A stretch of 45,525 nucleotides of DNA from contig JABIFY010000035.1 in assembly GCA_018650465.1 (NCBI GenBank), positions 1 to 45,525 of the forward strand, written 5' to 3'. Under the pieces are notes generated by a model, which made no database searches, had not been told where the DNA came from, and saw nothing but the letters and a program-made list of their open reading frames with translations. Each line of letters starts with the position of its first letter. Within the stretch, counting starts at the first letter, position 1. Position numbers and translations under genes: made by a program. Positions 1-45,525 of this stretch are shown piece after piece. The DNA comes from Alphaproteobacteria bacterium. Its GTDB lineage: Bacteria > Pseudomonadota > Alphaproteobacteria > UBA2966.

Positions 1-404
1 AAACCCGTTTTCGCCAGCATGAAGGTACCCGCGGCGTGATGGCCGGCGGCGGTGCCACAGTGCGCTTTGCCGAACGGGCAGGCTGGGGCAATGCCATGCG
101 CTGGTTGCTCACCGGCGATGAATTTGATGCCGTCGAAGCTCGCCGCATCGGTTTTGTTCAGGAAATTACGGCGCCGGGCCAGGATATTATCCGGGCCACA
201 GAAATCGCCCAAACCATCGCGGCACAAGCACCTCTTGCCACCGTCGCCATGCGCGACAACGCCCGCAAAGCCCAACACGAAGGCCTGCCTGCCGCCATCG
301 CAGAAATTCGCCCGCGCCAACGCGAAATCATGGCTACCGAAGACGCCCAGGAAGGCCTGCGATCGTTCACCGAACGCCGACCGGGTGATTTCAAAGGGCG
401 ATAA
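1..404 (+). CDS. enoyl-CoA hydratase/isomerase family protein, C-terminal part
   Basis: The reading frame is open from the left edge (first full codon at 3) to TAA at 402-404, so the start lies outside the window. About 133 residues are visible. They fit the C-terminal third of a crotonase-fold protein: a segment with WLLTGDEFDAVEARRIGFV (the usual 'a-G-l-V' stretch after the active site), an alanine-rich helix ending APLATVAMRDNARKA, and the common ending EGLRSFTERRPGDFKGR. The catalytic region is not in the window, so the substrate cannot be called. It converges on ubiG with a 5-base gap. Confidence 0.85.
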   Translation, partial: TRFRQHEGTRGVMAGGGATVRFAERAGWGNAMRWLLTGDEFDAVEARRIGFVQEITAPGQDIIRATEIAQTIAAQAPLATVAMRDNARKAQHEGLPAAIAEIRPRQREIMATEDAQEGLRSFTERRPGDFKGR

Positions 405-409
405 TGTCT

Positions 410-1195
410 TTAGGCGGGGCGCTGCGCACTCAGCATATAATTTACCGCCGTGTCGTCGCTTCTATTCCAGTCGCCACTGGCAATATCCAGAGTGACGCCG
501 GTGACTTTGTCTGTCATCAGGCCGTTGCGCCGAAGGCCGCGGGCAAGTTCCGAGGGGCGCACGAACTTGCGCCAGTCATGGGTGCCGCGGGGGACCCAGC
601 GTAACAGATATTCTGCCCCGACGATGGCCAGGGCATAAGATTTGGGTGTGCGGTTCAGGGTGGAGGCAAAGAACAGGCCACCCGGTTTGACCAGCGCTGC
701 ACAGGTATCCATAAATACATTTACATCAGCGACATGTTCGATGATTTCCATGGCCACAACGATGTCAAATTGTTCGCCAGCTGCCGCCAGCTCTTCGGCG
801 GTGGTGCAGCGATAATCCATTTCCAGGCCGTTGGCGGCTGCATGTTCTTTGGCGGCCCGAATGCCGTCTTCGCTGGCATCTATGCTGACCAGATCAGCGC
901 CCATGCGGTGCAGGGGCTCGCTTAGTAAACCGCCGCCACAGCCCAGATCAAGCACCCGCAACCCGGCAAGGGGCTTCAGGCTGTCGGGCTTGTTGAGGGC
1001 TTTGTCGGTAAAATGGCTGAGGGCCGTATCGCGGATAAAGCCAAGCCGCACCGGGTTAAGCTTGTGCAGGGCGACAAATTCACCATCAGCGGCCCACCAA
1101 CGGTCTGCGAGGGCGCCAAAACGGCTGATTTCGTCCGGATCAACAGAATTTGGCCTGTGTTGGGGTGAATTATTTTGCTCGGGCGACAGGTTCAC
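410..1195 (-). CDS. ubiG: ubiquinone biosynthesis O-methyltransferase UbiG
   Basis: SAM-dependent methyltransferase that performs both O-methylations in ubiquinone synthesis at the inner membrane. Seen: class I methyltransferase motif I VLDLGCGGG, the family opening DEISRFGALADRWW, the motif VVAMEIIEHVADV and the GTHDWRKFVRPSEL segment typical of UbiG. The frame extends to an upstream ATG at 1264, but that adds 23 residues unlike the family. I prefer the GTG at 1195, preceded by GAGG at a good distance, giving 261 aa, close to the usual length of about 245. It is divergent from lysC, and the roughly 130-base gap should hold both promoters. Confidence 0.93.
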   Translation of the reverse strand: MNLSPEQNNSPQHRPNSVDPDEISRFGALADRWWAADGEFVALHKLNPVRLGFIRDTALSHFTDKALNKPDSLKPLAGLRVLDLGCGGGLLSEPLHRMGADLVSIDASEDGIRAAKEHAAANGLEMDYRCTTAEELAAAGEQFDIVVAMEIIEHVADVNVFMDTCAALVKPGGLFFASTLNRTPKSYALAIVGAEYLLRWVPRGTHDWRKFVRPSELARGLRRNGLMTDKVTGVTLDIASGDWNRSDDTAVNYMLSAQRPA

Positions 1196-1324
1196 GGGTG
1201 CCTCATACTTGTGAAAAGGTGCAGAATTATGTATATGCGCCACAACAAGCGCAAGCACAACCACTCATATTGACCAGTAAACGTTGGCAGGCATTTGCCT
1301 GACTGGCGCGGAGGATGCCGGGCT

Positions 1325-2551
1325 ATGGCCAGGCTCGTAATGAAATTTGGCGGCACTTCGGTTGCGGATATTGACCGCATCAAGGAAGTTGCACGTCGTG
1401 TAAAGACCGTCGCAGATGCCGGCAACGAGATCGCTGTTGTTGTCTCGGCCATGGCTGGTACTACCAATCAGCTGGTTCAATGGACCGGTGAAATTGCCAC
1501 CATTCAGGATGCACGTGAATATGATACTGTGGTCTCGACCGGTGAACAGATCACTGCCGGATTGCTGGCTTTGGCCTTGCAGGACCTGGGCGTCTCGGCG
1601 CGCTCATGGATGGGCTGGCAATTGCCGATTCAGACAGACAGCGCCCATGGGTCGGCCCGTATTCTGAAAATCGATGCGGCAGAAGTACAAAAACGTTTTG
1701 CGGACGGTCAGGTCGCGGTTCTGCCAGGCTTTCAGGGTGTCAGTCCGGAAAATCGCCTGGCCACATTGGGCCGTGGCGGATCAGATACGTCGGCTGTGGC
1801 CCTGGCGGCAGCGCTGTCAGCGGATCGTTGTGATATCTATACGGATGTTGAAGGCGTCTTTACCTGCGATCCCCGGATTGTGGCCAAGGCGCGGAAACTT
1901 GATAAAATTACGTATGAAGAGATGCTTGAAATGGCATCCCAGGGGGCCAAAGTCCTGCAGACCCGTTCTGTAGAAATGGCCATGAACCATGGCGTCCGGG
2001 TGCAGGTGCTCTCCAGCTTTTCAAATGCCCCCGGTACACTGGTCGTAGATGAGGAAGAAATCGTGGAACAAGAAGTCGTCAGCGGTATTGCATATTCACG
2101 CGATGAGGCAAAAATCACCTTGCTGGGTGTCGAAGATCGACCGGGCGTTGCCGCCGGTATTTTTGGCCCGCTTGCCGATGCCAGCGTCAACGTTGATATG
2201 ATCGTGCAGAATATTTCAGAAGATGAACGTCGCACGGACATGACTTTTACGGTGACCGAAGCTGATCTCGACCGGGCTGTTGAAGTCGTGGAAAAAGCCA
2301 AAGCCGCAGACGGTATCGGCTATGAAACACTGTTGTCGGATGCAGAAGTCGTCAAGATTTCGGTTATCGGCGTTGGCATGCGTAGTCATGCTGGTGTGGC
2401 CTTGCGCATGTTCCGCACCCTGGCCGAAAACAGCATCAATATTCAGGTGATCTCGACTTCCGAAATCAAGATCAGTGTATTGATTGCGGAAAAATATACC
2501 GAACTTGCCCTGCGCGCCTTGCACACGGCTTATGAACTGGATGCGGCCTGA
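1325..2551 (+). CDS. lysC: aspartate kinase LysC
   Basis: Phosphorylates L-aspartate, the first step to lysine, threonine, methionine and diaminopimelate. The start ATG at 1325 gives the family N-terminus with KFGGTSV at residues 7-13 and follows a GGAGG. An in-frame ATG ten codons upstream (1295) lacks these features. The kinase domain carries GRGGSDTSAVALAA and the TCDPRIV segment. The C-terminal 150 residues hold two ACT domains (LLGVEDRPGVAAGIF and ISVIGVGMRSHAGVA), consistent with feedback control by lysine and/or threonine. Length is 408 aa, normal for the single-domain enzyme. It heads a run of tightly packed genes with the next two. Confidence 0.97.
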   Translation: MARLVMKFGGTSVADIDRIKEVARRVKTVADAGNEIAVVVSAMAGTTNQLVQWTGEIATIQDAREYDTVVSTGEQITAGLLALALQDLGVSARSWMGWQLPIQTDSAHGSARILKIDAAEVQKRFADGQVAVLPGFQGVSPENRLATLGRGGSDTSAVALAAALSADRCDIYTDVEGVFTCDPRIVAKARKLDKITYEEMLEMASQGAKVLQTRSVEMAMNHGVRVQVLSSFSNAPGTLVVDEEEIVEQEVVSGIAYSRDEAKITLLGVEDRPGVAAGIFGPLADASVNVDMIVQNISEDERRTDMTFTVTEADLDRAVEVVEKAKAADGIGYETLLSDAEVVKISVIGVGMRSHAGVALRMFRTLAENSINIQVISTSEIKISVLIAEKYTELALRALHTAYELDAA

Positions 2552-2554
2552 AAG

Positions 2555-3601
2555 ATGACAAGTCTCATGACAAATAATTCTGCAGGTGAAGCACGGCTCG
2601 ATGATCTCTGGGCACGGGGGCGCGAAGTGCTCGGGACAAAATATGCCATTATGTGTGGCGCCATGTCCTGGGTGTCTGAGCGTAATCTGGTCGCGGCTAT
2701 TTCCAACGCCGGTGGCTTTGGTGTTGTTGCCTGTGGTTCGATGATGCCGGACATGCTGGATACCGAGATTGCCGCCACACAAGAACTCACCAACAAACCA
2801 TTTGGCGTCAACTTGATCACGATGCATCCTGAACTGGAAGCCTTGATCGATGTTTGTCTGGCGCGCAAGGTCAGCCATGTTGTGCTGGCCGGTGGCCTGC
2901 CGAAAGGTGCTGATATCAAGCGCATCAAGGAAGGTGGGGCAAAGGTCATTGCCTTTGCACCGGCCCTGGCGTTAGCCAAACGTATGATCAAGAACGGTGC
3001 TGATGCTCTCGTGATCGAGGGTGCCGAGGCCGGTGGGCATATTGGTCCTGTCGCCACCAGTGTTCTGGCCCAGGAAATTCTGCCTGTGATCAAGGATGTT
3101 CCGGTCTTTGTTGCCGGGGGCATCGGGCGTGGCGAAGCTATGGCCATGTATCTGGAGATGGGGGCGGCTGGTGTTCAGTTGGGCACACGCTTTGTTTGTG
3201 CAACCGAGTCCATTGCCCATGAAAATTTCAAGAAGGCATTCATTCGGGCCAATGCACGTGATGCCATTCCTACCGTGCAAATTGATCCGCAATTTCCGGT
3301 TATTCCGGTGCGGGCCCTGGTCAATGACGGGACCAAGGAATTTATGGAAACCCAACGCCAGGTCATCGCGAAATTCCATGCGGGCGAAGTTGACCAAATG
3401 GCCGCGCAACTGGAAATCGAGCAGTTCTGGGCCGGTGCCTTGCGTCGTGCTGTTATTGATGGCGACGTCGCGGGTGGTTCCATAATGGCCGGGCAAAGTG
3501 TCGGCATGGTGACATCTGAGCAGCCAACAGCTGAGATCATGGCTGAGCTGGTTGACCAGGCGGTAGCTGCGCTGGACCCTGATCAACGGCAAATTAGCTG
3601 A
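2555..3601 (+). CDS. nitronate monooxygenase / 2-nitropropane dioxygenase-like flavoprotein
   Basis: FMN-dependent TIM-barrel oxidoreductase of the nitronate monooxygenase (NPD) family, 348 aa. Family marks seen: ISNAGGFGVVACG near the N-terminus, VIEGAEAGGHIGP containing the histidine usually assigned as catalytic base, VPVFVAGGIGRGEAM for FMN phosphate binding, and GAAGVQLGTRFVC. Starts three bases after lysC and ends in a TGATG overlap with ptsP, so the three are probably co-transcribed. Physiological substrate is unknown. FabK-type enoyl-ACP reductases share the fold and cannot be fully excluded, but the GGHIG motif favours NMO. Confidence 0.88.
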   Translation: MTSLMTNNSAGEARLDDLWARGREVLGTKYAIMCGAMSWVSERNLVAAISNAGGFGVVACGSMMPDMLDTEIAATQELTNKPFGVNLITMHPELEALIDVCLARKVSHVVLAGGLPKGADIKRIKEGGAKVIAFAPALALAKRMIKNGADALVIEGAEAGGHIGPVATSVLAQEILPVIKDVPVFVAGGIGRGEAMAMYLEMGAAGVQLGTRFVCATESIAHENFKKAFIRANARDAIPTVQIDPQFPVIPVRALVNDGTKEFMETQRQVIAKFHAGEVDQMAAQLEIEQFWAGALRRAVIDGDVAGGSIMAGQSVGMVTSEQPTAEIMAELVDQAVAALDPDQRQIS

Positions 3602-5919
3602 TGAGCGAGGGTGACGTCAGTGGTTCACGTGTTCTGCTTCGCAGACTGCGCGAAATCATGGCGGGACCCGGAACGGCACAAGACCGTCTTGATCTGGTTG
3701 TACGCGGTATTGCGGGCAACATGGTTGCCGAAGTGTGCTCGGTCTATCTCAGGCGCGCTGGTGAAATTCTCGAACTCTTTGCCACGGAAGGTCTGAACCG
3801 CGACGCGGTTCACCAGACCCGCCTGTTGGTCGGTGAAGGCCTGGTGGGCGACATTGCGGCCCATGCCCGCCCGCTGAACCTGTCTGATGCCCAGGCCCAC
3901 CCCAACTTCGCCTACCGGGCGGAAACGGGCGAGGATATCTATCAGTCCCTGTTGGGCGCGCCAGTCATGCGGGCCGGTCGCGTCATTGGCGTTCTGATCG
4001 TCCAGAACCGCACCCGTCGACAATATTCTGAAGAAGAAGTCGAAGACCTGCAAACAGTGGCCATGGTCCTGGCGGAACTGGTTGGTGGCGGCGAACTTAT
4101 TTCAGCGGCAGAACTGGTTGAGACCACCGGCAATGTCACCCTGCAGGATCGTCTTGAAGGCATCATGCTGGCGGAAGGCCTGGCCCAGGGTGTGGCTGTC
4201 CTGCATGAACCACGTGTCGAAGTCACGCGCTTGTTCGCAGAGGACCCCATTGTTGAACAGGCGCGCTTCCAGGCGGCCATGGAAGCCTTGCGCAAAGCCG
4301 TGGATGCCATGCTGGAATCCGATGCCATGGCCGGGGCTGGTGAACATCGTGACATCATTGAAACCTACCGTATGTTTGCCGATGACCGGGGCTGGATTAG
4401 TCGGATTGAAGAGGCCGTTGCGTCCGGCCTGTCAGCTGAAGCTTCTGTACAACGTGTTCAGGTTGACACCCGACGTCGCATGATGGGCGTGGCCGATCCC
4501 TATATTCGTGAACGCCTGTATGACCTGGATGATCTCGCGAACCGTTTGTTGAGGCTTTTGTCTGGCAAACCGGCAACGGCTGCGGCGGATGACCTGCCAC
4601 AGGATGCTGTGTTGATCGCCCGCAATATGGGGCCAGCGGAATTGCTGGATTATGATCAAAGCCGCTTGCGGGCTGTGGTTATGGAAGAGGGCTCGGCGAC
4701 GGCGCACGTGACCATCGTCGCCAAGGCTTTGCGTATTCCCATGCTGGGCCGGGTAGACCGCATTCTGGAACGGGCAGAACCCGGTGATCCCGTGATCGTC
4801 GATGCCGATACGGGCTTTGTCTATATTCGTCCCGGCGAAGATGTTGAAGATACCTTCGTTGCCAGCATGGCCGCCCGCAATTCCATGCAGGCAGAATTTG
4901 CGGCCTTGAGAAGTGAGCCCGCAATCACCACAGACGGAGTGGAGATTTCACTTAACGTCAACGCAAACCTGATTTTTGACATGGCCCATCTGGGTGATAC
5001 CGGGGCGGATGGTGTGGGTTTATTTCGCACAGAAATCCCCTTCCTGGTGCAGGGTGACGTCCCCCCTGTCGAGCAACAGACCAAGCTGTATTCGGAAATC
5101 CTCGCCCGGGCCCATGGCAAACCTGTGACGTTCCGCACGCTGGATATTGGTGGCGACAAGGCCATGCCGGCCTTCGCCCAGGCTCACGCTCATTCTCATG
5201 CGCATGGTTCGGGTGGCGACGGCAGCGATCATGTGGCGGAAGAAAATCCGGCTATGGGTTGGCGCTCCCTGCGGATCGGACTGGATCGGCCAGCTTTGTT
5301 GCGCAACCAGTTACGCGCCTTGTTGCAAGCCACTGCCGGGGGCGACCTGAAGGTCATGTTCCCGATGGTTTCCGAAGTCGCGGAATTCAAGGCGGCGCGG
5401 AAGATCCTCAATATTGAAGTTGCCAGAATGACGGAACGTGGCATCCAGGTGCCGGGTCGAATCGAGGTTGGTGCCATGATTGAAGTGCCGATTCTCGCCT
5501 GGCAAATCGATCCCCTGCTGAAGGTTGCCGATTTTGTTTCCATCGGCAGCAATGACCTGCTGCAATTCCTGTTTGCCAGTGATCGTGGCAATCCGGCAAT
5601 GGCTGGTCGCTATGATCCCCTGTCGCCTGCGGTCCTGGCTATTGTGGGTCATATAGCCTCACGCGGGCGGGCAGCGGGGGTGCCGGTCAGTCTTTGTGGT
5701 GAGATGGCTGGACGCCCCCTGGAAGCCATGGCTCTGGTTGGTATGGGCCTCAAAAGCCTTTCCATGCCGGCTGCATCGGTCGGTCCGGTCAAGCGCATGT
5801 TGCGCAGTCTGGATCTGGAGCATTTTCAGCAATACTTGGGAAATTTCCTCGATTCATCTTCGCACAGCCTCAGGGACAAATTACGCAACTTTGCCCAAGA
5901 TCATGACATCGCCATATAA
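3601..5919 (+). CDS. ptsP: phosphoenolpyruvate-protein phosphotransferase PtsP (EI-Ntr)
   Basis: First enzyme of the nitrogen PTS: autophosphorylates from PEP and passes phosphate to NPr, a regulatory rather than sugar-importing relay in the cytosol. Domain order in 772 aa: GAF domain (about 20-165, with GEGLVGDIAAHARPLNLSD), HPr-binding/EI N-domain (about 185-340), swivelling phosphohistidine domain with His369 in SATAHVTIVAKAL, and PEP-binding barrel (about 430-745) with GADGVGLFRTEIPFL, EENPAMGWRSLRIGLDRP and SLCGEMAG. Unusual point: a histidine- and glycine-rich insertion at about residues 528-545 (HAHSHAH then GSGGDGSDH), next to the conserved DIGGDK and before EENPAMGW. ATG overlaps the upstream stop (TGATG). 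Confidence 0.96.
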   Translation: MSEGDVSGSRVLLRRLREIMAGPGTAQDRLDLVVRGIAGNMVAEVCSVYLRRAGEILELFATEGLNRDAVHQTRLLVGEGLVGDIAAHARPLNLSDAQAHPNFAYRAETGEDIYQSLLGAPVMRAGRVIGVLIVQNRTRRQYSEEEVEDLQTVAMVLAELVGGGELISAAELVETTGNVTLQDRLEGIMLAEGLAQGVAVLHEPRVEVTRLFAEDPIVEQARFQAAMEALRKAVDAMLESDAMAGAGEHRDIIETYRMFADDRGWISRIEEAVASGLSAEASVQRVQVDTRRRMMGVADPYIRERLYDLDDLANRLLRLLSGKPATAAADDLPQDAVLIARNMGPAELLDYDQSRLRAVVMEEGSATAHVTIVAKALRIPMLGRVDRILERAEPGDPVIVDADTGFVYIRPGEDVEDTFVASMAARNSMQAEFAALRSEPAITTDGVEISLNVNANLIFDMAHLGDTGADGVGLFRTEIPFLVQGDVPPVEQQTKLYSEILARAHGKPVTFRTLDIGGDKAMPAFAQAHAHSHAHGSGGDGSDHVAEENPAMGWRSLRIGLDRPALLRNQLRALLQATAGGDLKVMFPMVSEVAEFKAARKILNIEVARMTERGIQVPGRIEVGAMIEVPILAWQIDPLLKVADFVSIGSNDLLQFLFASDRGNPAMAGRYDPLSPAVLAIVGHIASRGRAAGVPVSLCGEMAGRPLEAMALVGMGLKSLSMPAASVGPVKRMLRSLDLEHFQQYLGNFLDSSSHSLRDKLRNFAQDHDIAI

Positions 5920-6305
5920 GCCGTTGCAAAAGCTGAAATATTCTGTTTTGATCTGTCGTCGAATTGAAATTTGTCTATTTTGGGACTCAATTTGATCGTT
6001 ACTTGATTGGGATTGTGGTTATTTTGCCGCTGCCTGTTGTTGGCGTATGGCAAGGAACAGGAACAACGAACGAACTTCAGTCTGATTGGCGCTACCCATT
6101 GTTAATGACCTGCGTTAACAAAAAATTATGACTATAGGTAATATCTGGAATGCGGGAAGTAATTCAACAAAGCTTGAACAAGAGCCCAAACAGAGAAAAA
6201 GTTTTATTTGTTATTGAATATTAGTCGAGGCACCTGACGTCAGTTTTATGAATCTACATGGCTGAAGGTCAGTAGATGTGAAGTCGGTGTGACAAGGGGA
6301 AACGC
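5920..6305. other. intergenic region between ptsP and the RodZ-like gene
   Basis: A 386-base, AT-richer stretch with no convincing gene on either strand. It holds an inverted repeat with 7-base arms, TTGTTAA at 6099-6105 and TTAACAA at 6115-6121, and a perfect 10-base palindrome CTGACGTCAG at 6234-6243, about 60 bases before the next start. Either could be an operator. No T-tract terminator was seen after ptsP. Confidence 0.4.
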
Positions 6306-7952
6306 ATGAGCGAGTCCATGAACAGGAAACCAAATGATGATCGGCAAAATGCCGGGCGACGCCTTCATTTGCGCGAAGTTTCCAGTGAATTCGATGATTA
6401 TGATGGCATTGGCGCAGACCTGAAAGCAGGCCGGGTGCGTCTGGGGCAGGATATTCCTGACCTTGCCAACATTCTGCGCATTCGATCCGAACATTTGCTT
6501 GCTGTTGAACAGGGTCGGTTTTCCGATCTGCCGGCACCCGTCTATGCTGTCGGTTTTGTGCGCACCTATGCCGAACATGTCGGCCTGAACGGTGAAGACG
6601 CCATCCGGCGTTTCAAGGAAGAAGCAGAAGGTCTGCCGCACCATACCAATCTCAGTTTTCCGACACCGGAAGAAGAAAGCCGCGTACCGAAGGGCTGGTT
6701 GTTGGCGCTGGCTGGCATTGTGGCTGTCCTCGTTTATGCCGGTTGGTATTATGCCGAAAACAAGGATCGTTTGAACCTGGCTGAAGTGCCAGCTGTGCCG
6801 GAACGACTGGCTGCCAAGGTAACAACTGTACCGGCCGGGCAAGCCCCCGTTCGTTTGCAGGCTCCTGCAGCACAGGCAACACGCACTGAACCTGTTGTGG
6901 CAAGTCCGGTTGCAGTTATCGCGGCTGGCGAAACTGAAAATGTTGTGCAAACACCGACAAGCGATGCGGCATTGGCAGCAGAGGCAGACCAGCCAGAAAC
7001 TCAACCAGAAATCAGCGTCCCGGCTGAATCCATTCAAATCACCGAGACCAGCCCGTCTCCGCAGCCTGTTTCGGCTGACGTGGAAACAACGGAGCCCGTC
7101 GCATCGGAGCCCGTCGTATCCGAACCAGTCGTATCCGAGCCTGTCGAATCGGAACCCGCTGCATCGGTACCAGTCGTATCCGAACCTGTCGAAACTGTTG
7201 CTGAGCAGCCTCAGCCTGTGGCGGTCGTAACGGAAATGCCCGTTCCTGCGCCTTTGGTTGAAAAGAAAATAGTGGTTGCTTCTACTGTTTCAGCACCTGT
7301 CGCGACAATTGATTCCGTTGTTACCAACAACCTTGAATCGACAAGTACGGATCAATCTCTTCCGGCACCTGTTGTGGCTGTGACGCCTGTTGTCGCAGAA
7401 GAGCCAGTGCAAATACAGGCCCCGGCAGCAACTGCGACGGCAGCTCCGGCATCGGAAACCATATCGGATGAAGTTGCGCGGCCTGCTTTACCGCAAGTGG
7501 CAGTGATCGAACCTGAGGGAACAATATCTCAAACCCGGCCTGAGCCGGCTGCATCAGTCCCGGCACCAGTTACAGCGCCTGCACAAATAGAGGAACAGGC
7601 CAATATTCCTGTTACCGGACCACAGGACGGACGCAAAAAAGAAGCTTTTGGCAGTCCGCCAGGCGAAAGCCGGGTTGAAGTTTATGCCCGCGTCGACGTC
7701 TGGGTTCAGGTCACCTCACGCGATGGCCAGCCATTGTTGAGCCGGATTTTACGCCAGGGAGACAGTTATTATTCACCTGTGGATCAGGCCGTTTTTCTGA
7801 CAACCGGTAATGCCGGTGCCCTGCAAATTCTGGTCGACGGTGTCTTGATCCCGGCGGTAGGCCCTGCGGGCGCCGTCCGTCGCGACATATCACTTGACCC
7901 TGTCCATTTACTCAGTAATTCACCGGGCAATCAGTCAAACGCCGGAAACTAG
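6306..7952 (+). CDS. RodZ-like HTH / DUF4115 membrane protein
   Basis: 548 aa. Order: short polar tail, an N-terminal HTH (about 36-100, GADLKAGRVRLGQDI and YAVGFVRTYAEHVGL) as in RodZ, one membrane helix (about 131-149, WLLALAGIVAVLVYAGWYY), a long Ala/Pro/Glu/Val-rich periplasmic linker (about 150-450), and a C-terminal DUF4115/RodZ-C beta domain (about 455-535, VEVYARVDVWVQVTS...). RodZ links MreB to the cell-wall machinery; that role is inferred here from architecture. The ATG at 6306 follows AAGGGGA at proper spacing. The linker contains seven near-identical 5-residue repeats (see repeat entry). Position just before ispG is conserved in related genomes as far as I recall. Confidence 0.85.
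   Translation: MSESMNRKPNDDRQNAGRRLHLREVSSEFDDYDGIGADLKAGRVRLGQDIPDLANILRIRSEHLLAVEQGRFSDLPAPVYAVGFVRTYAEHVGLNGEDAIRRFKEEAEGLPHHTNLSFPTPEEESRVPKGWLLALAGIVAVLVYAGWYYAENKDRLNLAEVPAVPERLAAKVTTVPAGQAPVRLQAPAAQATRTEPVVASPVAVIAAGETENVVQTPTSDAALAAEADQPETQPEISVPAESIQITETSPSPQPVSADVETTEPVASEPVVSEPVVSEPVESEPAASVPVVSEPVETVAEQPQPVAVVTEMPVPAPLVEKKIVVASTVSAPVATIDSVVTNNLESTSTDQSLPAPVVAVTPVVAEEPVQIQAPAATATAAPASETISDEVARPALPQVAVIEPEGTISQTRPEPAASVPAPVTAPAQIEEQANIPVTGPQDGRKKEAFGSPPGESRVEVYARVDVWVQVTSRDGQPLLSRILRQGDSYYSPVDQAVFLTTGNAGALQILVDGVLIPAVGPAGAVRRDISLDPVHLLSNSPGNQSNAGN
7092..7196 (+). repeat. 15-bp tandem repeat coding (E-P-V-x-S)n in the RodZ-like linker
   Basis: Seven consecutive 15-base units, each reading roughly GAGCCCGTCGTATCG, encode EPVAS, EPVVS, EPVVS, EPVES, EPAAS, VPVVS and EPVET. 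They lie in frame in the periplasmic linker, so unit gain or loss would change spacer length without frameshift. Confidence 0.9.
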
Positions 7953-8038
7953 GCTATCTCAGGGGCTTTGGCCCAAAAAAATCGCTTCCAGGCACAGGGC
8001 GCTTGAATTTATGGCCTGATCGACGCATGTTAGCGCCA

Positions 8039-8070
8039 GATCAACGACCCGGCCTGGTTAGGTCGTGATC
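8039..8070 (+). promoter_or_regulatory. imperfect inverted repeat upstream of ispG
   Basis: GATC-A-ACGACC pairs with GGTCGT-GATC across an 11-base loop, one bulged A, ending about 40 bases before the ispG start. No T-tract follows, so an operator or 5'-UTR hairpin is as likely as a terminator. Confidence 0.3.
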
Positions 8071-8110
8071 AACTCTGATATTTATGATTTTTGACTGAAA
8101 GCGCTCAGCC

Positions 8111-9238
8111 ATGAGTTTGCGCCCCTATCGCGATATTATCCGGCGTCCCAGCCGGATTGTTCATGTTGGCAATGTACCTGTTGGCGGTGACAGCCCGATC
8201 ACGGTGCAGTCCATGACCAATACCCTGACGTCTGACGCCGCTGCGACAATCGCTCAGATCCGCTCTCTCGAAGACGCCGGGGCCGATATTGTGCGTGTCT
8301 CATGTCCCGATGTGGAAAGTACTGCGGCCTTGTCAGAAATCGTCAAGGCGTCCTCAGTGCCGATCGTCGCGGATATTCATTTCCATTATCAGCGCGCCAT
8401 TGAAGCCGCCGAAGCCGGGGCCGCCTGCCTGCGGATCAATCCCGGCAATATCGGGTCGGCTGAGCGTGTGCGTGAAGTCGTCAAGGCGGCCCGGGATCAC
8501 GGCTGCTCCATGCGCATCGGCGTCAATGCCGGATCGTTGGAAAAAGAACTGTTGGAACGCTACGGCGAGCCCTGTCCCGAAGCCATGGTCGAAAGCGCCC
8601 TGGCCCATGCCCGTATCCTGGAAGACAATGACTTTTTTGATTTCAAGATCAGCGTCAAGGCATCGGATGTTTTCCTGGCAGTTGCGGCCTATCAACAGTT
8701 GGCTGACGCCTGTGATTATCCCCTGCATCTGGGTGTCACCGAAGCCGGTGCCTTGCGCGGTGGTACGGTGAAATCAGCCATCGGTATGGGCTCACTTTTG
8801 TGGGCTGGTATTGGGGACACCATCCGGGTTTCTTTGTCAGCCGATCCGGTTGAAGAAATTAAAGCCGGGTTTGAGATTCTCAAATCATTAGGCCTGCGTC
8901 ATCGCGGTGTTGCTGTGGTTTCCTGTCCGTCCTGCGCCCGTCAGGCCTTTCCCGTTATTGAAACGGTTGAAGCCCTGGAAGAACGCCTGGCTCACATCAC
9001 CACGCCGATGACCTTGTCGATTATCGGCTGTGTGGTGAACGGTCCAGGAGAAGCACGCGAAACCGATATTGGTTTGACCGGTGGCGGTAACGGCAATCAT
9101 ATGGTTTATCTCTCAGGCATGACCGATCATAAAATAGATGATGCCGGCCTGGTCGATCATATCGTTGAGCTGGTTGAAGCCAAGGCCGAAGAATTGCAAA
9201 CCCAAGCTAACGACAGCGCCCTCAAGGCCGCGTCATAA
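8111..9238 (+). CDS. ispG: 4-hydroxy-3-methylbut-2-en-1-yl diphosphate synthase IspG (GcpE)
   Basis: Converts methylerythritol cyclodiphosphate to HMBPP in the non-mevalonate isoprenoid pathway, using a [4Fe-4S] cluster. 375 aa, normal for the bacterial two-domain form. Seen: [14 protein letters not shown] near the N-terminus, [40 protein letters not shown], and the cluster ligands Cys272 and Cys275 (SCPSCARQ) and Cys307 followed by VNGPGE with the fourth ligand Glu314. First in a short run with hisS, prfA and prmC, with gaps of 14-24 bases. Confidence 0.98.
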
Positions 9239-9262
9239 GTCAGAATTTCCCGGAGAGTTACA

Positions 9263-10507
9263 GTGTCTAAATTACAGCCGGTTCGCGGCACCCACGACAT
9301 CTTGCCAGAAGAAAGTCGACGTACCCGCCACGTAGTCGACACAGCGCGTGAGATGTCAGAGCGTTATGGCTTTGGTGAAATCTCAACGCCAATTTTCGAA
9401 TTCACCGACGTTTTCAAAAGAACCCTTGGTGATACGTCGGACGTTGTCACCAAGGAAATGTATACCTTCGAGGACCGGGGCGGCGAAGAGCTGACCTTGC
9501 GACCTGAATATACCGCCGGCATCGCCCGCGCTTTCATATCCGGTGGGCTTCGCCAACACGCCCCGCTGAAGTTTTTCGGCCATGGCCCCATGTTTCGATA
9601 TGAGCGCCCGCAAAAAGGCCGCTTGCGCCAGTTCCATCAGATAGATGCCGAAATTATTGGTGTCGCCGGTCCCCAGGCGGACATTGAAGTCATCGCCCTG
9701 GGCGCGGATATCTTGCGTGCCCTTGGTGTGCTGGGGCTGACGACCCTTGAACTGAATACCCTGGGGGATGTGGAAAGCCGCAATGCCTATCGCCTGGCCC
9801 TGGTGGATTATTTCGGCGGTCATGTGGATAAATTGTCAGATGACAGCAAGATCAGGCTGGAAAAAAATCCCATGCGCATTCTTGATTCCAAGAGCGAGGG
9901 GGACCGGGTGCTGGTCGCCGATGCGCCGCGCATGAGTGAATATATGAATGCCGCCAGCCAGGACTTTTTCGGCGCCGTGCGGGAAGGCCTGGATAATCTC
10001 GGGGTGACCTACACGCTGAATGAAAAACTGGTGCGGGGGCTGGATTATTACACCCATACGGCCTTTGAATTCACGACAACGGAACTTGGATCACAAGGCG
10101 CTGTGATCGCCGGCGGGCGCTATGATGGTTTGATCGAAACCATGGGTGGCCCCTCCACACCGGGTATTGGCTGGGCTGGTGGTATTGAACGTTTATCCAT
10201 GTTGGCAACGGCGGAAATTTCGGCACCCAGGCCTGTGTCGGTCATCCCCATCGGGGCCGCATCGGAAAGCATCGCCATGAAAGTAGCGCACGATTTGCGC
10301 CAGGCTGGTTTTGTGATCGATATGGGGTTTGCCGGAAATCCTGGCAAACGCATGAAGCGGGCCAATGGCCTGAATGCCAAAGCTGCGGTTATGTTGGGTG
10401 AAGATGAGATCGCCAAAGGTGTTGCCACTGTCCGCGATCTCGCATCCGGCGAACAACAAGAGGTCACACTTGATGCGCTGGTCTCTGCCCTTGAAGCTTA
10501 CCGTTGA
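9263..10507 (+). CDS. hisS: histidine-tRNA ligase HisS
   Basis: Class II aminoacyl-tRNA synthetase that charges tRNA-His. 414 aa. Seen: N-terminal RGTHDILPEES, motif 2 with MFRYERPQKGRLRQFHQID, histidine-specific loop LVRGLDYYTHTAFEF, motif 3 region GIGWAGGIERL, and a C-terminal anticodon-binding domain (from about 320). Starts with GTG at 9263, preceded by GGAGAG at 9252; no nearby in-frame ATG preserves the conserved KLQPVRGTHD opening. Confidence 0.98.
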   Translation: MSKLQPVRGTHDILPEESRRTRHVVDTAREMSERYGFGEISTPIFEFTDVFKRTLGDTSDVVTKEMYTFEDRGGEELTLRPEYTAGIARAFISGGLRQHAPLKFFGHGPMFRYERPQKGRLRQFHQIDAEIIGVAGPQADIEVIALGADILRALGVLGLTTLELNTLGDVESRNAYRLALVDYFGGHVDKLSDDSKIRLEKNPMRILDSKSEGDRVLVADAPRMSEYMNAASQDFFGAVREGLDNLGVTYTLNEKLVRGLDYYTHTAFEFTTTELGSQGAVIAGGRYDGLIETMGGPSTPGIGWAGGIERLSMLATAEISAPRPVSVIPIGAASESIAMKVAHDLRQAGFVIDMGFAGNPGKRMKRANGLNAKAAVMLGEDEIAKGVATVRDLASGEQQEVTLDALVSALEAYR

Positions 10508-10528
10508 GTCTGAACCGGAGTAACCCAA

Positions 10529-11614
10529 GTGATCCCTGATCAAAAACTGGAACAGATCATTATCCGTTTCGAAACCCTGGAGGGGCAGATGGCGGAGGCC
10601 GGTGCCCAGGGCGGCGAAGGATTCGCAAAGCTGTCGAAAGAATATTCGGAGCTGGGGCCGGTTGTTGAAAGCATCAACAAACTGCGCAGCGCCCAGTCGG
10701 AAATGGCTGATCTGGCCGAGATGATTGCGGACCCGGACAGCGACGCCGAAATGCGCGAAATGGCGGAAACAGAATTTAGCGATCTGAAATCACAGCAAGC
10801 AGATCTGGAAGCCAACGTTCAGGTCTTGTTGTTGCCCAAAGACGCGGCGGATGAAAAAAATGCCATCCTTGAAGTCCGGGCCGGGACTGGCGGTGATGAA
10901 GCCGCCCTGTTTGCCGGTGAACTCTTTCGCATGTACCAGCGTTACGCCGAACTGGAAGGCTGGAAGTTCACCCAGATGCAAATGTCTGAAACGGACCTGG
11001 GTGGCCTGAAAGAAGCTCAGGCCTCCATCACCGGACGCGGCGTGTTCGCCAAACTGAAATTCGAATCCGGTGTGCATCGGGTTCAGCGTGTGCCCGAAAC
11101 GGAATCCGGTGGTCGCATTCATACCTCGGCAGCGACCGTGGCCGTGTTGCCTGAGGCTGAAGAAATTGATGTCGCCATCGAAGACAAGGACATCCGGGTT
11201 GATGTTTTTCGGGCCAGTGGTCCCGGTGGCCAGTCCGTGAACACCACAGATTCGGCGGTGCGTATTACCCACCTGGCGTCAGGTATTGTGGTCAGTCAGC
11301 AGGACGAAAAGTCCCAACACAAAAACCGCGCCAAGGCCATGACAGTTTTGCGCTCGCGTATTTATGATGCCGAACGGGCCCGGGCGGATGCGATAAGGTC
11401 TGCCAATCGCAAGGGCCAGGTTGGTTCCGGTGATCGCTCGGAACGGGTGCGGACCTACAACTTTCCGCAAGGCCGCATGACCGACCACCGTATTAACCTG
11501 ACTTTGTACAAACTGGACAAGATCATCACCGGCGAAGCCTTGCACGAAGTGATCAATGCCCTGATATCTGAAGATCAGGCCAATCGCCTTGCCGAAATGA
11601 ACATGCCGGACTGA
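10529..11614 (+). CDS. prfA: peptide chain release factor 1 (RF1)
   Basis: Terminates translation at UAA and UAG. 361 aa. Seen: the GGQ peptidyl-hydrolysis loop at residues 233-235 ([18 protein letters not shown]), the [16 protein letters not shown] segment and the class-I RF C-terminus. Start codon is GTG at 10529 with CGGAG upstream. It lies directly before prmC, which methylates the glutamine of this GGQ, a conserved functional pair. Confidence 0.98.
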
Positions 11615-11629
11615 TCGGAATTTATCGCA

Positions 11630-12487
11630 ATGCCTGCCTGGGGTGAAATAGTATCAGACGCCGCCCGGCTGCTGGCCAATGCAGCTATTGATCAGCCAAA
11701 TCGGGATGCCCGCACCCTGCTGGCCCATGTTGTGGATACCACGCCGGAACGTGTGTTCGCCTGGCCGGAAACGGACATTGCTCCATCGGACGTCTCAAAA
11801 TTCAATGATCTGATTGCCCGCCGGCTGAAGTGCGAACCCCTGTCACGAATTCTGGGAAGGCGGGAATTCTGGAGTCTGTCTTTTGGCCTGTCAGAAGACA
11901 CTCTTGATCCCCGTGCCGATAGCGAAAGTGTGATTGAAGCCGTGCTGAGCCATTGTCCGGATAGGGCGCGAGATTTTCGCATTCTCGATCTGGGCACCGG
12001 CACAGGCTGCCTGTTGGCGGCCTTGCTCAGTGAATATGAAAACGCGTCAGGTGTGGCTGTCGATTTGTCAGAAGGGGCAGTGCAAACAGCCCGGCAAAAT
12101 CTGTCCGATTTGGGGCTTGCCCATCGGGCGGAAATTCAGACTGGCGATTGGGATGCTGGACTACAGGGTGAATTCGATATCATCGTTTCCAATCCGCCTT
12201 ACATTGTCGATGGGGATATTTCGGGCCTTGCCAGGGGCGTTGTGGACTACGACCCTCATCGGGCTCTGGCTGGTGGCATTGATGGTCTCGATGCCTATCG
12301 ACAACTTGCCTCTCTTTTACCGGCAAGGCTGGCGCTACAAGGGCTGGCGGTATTGGAATTTGGTCATGGACAGGCACATGATGTGGCTGGAATTCTGACC
12401 GCGAAGGGTCTGGAAGTTATTGATTTTAAGGAAGATTTGGCGGGCAGAAAACGCTGTGTGGTCTGTCGCTGCGCAACAAATAAATAA
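11630..12487 (+). CDS. prmC: peptide chain release factor N5-glutamine methyltransferase PrmC
   Basis: SAM-dependent methyltransferase acting on the GGQ glutamine of release factors. 285 aa. Seen: N-terminal helical domain with NRDARTLLAHV, ARRLKCEPLSRILGRREFW, SAM motif ILDLGTGTGCLLAALL and the substrate-binding NPPY at residues 188-191 (IVSNPPYIVDGDI). Start is 15 bases after prfA. Co-transcription with prfA is likely. Confidence 0.96.
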   Translation: MPAWGEIVSDAARLLANAAIDQPNRDARTLLAHVVDTTPERVFAWPETDIAPSDVSKFNDLIARRLKCEPLSRILGRREFWSLSFGLSEDTLDPRADSESVIEAVLSHCPDRARDFRILDLGTGTGCLLAALLSEYENASGVAVDLSEGAVQTARQNLSDLGLAHRAEIQTGDWDAGLQGEFDIIVSNPPYIVDGDISGLARGVVDYDPHRALAGGIDGLDAYRQLASLLPARLALQGLAVLEFGHGQAHDVAGILTAKGLEVIDFKEDLAGRKRCVVCRCATNK

Positions 12488-12831
12488 AACCTGCAAAAAA
12501 GGGTTGGAATGCAAGCCAATGACCGCTAGGCTCGGGCCAGAAGTCGTAACAGAGTGGCCTCGGAAACTTTTGGCCTGACGACTTCAATCCAGCAATGACT
12601 ATCTGCCCGTGCTTCAGTTGAATGTGCGTGTGCGCTGGGAACCTTCCGTCTGCCAGATTCGCTGGCTGCGGTCGGTATGGTTCGACCTTTGACCTGAATA
12701 TGGGTTCACTGCGCAATTGGCAGGTCGTTCTGTAAAGATGGATTCAGGAAATTCCTTCGGGAGAATGCTTCGGCATCGGCGGCAACGCTGTCTTGATTTA
12801 TTTGATCTAGAAACAAGTTTGACCAAGCTAC
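12488..12831. other. non-coding region downstream of prmC
   Basis: About 340 bases with no convincing gene. It contains an inverted repeat GAAGTCGT (12540-12547) / ACGACTTC (12578-12585), with two GGCC words in the loop; no clear T-tract follows. It probably holds the end of the prmC transcript and the promoter of the DUF4167 gene. Confidence 0.4.
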
Positions 12832-13539
12832 ATGGTATTCGAGGAAACATTGAACAAGCCCAACAACAGCCACAACAACAATCACAACAACAAGCGTCCG
12901 CGTGGCCGGAATACTGGACGTCGCCCGCAAAATCCTGGTAACCGAAGCTTTGAAAGCAATGGGCCTGAAGTAAAGGTTCGTGGGTCTGCCAGTCAGATTT
13001 GTGACAAATATCTTACTCTGGCCCGCGATGCCTCTTCGGCGGGCGATCGTGTGCGCGCGGAAAGTCTGTTGCAGCACGCAGAACATTATTACCGCCTGGT
13101 CAATGGCGGCGATGACGCCCGCACAGAAAACCCCAACCAGCAAGGCGGTGCACGCCGTGGTCAGGGACCTGGCGAAGTTACGGTTGCCGGTGAAATGCAG
13201 CCTGAAATTCAGGCCGGGGAAGAACAGCCACAACAGCCACAAGAGCAGCCACGAGAGCAAAAGACGCAGGAACAACGCCCGTCCCGTCGAGATCGTGCCC
13301 GTTCTGCTGCAACAAACACCAAGCCAGCGGCAAAATCCCGCACGCGTGGAAAGGCCGCGGAAGTTGTTGAGGCTGACGGCGCGGATGAAGGCGAAGCAAC
13401 CGTTGAGATTCCCGGTGTGCAAGTGGTCGAAGCACAGGATGAAAACCAGAACCCTGAAGGCGAGGCCGTTGTCATTGCCGAGCCCGTACACGTGGCTGAA
13501 CCTGTGGACGACGATGCCCCGGAAAGTGAAGTTGCCTGA
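12832..13539 (+). CDS. DUF4167 domain-containing protein
   Basis: 235 aa, cytosolic, no signal or membrane segment. The N-terminus is asparagine/histidine-rich (encoded by CAA/AAC runs at about 12860-12895), then KRPRGRNTGRR, then the DUF4167 core (about 55-90: RGSASQICDKYLTLARDAS and HAEHYYRLV), then a disordered Gln/Glu/Pro-rich and acidic tail. The basic N-terminus suggests nucleic-acid or ribosome contact, which is inference. Start is uncertain: ATG at 12832 has no clear ribosome site, while an in-frame TTG at 12850 is preceded by GAGG at ideal distance and would give MNKPNNSHN. Located between prmC and clpB as in related alphaproteobacteria. Confidence 0.85.
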   Translation: MVFEETLNKPNNSHNNNHNNKRPRGRNTGRRPQNPGNRSFESNGPEVKVRGSASQICDKYLTLARDASSAGDRVRAESLLQHAEHYYRLVNGGDDARTENPNQQGGARRGQGPGEVTVAGEMQPEIQAGEEQPQQPQEQPREQKTQEQRPSRRDRARSAATNTKPAAKSRTRGKAAEVVEADGADEGEATVEIPGVQVVEAQDENQNPEGEAVVIAEPVHVAEPVDDDAPESEVA

Positions 13540-13560
13540 GGCGTTCGACTGATAGAATAG

Positions 13561-13574
13561 CCTGAATATTCAGG
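13561..13574. promoter_or_regulatory. perfect 14-bp palindrome after the DUF4167 gene
   Basis: CCTGAATATTCAGG is its own reverse complement and lies 22 bases after the DUF4167 stop. No T-tract follows, so it is more likely a protein site or mRNA 3'-end hairpin than a standard terminator. Confidence 0.35.
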
Positions 13575-13617
13575 ACGAAATGTCGCAGGCGCAGCGGTGA
13601 AATGCAAAATCCCTTGC

Positions 13618-13633
13618 GTTGCAAAATTGCAAC
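13618..13633. promoter_or_regulatory. inverted repeat GTTGCAA-AA-TTGCAAC upstream of clpB
   Basis: Perfect 7-base arms with a 2-base spacer, about 105 bases before the clpB start. Flanking TTGCGT (13614) and TAAATA (13636) are weakly promoter-like at 16-base spacing, which would put the repeat over the promoter spacer as an operator might. It is not a CIRCE element. Confidence 0.35.
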
Positions 13634-13735
13634 ACTAAATAGGCTATGGGGCTGACAAAATAAACCGGTTTTAAACACCCGGTCTGGATATTGTCGGTGA
13701 CCCCCAGGCTATTTGTTATGTAAGGGCGCTCAGGC

Positions 13736-16327
13736 ATGGACTTTGAAAATTATACCGATCGGTCGCGTGGATTTGTGCAATCTGCGCAGACTAAAGCTTT
13801 GGCTGACGGTCACCAGCGATTTACACCTGAACATGTTCTGAAGGTCCTGTTGGACGACAAGGAAGGCCTGTGCGCCAACCTGATCAAACAGGCCGGCGGC
13901 CAGCCCGAACGTGCCCTGGAAGTCGTGGAGACAGCCCTTGGCAAAATTCCAAAGGTTGAGGGCAGCGGTGCCGGGCAGATGCATCTGACACCGGAACTGG
14001 CCCGTGTATTCAAATCAGCGGAGGAGCTGGCGGAAAAAGCAGGCGATTCTTTTGTCACTGTTGAACGGCTGTTGTTGGCCCTGACCATGGCCACCGGCAC
14101 GCCGTCTGCAGATGCTTTGAAGGCGGCCAACATCACACCGCAAACCCTGAACCAGGCCATTGAACTGGTGCGTAAAGGTCGTTCGGCCAACTCGGCCAAC
14201 GCAGAAGAAACTTTTGACGCCCTGAAAAAATATGCCGTCGATTTAACCGAGGCTGCCCGTGAAGGAAAGCTTGATCCGGTCATCGGTCGTGATGAAGAAA
14301 TCCGCCGGACCATTCAGGTTTTGTCCCGACGCACAAAAAATAATCCGGTGCTAATCGGCGAACCGGGCGTTGGCAAGACCGCCATCATCGAAGGCCTGGC
14401 CCTGCGGATCATCAACGGAGATGTACCTGATTCATTGACCAACAAACGCCTGATGGCGCTGGATCTTGGCTCCATGGTTGCCGGTGCCAAATTCCGGGGT
14501 GAATTTGAGGAACGCCTGAAGGGCGTGTTATCTGAAGTCCAGTCCGCTGATGGTGAAATCGTTCTGTTCATTGACGAACTGCATACCCTGATCGGGGCCG
14601 GTGCCGCCGAAGGGTCCATGGATGCCTCAAATCTTTTGAAGCCTGCCCTGGCGCGAGGTGAGTTGCACTGTGTCGGTGCCACCACCCTGGATGAATATCG
14701 TAAGCATGTTGAGAAGGACGCGGCTTTGGCGCGCCGGTTCCAGTCCATTTTTGTCTCCGAACCCACTGTCGAAGATACGGTGTCGATCCTGCGTGGCCTG
14801 AAAGAAAAGTACGAATTGCACCATGGTGTACGCATCACGGATTCAGCCATCGTGGCAGCCGCGACCATGTCCAATCGCTATATCACCGACCGCTTTTTGC
14901 CCGACAAGGCTATTGATCTGGTCGACGAAGCCGCCAGCCGTCAGCGCATGGAAGTTGAATCCAAGCCAGAAGAACTGGATGAGCTGGACCGACGTATTAT
15001 CCAGCTGAAAATCGAACGTGAAGCCTTGAAGAAAGAAGAGGACAAGGCGTCAAAAGACCGGCTGCAACGCCTGGAAATCGAGCTGGCTGATCTCGAACAA
15101 CAATCCGCGACCCTGACCGCCAAATGGCAGTCAGAAAGGGAAGAATTGGCGGGCACGCAGAAGCTCAAGGAAGACCTGGAAGCCGCCCGCCTGGAGCTGG
15201 ATCGGGTGCAGCGAGACGGCAATCTGGCTCGCGCCGGTGAATTGAGCTATGGCGTTATTCCAGAACTGGAAACGCGTCTGGAAGAAGCCGCAACGCAAGG
15301 CGAAAATCATCTCACACGCGAAGCGGTTACGGACGAAGATATCGCAGGCGTGGTTGCCCGCTGGACCGGCATTCCCATCGACAAGATGTTGACCGGCGAG
15401 CGCGAAAAACTGCTGAACATGGAAGTTGCCCTGGGAGACCGGGTCATCGGCCAGGGCGAAGCGGTTGAAGCCATATCCAACGCCGTGCGACGCGCCCGTG
15501 CCGGTTTACAGGGCAAGAACCGCCCGATTGGTTCTTTCCTGTTTCTGGGACCGACAGGTGTCGGCAAGACCGAGCTTTGCAAATCTCTTGCAGCCTTTTT
15601 GTTTGATGACGAACAGGCTTTGCTGCGCATCGACATGTCGGAATATATGGAAAAGCATTCGGTCTCGCGTTTGATCGGTGCACCTCCTGGTTATGTTGGT
15701 TATGACGAAGGTGGCGCGCTGACCGAAGCCGTCCGTCGCAGACCCTACCAGGTCATCTTGTTTGATGAAGTCGAAAAAGCGCACCCGGATGTCTTCAACG
15801 TGTTGCTGCAAGTGCTGGATGATGGGCGCTTGACGGACAGTCAGGGCCGAACAGTCGATTTCAGTAATTGCGTGATAGTGCTGACGTCAAATCTGGGGGC
15901 CGAAATTATTGCCGCCCAGCCCGAAGGTGAAGACACCGAAGAAGTGCGTGAACCCGTGATGGATATTGTGCGGGCATCCTTCCGTCCTGAGTTTCTTAAC
16001 CGTATCGACGAAATCATTTTGTTTCACCACCTTGCGCGGTCGCACATGGATGGCATTGTGCGTATCCAGTTGCGCGACCTGGAAGACTTGTTGGAAGATC
16101 GCAAGATTTCACTTGAACTTGATGAGGCGGCAAGAACCTGGCTAGCCGACAAGGGCTATGATCCGGCCTATGGCGCGCGTCCTCTGAAGCGGGCTATTCA
16201 GCGCCACGTGCAAAACCCGCTGGCCAACCTGATTTTGGATGGCACGATTGAAGAAGGTGATGTCGTGCTGGTGACAGCAAATGCCGATGGTCTGGCCATC
16301 AATGGCGAGATCGTCGCGGCGGCTTGA
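13736..16327 (+). CDS. clpB: ATP-dependent disaggregase ClpB
   Basis: Hexameric AAA+ chaperone that pulls proteins from aggregates with DnaK. 863 aa, standard length. Order: Clp-N domain (1-145), NBD1 with Walker A GEPGVGKT from residue 208, coiled-coil middle domain (about 405-530, rich in Glu/Lys/Leu), the [13 protein letters not shown] joint, NBD2 with Walker A GPTGVGKT at 605-612, and C-terminal D2-small domain with [20 protein letters not shown]. The middle domain separates it from ClpA/ClpC. Heat-shock control is expected for the family, but I could not identify a confident RpoH promoter. Confidence 0.98.
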
Positions 16328-16385
16328 AATTTTTCTGCCGCACATGACACAAACACGCCGTCACTCCGGGCTTGATCTCAGCCCA

Positions 16386-16412
16386 GGAAAACCGGTGAAA
16401 GGAAAACCGGTG
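16386..16412 (+). repeat. 12-bp direct repeat GGAAAACCGGTG, two copies
   Basis: Copies at 16386-16397 and 16401-16412, separated by AAA. They abut the outer left arm of the nested inverted-repeat element that follows. Confidence 0.85.
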
Positions 16413-16578
16413 CCTGGCATTCTTTTTGCCTGGCTCCGCTTTTCCGGCCAGCGTTTGCAAGGTCTCGAACAAAGCTGTTTTCGACTTCTGTCAGCGGGTT
16501 GTTAGCCAGCATTGCTCTGAATTACCCGCCAAATGCGGAGCCAGGCAGCATCGCGAAGACGCTTGTGCCAGGCACCGG
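16407..16578. repeat. nested inverted-repeat element, REP/MITE-like
   Basis: Three concentric pairs were read by eye: CCGGTGCCTGGCA (16407-16419) with its exact complement at 16566-16578; TGCCTGGCTCCGC (16427-16439) with its exact complement at 16535-16547; and GCGGGT (16494-16499) with ACCCGC (16524-16529). The GTGCCTGGCA core recalls palindromic extragenic repeats mobilised by RAYT transposases, but no transposase lies in the window. No coding sequence fits the interval; it fills most of the clpB to enoyl-CoA hydratase gap (16328-16630). Confidence 0.6.
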
Positions 16579-16588
16579 ATTTGGCTCA

Positions 16589-16604
16589 TCCTGATAACTC
16601 AGGA
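16589..16604. terminator. short hairpin between convergent clpB and enoyl-CoA hydratase genes
   Basis: TCCTGA-TAAC-TCAGGA is a perfect 6-base stem with a 4-base loop, located between two convergent genes. It is followed by a G-run and CTTTTCC, so it is a weak candidate bidirectional terminator. Confidence 0.3.
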
Positions 16605-16630
16605 CGGGGGCTTTTCCGTTCTATGGATTC

Positions 16631-17452
16631 TTAGTTACCTTCAAAGACGGGTGTCTTTTTGGCCACAAAAGCATCAAAGGCGCGGGTGAAGTCTTTTGTT
16701 TGCATGCAGATGGCCTGGGCTTCGGCTTCGATTTCCAGGGCTTGCTCGATGGAGACATTCCACTCCTGATGCAGGCATTTTTTGGTCATGCTGTGAGCAA
16801 AGGTTGGTGCATCCTTTGTCATACGTGTGGCAATTTCCTGGGCTTTGGCCAGGGCTTCGCCGTCGGCAACAACATCATTGAAATAACCCCAGGCGAGGCC
16901 TTCCTCAGCCTTCATGGCGCGACCCAGATATAGAAGTTCTGACGCCCGGCCCTGGCCGATGATGCGTGGCAGTATTGTGCAGGCACCCATATCACAGCCT
17001 GCCAGACCAACCTTTGTAAACAAGAACGCGGTCTTGCTGCTTTGTCCGGCATACCGCAGGTCGCTGGCCATGGAGATGATCGCACCGGCCCCGGCGCAGA
17101 TACCTTCCTGGGCGGTAATAATCGGCTGCGGACAGTTGCGCATTTCACTGATCAGTGAACCGGTCATGCGGGTGAACTGCATCAGTTCCGGCATGGACAT
17201 TTTGGTCAGGGGGCCGATGATTTCGTGCACATCTCCGCCGGAACAGAAATTGCCACCTTCGCCCGTGAAAACGATTGTTTTGACGTCGTCCACAAAGCGC
17301 AGTTTGTGGAAGGTATCGCGCAGCTCGGCATAACTTTCAAAAGTCAGCGGATTTTTGCGTTCCGGCCGGTTCAGGGTGATGGTCCCAACCCCGTCGACAA
17401 CGGCCCAACCAAAATGTTCCGGCTTAAATTCTGCGCCTTTTAATGTGTACAT
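16631..17452 (-). CDS. enoyl-CoA hydratase family protein
   Basis: 273-aa crotonase-fold enzyme. The ATG at 17452 is preceded by GAGGAAA at good spacing; an upstream in-frame start at 17515 would add 21 basic residues unlike the family. Seen: [18 protein letters not shown], oxyanion-hole segments [12 protein letters not shown] and [18 protein letters not shown], and the [16 protein letters not shown] segment. By eye the two classical hydratase glutamates are absent: the positions read Ile (GAGAIIS) and Lys (FTKVGL). An aspartate in GCDMG is retained, as in some other crotonase subfamilies. It may therefore be an isomerase or other crotonase activity. Divergent from glutaryl-CoA dehydrogenase, whose product crotonyl-CoA is a crotonase substrate. 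Confidence 0.85.
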
Positions 17453-17501
17453 CGATCGTTTCCTCAAGAATTGAAATAAAAACCGTTTACGACCAAGCTT
17501 A

Positions 17502-17515
17502 TTGACCACGGTCAA
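17502..17515. promoter_or_regulatory. inverted repeat TTGACC-AC-GGTCAA in the divergent intergenic region
   Basis: Six-base perfect arms with a 2-base spacer, 50 bases upstream of the hydratase start and about 207 upstream of gcdH. About 50 bases farther on, AAATACTTT occurs twice with a 16-base period (17564 and 17580). These are candidate operator or promoter elements for one or both divergent genes; the regulator is not in the window. Confidence 0.35.
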
Positions 17516-17721
17516 GGTGCCTGGAAGTGCCAGAGGCTAAATGACCGGGACTTGTTCGTCGAGAAATACTTTATACTTAAAATACTTTGTGCAGGCGATA
17601 TGATAGGGTATTTAAGTGTATCTGCAGGCCAGAAAATGCATTTCGCTAGTTCTTTTTCTCGCCGCGCAACCAGAATTCGTTTCTATCTCAATTGCTTAAC
17701 CAACCGCAGGAGTTTGACCCC

Positions 17722-18906
17722 ATGGCAAAAACAGCCCCCTTTAACTGGGAAGATCCGTTCCTTCTAAGCGATCAGCTTGATGAAGATGAGCGTTTGATCA
17801 TGGACTCAACCCGCGAATTCTGTGCCGACCAGCTGATGCCAGGCATTCTTGAAGCCAACCGGCACGAGAAATTCGACCGTGAGATCATGAACAAATTCGG
17901 TGAAATGGGCCTGCTGGGCTCAACCATTCCGGAAGAGTATGGCTGCGCCGGCGTCAACCATGTCTGTTATGGCCTGGCTGCCCGCGAGGTTGAGCGCGTC
18001 GACAGCGGCTATCGTTCCGCCATGAGTGTTCAGTCGTCCCTGGTCATGCACCCAATCTACAGCTATGGCTCAGAAGAACAGCGCAAGAAATATTTGCCGA
18101 AACTGGCGACCGGTGAACTGGTGGGCTGTTTTGGCCTGACCGAGCCGGATCACGGTTCCGACCCGGGTTCCATGAAAACACGTGCGGTAAAAATTGACGG
18201 CGGCTATCAGGTAACCGGTAACAAAATGTGGATTACCAATTCACCCATCGCAGATATTGCCGTGGTCTGGGGCAAGCTGGACGGTGTCATCCGTGGCTTC
18301 ATTCTGGAACGCGGCATGGAAGGATTTTCCACGCCCAAGATCGAAGGTAAAATGAGCCTGCGTGCTTCAATTACTGGCGAAATCGTCATGGATAATGTGG
18401 AAGTACCGGAAGAAAACCTGCTGCCTAATGTAGAAGGCCTGGCTGGACCATTTGGCTGTCTCAACAAGGCCCGGTTTGGTATTGCCTGGGGTGCCCTGGG
18501 CGCCGCAGAATTTTGCTGGCACGCTGCCCGGCAATATACCATGGACCGCAGCCAGTTTGGCCGCCCCCTGGCTGCCAATCAGCTGATCCAGCTCAAGCTT
18601 GCCAATATGCAAACTGAAATTTCGCTGGCCTTACAGTCTTGCCTGCGCGTTGGCCGCATGATGGATGCCGGGAATTGCCCGGTTGAAAATATCTCCATGA
18701 TCAAGCGGAACTCCTGTGGCAAGTCCCTGGACGTGGCCCGTATGGCCCGCGACATGCACGGCGGCAACGGTATCTCCGACGAATTCCATGTCATTCGCCA
18801 CATGATGAACCTGGAAACCGTCAATACCTACGAAGGCACTCACGATGTGCATGCCCTGATCCTGGGTCGGGCCCAGACCGGCTTGCAGGCCTTTACCGGC
18901 GCTTGA
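17722..18906 (+). CDS. gcdH: glutaryl-CoA dehydrogenase GcdH
   Basis: FAD-dependent acyl-CoA dehydrogenase that oxidises and decarboxylates glutaryl-CoA to crotonyl-CoA in lysine/tryptophan degradation. 394 aa from the ATG at 17722, preceded by CAGGAG; an upstream in-frame ATG at 17692 precedes that ribosome site. Very close to characterised GCDHs by memory: [19 protein letters not shown] with the arginine that holds the glutaryl carboxylate, [16 protein letters not shown], and catalytic Glu in [17 protein letters not shown]. Electrons would pass to ETF. A strong terminator follows. Confidence 0.96.
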
Positions 18907-19010
18907 TGACCAGAAGCTGAAGCATGTTCGGGTTGCTCTGAACTACTTCTCAATAATTTTCAGCTGTTCAGTGTTTTAGATTTTTCTGAAATACAAGACA
19001 GCATTACGAA

Positions 19011-19038
19011 AAGGGGCGGATCATCCGTCCCTTTTTTT
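19011..19038 (+). terminator. intrinsic terminator of gcdH
   Basis: Ten-base stem AAGGGGCGGA / TCCGTCCCTT (one G-U pair), three-base loop TCA, and a run of seven T. It lies about 105 bases after the gcdH stop and isolates the signalling cluster that follows. Confidence 0.9.
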
Positions 19039-19183
19039 GTCAGATTTATTTTGACACATTCTGAATTATTCCTGAAACAAGACTGCAACACACAAATGAT
19101 AGAATGATTCTCAGTGGCAGAAAAGAGAACAGTTTTTTTCCAATTTTTGTGCGCCCAAAGGCTTATTTCAAGGGGTATTTCGA

Positions 19184-19714
19184 ATGCAGTCGTCAACAAG
19201 CTTAACCGGTAATGAGCGAACTTTTTTACCAGACGAAATTATCGTTACCAAAACCGACCTGACCGGGAAATTGACTTACGTCAATCAAGTGTTCTTGCAG
19301 CTCGCGGGCTATTCTGAAGAAGAGTGCCTCGGGCAGCAACATAACATGATCCGTCACCCGGAAATGCCCCGGGCTGTGTTCAAGCTGTTGTGGGATACCT
19401 TGCAGTCCGGAGAAGAAATTTTCGCTTATGTGAATAACCGGTCCAAAAACGGTGACTATTATTGGGTCTTTGCCCATGTCACGCCCAGTCGGGATATTTC
19501 CGGAAATGTCGTTGGCTATCACTCCAATCGCCGGGTCCCGAACAAGCAGGTCATTCAAGAGCATATTGCCCCCTTGTACCAGAAATTGTTTGAGATTGAA
19601 AAGTCCAGCACGAGTGCAAAGGACGGATTGGACAAATCCTTCCAGGCCGTTGTTGATTTGCTGGCGGACAGCAAAATGACCTTCAATCAGTTCATGTTTT
19701 CCTTGGGAGTTTAA
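19184..19714 (+). CDS. Aer-type PAS domain protein
   Basis: 176 aa, soluble, no membrane segment. Residues about 15-125 form a PAS domain of the Aer/redox class: [14 protein letters not shown]-like opening ([17 protein letters not shown]), [18 protein letters not shown], and [16 protein letters not shown]. In Aer such domains bind FAD and sense redox state or oxygen; cofactor binding here is inferred. A short helical tail (about 130-176) follows instead of a signalling domain. AAGGGG precedes the ATG. The stop overlaps the chemoreceptor start (TAATG), so sensor and transducer are probably a split receptor made in equal amounts. Confidence 0.88.
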
Positions 19715-20916
19715 TGATGTTTTGGTTTAAAAAAGACAACAATGCGACTGAATTGCCGATCCTGGCCTCAGACATTGACCTGGAAGTTGAGATCGCCAAA
19801 GTATCGGCTGTGGCAAAAGCAGTTGCCAACGGTAACTTCGAAGCCCGGGTGACCCGCATCAATGATGCATCGCCTTTGGCAGCCCTGATGCACGACTTGA
19901 ACAATATGATTGATCGCACCGACGCTTACGTCCGCGAATCGATGGCCTGCATGGAGCATGTTGAGCGAAATCAGTATTGGCGGCAAATCATTGAGACCGG
20001 CATGGTCGGCTCATACGCTACCGCCAGCAAAACCGTAAACTCGGCTTTGGGTGCCATGGAACGCAAAGTCCAGGACTTTACAATTGTGGCCGACAACTTT
20101 GAAGAAACGGTCAAGCAGGTCGTTGAGACGGTTTCCAGTGCTGCCACCGAACTTACGGCCTCCTCTGAGGCGATGGAAAGTATAGCGGGCAATACCAGCG
20201 ACAAGGCGGTAATTGTCGCTGCCGCCGCTGAAGAAACATCGGCCAATGTAGGCACTGTCGCTGCCGCCTCGGAAGAACTGACATCTTCTATCGGCGAAAT
20301 CAGCCAACAGATCGCCAATGTGGCAGTCACAACCCGCAGTGCGACCGAACAATCTGAAACGGTCTCGACCCAGGTCTCGGCCCTGAATGAAGCAGCCGAG
20401 AAAATTAAAAATGCCGTCGGCTTGATTAACGATATTGCCGATCAAACCAATTTGCTGGCATTGAATGCAACGATTGAGGCAGCTCGTGCCGGTGACGCGG
20501 GCAAGGGGTTTGCCGTTGTCGCAAGTGAAGTCAAGGCATTGGCACAGCAGACCTCAAAGGTGACCGAAGAAATTGGCGGTTTTGTCAACGGTATCGAAGA
20601 CGCCATGCAGGAAACAATTGGTGGTATTTCCGAGATTACCAAAATGGTCGTTAAGGTCGATGAGGCAACGACTTCCGTTTCCGCTGCGGTTGAAGAACAA
20701 TCAGCGGCGACCAATGAAATTTCTCGCAATATTGATCAGGCCTCTGCCGGTACCGCAGAAGTTACATCAAATATTTCTGAGGTAACTGAATCGGCACAGG
20801 AAACCGGAAAATCTGCTGCCGAAGTCAATGGTGCCGCCAACGAACTTTCTCTCCAGTCAGAAAACCTGCGGGTTACGGTCGACAAGTTTCTCGATCAGGT
20901 GCGAAAAGTCGTTTAG
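19714..20916 (+). CDS. soluble methyl-accepting chemotaxis protein
   Basis: 400 aa with no signal peptide or membrane helix, so cytoplasmic. The N-terminal part (about 20-125) looks HAMP-like, with [14 protein letters not shown] and [16 protein letters not shown]. The MCP signalling domain (about 140-395) has the conserved CheA/CheW-contact tip [20 protein letters not shown] and [17 protein letters not shown], flanked by Glu/Ala-rich methylation helices. Starts at ATG 19714 (or 19717), overlapping the PAS gene stop. No che genes are in the window. Likely partner: the upstream PAS protein. It could signal to a flagellar or an alternative Che system. Confidence 0.93.
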
Positions 20917-20997
20917 TTCCAGCTATTGTGTGGCTGATTGTCCGCACAGAGATATCCCTTGTTCAGGCGATATTCATAATCAAGAATTGGAGTTTCT

Positions 20998-21306
20998 GTG
21001 AATTATTCTGTTCAAACCGACGCAGATGGCAAAACCTTTATTTTGACTGGTCGTCTGACTTTCAAGGATCATGCCGAAATTGCAAAAATAAAAACAGAAC
21101 TGGATGATCTTTCCATATCCCAGAAATGTGTATTCGATATGCAGGGGGTGGAGTTCATTGATTCGTCTGGCCTCGGTAGCCTGATTTCAATTGGGGAAGC
21201 TGTTGGGGGAAAAGAAATAGAGATCATGCTGCACCGACCACAGCCGAAAGTCCTTGGGATCATCAAGGCCTGTGGATTTGATACGATGTTCCGAATTGAA
21301 GAATAA
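20998..21306 (+). CDS. STAS domain anti-sigma-factor-antagonist-like protein
   Basis: 102 aa, a single STAS domain of the SpoIIAA/RsbV type. The phosphorylation loop is intact: FIDSSGLGSL with Ser56-Ser57, the second being the usual phospho-acceptor. Starts with GTG at 20998 with GGAG five bases ahead. In partner-switch systems the unphosphorylated STAS protein sequesters an HATPase kinase; the phosphatase and a receiver-HATPase encoded next to it complete such a set. Confidence 0.93.
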   Translation: MNYSVQTDADGKTFILTGRLTFKDHAEIAKIKTELDDLSISQKCVFDMQGVEFIDSSGLGSLISIGEAVGGKEIEIMLHRPQPKVLGIIKACGFDTMFRIEE

Positions 21307-21350
21307 CTTCAATTCAACACATGATTCATTCCCATGGTCGACATTGATCA

Positions 21351-22493
21351 ATGCCCGAAAATTTTGAAATCAATTTTGATGTCCTGAAACAGAACCTTGA
21401 GTTTCTGGATGAAGGACTTTTGATTGTTGATTCCGGATTGAAGATCGTCATTGCCAATCAGCGATTTGTTGAGCTTCTGGATATCCCCGAACGCATGAAA
21501 CAGTCGGGAACGACAATAGAGGAAATATTCCTCTACAAAGCTGAACGTGGTAATTATGGACCAGATCAGACTGAGGTTTTGGTTGCCTCAAAGCTGGCCC
21601 GGGCCCGCCTGATGCAGGCCCATCAATTTCGCTGGACCAGACCCGATGGAACGGTGGTTGAGGTCAAGGGTAACCCCTTGCCGGGTGGTGGGTTCATCAC
21701 CTTGTACCGGGATGTCACCAGGGACGCAGAGGAGACCCGGCTGCGTGCGGAAGAGTTGAACGCCGCTCATAAATTACAGACCAGTTTGATGCCTTCAGAT
21801 CGTTTTTTGCAGGGAATTGCGGCGGACTGCGGTTTGCAAATAAAGGCGCTGTGCAGGCAGGCTGACGAGGTTGGAGGCGATTTTTGGGGGCTGCATCAGC
21901 TGGACGAAAACCGGGTCGCCTTTTTTCTTGTTGATACTGTTGGGCATGGTCTTGTGGCGTCACTGAATGCCTTTCGCGTTCATACATTTATTTCGCAGTA
22001 TTTTGCCAATTGGCAATCACTTGATGGTTGGGTTGCCTGGGTGAACGGGCAAATGCTCGATTTGCTGGAAACGGGCCACTTCGCAACATTTGTATTTGGG
22101 ATTCTGGATCGCCAAAACAGACAGTTAACCTATGCGGCCGGGGGATATCCTCCTTTCCTTTTGGGACGGTTTGGCGATGAAGCTGATCCTGTATTTGCGG
22201 ATACGAAGGGCCTGCCTTTGGGCGTATCCAGGAATATGAAGTCAGAGATCAGGGAGCTATTGCTTCCCCGGGACTGGTCACTGCTGTTCTACAGCGATGC
22301 CTTGATCGAAGAAGAATATGATCACAAAAATTTCCTGGATGGCGATGTCTTGAAAGAGGTTTTTACACAGGGATGCATGGACGGAAATCCAGAGCATCTG
22401 TTTACGCGGTTCAATGAGATGGTGACTTCGCGGTTTCCGCAAGGGTTTTCAGATGACCTGACCGTGATCTGTGTCGGCGAAGCCGGGTTGTGA
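21351..22493 (+). CDS. PAS - SpoIIE-type PP2C serine phosphatase
   Basis: 380 aa, soluble. An N-terminal PAS domain (about 10-125, LEFLDEGLLIVDSGLKIVIAN and GGGFITLYRDVT) is joined by a short coiled segment to a SpoIIE/RsbU-like PP2C domain (about 145-378). Metal-binding aspartates are present: DEVGGDFWG, VDTVGHGLVAS and SDDLTVICV. Predicted to dephosphorylate the neighbouring STAS protein in response to a PAS-sensed signal. The ATG at 21351 lacks a clear ribosome-binding sequence, so translation may be weak or coupled. Confidence 0.92.
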   Translation: MPENFEINFDVLKQNLEFLDEGLLIVDSGLKIVIANQRFVELLDIPERMKQSGTTIEEIFLYKAERGNYGPDQTEVLVASKLARARLMQAHQFRWTRPDGTVVEVKGNPLPGGGFITLYRDVTRDAEETRLRAEELNAAHKLQTSLMPSDRFLQGIAADCGLQIKALCRQADEVGGDFWGLHQLDENRVAFFLVDTVGHGLVASLNAFRVHTFISQYFANWQSLDGWVAWVNGQMLDLLETGHFATFVFGILDRQNRQLTYAAGGYPPFLLGRFGDEADPVFADTKGLPLGVSRNMKSEIRELLLPRDWSLLFYSDALIEEEYDHKNFLDGDVLKEVFTQGCMDGNPEHLFTRFNEMVTSRFPQGFSDDLTVICVGEAGL

Positions 22494-22522
22494 GCGAACA
22501 GGGTTGTTGAGTTTGGCAGGCA

Positions 22523-23443
22523 TTGTTAAACAGGAGAGATAATATTTCAAAAGTCCTGATTGTAGATGACGAGATCAAGTTGCTTGAGACCCTCGCCGAA
22601 TTGATGAAGATCGGCGGGTTTGAAGTCGTGACAGCCTCGGATGGTATTGAAGCCCTGGCAGTGCTGGAAGCCAGCAATGGCGATATTGATGTCATCGTCC
22701 TGGATCGAAATATGCCCAATATGGACGGCTTTGAATTGCTGAAGATAATGAAGGGCAAACCCGCCTTCAAACATATACCGGCGATTTTTCAAACGGCACG
22801 AGGCGCGCCGGAGGATGTAGTTGCAGGACTGGAGCTGGGGGCCTTTTATTACATCACTAAACCGTACGATGTTAAGGTCCTGTTTGCCATTGCCAAAAGT
22901 GCCATTGACGACCAGCGACGCCTGACGGCCTTGAAGCAGGAAGTGCAAGACCGCGATGGTGCAATTTCGCTTATCAAGTCTGGAACATTCAGGTTCTCAA
23001 CCATGGAAGAGGCCGGAGAATTGGCCAGCCTTCTGGCTGTTGCCTGTCCAAATTCCGATGACGTTGCCATTGGACTTCAGGAACTGTTTCTCAACGCGGT
23101 CGAACACGGGAACCTTGAAATCAGTTACGCACAAAAGAAAAATCTGCTGATCGCGGATGAATGGGGTAATGAAATTAAACGACGCCTGGCAACAGGTGAA
23201 TACAAAGATCGCATCGCTGAAGTTCAATTCAAACGAGAGGTTGAAAGCATCACCTTTACAATCAAGGATGAAGGTGCCGGGTTTCTATCAGATCAGTATT
23301 TTGAGTTTGATCCGCTTCGTGCCATGGACCCCAACGGTCGCGGTATTGCCATGGCAAATAGTATCAGTTTTTCCAGTCTTGAATATTTGGGCTGTGGAAA
23401 CGAAGTAGTGGCGACTGTCTTGTTGCAGTCCGAAGGTATTTAA
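22523..23443 (+). CDS. response regulator with C-terminal HATPase (RsbW-like) domain
   Basis: 306 aa if begun at TTG 22523. A receiver domain (about 9-130) has VLIVDDE, phospho-acceptor Asp in VIVLDRNMPNMDG and the lysine in ITKPYD. The C-terminal half is a GHKL ATPase of the anti-sigma serine-kinase type: N-box LQELFLNAVEHGN, G1 IKDEGAGF and NGRGIAMANS. Predicted kinase of the STAS protein, switched by receiver phosphorylation. Start is odd: TTG 22523 has only a weak upstream AGG two bases away, while a strong AGGAGAG (22532-22538) lies inside the frame and points at an ATT codon at 22544, leaving ISKVLIVDDE. No ATG exists before the domain. Confidence 0.9.
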   Translation: MLNRRDNISKVLIVDDEIKLLETLAELMKIGGFEVVTASDGIEALAVLEASNGDIDVIVLDRNMPNMDGFELLKIMKGKPAFKHIPAIFQTARGAPEDVVAGLELGAFYYITKPYDVKVLFAIAKSAIDDQRRLTALKQEVQDRDGAISLIKSGTFRFSTMEEAGELASLLAVACPNSDDVAIGLQELFLNAVEHGNLEISYAQKKNLLIADEWGNEIKRRLATGEYKDRIAEVQFKREVESITFTIKDEGAGFLSDQYFEFDPLRAMDPNGRGIAMANSISFSSLEYLGCGNEVVATVLLQSEGI

Positions 23444-23595
23444 CAGGGCGTTTCGCACTTGCGTCAAACCGATATTTTCATCAACTTTGTGATTTCGGAA
23501 CAAATTTGCCGGTTGCCCTCGCAAAGACAGGGCGGCTTGTGGCAAAATCGGTGCTTGAGTTTAATCAGAACAATATGAATTTACGGGGAAGCAAA

Positions 23596-24633
23596 ATGTC
23601 GACATGGAATTTGTTGGGTAAATTGACGCGTCGTGGTGCTTTGGCAGCACTGGTTGGCGTGATGGCAGGCGGCGTGGCACTTGAAAGCGCCTCAGCCGCA
23701 GACAAGGTCAAACTTGGGGCCTTGCGTTTCACGTCCCATTCGGGTGGTTTTGTGGCCTACGAAAATGGATATTTCAAGGATGCGGGACTGGACATTGAAT
23801 TTGTCTATTTTCAGGCTGCAGCTCCCATGGCCGTGGCCATTGCTTCCGGCGATATCGACTTTGGTGTGACCTCCATCACGGGTGGCTTGATTAACCTGGC
23901 CGGCAAGGGTGCCGTCAAGGTTATCGGTGGCGCTTTACACGAGGAAAAAGGTATTGATGGTTCGGCTATTCTAGCCTCAACCAAAGCCTACGCGGCTGGT
24001 CTGACATCACCTGACAAGCTGAAAGGTCGCTCCCTGGGCATCACACAGACCGGATCTTCTTTCCACTACATGGCCGCACAAGTCGCTAAAAAAGAAGGCT
24101 TTGCCGTCAGTGATATCAAGATGAAGCCGTTGCAAAAAGTGGGTGCCATTATCGGCGCGCTAAAGTCCGGCCAGGTCGATAGCATGATTATCGTGCCGCA
24201 CATTGCCAAGCCACTCAGCAAGGCAGGCAAAGCCCACATCATAGGCTGGATCAATGACTATGCGCCCTATCAGGTAACAACGGTCTTTACGTCCGCGAAA
24301 AATGCGTCAGGCAAAAAGGATCTGGTGAAGCGCTTCATGGGTGCCTATTCAAAAGGAATTGCGGACTTCAATCGAGTCATGCTGAACCAGTCAAAGGATG
24401 CGGCGGCCACCGACACCATGGTGAAACAAATCCACAAATATGTTTATGCCAGTCGTCCCTACGCCAAGGCAGCGCCGTCAATTAAAAACGGGGCCATGCG
24501 CATCAGTCAGGACGCCAAACTGGATCTGACCGATGTGAAAAAGCAATTGGCCTGGTTCCAGTCTGAAGGCCTGGTCTCAAAATCAATTACAATTGATCAA
24601 CTGGTCGACACCAGTTTCGTCGATACCTATTGA
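23596..24633 (+). CDS. ABC transporter substrate-binding protein (NMT1/THI5, nitrate/sulfonate family)
   Basis: 345 aa from ATG 23596, preceded by GGGGAA; the frame opens earlier at a TTG (23506) without ribosome site. N-terminal signal with twin arginines (LTRRGALAALVG) and cleavage near ESASA-ADKV, compatible with Tat or Sec export. The mature part fits the SsuA/TauA/THI5-like fold: ENGYFKDAGLDIEFV, SGDIDFGVTS, SLGITQTGSSFHYMAA. Substrate cannot be told from sequence; sulfonates, nitrate, pyrimidine precursors and aromatic acids are all known for the family. Confidence 0.9.
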   Translation: MSTWNLLGKLTRRGALAALVGVMAGGVALESASAADKVKLGALRFTSHSGGFVAYENGYFKDAGLDIEFVYFQAAAPMAVAIASGDIDFGVTSITGGLINLAGKGAVKVIGGALHEEKGIDGSAILASTKAYAAGLTSPDKLKGRSLGITQTGSSFHYMAAQVAKKEGFAVSDIKMKPLQKVGAIIGALKSGQVDSMIIVPHIAKPLSKAGKAHIIGWINDYAPYQVTTVFTSAKNASGKKDLVKRFMGAYSKGIADFNRVMLNQSKDAAATDTMVKQIHKYVYASRPYAKAAPSIKNGAMRISQDAKLDLTDVKKQLAWFQSEGLVSKSITIDQLVDTSFVDTY

Positions 24634-24644
24634 TAAGCCTGTTC

Positions 24645-24676
24645 CGACGTCGCGCCCTTGTTTGGGTGCGGCGTCG
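24645..24676 (+). promoter_or_regulatory. hairpin between binding-protein and ATPase genes
   Basis: A 13-base stem, CGACGTCGCGCCC with GGGTGCGGCGTCG (two G-U pairs), loop TTGTTT, sits 12 bases after the binding-protein stop. Such hairpins often stabilise the upstream message or partly terminate, giving more binding protein than transporter. Only a weak T-rich stretch follows. Confidence 0.6.
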
Positions 24677-24697
24677 TTGCATTTCTGAAAGCCGACT

Positions 24698-25465
24698 ATG
24701 GACCTGAATATCCAGTCTCTGGGTCATTATTATGATGACCTTGAAATATTACGGGACATTAATTTGGACGTCCCGGCAGGCCAGATTGTGACCGTCATCG
24801 GGCCATCTGGTTGTGGTAAGTCCACATTGCTCAGGCTAATCGGTGGGCTGGAACAACCAACAACCGGTGCTGTGCTGCAAGTGGGCGACGCACCGAAAAA
24901 TTCACTTAATCCGCTGACTTATATTTTCCAGGACTTTGCTTTGCTGCCCTGGCGCAGTGTGGCGGGGAATATCAGCCTTGTGCTGGAAGACCACGATCTC
25001 GCGTCGGCAGACATGAATGCGATTATCGACAATGTGCTGGAACGGACCAGGCTCAGTGATTTTCGCGATGCCTTTCCACGACAGTTGTCCGGCGGCATGA
25101 AACAACGTGTCGCCATTGCCCGCGCCCTGGCGGTCCGTCCGGCGGTGTTATTGATGGACGAGCCTTTGTCGGCACTGGACAGCCAGACCCATGATTTGTT
25201 GATGGACGACCTGATTGATCTCTGGCTGAGGGAAAAATTCACGGCTGTTTATGTGACGCATAATTTGTCGGAAGCCGTACGGTTGGGACACAAGGTCTGT
25301 GTCCTGTCGCGCAGGCCTGGCATGATCCGTGACGTTGTCGACATTGATATTGATCTTGAGGCGCGTAAACAGCAGCCAAAGTTACTGGTCGAATATCAAC
25401 AACACCTTTGGGACCTGATGAGGGATGAGGCCAGGGCCGCTGACCTGGAGCTGGTCGATGGCTGA
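24698..25465 (+). CDS. ABC transporter ATP-binding protein
   Basis: 255 aa, cytosolic ATPase of the nitrate/sulfonate importer class. Walker A GPSGCGKST, Q-loop YIFQDFALLPWR, signature LSGGMKQRVAIARAL, Walker B VLLMDEPLSALD and switch His in YVTHNLSEA are all intact. Overlaps the permease start by 8 bases (ATGGCTGA). Confidence 0.95.
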   Translation: MDLNIQSLGHYYDDLEILRDINLDVPAGQIVTVIGPSGCGKSTLLRLIGGLEQPTTGAVLQVGDAPKNSLNPLTYIFQDFALLPWRSVAGNISLVLEDHDLASADMNAIIDNVLERTRLSDFRDAFPRQLSGGMKQRVAIARALAVRPAVLLMDEPLSALDSQTHDLLMDDLIDLWLREKFTAVYVTHNLSEAVRLGHKVCVLSRRPGMIRDVVDIDIDLEARKQQPKLLVEYQQHLWDLMRDEARAADLELVDG

Positions 25466-26261
25466 ACAATCTCAAAAAACACGACCTGTGCGTTTCCGCG
25501 GCGGGGGCTTCGCACCCAGGCCCCTGGGCATCATAGGCCCTTTCGTTTTTGCTGCTGTCATCGCCCTGTGGGAACTGGGGTCTCGCACGGGCGTGATTAG
25601 CGCTCTGGTCTTGCCTGCACCTTCGGAAGCCTGGGTCGCCTTTGAAGAATTGGTTCGTTCCGGTCTGCTCTGGAAGCACCTTGGTGCTTCCTTGCAGCGT
25701 TTGATCATTGGCTGGTCCAGCGGTGCCTTGCTGGGGGTAACTTTTGGTCTCGCCATCGGTCTGTTTTCTTTCGCCCGGGCCGGACTGGTTCCCCTGGTCT
25801 CGGCCATTTTTCCAGTACCCAAAATTGCCTTGTTGCCCTTGTTCATTATCTGGTTCGGTATCGGCGAAGGGGCCAAGGTTGCGACTATTTTGTTTGGTAC
25901 TTTCTTTCCCACGGTGATTGCGACTTACAGCGGTATCGACAATCTGGATCGGGGACTGGTGCGCATGGGGCAGTCCTTTGGCCTCAGCTGGTTTTCCATT
26001 GTACGCAAGATCATCCTGCCGGGGGCCTTGCCTGCCATTCTTTCCGGGTTTCGTATATCGGCCGCCGTTGCGATCATATTGTTGGTTGCCGCCGAAATGA
26101 TCGGAGCTGAATTTGGTGTCGGTGCCTATATCCTGATGGCAGGCAGCCTGATGGCAACGGACCAGTTGATCGCCGGTGTGGCGATGCTCTCATGCATGGG
26201 ATTAACGGTGGCCTGGCTCATCGGCCGGGCTGAGAAATTTTTGCTGCGATGGCGCGGTTGA
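25458..26261 (+). CDS. ABC transporter permease
   Basis: 267 aa, about six membrane segments, BPD_transp_1/SsuC-like. Begins at ATG 25458 inside the end of the ATPase gene, with GGAG upstream; an earlier in-frame ATG (25425) lies deeper in the ATPase gene and is unlikely. The EAA-type coupling loop reads MGQSFGLSWFSIVRKIILPGALPAILSG by segments (Gly and Pro conserved). Forms the importer with the two preceding genes. Confidence 0.94.
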   Translation: MAEQSQKTRPVRFRGGGFAPRPLGIIGPFVFAAVIALWELGSRTGVISALVLPAPSEAWVAFEELVRSGLLWKHLGASLQRLIIGWSSGALLGVTFGLAIGLFSFARAGLVPLVSAIFPVPKIALLPLFIIWFGIGEGAKVATILFGTFFPTVIATYSGIDNLDRGLVRMGQSFGLSWFSIVRKIILPGALPAILSGFRISAAVAIILLVAAEMIGAEFGVGAYILMAGSLMATDQLIAGVAMLSCMGLTVAWLIGRAEKFLLRWRG

Positions 26262-26425
26262 TGAATAGTCTCGCAAGTGTCAAATTTGCACAACACACGA
26301 TGGGGACGAGCCAGGTTATGCGTGTGCATGGCACAGGCGAAGTCAGTTATGACCTGCACGATGGTTTGGGCGATGGTCGGTCCATGCTCAAACATCTTTT
26401 CCAGCGCGTTTCTGACAAGGCGTAA
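26261..26425 (+). CDS. 54-codon small ORF overlapping the permease stop
   Basis: ATG at 26261 overlaps the permease stop as TGATG, and the frame runs to TAA at 26423-26425. The predicted 54-aa protein starts MNSLASVKFAQHTMG and ends LKHLFQRVSDKA; it is polar, with no membrane segment or known motif. Codon choice looks like neighbouring genes. The stop-start overlap suggests translational coupling to the importer. I do not recognise it; it may be a real small protein, a gene remnant, or chance. The rest of the gap to 26527 shows nothing. Confidence 0.4.
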   Translation: MNSLASVKFAQHTMGTSQVMRVHGTGEVSYDLHDGLGDGRSMLKHLFQRVSDKA

Positions 26426-26527
26426 AATCTTCGATCTTGATGAGGTTGCCAAATCATTTGAATTGAAGCAAGTATGATTGCTTGCGCCCAAACCGGGCTG
26501 TCACCTTCCTGATTTCTGCAGAAATAT

Positions 26528-27733
26528 ATGACTGATTCCCAGCGACTTATCCAGCGACCTGGTCTGTTCGTGCTGATTTGCATCACCATGATCGGCCAAC
26601 TGGCCATGAACATTACCCTGCCGTCTCTGCCGGGTATTGTGGAAGATTTTGGCACGACCGAGCCGATTGCCCAGCTTAATTTGTCGCTTTATCTGGTGGG
26701 TACGGCGGTTGCGCAGCTGATCTACGGTCCTTTGTCAGATCGTTTCGGGCGTCGGCCATTGGTCCTGATCGGCCTGATCATCTTTGTGCTCGGATCGGTT
26801 ATGTGTCTGTTGGCCTCAAACATTGAAACCCTGATCATCGGCCGGGTTATCCAGTCCGTCGGGGGCTGTGCCGGAATTGTGATGGGGCGGGCCATGGTGC
26901 GCGACATTTTCAGCACCGACAAAGCCGCCGCCATGATTGCCAACCTGACAAGTGCTGTGGTCATTGTGCCAGGTCTGGCCCCCTTAATCGGTGGGTATTT
27001 CGATGTCTGGTACGGCTGGCGCCTCAGTATCGCCTTTGTTCTTGTGCTCGGTGTGCTGATATTTTTCTATGCCTTGCGCGGCGCCCACGAGACACTTGCG
27101 GTAGAAAAGCGCCATGAATCCCATTTCTTCGAACTGTTGGCCGCTTTTGGCGTGCTGTTACGAAACCGGATTTTTACCGCCTACGCCCTGCAAGTCAGCT
27201 TCAATACGGGGGCTTATTTTTCCTTCCTGGGCGGCTCATCTATTGTTTTTCGGCTTATGGAGTGGGGCACGCCAGCTGAACTTGGCTTCTATTTCTTTGG
27301 CATTACCGTTTTCTACATTGGGGGGAATGTCATCACATCCAGATTTGCCCATCGGGTTGGTGCCGGAAAAATAAATCTGGCAGGTACAGTCGTTGCGATG
27401 TCTGGCATGATTATGCTGCTGCTGACGCATCTGGCCTTTGGTTTGGAAGCCCCTGTCTTTTTTGGCTTCGTCTGTTTTCTGGCCTTCGGCAACGGCATGT
27501 GTATCTCGACTGGTGTGGCCCTGGCAATTGGGGCTGATTCCCGGCGTGTAGGTGCTGCGGCAGGGCTTTCCGGCTCCTTGCAACTCGGATTCAGTGCGAT
27601 TGCGACTTGGGCTGTTAGTTTGCTTTTGACGGAGTCGCCATTTCCTCTTGTTTTGGCTATGCTGGCATTATGCTTTGGCGGCCTTGTGACTTCGGTTGCG
27701 GGAACTTTGCTGACGAAACGGACTTCGTCCTGA
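26528..27733 (+). CDS. MFS transporter, Bcr/CflA drug-resistance type
   Basis: 401 aa with about twelve membrane helices. Family marks: MNITLPSLPGIVEDF in helix 1, QLIYGPLSDRFGRRPLVLIG (the MFS motif A loop with DRFGRRP), VGGCAGIVMGRAMVRDIF and IVPGLAPLIGGYF. Drug/H+ antiporters of this family export compounds such as bicyclomycin, sulfonamides or cysteine; the actual substrate is unknown. No clear ribosome-binding site before ATG 26528. No regulator is adjacent. Confidence 0.92.
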   Translation: MTDSQRLIQRPGLFVLICITMIGQLAMNITLPSLPGIVEDFGTTEPIAQLNLSLYLVGTAVAQLIYGPLSDRFGRRPLVLIGLIIFVLGSVMCLLASNIETLIIGRVIQSVGGCAGIVMGRAMVRDIFSTDKAAAMIANLTSAVVIVPGLAPLIGGYFDVWYGWRLSIAFVLVLGVLIFFYALRGAHETLAVEKRHESHFFELLAAFGVLLRNRIFTAYALQVSFNTGAYFSFLGGSSIVFRLMEWGTPAELGFYFFGITVFYIGGNVITSRFAHRVGAGKINLAGTVVAMSGMIMLLLTHLAFGLEAPVFFGFVCFLAFGNGMCISTGVALAIGADSRRVGAAAGLSGSLQLGFSAIATWAVSLLLTESPFPLVLAMLALCFGGLVTSVAGTLLTKRTSS

Positions 27734-27811
27734 GTATTCTCCAGATATTTCAGGAATTGGTGCGATAATTGCATTAATTCATGAAATTACAGGGTATTTG
27801 AGTGTTTTTCG

Positions 27812-28864
27812 ATGAATATGTTTCAGAATAAACCAATTGGCGACTTGCTGGTGGAGCTTCGTGCTACATCTCGTGACGTTGTGGCACGCGCATTGGGTAT
27901 TCAAAAAGAAACCGGAGAACGCCTGGGCGCTATTTTGGTCCGATTAGGTCTGGTCGATGAGGACAAGCTCGAAACGGCGCTGGCGGTGCAAAGCGACAAA
28001 CGTTCGCCGCTTCGCCGCAAGTGGCTGGGCGAACATCTTGTTGAAATGGGCCTCGCGACCACCGACGCCATCAACAAAGCCATTGAGCATCAGAAAAAGA
28101 CGGGTCGCAGGCTTGGTGAAGCTTTGATGGAGCCAGGGATCGCTTCGGAAAAAGCGATCACGGGTGCCATCCAGAAGCAAAAAGAAGAAGCCTCTTCGGT
28201 TGGTAATCTGCTGGTCCGGATGGGTGTGGTTAATGAATCACAGTTATCTTATGCCTTGAAATTACAGGCATCCGGCGGCGGTCGCATTGGTGATACGCTG
28301 GTTGAACTGGGCCACATAGACGAAGACTCGCTGAACCAGGCACTGGGGCTTCAGAAACTTATCCGTCGCGGCATATCCATTGCCCTTGTCTCGGCTGCTA
28401 TAACAGGTGCCACAGCAAGTACTGCTTCAGCGGCGACGCAGGGCGATATGGCGTCAGATTCTTCAGCTTCTTCAACAATTAGCGTTGTGATCCCGGAGCG
28501 TGCCAGCATCAATATCGGATCGGGCGGGGGCGCTGATGGTTCAAACCAGCAAATTGCGGTCGAAGGCGGCCAGGTCGATATGACCTTCAAGGGACAATCC
28601 TACCTTAAGGGCGCAACAACAGTATCAGCCATGGGTATGGGCGCAGATGGCGAATTTGTCCTGCAGGATGCCAGTGGCGAAAAGGTCGGCTTTAATTTGA
28701 CGTCTTCTACGGGCGAAAATGCGGGTGGGATTTCGCCCAATCAGAATATACAGCTGGCCGATATCGGCAATCTGAACATCGACTTCCCGCAAGGCGGTGA
28801 CAAGACCGGTGGTGCCGGTAATGTTTATTTTGGCGTCGTGACCCTGATGGTCTCGCCGCAATAA
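27812..28864 (+). CDS. six MshEN-type repeats fused to a membrane segment and a pilin-like domain
   Basis: 350 aa, no cysteine. Residues 8-181 are six 24-residue copies of the MshEN pattern (xLGxxLVxxGxxxxxxLxxALxxQ): 8-31, 37-60, 71-94, 100-123, 129-152, 158-181, with spacers of 5, 10, 5, 5 and 5. The 24-5-24 spacing is that of the c-di-GMP-binding N-domain of MshE/PilB-type ATPases, but no ATPase domain follows. Arg precedes the LG/IG pair in copies 2, 4 and 6. Then comes KLIRRG, a hydrophobic segment (about 187-207) ending ASTASAA, and a Ser/Gly/Asp-rich domain that ends GVVTLMVSPQ, like the endings of the two downstream pilins. Predicted topology: repeats in the cytoplasm, C-domain in the periplasm, either anchored or cleaved after the hydrophobic segment. 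First gene of the fimbria locus. Confidence 0.8.
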   Translation: MNMFQNKPIGDLLVELRATSRDVVARALGIQKETGERLGAILVRLGLVDEDKLETALAVQSDKRSPLRRKWLGEHLVEMGLATTDAINKAIEHQKKTGRRLGEALMEPGIASEKAITGAIQKQKEEASSVGNLLVRMGVVNESQLSYALKLQASGGGRIGDTLVELGHIDEDSLNQALGLQKLIRRGISIALVSAAITGATASTASAATQGDMASDSSASSTISVVIPERASINIGSGGGADGSNQQIAVEGGQVDMTFKGQSYLKGATTVSAMGMGADGEFVLQDASGEKVGFNLTSSTGENAGGISPNQNIQLADIGNLNIDFPQGGDKTGGAGNVYFGVVTLMVSPQ

Positions 28865-28907
28865 GCCTTTATCTGCCCCTCAATCACTTCATTTTCTGAC
28901 TGTTTGG

Positions 28908-28938
28908 ATTCTGCGCAGGCAACATGCAGGCGCAGAAT
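28908..28938 (+). terminator. hairpin downstream of the MshEN-pilin fusion gene
   Basis: ATTCTGCGC pairs exactly with GCGCAGAAT around a 13-base loop that contains GCA/TGC. It starts 44 bases after the stop. No T-tract follows (TGTGGGG), so termination would be inefficient or factor-dependent; it may instead protect the mRNA end. Confidence 0.4.
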
Positions 28939-29058
28939 TGTGGGGATTGTGTCAAAATGATACTAGTGGCACATGTATTTTGAATAGGTCCGAAATGAAC
29001 CATTTTGCATCATTCTGAGGCGGTTTCTAATATTTTATCAAAAATTTGAACTAAATTG

Positions 29059-29075
29059 AAACAGGTGTCCTGTTT
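29059..29075. promoter_or_regulatory. inverted repeat AAACAGG-TGT-CCTGTTT, possible enhancer site
   Basis: Perfect 7-base arms with a 3-base spacer. Its centre is about 80 bases before the -24 element of the predicted sigma-54 promoter, inside the range where sigma-54 activators bind. The activator itself is not encoded in the window. Confidence 0.4.
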
Positions 29076-29145
29076 TGTGTATTTGATGAAATGAAAAATA
29101 CCGCAGTATTCAGCCAAAAACGATGTTTCAAGTCGAATGTCATTC

Positions 29146-29162
29146 CTGGCATCCTATTTGCG
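29146..29162 (+). promoter_or_regulatory. candidate sigma-54 (-24/-12) promoter of the major pilin gene
   Basis: CTGGCAT-CCTAT-TTGCG keeps the invariant GG (29148-29149) and GC (29160-29161) at the required spacing (TGGCA, then TTGC). Transcription would start near 29173, leaving an untranslated leader of about 120 bases before the pilin ATG. A match of this size can occur by chance, but it lies in the right place. Confidence 0.5.
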
Positions 29163-29295
29163 TTAACCAATACACATAAGTTATTCGATGGTTTTGGTTT
29201 TTGTCGCAAGTCTCTGAATTATGAGAATAAATAGCAAATCTAAAGCCTGAACAAGACGCCAAATTAGACCGCTTACATATTAGGAGCTATTCGAG

Positions 29296-29841
29296 ATGGG
29301 TATCATGAAAAAAGCAGCGACTGTTGCACTGTCTGCCGCCATGCTGGCTGGCACTGCAATCGCACCGGCCCTTGCTGCAACTAACGGCACAATTGGTTCG
29401 TCATCTACCGGAACTTCAACAATCACAGCCTTTGTTGGCTCGCTGGTTCGCGTCAGCGCCGTGGATGATCTGGACCTCGGTTCATGGTCGGGTTCAGGTG
29501 ATCTGACCCAGGCTGATGACGTTTGCGTCTGGACCACGACTGGCGGCTATAATATTACAGCAACCGGCGATGGCGGCACCGGAAGTGATTTTGCACTTAA
29601 TAACGGCACACAAGATCTGGCATATTCAGTGAAATGGGGCGACTCAGCTGGTGCGGCTACTGACGGCCTGACTTCGGGTAGTCCTTTGGGCGGCCAGGTT
29701 TCCGGTGCAAACTCAACTGATTGTAACTCGGGCACCAGCCTGACAGCGACCGTTGAAGTTGAAATTCTGGGCGCCGACCTGTCAAGTGCAGACAGCGGCA
29801 CCTACACAGGTGTTCTGACGCTCGTTATCGCGCCTGAATAA
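29296..29841 (+). CDS. major fimbrial subunit, secreted pilin-like protein
   Basis: 181 aa. Sec signal peptide MGIMKKAATVALSAAM... with cleavage after PALA (about residue 27). The mature domain is a Gly/Ser/Thr-rich beta protein with two cysteines (DDVCVW and TDCNSG), as in chaperone-usher subunits of the spore-coat-U/DUF4402-like kind, and ends GTYTGVLTLVIAPE. About 30 residues (ATNGTIGSSS, then an alternating hydrophobic STITAFVGSLVRVSAV) precede the DLDLGSW core and could be the donor strand. AGGAG lies nine bases before ATG. Directly followed by a terminator, so it should be the most abundant transcript of the locus. Confidence 0.82.
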   Translation: MGIMKKAATVALSAAMLAGTAIAPALAATNGTIGSSSTGTSTITAFVGSLVRVSAVDDLDLGSWSGSGDLTQADDVCVWTTTGGYNITATGDGGTGSDFALNNGTQDLAYSVKWGDSAGAATDGLTSGSPLGGQVSGANSTDCNSGTSLTATVEVEILGADLSSADSGTYTGVLTLVIAPE

Positions 29842-29858
29842 TCTGACATTATAGAGGA

Positions 29859-29895
29859 GGGCGGGCGTAGCACGAAGGCAACGTCCGCCCTTTTT
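29859..29895 (+). terminator. intrinsic terminator between the two pilin genes
   Basis: Stem GGGCGGGCGT / ACGTCCGCCC (one G-U pair), 12-base loop, then TTTTT at 29891-29895. It begins 17 bases after the major pilin stop. Partial read-through would give low expression of the second pilin and usher. Confidence 0.88.
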
Positions 29896-29931
29896 CTGTT
29901 CGTGAAGCCTTGATGTCGATATGTTACGGTG

Positions 29932-30474
29932 ATGTTTAGCAAAAAGGTCCTTGGGATGATGTTGTTTGGCAAAGACCGATATCGGAAACTTGTTGGTTCC
30001 GCCTGTCGCTCTAACTTGATCGGGGTGGCGGTTTTTTTTCTGGTTGGCATATTGTCCCTTCCTGCCATTGCTTCTGACAAAATTATCATCATGGATCTGG
30101 ATGATATTGATCTTGGGACCTGGACCGGTGCTGCTGAACTCAGTGAGGAATCCGTTCACTGTGTTGCAGCAACAGACAAGTATTATTCTATCGTGGCAAC
30201 GGGCAGCGGTATTGGCGGGACTTTTCGTGTTTCCAGCGGTGATGCCGAAATACCTTATCAGGTCTATTATAAAGAAAAAAAGAACGCCAATCTGATCCAG
30301 CTTACAGCCGGGTCAGCTATCCACAATCTGAAGGGCAAAAAAATCAAAAAGAAGAAGCCCTATTGCAAGAATGGCAAGCAGGTTGTTGAAGTTCGGATGC
30401 TGGGTGTTGATCTGGCCAAAGTGCCGGCGGGCGCGTACTCTGGCACGCTAAGTTTGATGGTGACACCGCAATAA
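29932..30474 (+). CDS. minor fimbrial subunit, pilin-like protein
   Basis: About 180 aa. Start uncertain: GTG 29929, ATG 29932, or ATG 29956/29959, the last pair preceded by AAGG. A signal peptide (NLIGVAVFFLVGILSLPAIAS) ends near SDKI. The mature part aligns by eye with the major subunit: DIDLGTWTGAAEL versus DLDLGSWSGSGDL, two cysteines (VHCVAA, PYCKNG), ending GAYSGTLSLMVTPQ. Differences: only about ten residues lie before the DIDLG core, so the donor strand seems missing, and a lysine-rich patch GKKIKKKKPYCKNGKQ lies in the middle. Possibly the tip or the assembly-initiating subunit. Confidence 0.78.
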   Translation: MFSKKVLGMMLFGKDRYRKLVGSACRSNLIGVAVFFLVGILSLPAIASDKIIIMDLDDIDLGTWTGAAELSEESVHCVAATDKYYSIVATGSGIGGTFRVSSGDAEIPYQVYYKEKKNANLIQLTAGSAIHNLKGKKIKKKKPYCKNGKQVVEVRMLGVDLAKVPAGAYSGTLSLMVTPQ

Positions 30475-30579
30475 TAGTTCCATGGGTTAAAATTCCCGGG
30501 AGATGGCTTTTGGGTTAATCTTTTAATAAGCATAACAGGCTCTACTTGTCTGCTCAGCTTATTGATATGAAACACTAAA

Positions 30580-33500
30580 TTGATATTTGAACACCTCATA
30601 TCCCCGCGGAAATCGCGGGATGTAAAGGCTCGAATTGCGTCAGCTTTTCGGCAGGTGTTTGCTTTTGCCTTATGCCTTTCCTTGTTGCCGCCCGCTTCAA
30701 TGCCGGCGGGTGCTGAATCAGCCATCAAAACAAGTGCTGCACCCAAAGGGTTTGAAAGTCTGACTGAGCCGCAGACAACATTGGTTGATGTATTCTTTGC
30801 CGGCCGGCCCATCGCTTCGACGTTGGCCACCTTCACCGCAGACACAATTACAATCGCCAATCCCCTGGAAGTTGTTTCCAACATCCCGAATGTGAAAAAC
30901 AGTGAAACAGTTCTCACGTCACTGACGGGGGAGCTGAATTCAAATACCGATCTGGTTTGTCCTCAAATTACCGAAAAAGTTTCGGCAGAAGTTCGCAAGG
31001 CTCTGATGGCGGATTGTGGCCGCTTGTTGCCAAAAGTAGCCGCAATCATATTTGACGAGAGCAAATTTCGTCTTGATGTCTATGTCGGCCCGGAATTTCT
31101 GTTTGTCCAAAAACTGGATCTGAACCGGTTTCTACCGCCATCGGATGCGGATGCATCTTTTCTGACCTCTTTCGGCGGGGCCATGTCCGGGTCGGACGAA
31201 GCCAAAAACACCTATAGCTTCAGCAACCAGACTATCTTTGGTCGGGGTGAAGCACGACTGCGCATAAATAATAGTTACGCGTCAACCGATCACTGGATCC
31301 TCGACACTGTTACCGGTGAATTTGACCGCAATGAACAGCGATTTGTCATTGGTGCCATGCGGACCCGATCCATGGATACAATCGGTGAATTCAAGATGTT
31401 GGGTGGGCGCTTCACGACAACAACGGATACACGTCTTGATTTGGGTGTTGGTTTCGGCAGTCAGCTTGTTGTGTTTCTGCCGCGCGATGCCCAGGTTGAC
31501 ATATTAAAGGATGGTCGCCTTGCCGCGACCAAATTTTATCAGGCGGGTAAAACGACCCTGGATACCAGTCGACTTCCGGACGGCGCTTATGATGTGACAT
31601 TGCGCATCAAGGAAGCAGGTGGCGACACACGTGAAGAAAGCCGTTTCTATGTTAAAACGGCGACTTTGCCACCGGCCGACTCACCTCTTTATTATCTGGA
31701 AAGCGGCATCTTGTTGTCTGAGGATAGTCCGCCTTATCCCGAACTGAACAAGGTTGGTCTGATCCACGGCGGTACGTTCTGGCGATTGACAGAAAACCTC
31801 GGCGTCGGTGGCGATCTATTGGCGGGTGAAAACGTCATCGTGGGCGAGGCCAAAGGCCTCTACCTGGGACGGGATATGAAAATAAACGTGGCCGGTGTGA
31901 TGTCCTCAGATCTTGATTTGGGGGCAACGGTCGGCGCGACAGGCGAAGTGTGGGATGTAACCTATTCCCTGTCAGTACGTCGGAATTGGTCGAGGGAAAA
32001 AAGTTCGACAACGGCGATCTTTGACCCGCTTGGTCGATCCTCCACCCAAATCCGTGGTAACTTGAATTATCAATGGGGCGAAGCGCAATGGTCGCTGCAG
32101 GCGTTGTCTCAAACCAATGACAATGCGGACGATACATGGTCCTGGGGACCGTCGCTTAGCTATCCAGTTTATCGCGACGCTGAGTGGAGCGCATTCATGC
32201 GGGCAGAAGCGACCCGCAGTGAAAGTGAATCTGTGGCCATGGCCCGTTTTCAAATCCGCTTCAATGAACCGCGCTGGTCGGCAACTGCCACCGTGGCAGC
32301 AACCGATAACAACAGTGAGACATCTGTAGGGAATGATAACGAAGGTGTATTTGGCGATGGCTCAGCAAATGTAGCCTGGCGTGATCTGGACTACCTGCCA
32401 GGTGATCTGACCCTGGGTGCAGGCGTCAATGCTGCCCAGCGTCAGCGATCCATGACAGGCAAAGTGGATTATACCAGCCGCTGGGGTAAATATTCCTTTG
32501 ATGTGGAAAACTCCTGGGGCGAAAGCAGTTCAACGCGTTGGGGCAGTAACATCGCGACGTCGGTCATTACGAACGGCGACATCATCGCTTTCGGTGGTCG
32601 GGAACGCCAGGACAGTGGCATTGTTATCTCGTTGGATGGCACGTCAAAGAAGGCTGAATTCAATGTAATGGTTGATGGCTCGAACAAAGGTGTCGTAAAG
32701 GTTGGTGATCGCTTGCCTGTCTTGCTGTCTCCCTACAATACCTATGTCGTACGCCTGGAGTCGGCCGGGGGGGACTTTGTCTCTTTTGATTCTGAAAATC
32801 GGGATATTACCCTGTACCCCGGAAATATTGTCGGTGTCGTCTGGACAATCAATCCTATTATCGCTGTCTTTGGTCGCATCATCCGTGAGGACGGAACACC
32901 TGTGGTCTTTGCCAGGGTCGACGATGCAGGCAAGGGGACCTTTACTGATGATCTCGGTTACTTCCAGACGGAACTTAGCAAGCCCGGTACTTTTATGGTT
33001 CGACCGGCTGAAGGTCAGGCTTGCGAAATTGTTGTGCCTGCCTTTCCGCCCGATCAGGATTTTGCAGACCTGAAAGATTTGGTGTGCATTGATGTGCTTC
33101 TTGAGGCCAACCAATCGCCAGGTGACAAGGACAAAAATATCCAGGTTGCGGACGCCGGGAAGGAAGACGGAAAAAAGGAATTTGATTGGGCGCCGGTGAT
33201 ATCTGCTTACAAGAAAAAACTTGAATCCAATACAGTAGAAGACAAGTCCAAATCTAAAGAAAAACCTTCCGGGAGAAACTTCTACAAAAAATCTGATGAT
33301 GTTCAAACGGCAGATGCCAAAGATACGCCGGCTGAACCTCTGTTACGCAAAACTGAAACAGTTCCTGAAGCCAAAGTGGACAAGCCAGTTGTTGTGGCCT
33401 CGGTTGCACCTGCCGTAAAGCCTGAGGTGACCTTGCCGGAACCAACGTCGATTGAGCCTGAAGGCCCGGCAGTGGTTTCCATCCCTGTGCCGGAGGTTGT

Positions 33501-34377
33501 CGTGGAGACCCCCCCGGTTATTGCACCCGTTGTGACATCCGGGCCTGACAAGGTTACAGGCAGTCCAAGAAATCTATTGGCAGCAGTCCCTGAAATTTTG
33601 ACTACCCCGGAAGTGGCGACAATTCCTGATGTGCCAACAGTGGAGGAAGCAACCAGTGAAAGGCCTGCGTGGCTTGTGCAACTGGTTGCCCTGCGCCGCC
33701 CGGACAGATTGCGGGACGCATGGCGGCAAGCGTCTGACAAAGCATCGGGTCGTCTGGATCGCCAGACCGCCTATATGGCCAGAGCCGATCTTGGTGACCG
33801 GGGCACGTTCTTCAGATTGCAAACCGGGGAGGCGACAGACCGTCAATCGGCGCAAGACCTGTGCAACGAATTGCAGGACAAGGGCCTGACATGCAGGGTG
33901 GTAAAAACAAAGGCGGCAGTCCTGAGTGATGAAGGTGCGGCCAAATCATTTTGCGCCCTCGAAGGAACCTCGTCCTGGGCACCGTCGTGTCAACCTGGTC
34001 TGGTCGGAACGGCGTCTGCTTCTCCCTCCAAAGCAGGCGCGGCTTCAGGGCGGTCCACACCGCAATCTGAGTTATCGCAGCAGCCTGACCCGAAGCAACA
34101 GCCGACAGAGGCACTGGATATCCTGGGTCCAGAATATCGTGTGCAACTGGGCTCTCACTTGACCGCGCAGGATGCAATTGATGACTGGCGACGGATTGAG
34201 AACTTGTCGGAAGGTTTTTTAACCGGGCTGGAACCAGAAGTCGCCCAGGTTGATCTAAAGCGACGCGGGATCTGGCATCGATTACAAGTGCGTATCCCGG
34301 AAGGTCGCATTGCGGCGCGCAACCTGTGTGACAATTTAACGGACCTCTCGGTTTCCTGCCTTGTGGTGCGCCGTTAG
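30580..34377 (+). CDS. TcfC/CooC-type outer-membrane fimbrial usher with two C-terminal SPOR domains
   Basis: 1265 aa if begun at TTG 30580; no good ribosome site, and the true start may be slightly downstream. Signal peptide to about residue 46 (FALCLSLLPPASMPAGA). Usher N-domain (about 55-190), barrel interrupted by an E-set-like plug domain (about 295-365, VFLPRDAQVDILKDGRLAA), barrel strands to about 690, and a CooC_C-like C-domain (about 690-845, VVWTINPIIAVFGRIIRED and FTDDLGYFQTELS). Usual ushers end here. Then a Lys- and Pro/Val/Glu-rich linker (about 850-1028) and two SPOR domains: 1029-1109 (AWLVQLVAL ... GLTCRVVK) and 1185-1265 (EYRVQLGS ... SVSCLVVRR). The added part would lie in the periplasm and could bind peptidoglycan. 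Confidence 0.87.
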   Translation: MIFEHLISPRKSRDVKARIASAFRQVFAFALCLSLLPPASMPAGAESAIKTSAAPKGFESLTEPQTTLVDVFFAGRPIASTLATFTADTITIANPLEVVSNIPNVKNSETVLTSLTGELNSNTDLVCPQITEKVSAEVRKALMADCGRLLPKVAAIIFDESKFRLDVYVGPEFLFVQKLDLNRFLPPSDADASFLTSFGGAMSGSDEAKNTYSFSNQTIFGRGEARLRINNSYASTDHWILDTVTGEFDRNEQRFVIGAMRTRSMDTIGEFKMLGGRFTTTTDTRLDLGVGFGSQLVVFLPRDAQVDILKDGRLAATKFYQAGKTTLDTSRLPDGAYDVTLRIKEAGGDTREESRFYVKTATLPPADSPLYYLESGILLSEDSPPYPELNKVGLIHGGTFWRLTENLGVGGDLLAGENVIVGEAKGLYLGRDMKINVAGVMSSDLDLGATVGATGEVWDVTYSLSVRRNWSREKSSTTAIFDPLGRSSTQIRGNLNYQWGEAQWSLQALSQTNDNADDTWSWGPSLSYPVYRDAEWSAFMRAEATRSESESVAMARFQIRFNEPRWSATATVAATDNNSETSVGNDNEGVFGDGSANVAWRDLDYLPGDLTLGAGVNAAQRQRSMTGKVDYTSRWGKYSFDVENSWGESSSTRWGSNIATSVITNGDIIAFGGRERQDSGIVISLDGTSKKAEFNVMVDGSNKGVVKVGDRLPVLLSPYNTYVVRLESAGGDFVSFDSENRDITLYPGNIVGVVWTINPIIAVFGRIIREDGTPVVFARVDDAGKGTFTDDLGYFQTELSKPGTFMVRPAEGQACEIVVPAFPPDQDFADLKDLVCIDVLLEANQSPGDKDKNIQVADAGKEDGKKEFDWAPVISAYKKKLESNTVEDKSKSKEKPSGRNFYKKSDDVQTADAKDTPAEPLLRKTETVPEAKVDKPVVVASVAPAVKPEVTLPEPTSIEPEGPAVVSIPVPEVVVETPPVIAPVVTSGPDKVTGSPRNLLAAVPEILTTPEVATIPDVPTVEEATSERPAWLVQLVALRRPDRLRDAWRQASDKASGRLDRQTAYMARADLGDRGTFFRLQTGEATDRQSAQDLCNELQDKGLTCRVVKTKAAVLSDEGAAKSFCALEGTSSWAPSCQPGLVGTASASPSKAGAASGRSTPQSELSQQPDPKQQPTEALDILGPEYRVQLGSHLTAQDAIDDWRRIENLSEGFLTGLEPEVAQVDLKRRGIWHRLQVRIPEGRIAARNLCDNLTDLSVSCLVVRR

Positions 34378-34395
34378 ATAGTGCGCCGTTAGAAT
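34366..34395 (+). repeat. 15-bp tandem duplication across the usher stop codon
   Basis: GTGCGCCGTTAGATA at 34366-34380 is followed at once by GTGCGCCGTTAGAAT (34381-34395). The last three codons (Val-Arg-Arg) and TAG stop are thus copied in frame, giving a second stop five codons later. Confidence 0.85.
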
Positions 34396-34404
34396 AATCC
34401 GCCC

Positions 34405-35088
34405 CTAAAATTCCTTAAGCAGGATATCGTCACGCACGGATACATAATAAACCGCCGGTGTGTCATACTTTAATTCGGTCGTCCATTCGGTATTCACATA
34501 CATTCGCTTCGGCGGCAGATCAACACAGTTCTTGCCGTCTGCATCACAGTTTTTACCATTGGACAACAGGACACTTGTTTGTCCCGGATTTGTGAAGGTA
34601 ATCTTTTTGCCGTCTCTCGTGGACTGCAGATTTCCCTTTGCTCCAGACGGGCGGACCACGACCAGGACATCATAACCGATCACAATTTTTACGGCGGTCT
34701 GGTTGGCTTTCACATCGCCAACAACGGGCCGCACGGTCAATCGATACACCCGGTCCATCTTTTCAGCCGGGCGCAGAACAACAAGGCGCATGATCTTGGT
34801 TTGTTTGGCTTGCAGCACAAACCTGTTTGGCGTGACCAGCAACCCGGCTTTTCCAGGGTCTCTGATCTTCTCCCGCTTTTGCTGTTTTGTGCCTGGATTG
34901 AGAATTTGAAAAGGCTCTACCAGTACGAACAACGTCTCGTCGCCCGTATTCTGGATTTTGATGTCGTCACGGGGAACCTTGTCACCAGGGAAATCGATCA
35001 CAACCTTGTTCAGCACCATGTCAGCCTGAGCCGGACTGATGACGCCGGCAAGCATCACAGCAATCAGGAATAGCATCCATTTTTGCAT
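34405..35088 (-). CDS. PapD-like periplasmic fimbrial chaperone
   Basis: 227 aa from ATG 35088 (a GTG one codon earlier is also possible). Signal peptide MQKWMLFLIAVMLAGVISPAQA then DMVLNKVVIDF. Two-domain chaperone features: an N-terminal Ig-like domain with VTPNRFVLQAKQTKIMRLV (the F1-G1 edge strand that donates to pilins) and VYRLTVRPVV, and a second domain with KITFTNPGQTSVLLSNG and a cysteine pair NCDADGKNC. Convergent with the usher, only 27 bases between stops. Its start overlaps the stop of the preceding dioxygenase-like gene (TGATG), so it must be transcribed separately from the usher and pilins. Confidence 0.88.
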   Translation of the reverse strand: MQKWMLFLIAVMLAGVISPAQADMVLNKVVIDFPGDKVPRDDIKIQNTGDETLFVLVEPFQILNPGTKQQKREKIRDPGKAGLLVTPNRFVLQAKQTKIMRLVVLRPAEKMDRVYRLTVRPVVGDVKANQTAVKIVIGYDVLVVVRPSGAKGNLQSTRDGKKITFTNPGQTSVLLSNGKNCDADGKNCVDLPPKRMYVNTEWTTELKYDTPAVYYVSVRDDILLKEF

Positions 35089-35456
35089 CACTGTTCGTCC
35101 TCAAAAATATCCAGCTTCAACGTCATCTTATCTCCGAACCAAATAGCGTGATCGCGGTGGTCTTCAAGATCATGGCCTGTATTGGGGTGCAGGAATACCA
35201 CAAGATTATCACGGTTCAATGCCAGCCACGGCGCGATTTTGCCAAAAACCTCTGGCTGGAAGGCAACCTGGTAACTCCAGCAAGGGTGGGGGCCGACAGT
35301 TTTTTCGTGAAAGCGGCCCATTTCCATCTCAAATGTTTTTTCGATCTGCTCCCGCAGCGCCCACGCCCGGTCCTTACTGTCCGCGTCAAAATAGACGTGG
35401 GCATGATAGCTCTCAATTTTTGCAGGGTCTTGTATATTAGTCTCGGACAGACTCAT
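35088..35456 (-). CDS. DOPA 4,5-dioxygenase family protein
   Basis: 122 aa, cytosolic, whole-length match by eye to the small DOPA 4,5-dioxygenase-like family (PF08883 type): ESYHAHVYFDADSKD, MGRFHEKTVGPHPCWSYQ and LHPNTGHDLEDHRDHAIWFG, which supply several potential metal-ligand histidines. The fungal relatives cleave the ring of DOPA; the bacterial function is unknown. It overlaps the chaperone gene by the TGATG junction, an unexpected pairing. Its promoter should lie in 35457-35526. Confidence 0.85.
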   Translation of the reverse strand: MSLSETNIQDPAKIESYHAHVYFDADSKDRAWALREQIEKTFEMEMGRFHEKTVGPHPCWSYQVAFQPEVFGKIAPWLALNRDNLVVFLHPNTGHDLEDHRDHAIWFGDKMTLKLDIFEDEQ

Positions 35457-35526
35457 CCCGGGAAACCATCTCCTGTGACGCGGTAAAGGGCAATAAACGA
35501 AATATGGCTTGCATAGTGCCCATTCA

Positions 35527-35982
35527 TCAAGCGATGGGCAAGGCGCGGTCTTGCTTGATGGCCTTCAGGGCGAAGCTTGTATCAACGCGTTCAACGCCCG
35601 GCATATGGGCCAATTCACTGCGCAAAAAGATATCGAAGGCCGCCATGTCGGCGCACATGACGTGCACCAGATAATCCTGGCCGCCACTCATGGCATAACA
35701 CTCAATGACTTCGGGTCGCTTTTGCACGGCGGCCTCAAAGCCTTCCGCCTTGTGCAGGTTCAGCGATACATAAACAAAAGCGTTTAAACCCAAGCCCACA
35801 GACTGGGGCCGCACGACCGCCGTGTAGCCACGAATAATACCGGCTTCCTCCAGGCGTTTTTTCCGCCGCCAACAGGGTGACGTCGACAGCCCGACACGTT
35901 TGGCAAGATCCGCCATGGCGATGCGACCATCACGCTGAAGCTCCGCCAGAATCTTAATATCATAGCTATCAAGTTGGGCCAC
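35527..35982 (-). CDS. Lrp/AsnC family transcriptional regulator
   Basis: 151 aa from GTG 35982, the normal family length. The frame is open to an ATG at 36153, but the extra 57 residues are unlike the family and would run across the divergent promoter. N-terminal AsnC-type HTH (LDSYDIKILAELQRDGRIAMADLAKRVGLSTSPCWRRKKRLEEAG) and C-terminal RAM effector domain (AFVYVSLNLHK, YAMSGGQDYLVHVMCAD). Divergent from the indolepyruvate ferredoxin oxidoreductase gene, which it probably controls in response to an amino acid. Confidence 0.92.
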   Translation of the reverse strand: MAQLDSYDIKILAELQRDGRIAMADLAKRVGLSTSPCWRRKKRLEEAGIIRGYTAVVRPQSVGLGLNAFVYVSLNLHKAEGFEAAVQKRPEVIECYAMSGGQDYLVHVMCADMAAFDIFLRSELAHMPGVERVDTSFALKAIKQDRALPIA

Positions 35983-36161
35983 AGCAAATTTTTCCAATAA
36001 AATGATCAATTTTGGTAATATATTCCAATATAGCGGAAAATTGAACAAATATTGCAGAGATTTTTCCCAATTATCAGTCGTATCATTTTGGATTGATACA
36101 AAGTTTGGACTAGTTCCAGACTGCAAAATAAACCGCACATTGCAGGCAGGCAAAACGCTTT
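35983..36161. promoter_or_regulatory. AT-rich divergent promoter region, lrp-type gene / ior
   Basis: 179 bases, strongly AT-rich between 35990 and 36060, where TTGG and CCAA words recur in inverted order (for example TTGGTAATATATTCCAA). This is the expected site for the Lrp-type regulator to control itself and the oxidoreductase. No precise operator can be fixed. Confidence 0.4.
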
Positions 36162-39100
36162 ATGACGATCACTGACGACACACCAGGTTCAAACTCAATA
36201 ATTTCAGGCGCCAATCAACATCCGCGGCTGGCGGATGTTTCCCTTGATGACAAATATGATCTGCCCAAGGGTTTGGTCTTTGCCACAGGCGTTCAGGCCC
36301 TGGTTCGGGTGCTGTTGGAACAGCGTCGCCGCGATGCGGCCAAGGGACTGAATACCGCCGGATTCGTCTCGGGTTATCGCGGATCGCCCTTGGGTGAACT
36401 GGACAAGGAATTATGGAAACAAAAGGCGCGGCTGGCGGCCAGCGACATTGTTTTCAAGCCCGGCATCAACGAAGAACTTGCTGCAACCCAGGTGATTGGC
36501 AGCCAGCAAGTTAACCTGCGCGATGACAATAAAGTCGATGGCGTCTTTTCCATGTGGTATGGCAAGGGACCAGGTCTGGACCGGGCGGGCGATGCCCTGA
36601 AGCACGCCAACTCCTATGGCGTTAGTCCTCATGGCGGTACTTTGGTTGTCGTGGGAGATGACCATGGTGCGGTTTCTTCCAGCCTCGCCCATCAATGTGA
36701 ACAGGTCATGGCCTCGTGGATGATGCCTGTTCTGCATCCGGCCAGCATCCAGGAATATCTCGAGTTTGGCCTTCTGGGCCTGGCCATGTCGCGCTATTCG
36801 GGCTGCGCCGTTGGCTTCAAGGCTGTGTCTGAAACGGTGGAAACTGCCGGCACGCTCCTCGTCGACCCCTTGCTGCCACAAATCAAGATCCCCGATGATT
36901 TCACCATGCCACTGGATGGCCCGCACATCCGTTTGCCCGACAACCAGATGGCCCAGGAAGATCGTTTGCATAACGTCAAGGTTCCGGCTGCACAGGCTTT
37001 TGCCCGCGCCAACGGTCTTGGTCGTATCGCCCTGGACAGCCCAAAAGCACGCTTTGGGATCGCGGCGACAGGCAAGTCATATCTCTATCTTATGCAGGCC
37101 TTGCAGGACCTTGGTATCACCGGCGATGTGGCCACTCAAATGGGTCTCAGGGTTTATAAGGTTGGCATGTCCTGGCCGCTTGAGCCTGTTGGCGCCAAGG
37201 CGTTTGCCAAAGGACTGGACGAAATTCTGGTCATCGAGGAAAAAAGATCTTTCATCGAAAGCCAGTTGAAAGACCTGTTATATGGCTTGCCCGATGGTCA
37301 GCGCCCGGCCGTTCTGGGTAAACACGGGCGCAATGGCGAGCCGCTTTTTCCAACCACAGGCGAACTGGACGCAACCGATATTGCCCGCATTCTGATCGGC
37401 CTTTTTGCTGGCGATTTGAATAATGCAAAGGCGGAGTCTCATTGCGCCTTGCTGGATGCCCGTTCTGCCGACAGTAACCTGCCGCCAGTGGTTAGTCGTA
37501 TTCCCTATTTCTGTTCCGGCTGTCCGCACAATCGGTCAACCAAAGTGCCGGAAGGCAGCCAGGCCATTGCCGGAACCGGGTGTCATTTACTGGCATTGAT
37601 GATGAACCGCGAGACCTTCAGCATTATGCATATGGGCGGTGAGGGTGTGAACTGGCTTGGCATGTCGCCCTTTGTCACAACTGAACATATTTTCCAAAAC
37701 CTCGGTGACGGAACTTATATCCATTCGGGTATTCTGGGTCTGCGCCAGGCCCTGGCCGACAAGGCCACGATGACCTTCAAGATTTTGTTCAACGACGCCG
37801 TTGCCATGACAGGGGGGCAGCCCCTGGAGGGTGAATTGACCGTTCCCAAACTGGTGAGACAGGTGCGGGCAGAAGGAGCTGAACATATTGCCGTTGTCGC
37901 CGATGATCCTGACAAATACGGCCTTGGTACGGAGTTTCCATCTGGTGTGAAAGTTTACCCACGGGAACAACTTGATCAGGTGCAAAAGAATTTCCGCACC
38001 ATCAAGGGCGTATCAGTTATCGTTTATGACCAGGTTTGTGCCGCCGAACTACGGCGTCGTCGCAAACGCGGTATTGTCGAAATGCCTAAAAAGCGTGTTT
38101 ATATCAACAAGGCCGTTTGTGAAGGCTGTGGCGATTGTTCTGTACAATCCAACTGTCTGTCCGTGATGCCGGTTCCAACCGCTTACGGTACGAAACGGGC
38201 CATTGACCAGTCCGGCTGCAACCGCGATTTCACCTGTGTTGAGGGTTTTTGCCCGGCCTTTGTCACCCTGGAAGGAGCCACGCCACGCCGCAAAGCGGGA
38301 CGCGGGGCTTACGATACTTCCGATTTACCACAACCGGCGCAACCGGCGCTGGATCAGCCTTATGGCGTATTAATTGCGGGCGTGGGTGGCACCGGTGTTG
38401 TGACCGTAGGCCAATTGATTGGCATGGCGGCACACCTGGAAGGCAAGGGTGTTTCCATTCTTGATTTTACCGGCATGGCTCAAAAGGGCGGCAGTGTGTT
38501 GACCCACTTGCGGATCACAGCCAGGGCCGGCGAAGAAATTTCTGCCCGTGTGCCACTGGCAGGTGCGGGCCTGGTTATCGCCGGAGACATGGTTGTCGGT
38601 GCCGGGGCTGAAGCCCTGTCCGCCATGCGCCCGGACGTCACGCACTCTATTATCAACAGTGATATTTTGCCGGTTGCTGATTCAGTGAACAATCCTGATT
38701 TCCTGTTGGATGATGAAGAACTGGCACGCCGTATCCGTCACGCATCCGGTAAAGACCATGCGCATTTTGTGGCCGCCAAAAAGATATCCGAAGCCTTGGT
38801 GGGTGATTCCATTGCCGGAAATGTATTTCTCCTGGGTTATGCATATCAGGTTGGTGCCTTGCCCTTGAGTGAAGCCGCATTGCTGCGGGCCATCGAGCTG
38901 AACGGGGCCAGTGTCGACAACAACAAAGCGGCATTTGCCTGGGGTCGCCTTGCAGCGCATGACGCGGACGCCATCACTGGTTATACCGGTGGTGCATCCA
39001 CACCAGTCGCGTTGACCGAAAGTTTTGAGCAACAATTTGATCGACGGGCTGCAGACCTGACGGCCTTCCAGGATGCCGCTTACGCTGAGCAGTATCGAGG

Positions 39101-39680
39101 ATATGTTGGCAAGGTTCGCGCAGCCGAGGACGCGCTGGGTACCGGGTCTGACAATTTGTCCCAAGCCGTCATGCGGAACCTGTTTCATCTGATGGCCTAC
39201 AAGGACGAATATGAAGTTGCCCGCCTGCACACGGATGGTCGTTTCCTGGCTGAATTACAGGATGTGTTTGAAGGTGATTTTGAAATCACCTGGCACTTGT
39301 CACCGCCCTTGATCAGTCGCCAGGACCCCAATACGGGTCGTCCTGAAAAACGTGCCTTTGGCAACTGGATGCAATCTGCCATGAAATTCCTGGCAGGTCT
39401 GAAGGGATTGCGTGGCGGTACATTTGATATCTTTGGTTATTCGGCTGATCGACGTCTGGAACACGGCTTGATCGATGAATACAAAACCTTGATTGACGAT
39501 CTGTTATCCGGCTTGCAAGCGGCGAGGTTGGATGACGCAGCTGAAATTGCAGATCTCGCCCGTGGTATCCGCGGTTACGGTCCCGTCAAAGAGACTGCTG
39601 TCAATAAAGTCCGGGCTGAAACAACTGAACGTATGGCCGCCTGGCGACAGCTGCCGCATCAACAGGAAGCTGCCGAGTAA
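36162..39680 (+). CDS. indolepyruvate ferredoxin oxidoreductase, fused alpha-beta form
   Basis: 1172 aa. ThDP- and Fe-S-dependent enzyme converting aryl or branched 2-oxo acids to acyl-CoA with ferredoxin reduction. Order: pyrimidine-binding domain (about 30-260, GFVSGYRGSPLGELD), linker domain, ThDP-binding domain (about 450-620, CSGCPHNRSTKVPEGS and GEGVNWLGMSPF), a cysteine-rich 4Fe-4S region (about 640-700, CEGCGDCSVQSNC and CVEGFCPAF), and the gamma domain (from about 725, GVGGTGVVTVGQLIGMAA). The single-chain form is common in alphaproteobacteria, while archaeal enzymes are split in IorA and IorB. Function in phenylalanine/tyrosine/tryptophan or branched-chain catabolism is inferred. 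Confidence 0.94.
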   Translation: MTITDDTPGSNSIISGANQHPRLADVSLDDKYDLPKGLVFATGVQALVRVLLEQRRRDAAKGLNTAGFVSGYRGSPLGELDKELWKQKARLAASDIVFKPGINEELAATQVIGSQQVNLRDDNKVDGVFSMWYGKGPGLDRAGDALKHANSYGVSPHGGTLVVVGDDHGAVSSSLAHQCEQVMASWMMPVLHPASIQEYLEFGLLGLAMSRYSGCAVGFKAVSETVETAGTLLVDPLLPQIKIPDDFTMPLDGPHIRLPDNQMAQEDRLHNVKVPAAQAFARANGLGRIALDSPKARFGIAATGKSYLYLMQALQDLGITGDVATQMGLRVYKVGMSWPLEPVGAKAFAKGLDEILVIEEKRSFIESQLKDLLYGLPDGQRPAVLGKHGRNGEPLFPTTGELDATDIARILIGLFAGDLNNAKAESHCALLDARSADSNLPPVVSRIPYFCSGCPHNRSTKVPEGSQAIAGTGCHLLALMMNRETFSIMHMGGEGVNWLGMSPFVTTEHIFQNLGDGTYIHSGILGLRQALADKATMTFKILFNDAVAMTGGQPLEGELTVPKLVRQVRAEGAEHIAVVADDPDKYGLGTEFPSGVKVYPREQLDQVQKNFRTIKGVSVIVYDQVCAAELRRRRKRGIVEMPKKRVYINKAVCEGCGDCSVQSNCLSVMPVPTAYGTKRAIDQSGCNRDFTCVEGFCPAFVTLEGATPRRKAGRGAYDTSDLPQPAQPALDQPYGVLIAGVGGTGVVTVGQLIGMAAHLEGKGVSILDFTGMAQKGGSVLTHLRITARAGEEISARVPLAGAGLVIAGDMVVGAGAEALSAMRPDVTHSIINSDILPVADSVNNPDFLLDDEELARRIRHASGKDHAHFVAAKKISEALVGDSIAGNVFLLGYAYQVGALPLSEAALLRAIELNGASVDNNKAAFAWGRLAAHDADAITGYTGGASTPVALTESFEQQFDRRAADLTAFQDAAYAEQYRGYVGKVRAAEDALGTGSDNLSQAVMRNLFHLMAYKDEYEVARLHTDGRFLAELQDVFEGDFEITWHLSPPLISRQDPNTGRPEKRAFGNWMQSAMKFLAGLKGLRGGTFDIFGYSADRRLEHGLIDEYKTLIDDLLSGLQAARLDDAAEIADLARGIRGYGPVKETAVNKVRAETTERMAAWRQLPHQQEAAE

Positions 39681-39682
39681 AT

Positions 39683-40684
39683 TTAGCCAGTTTCTTTCTC
39701 GCGTTTGCGAGCCATCTTGGCGGCCAGGCCACTGGCCACATTGGGGCGGCTCCAGGGGCAGATGGAAATACAGATTCCGCAGCCATAGGTCTCGTTGAAA
39801 TAGGGCACGCATTTATCGAAGTCGACGTACCATTTTTCGACGCCACGCACGGTTTGTTTTTCGCTGGCGATGGCATTGGGCGGGCAGGCGGCTTCGCACA
39901 ATTTGCAGCTGCGGCAAAAATCATCGACGCCGATATCATCCGGCTCATCGGCAATTAATGGCATATCTGTAATCACCCCGGCGAGGCGAAACGACGAGCC
40001 ATATTTTCGATTGATGATCGATCCGTGCTTGCCCAGCTCCCCCATACCTGCGGCAATGCCTGCCGGGATCAGGGGAAAACGACCGGCGATGGGACCGCCT
40101 TCAGGTTCTGCCTCATACCCGTGGGACAATATCCAATCGGCTGTGGCGCGGGTGATCCGGGTGCCACGATTGTAGGCCCGCATGACTTCAACAACGCTGC
40201 CAGATTCAGGTGCTGTCGCCAACTCACCATGGTTCATTTCGATGGCAACGATAATAACCATGCGGTCCTTTGGCACATCGTAATTATCAAAGATCCATTC
40301 TTCACGCAGGTGTGTGATACCGACCAGGTCGGCTTCATTTTCCAGGGCAAATGTCTTCACGGCGGCGGTCAATTCTGCTGCGGACATCGTGCTTTTCTGT
40401 TCGGCCTGGGGCAAGCGTTCCTTGTTCCCGCGTCCGCCCAGGGCATTGTTCATATCGGCAACGTCCGTCACTTCGCGGCTGGACTTTTCCAACATCCAGC
40501 TTTGCACGTCGGCCCAGGGGTGTTTTTTGCGCGGTGGATGCCAGTAAATAGGGGAAGGCCGGCGGGTTTCCGTTTCACCCAAACCATTAATGACATTACC
40601 GCGAACTTCAGGGATCAACGCTTGCTGTTCTTCTGAAATGAACGGTTCCAGAATTTCGCCCTTGAAGGATTTGCCGGTCATCAT
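39683..40684 (-). CDS. reductive-dehalogenase-like double 4Fe-4S protein
   Basis: 333 aa (332 if begun at ATG 40681, which sits five bases after GGAGG and is the better start). No Tat signal or membrane segment, so cytoplasmic. The C-terminal half follows the RdhA pattern: VIIVAIEMN, RAYNRGTRITRATADWI, AAGMGELGKHGSIIN, GVITDMPLIADEP, cluster ligands Cys257/260/263/267 (CRSCKLCEAACP), then KWYVDFDKC and Cys292/302/305/309 (CGICISICPW). Epoxyqueuosine reductase QueG is a relative but lacks the KWYVDFDKC-type block. Shorter than respiratory RdhA. Corrinoid use and substrate are unknown. Ends three bases from the oxidoreductase stop (convergent) and is divergent from the opine dehydrogenase. Confidence 0.82.
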   Translation of the reverse strand: MMTGKSFKGEILEPFISEEQQALIPEVRGNVINGLGETETRRPSPIYWHPPRKKHPWADVQSWMLEKSSREVTDVADMNNALGGRGNKERLPQAEQKSTMSAAELTAAVKTFALENEADLVGITHLREEWIFDNYDVPKDRMVIIVAIEMNHGELATAPESGSVVEVMRAYNRGTRITRATADWILSHGYEAEPEGGPIAGRFPLIPAGIAAGMGELGKHGSIINRKYGSSFRLAGVITDMPLIADEPDDIGVDDFCRSCKLCEAACPPNAIASEKQTVRGVEKWYVDFDKCVPYFNETYGCGICISICPWSRPNVASGLAAKMARKREKETG

Positions 40685-40756
40685 TGCCTCCGCATTTTAG
40701 TACTGGTGATCTGATGAAAATTATTTTAAGCTTAAAATATACAGGAGGCAATCTTT

Positions 40757-41845
40757 ATGGAAATCGCAGTCATTGGTGGCGGGCACGGCTGTTACGCTGC
40801 AGCCGTGGATTTAACGGAAAAAGGTCACAATGTTCGTTTGTGGCGCCGGGATGCAACGGCGTTCGGTCCGGTTATGGACACCGGCATCATTAATGTCACT
40901 GATGCCAAGGGCACCCGCCCCGTCAAAATCGCCAAACCCACAGCTGATCTGGCCCAAGCCATGCGCGGCGCAGAACTGATCGTTTTGCCGCTACCGTGTA
41001 CAACGCATTTGTCACTGGCCCCGCAGTTGGCAAATTTATGGGAAGACGGCCAGGTTGCTTATCTGCCGCCGGGTACTTTCGGTGGTATGATTTATGCCAA
41101 AGCCGCCCATGATGCGGGCAACACGGCCATTGTCGCCTTTGCCGAAACCGGTACTCTGCCTTATCTCGCCCGCAAACAGGGCGTTGATGAAGTGCGAATA
41201 AGTGTCTACGCCACACGGTTGCCAACGGGCGTGTTTCCAGCAAAAGACTCAGACCGTGCCCTGAAGGTAATCTCGCAGGCCTATCCGTCTGTTGAGCCTT
41301 TGCAGGACCTGTTGGATGGTGCCTTGATGAATGCCGGTCCGATTATTCACCCGCCCCTGATCATGATGAATGCAGGACCGCTGGAACATTTTGACGCCTG
41401 GGATATCCACAATGAAGGCACCCAACCCGCCATTCGCCGTGTGACGGATGCGCTTGATAATGAACGCATAGCCATCCGTGAAGCTCTGGATTATGGCGCG
41501 CCGCATTTCCCCCTGGCAGATCACTATGACGACAGCCGGGATGAATGGATGTATGGCAACTCGTCCCACGATAAACTGACAGACAGTGGCGATTGGCGGG
41601 AACATATTGTGCTGACCGACCATCGCTACATGCGTGAAGATACGGCCATCGGGCTTTCCTTCCTGACGTCGGTCGCAAAACTGGCTGGAATCGATGCACC
41701 ACTGGCATCGGGCTTCCTTGCCATTGGTTCAGGTATCACCGGCGATGATCTCTACGCGACGGGACGCACGCTGGGCTCTCTGGGTTTGGGGGCGCTTGAT
41801 CTTGCTGCCATGCGCGAGTTGTTAGAGGGCGGGTTTTCCTCATGA
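40757..41845 (+). CDS. NAD/NADP octopine/nopaline dehydrogenase family protein
   Basis: 362 aa. N-terminal Rossmann domain with VIGGGHGCYAAAVDL and LPLPCTTHLSLAPQL; C-terminal opine-dehydrogenase helical domain with NAGPIIHPPLIMMNAG, which holds the family's catalytic histidine. AGGAGG (40742-40747) precedes the ATG by nine bases. Such enzymes join or split an amino acid and a 2-oxo acid by reductive condensation. Overlaps the next gene by four bases (ATGA). Substrate unknown; opine catabolism or metallophore-type synthesis are the known roles, and no nicotianamine-like synthase is nearby. Confidence 0.9.
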   Translation: MEIAVIGGGHGCYAAAVDLTEKGHNVRLWRRDATAFGPVMDTGIINVTDAKGTRPVKIAKPTADLAQAMRGAELIVLPLPCTTHLSLAPQLANLWEDGQVAYLPPGTFGGMIYAKAAHDAGNTAIVAFAETGTLPYLARKQGVDEVRISVYATRLPTGVFPAKDSDRALKVISQAYPSVEPLQDLLDGALMNAGPIIHPPLIMMNAGPLEHFDAWDIHNEGTQPAIRRVTDALDNERIAIREALDYGAPHFPLADHYDDSRDEWMYGNSSHDKLTDSGDWREHIVLTDHRYMREDTAIGLSFLTSVAKLAGIDAPLASGFLAIGSGITGDDLYATGRTLGSLGLGALDLAAMRELLEGGFSS

Positions 41846-42822
41846 CAAATATTGTTGCCCTGGGGGCTGGCCGAATGGGGCGTGGTATTGCCCAGGTTTT
41901 TGCCTATGCAGGGCACGACGTCACGGTGCTCGACTTCAAACCGCGCGCACCAGAAGAAGCCGCGAAATTACTGGCAGCAGGCAAACAGGAAGTGGCACAA
42001 AATCTTGCCTTCCTGGTTGACTTGAACGTTCTGGATGCCGGGGAAGTTGACGCCATACTCGACCGCATCAAGGGTGCCAGTGCGGATCAAGCCGAGGCCG
42101 TTCTGGGGGCCGCAGATTATGTCTTTGAAGGTGTGCCAGAGGTTATGTCCGCAAAAGAAGACGCCCTGGCCAGGGCCGGAAAACTGACACGCCCGGACTG
42201 TATCATTGCCTCGACCACATCAACTATGTCGGTTAACGCTTTGTCCAAATTTGTCGAAAGGCCGGAACGGTTTCTCAATGCCCATTGGCTGAATCCGGCC
42301 TACCTGATCCCATTGGTTGAGGTCAGTCCTGGCGACGGGACAAAAGAAGAAGTTGTGACACAACTGACAGATTTTCTAAAATCAGTTGGCAAGGTGCCGG
42401 TACGCTGTAAGGCGTCGCCCGGCTACATCGTGCCACGCATCCAGGCCGCCGCTATGAATGAAGCGGCCCGTATGGTGGAAGAAGGTGTGGCGACGGCCGA
42501 GGATATCGATACAGCTGTGCGCGTGGGTTTTGGCCTGCGCTATGCCACTATGGGACTGGTGGAGTTCATCGATTGGGGTGGCGTCGATATTCTTTATTAT
42601 GCCTGTAACTATCTGCAGCAGGAATTACAGGCAGACCGCTATGCTCCGGCACAAATCGTTAACCAGAAAATGGCGTCTGGCGAACTGGGTCTGAGTCACG
42701 GCAAGGGCTTTTATGACTATTCCGAAGTCGATCCGGACAAGTTCCGGGCGGAAAAATTATCAACCTTTGTCGCCCTGCTGCGGCACATGGATATGTTGCC
42801 ACAGCTAAAGCGTTCTCAATGA
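41842..42822 (+). CDS. 3-hydroxyacyl-CoA dehydrogenase family protein
   Basis: 326 aa. Rossmann motif GAGRMGRGIAQVFAYAG, acidic residue in VLDFKPR at the end of strand 2 (NAD preference), conserved STTSTMSVNAL, catalytic-histidine segment AHWLNPAYLIPLVEV and C-terminal dimer domain with SPGYIVPRIQAAAMNEA. Usual 3-hydroxybutyryl-CoA dehydrogenases are about 285 aa; the length and pairing with an opine dehydrogenase also allow a carnitine-dehydrogenase-like role on a non-CoA hydroxy acid. Coupled to the previous gene by an ATGA overlap. Confidence 0.9.
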   Translation: MTNIVALGAGRMGRGIAQVFAYAGHDVTVLDFKPRAPEEAAKLLAAGKQEVAQNLAFLVDLNVLDAGEVDAILDRIKGASADQAEAVLGAADYVFEGVPEVMSAKEDALARAGKLTRPDCIIASTTSTMSVNALSKFVERPERFLNAHWLNPAYLIPLVEVSPGDGTKEEVVTQLTDFLKSVGKVPVRCKASPGYIVPRIQAAAMNEAARMVEEGVATAEDIDTAVRVGFGLRYATMGLVEFIDWGGVDILYYACNYLQQELQADRYAPAQIVNQKMASGELGLSHGKGFYDYSEVDPDKFRAEKLSTFVALLRHMDMLPQLKRSQ

Positions 42823-42837
42823 CTATCGAGTCATTGA
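42816..42837 (+). terminator. hairpin at the stop of the 3-hydroxyacyl-CoA dehydrogenase gene
   Basis: TCAATGACT / AGTCATTGA, nine-base perfect stem with loop ATCG, overlapping the TGA stop. A second hairpin GAAAACAG / CTGTTTTC lies at 42874-42894. Neither has a clear T-tract; between convergent genes they probably act together in transcript ending. Confidence 0.4.
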
Positions 42838-42920
42838 AAACCTTCAGCTTATTTACTTCGCACAATTTTTGCCGAAAACAGAAAGCCTGTTTTCTCTGAA
42901 ATTGCTCTAGGGCAACAAGA

Positions 42921-44366
42921 TTAGTCAACTTTACTCGGTAGCCAGGTCGCGACCTCGGGTACAGCGATCAACAAGGCCAACACAGCCACTTCAATAAAGA
43001 TGAAGGGCAGGGCTGACTTCACGACTTCACCCAGGGTGACTTTGAAAGGGGCGACCCCTTTCATGACATAAAGCAACAAGCCAAAAGGTGGCGTCAGCAA
43101 GCTGATTTCCATGGTGATGAGCATCAGGACCATTAACCAGATCACGTCGATCTGGAAGACGGCCTGCAATGATGTGGACCCCAGCAGGAAGAACGGCAGG
43201 GTCAGCAACAACATACTGACCTGATCCATAAAGGCACCCAGGAACAGCAAGACAACCATCATCATGATCACCACCATAAACGGGGTCAGATCAAGAGATG
43301 TAATCTGTTGCAACAAACCGTCTGTGGCGCCGGAATAAGACAGGGCCTGGCTGAAGACAAGTGACCCTGCAATGATGAACAGGATCATGGTGTTGATCTT
43401 GGCGGTTTCAATCAGTGACTTCATCACCGCAGCCCAACCAAAATCAGCGCCATCAATGCCGGAAATCTTCACAGTATTTTTGAACAGCTTGAAGAAATAA
43501 CAGGCGGCCAATGAGGCCAGACTGCCAAGGGCAGCTGATTCTGTCGGTGAGGCGATCTTGAAAAAGATACTGCCTACGACAACAACAAAGATCAAAAGCA
43601 AGGGCAGGATATACACATAGAACGGCAGCAAGCGATTGATCAGGCGATTGAGGCGTCCATCGTATGACCAGTTCCAGCGTGTCTTGCCACCAATAACCAG
43701 GGCAACTGTCAGTGGATCATTCAAACCACTTTCGTCCGGGTCATAGGAAGGGGCCAGTTCAGGATTGATCATGCAGCGAATAACGACATAGGCAAAAAAC
43801 AGAAAGGCCATCAGTACGCCCGGAATAATCCCGGCGATCAAAAGCTGGGCCACGGACTGTTCGGCCAGGCTGGCCAACAAAACGGCCAGGGCCGATGGCG
43901 GGATCAGCATGGCAATGCCACCCACTGCCATGATCGGCCCCATGGAGATCGATGGATGATAGCCACGCTTGATCATGTCCGGCAGCAACACGGACCCGAG
44001 GATCGCTGTATTGGCGATGGTGGATCCAGAAAGGGATGAAAATACCGTGCCGCCGACAATTGAAACAATAGACAATCGCCCCGGAACCTTGGAAATCATG
44101 CGATCAATGGCGCCAATGGCCTTAAAAGCCACACCTGTTTGCAACAGAATTTCGCCCATCAGCAAGAACAGGGAAATGGGTGCCAGGGTGAATTTTATGG
44201 CGTTGTGAAATTCCATCGGCATGAACATCAGGCCGATGTCACCGTTCAGGAATATATACGTACCGGCGATGTTGGCGGCGAAAAAAGCCAGGGCAACCGG
44301 AAGACCCAGAAACATCAAGGTGCAAACTGTGCCTAACAGCAATATGAGTGCGCTATACCATTCCAT
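42921..44366 (-). CDS. dctM: TRAP transporter large permease DctM
   Basis: 481 aa, about twelve to thirteen membrane segments. Family marks: FLGLPVALAFFAANIAG, FKAIGAIDRMISKVPGRLSIVSI, SGSTIANTAILGSVLLPDM and IPPSALAVLLASLAEQSVAQLLIAG by segments, and ITMEISLLTPPFGLLLYVMKG. Carries Na+-driven uptake of a carboxylate with DctQ and the periplasmic DctP. It is somewhat longer than the usual 425-430 aa because of a polar loop around residues 205-235 (PSYDPDESGLNDPL), seen in TRAP members of the larger subclass. Three bases separate it from dctQ. Confidence 0.94.
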   Translation of the reverse strand: MEWYSALILLLGTVCTLMFLGLPVALAFFAANIAGTYIFLNGDIGLMFMPMEFHNAIKFTLAPISLFLLMGEILLQTGVAFKAIGAIDRMISKVPGRLSIVSIVGGTVFSSLSGSTIANTAILGSVLLPDMIKRGYHPSISMGPIMAVGGIAMLIPPSALAVLLASLAEQSVAQLLIAGIIPGVLMAFLFFAYVVIRCMINPELAPSYDPDESGLNDPLTVALVIGGKTRWNWSYDGRLNRLINRLLPFYVYILPLLLIFVVVVGSIFFKIASPTESAALGSLASLAACYFFKLFKNTVKISGIDGADFGWAAVMKSLIETAKINTMILFIIAGSLVFSQALSYSGATDGLLQQITSLDLTPFMVVIMMMVVLLFLGAFMDQVSMLLLTLPFFLLGSTSLQAVFQIDVIWLMVLMLITMEISLLTPPFGLLLYVMKGVAPFKVTLGEVVKSALPFIFIEVAVLALLIAVPEVATWLPSKVD

Positions 44367-44369
44367 TGT

Positions 44370-44900
44370 TCAGAACCCCGCTTCTTTATTTTCAGCGGTT
44401 TCCGTAACCACAATTTCACCCGCACGCCGGGCTCGAAACAAAAATTCGATAGCCAGCAGGAAAAACGCGACCGCAAATACGGTCATCATAATCCAGTTGG
44501 CGATGCTGAGATCTTTGTCCGGGTAGGTACCGTCGGTATATTCAGACATGGCGAGGCGAATGCCATAGATGCAAAGAACAACACTTAAAGAGGCGCCAAT
44601 CATATCAAGGATGCGCTCCATCCAGGCCGCGGCGGATTCGGGCAAGACCGAAACCAGCACATCGACCCGCACATGGGCACCTTGTTGCAGGACCCAGGGG
44701 GCACCCAGAAAAACGCTGACATAAAGGGCGTATTCCACACCTTCGTTCAGCCACCAGATGGCACCAATGCCGGTTTTGACAATCAAGAGATTAAGGGGAA
44801 TGAGGATTGCGAAAGAGCCAATGGTAATCGCAGCTAAGACAATCAGTAAATAGATTGTGCGATTGAAAATGGCTTCAATACGATCGATTTGCCTACGCAT
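44370..44900 (-). CDS. dctQ: TRAP transporter small permease DctQ
   Basis: 176 aa with four membrane helices (about 14-36, 48-66, 85-108, 128-150). Family mark EGVEYALYVSVFLGAPWVLQQGAHVRVDV with the conserved 'G-x-H-v-x-v-D' ending helix 2. Forms the membrane complex with DctM. Same strand and transcript as the flanking TRAP genes. Confidence 0.92.
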   Translation of the reverse strand: MRRQIDRIEAIFNRTIYLLIVLAAITIGSFAILIPLNLLIVKTGIGAIWWLNEGVEYALYVSVFLGAPWVLQQGAHVRVDVLVSVLPESAAAWMERILDMIGASLSVVLCIYGIRLAMSEYTDGTYPDKDLSIANWIMMTVFAVAFFLLAIEFLFRARRAGEIVVTETAENKEAGF

Positions 44901-44943
44901 TTATAAAGACTGCCAGATTAGGTAAAGGGACAAAAAATGTGCG

Positions 44944-44976
44944 AAACGGTGGTCCCCGGTCCGGGCACCACCGTTT
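44944..44976 (-). promoter_or_regulatory. strong hairpin between dctP and dctQ
   Basis: AAACGGTGGT pairs exactly with ACCACCGTTT, and the interior CCCG/CGGG extends the stem. Read on the minus strand, a run of six T follows after a few bases (CGCACATTTTTT). It fits a partial terminator or mRNA stabiliser that keeps DctP above the permeases. Confidence 0.7.
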
Positions 44977-44994
44977 GCATTAACATCTTATTTC

Positions 44995-45525
44995 TTATTT
45001 GGTGAACAACTTCATCAGCTTTGGACCATGCTTGGGACTGCGTTTAAGAACTTCTGCCCAGGCTGCATCTTTGGCTGATTTGACCCAGAAATCACGATCC
45101 GCACCTTTGAATTCAATGACTCCCATGCCTTTGCTGGCAAACCATGCATGTTGCTTTTTCAACGCGGCCTTGAATTCAGGACCAGAAGGTTCGCCAACTA
45201 TTTCAGATGCCATGGCGGCTTTGTTGATCACGTCCTTGGCCTCTTGTGGAATAGAATTCCACTTCTTTTGGTTCGCCATGGTGAACAGGGTACTGGTGTA
45301 GAAACCTGGCTCAACACGATATTTTGTGACTTTGGCCCATGGTGGGACCCAGCCCAAAGCCGGCCAGCCATAACCCTGAACGGTGTTATTTTCCATCAAG
45401 GTATAGATTTGTGGCAAGGCAGCGGTTTGAACGGTGGCACCCAGTTTCTTGAAGAAGGCGGTGTAAACAGGTGCAACACGCAGATGCAGGCCTTTCAGAT
45501 CAGGCTTGTCGATTTTTTTGCTCAG
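44995..45525 (-). CDS. dctP: TRAP transporter substrate-binding protein DctP, C-terminal part
   Basis: The frame is open to the right edge, so the N-terminus and signal peptide are outside the window. About 176 residues remain: LKGLHLRVAPVYTAFFKKLGA (the DctP ligand-binding segment with the arginine that binds substrate carboxylate), AALPQIYTLMENNTVQGYGWP, YTSTLFTMANQKKWNSIPQEAKDVI, ending KLMKLFTK. Periplasmic receptor for the transporter encoded by dctQ and dctM. Ligand unknown; the neighbouring dehydrogenases suggest a hydroxy or amino-derived carboxylate. Confidence 0.92.
   Translation of the reverse strand: MSKKIDKPDLKGLHLRVAPVYTAFFKKLGATVQTAALPQIYTLMENNTVQGYGWPALGWVPPWAKVTKYRVEPGFYTSTLFTMANQKKWNSIPQEAKDVINKAAMASEIVGEPSGPEFKAALKKQHAWFASKGMGVIEFKGADRDFWVKSAKDAAWAEVLKRSPKHGPKLMKLFTK

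Follow-up and report, generated by a model that had tools for sequence, protein, structure and literature searches.

The window, a 45,525-nucleotide stretch of alphaproteobacterial DNA, contained a gene whose product carries three pairs of MshEN motifs ahead of a signal-peptide-like segment and a domain homologous to the fimbrial subunits encoded downstream. We hypothesized that this fusion protein is a chaperone-usher subunit precursor with its own cytosolic receptor, and that c-di-GMP gates whether the attached protein is exported or released; we assign this reading a probability of about 0.45. The parts of the gene were located as follows.

27812..28864, forward strand: fusion gene (MshEN, predicted signal peptide, pilin), 350 amino acids, ATG start
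27833..27991, forward strand: MshEN pair 1, residues 8–60, first motif degenerate, second perfect
28022..28180, forward strand: MshEN pair 2, residues 71–123
28196..28354, forward strand: MshEN pair 3, residues 129–181, aligning with MshE (5htl) and leading directly into the predicted signal peptide
28355..28432, forward strand: internal signal-peptide-like segment KLIRRGISIALVSAAITGATASTASA, residues 182–207, with Arg at +4 past the last Gln
28433..28861, forward strand: predicted mature fimbrial subunit, residues 208–350, beginning with an N-terminal stretch that resembles a donor strand and may act as one

The repeat region held six 24-residue motifs, at residues 8–31, 37–60, 71–94, 100–123, 129–152 and 158–181, exactly where the first-pass annotation had placed them. 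The spacers, which it had described as mostly of 5 residues, were of this length in four of the five gaps and of 10 residues in the other (61–70, between pairs 1 and 2), which gives three 24-5-24 pairs. Scored on 11 consensus positions (PMC5013675), the motifs reached 6, 11, 7, 7, 10 and 10 in order. Five windows scored at least 7, whereas 5000 shuffles of residues 1–183 averaged 0.084 such windows and never gave more than 2; motif 8–31, with its score of 6, was by itself within chance (shuffles averaged 0.76 windows of 6 or more), and the published relaxed pattern matched two of the six motifs exactly (at 37 and 100). The MshEN identity read from the letters was borne out by NCBIfam, in which NF053729 ('c-di-GMP_motif, MshE-related') matched three stretches with E = 3.8e-43 and 145 bits, far over the cut-off of 38, but not by Pfam, which gave neither an MshEN nor a pilin match and returned sub-threshold DUF4388 and FumaraseC_C alone. 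PilF and MshE (5htl) were among the phmmer matches of the fusion protein to solved structures. The protein had been described as free of any ATPase, and no ATPase domain was matched in Pfam or NCBIfam; the NCBIfam matches to PilB, EpsG, PRK15489 and NfrB spanned just their MshEN stretch (for PilB, profile positions 2–53). As a side observation, Pfam DUF4388 recurrently gave weak matches to the MshEN motifs of several proteins, and the two families may be related.

An AlphaFold model of the whole fusion protein, built from three sequences, had a mean pLDDT of 46, with the repeat part mostly at 53–78, and could be used in its repeat half alone. When this low-confidence model was searched with Foldseek, 18 of the 19 top matches were PilF, MshE or PilB chains, many of them c-di-GMP-bound and all with E > 0.06. 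c-di-GMP-bound PilF and MshE chains from crystal structures superposed on the model at 0.8–1.3 Å over 56–59 columns (probability 1.00, E > 0.06), and the top-ranked chain, apo PilF, superposed poorly (7.8 Å).

Judged by sequence, the repeats are likely to bind c-di-GMP. Gln was kept in all six motifs, and motifs 37–60, 129–152 and 158–181 retained 10–11 of the 11 consensus positions. The consensus Arg was absent from the first motif of every pair (P8, W71 and S129) and Ile replaced both key late Leu in both motifs of pair 2, so the affinity may be weak or lost. If the repeats no longer bound c-di-GMP, they could still act as a prefix for oligomerisation or localisation, or as one that folds slowly, and in this way delay export or gather subunits. 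These substitutions fit such a role and there is a precedent, since the available portion of PMC5013675 reports that binding has been lost in some MshEN domains, XpsE for example; the same portion also states that conservation of the motifs may not have to be perfect. The near-complete motifs, the strong purifying selection acting throughout the repeats (see below) and the retention of both Arg of a pair by several related prefixes in other genomes make this loss of binding unlikely, and we rank it second among the rivals.

The orthologue in a second species (G001; L025/L072; JABILA010000105.1) was intact, 86–87% identical and set in the same gene order from the fusion to the chaperone. Over the 350 codons of the fusion gene, dN was 0.083 and dS 1.75. 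All three parts, i.e. sensor, junction and mature subunit, are under strong purifying selection, with dN of 0.077, 0.082 and 0.091 and partly saturated dS of 1.36, 1.74 and 3.45. Differences between the two genes at codon positions 1, 2 and 3 numbered 39, 17 and 184. A chance fusion, a pseudogene or an assembly artefact without function would agree with the rarity of the fusion among genomes with a TcfC-type usher (2 of 17), but given this intact orthologue, the shared gene order and the codon pattern it is highly improbable.

The exported half, the C-terminal 143 residues, showed full-length homology to the subunits encoded downstream (hhalign 95%, E = 2e-8, 132 columns), with a score of 51.6 compared with at most 17.2 in 100 column shuffles. 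The alignment ran from ATQGD/ATNGT to the last residues, and the sensor therefore stands before a complete prepilin. The resemblance to two downstream subunits, which the first-pass annotation had seen in the ending of the domain, thus extends over its whole length. Its suggestion of DUF4402 or SCPU fell away, as neither matched the fusion protein in Pfam; SCPU matched weakly in two of six neighbouring or related subunits (best E = 0.037). AlphaFold gave a poor model of the mature half from seven sequences (pLDDT 36). Among solved structures, neither the profile of the mature half nor that of the neighbouring pilins had a convincing match, the best (E = 0.034 and 1.2, respectively) being to unrelated-looking molecules.

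Between sensor and pilin lay, as first read, the sole hydrophobic segment of the protein, now placed at residues about 187–207. The segment KLIRRGISIALVSAAITGATASTASA starts with positive charge, continues with a hydrophobic core of about 10 residues and ends in a tail of small residues, ASA, before ATQGD; the tail of the second-species orthologue reads AAA before ATQGD. Because the sequence downstream aligns with the mature N-terminus of the next pilin, the segment has the appearance of a normal prepilin signal peptide, predicted cleavage site included, and not of a designed anchor. No in-frame ATG, GTG or TTG occurred in residues 150–212 of the window protein or 138–212 of the second-species protein, and the nearest upstream starts (residues 137, 139 and 149) would each retain the last motif. 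Therefore, no version with the signal peptide but without the last motif can arise from a standard start, and an internal start yielding a plain pilin was rejected for lack of a standard start codon in residues 150–212 of the window protein.

The junction between the last MshEN motif and the hydrophobic segment was compared among 15 proteins of this layout, including orthologues, and 47 other MshEN proteins. Arg stood exactly at +4 from the last MshEN Gln in 13 of the 15, which are not 15 independent cases (window and G001; the three LapG-like proteins; G545 and G512; G442, G629 and G560), and in none of the 47, which were MshEN proteins of at least 430 amino acids met in the analysis rather than a random sample. 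A hydrophobic stretch came next in all 15, which is no test since they were chosen for the layout, and in 3 of the 47 controls. The near-copies L094 and L098 were left out of the 15. Since the Arg keeps this near-fixed distance, the ligand-contacting helix seems to pass into the signal peptide without a break. A crude signal-peptide rule marked 19 of 77 distinct MshEN-pair ORFs, not including the FecR-like protein described below; three long proteins that it marked (L042, L059 and L071) were judged false. A tree of the MshEN pairs (53 columns) did not separate one origin of the layout from several (p-AU 0.38).

The main rival to a gated precursor is an uncleaved signal anchor, which would keep the protein in the inner membrane with the sensor inside and the pilin-like domain outside; c-di-GMP would change the periplasmic half, and this half would act on the chaperone, the usher or the fibre base, a form of inside-out signalling as put forward in the first-pass annotation. 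A single hydrophobic segment following a predicted cytosolic sensor would suit such a protein, as would the continuous helix that AlphaFold draws over residues 171–208, a region of low confidence; by eye, two of the 15 relatives, L006 (FecR-like) and L024, had no clear cleavage motif. The other 13, pilins and LapG-like proteins included, combined a short hydrophobic core with a small-x-Ala tail by eye, and in the fusion protein the site is followed by a mature pilin N-terminus, which a tethered subunit would not need. We therefore consider the anchor somewhat unlikely. Of the earlier label 'transmembrane protein', the one hydrophobic segment stands, but a cleavable prepilin is likelier in view of the short core, the ASA tail before ATQG and the pilin N-terminus.

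The same order of MshEN pair, signal peptide and exported domain recurred with passengers other than pilins, namely LapG-like proteases, a FecR-like protein and PA3740-like proteins. This recurrence was missed in the first reading.

L062:8061-8987, L063:8394-9350 and L064:7639-8604: MshEN, signal peptide and LapG-like cysteine protease, in three genomes from a single alphaproteobacterial family
L095, L097, L098, L101 and L122:5393-6112: probable PA3740 orthologues or relatives, with a signal-peptide-like segment straight after MshEN

The LapG-like proteins matched Peptidase_C93 over the cut-off (E = 2.5e-22 to 1e-21) and the NCBIfam LapG model with E = 1e-31 to 2e-26, although with only 93–110 bits against its equivalog cut-off of 320. 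In each of the three genomes the fusion was the only Peptidase_C93 match. The window's genome and G001 had one Peptidase_C93 match each, that of G001 without an MshEN prefix. The FecR-like or retention-module-like passenger was found in G081, with both matches below cut-off. In all, the layout was present in at least 8 of 385 genomes in a search of the class, and short-protein passengers occurred in at least 8 genomes in a search of the phylum (398 genomes); mainly matches with short frames were read, so that the numbers of genomes with the layout are lower bounds. Of four short passengers tested, three gave weak matches, two to DUF6160 (E about 0.01) and one to FilA (E = 0.012).

The PA3740-like proteins shared the junction Q-x-x-[LV]-R. 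The neighbourhood of one of them, in G442, read by eye as ffh, rimM, rplS, a thioesterase gene, the PA3740-like gene, an antiporter gene, xerD, dsbC, hom and thrC, an order that we take to fit PA3735–PA3746 of P. aeruginosa; for this reason the G442 protein is probably a PA3740 orthologue. As the signal-peptide-like segment directly follows MshEN, the uncharacterised half of PA3740-type proteins is probably exported. The available portion of PMC5013675 describes PA3740 as a protein of swarming motility that contains MshEN, within which a c-di-GMP-binding LxxxLxxQ motif was identified at 55–62, and a second, uncharacterised domain.

The first-pass annotation had placed the fusion gene in a chaperone-usher neighbourhood, which was found as follows.

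29147..29161, forward strand: sigma-54-like element TGGCATCCTATTTGC, in a 431-base gap before the next pilin, within a 23-base block kept in both species
29296..29841, forward strand: ordinary prepilin-like subunit with an N-terminal signal-peptide-like start and the mature start ATNG...
29929..30474, forward strand: second fimbrial subunit-like protein, role putative
30580..34377, forward strand: TcfC-type usher of the outer membrane, with CooC_C and, as an addition at the C-terminus, a SPOR domain
34405..35091, reverse strand: PapD-type periplasmic chaperone (PF00345, E = 2.7e-6, over cut-off)

The usher matched PF16967 (E = 8e-15), PF15976 (E = 1e-6) and PF05036 (E = 5e-8), all over their cut-offs. 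The chaperone additionally matched the TcfA-like model PRK15308 (E = 1.1e-6), but weakly and well short of the cut-off of that model. The product of 29929–30474 is possibly the tip subunit of the fibre, because its N-terminal extension appears to be missing. The conserved sigma-54-like element upstream of the ordinary prepilin suggests that this gene is transcribed separately from the fusion gene, with the pattern found three times in the window compared with 1.1 expected and thus not clearly rarer than chance. No Rfam family was detected in 26000–36500 at E ≤ 0.1. The window's own genome gave 12 matches to GGDEF, including a few that were partial or contained stops. Two further features were observed. 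The usher carries an extra C-terminal region of about 430 residues with the peptidoglycan-binding SPOR domain (about 33667–33903), also present in the G001 orthologue and, to our knowledge, unusual for an usher. At 19184–23443, genes for PAS, MCP, STAS, PAS-SpoIIE phosphatase and REC-HATPase proteins followed one another in an arrangement that resembles a partner-switching signalling cluster.

A survey for the fusion beside TcfC-type ushers, proposed in the first-pass annotation, recovered it in the second species but found it to be rare. TcfC-type ushers were matched in 17 of 376 alphaproteobacterial genomes (15 over the cut-off, two below), and the fusion lay within the usher cluster in two of these, both of the window's genus. 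The other 15 neighbourhoods, some of which end at contig ends, contained no fusion; five of them (L129, L131, L134, L137 and L138) encoded ordinary prepilins whose mature start, by eye, is ATQG. One relaxed pair match in these 15 was a membrane exchanger by eye and was counted as chance. A scan of genome contigs gave 13 loci, comprising one orthologue, one distant fusion and 11 other MshEN proteins, mostly traffic ATPases.

With two usher models, G000, G001 and G074 had one usher match each, in the same cluster as the fusion gene. In G074, which belongs to a different family, the gene for an MshEN-prefixed protein (L016) stood divergently beside those for a chaperone, an usher (PF00577) and an SCPU subunit; pilin likeness of the exported half of L016 was not detectable by sequence. 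Among 43 genomes of the order of G074, proteins of the signal-peptide type were found in G074 only (E ≤ 1e-9; matches with short frames were those read), and three other short-frame matches were of other kinds. G349 encoded two fusions, one clearly homologous to pilins (32.0 compared with a shuffle maximum of 17.1) and one (G349:C22, L024) with a marginally pilin-like exported half (21.6 compared with 17.5, and below the shuffles with the other profile). Neither usher model detected an usher in G349.

In the proposed precursor, the three MshEN pairs would form a cytosolic c-di-GMP receptor directly ahead of a Sec signal peptide, and the protein would insert N-in/C-out. Within about 5 residues, the last MshEN helix, in which the Leu and Gln positions are the known c-di-GMP contacts, would reach the signal peptide, so that binding could either promote or impede Sec-channel engagement or signal-peptidase cleavage. 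After cleavage, an ordinary mature subunit would pass to chaperone and usher, and the sensor would remain behind. The supply of the fusion subunit to the fibre would then follow cytosolic c-di-GMP post-translationally. The direction of the gate can be guessed from the LapG-like passengers. LapG-type proteases free adhesins at low c-di-GMP, as established for LapD–LapG. If one rule held for all passengers, c-di-GMP would withhold the passenger, because LapG should be off at high c-di-GMP, and the fusion subunit might be a brake or terminator of the fibre.

More tentatively, the recurring layout might point to c-di-GMP-gated signal peptides as a general class in Pseudomonadota, with a small MshEN receptor joined to a Sec signal peptide through a near-fixed junction in which the last Gln is followed by two residues, then a hydrophobic one, then Arg. 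In each member, c-di-GMP would decide post-translationally whether the passenger, be it a fimbrial subunit, a LapG-like adhesin protease, a FecR-like or a PA3740-like protein, leaves the membrane. Were this class real, second-messenger control would reach protein export itself, precursor by precursor. The pairing of MshEN with exported proteins suggests that cells may couple export directly to c-di-GMP. A working gate would constitute a new control point, the ligand-gated export of single precursors, offer a usable design for switchable secretion and suggest a purpose for the uncharacterised half of PA3740-type proteins.

MshEN, TcfC fimbriae and LapG are already known. Among the matches listed in the literature searched, no description was found of MshEN before the signal peptide of a pilin or of LapG, and MshEN and chaperone-usher systems were co-mentioned in a reference list only; the view that such control has no described precedent in chaperone-usher systems is in line with this. 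The available portion of PMC5013675 lists MshEN fusions to ATPase, glycosyltransferase, REC, HD-GYP, CheA, CheX, cyclase and kinase domains. Control of chaperone-usher fimbriae by c-di-GMP is known at the level of transcription, through MrkH in Klebsiella (PMC3161979, in the part available). With the sensor built into the subunit precursor, control could need no new transcription and act on one subunit only.

The fusion protein shares the 24-5-24 repeat with MshEN of MshE/PilB/PilF-type ATPases and NfrB (NF053729; 5htl, 8pfa), and its low-confidence model suggests that it may have their helical fold as well. Unlike MshE, PilB and NfrB, it has no ATPase or glycosyltransferase, and its MshEN part is followed by a predicted signal peptide and an exported domain. 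PA3740-like proteins have MshEN, the Arg junction, the signal peptide and an exported domain in common with it, but one pair instead of three, and their exported half is not a recognised pilin, with weak FilA or DUF6160 matches at best in relatives. The cluster resembles those of alpha-type (TcfC/CS1-like) fimbriae in its usher (PF16967 and CooC_C), PapD-type chaperone and prepilin-homologous subunit, whereas here one subunit has an MshEN prefix and the usher has SPOR. Large secreted adhesins with extended signal peptides likewise carry an extra N-terminal segment before the Sec signal peptide, but these extensions are about 25 residues long and are not known to contain a ligand-binding domain. 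A functional parallel would be LapD–LapG, which likewise passes a cytosolic c-di-GMP state to a periplasmic adhesion function. In a search of 8 genomes LapD_MoxY_N gave no match, but neither did the control. No LapD_MoxY_N domain was found in the fusion protein with Pfam or NCBIfam, and a LapG-like protease with an MshEN prefix could do without LapD; in contrast to LapD–LapG, the sensor is here fused to the effector itself.
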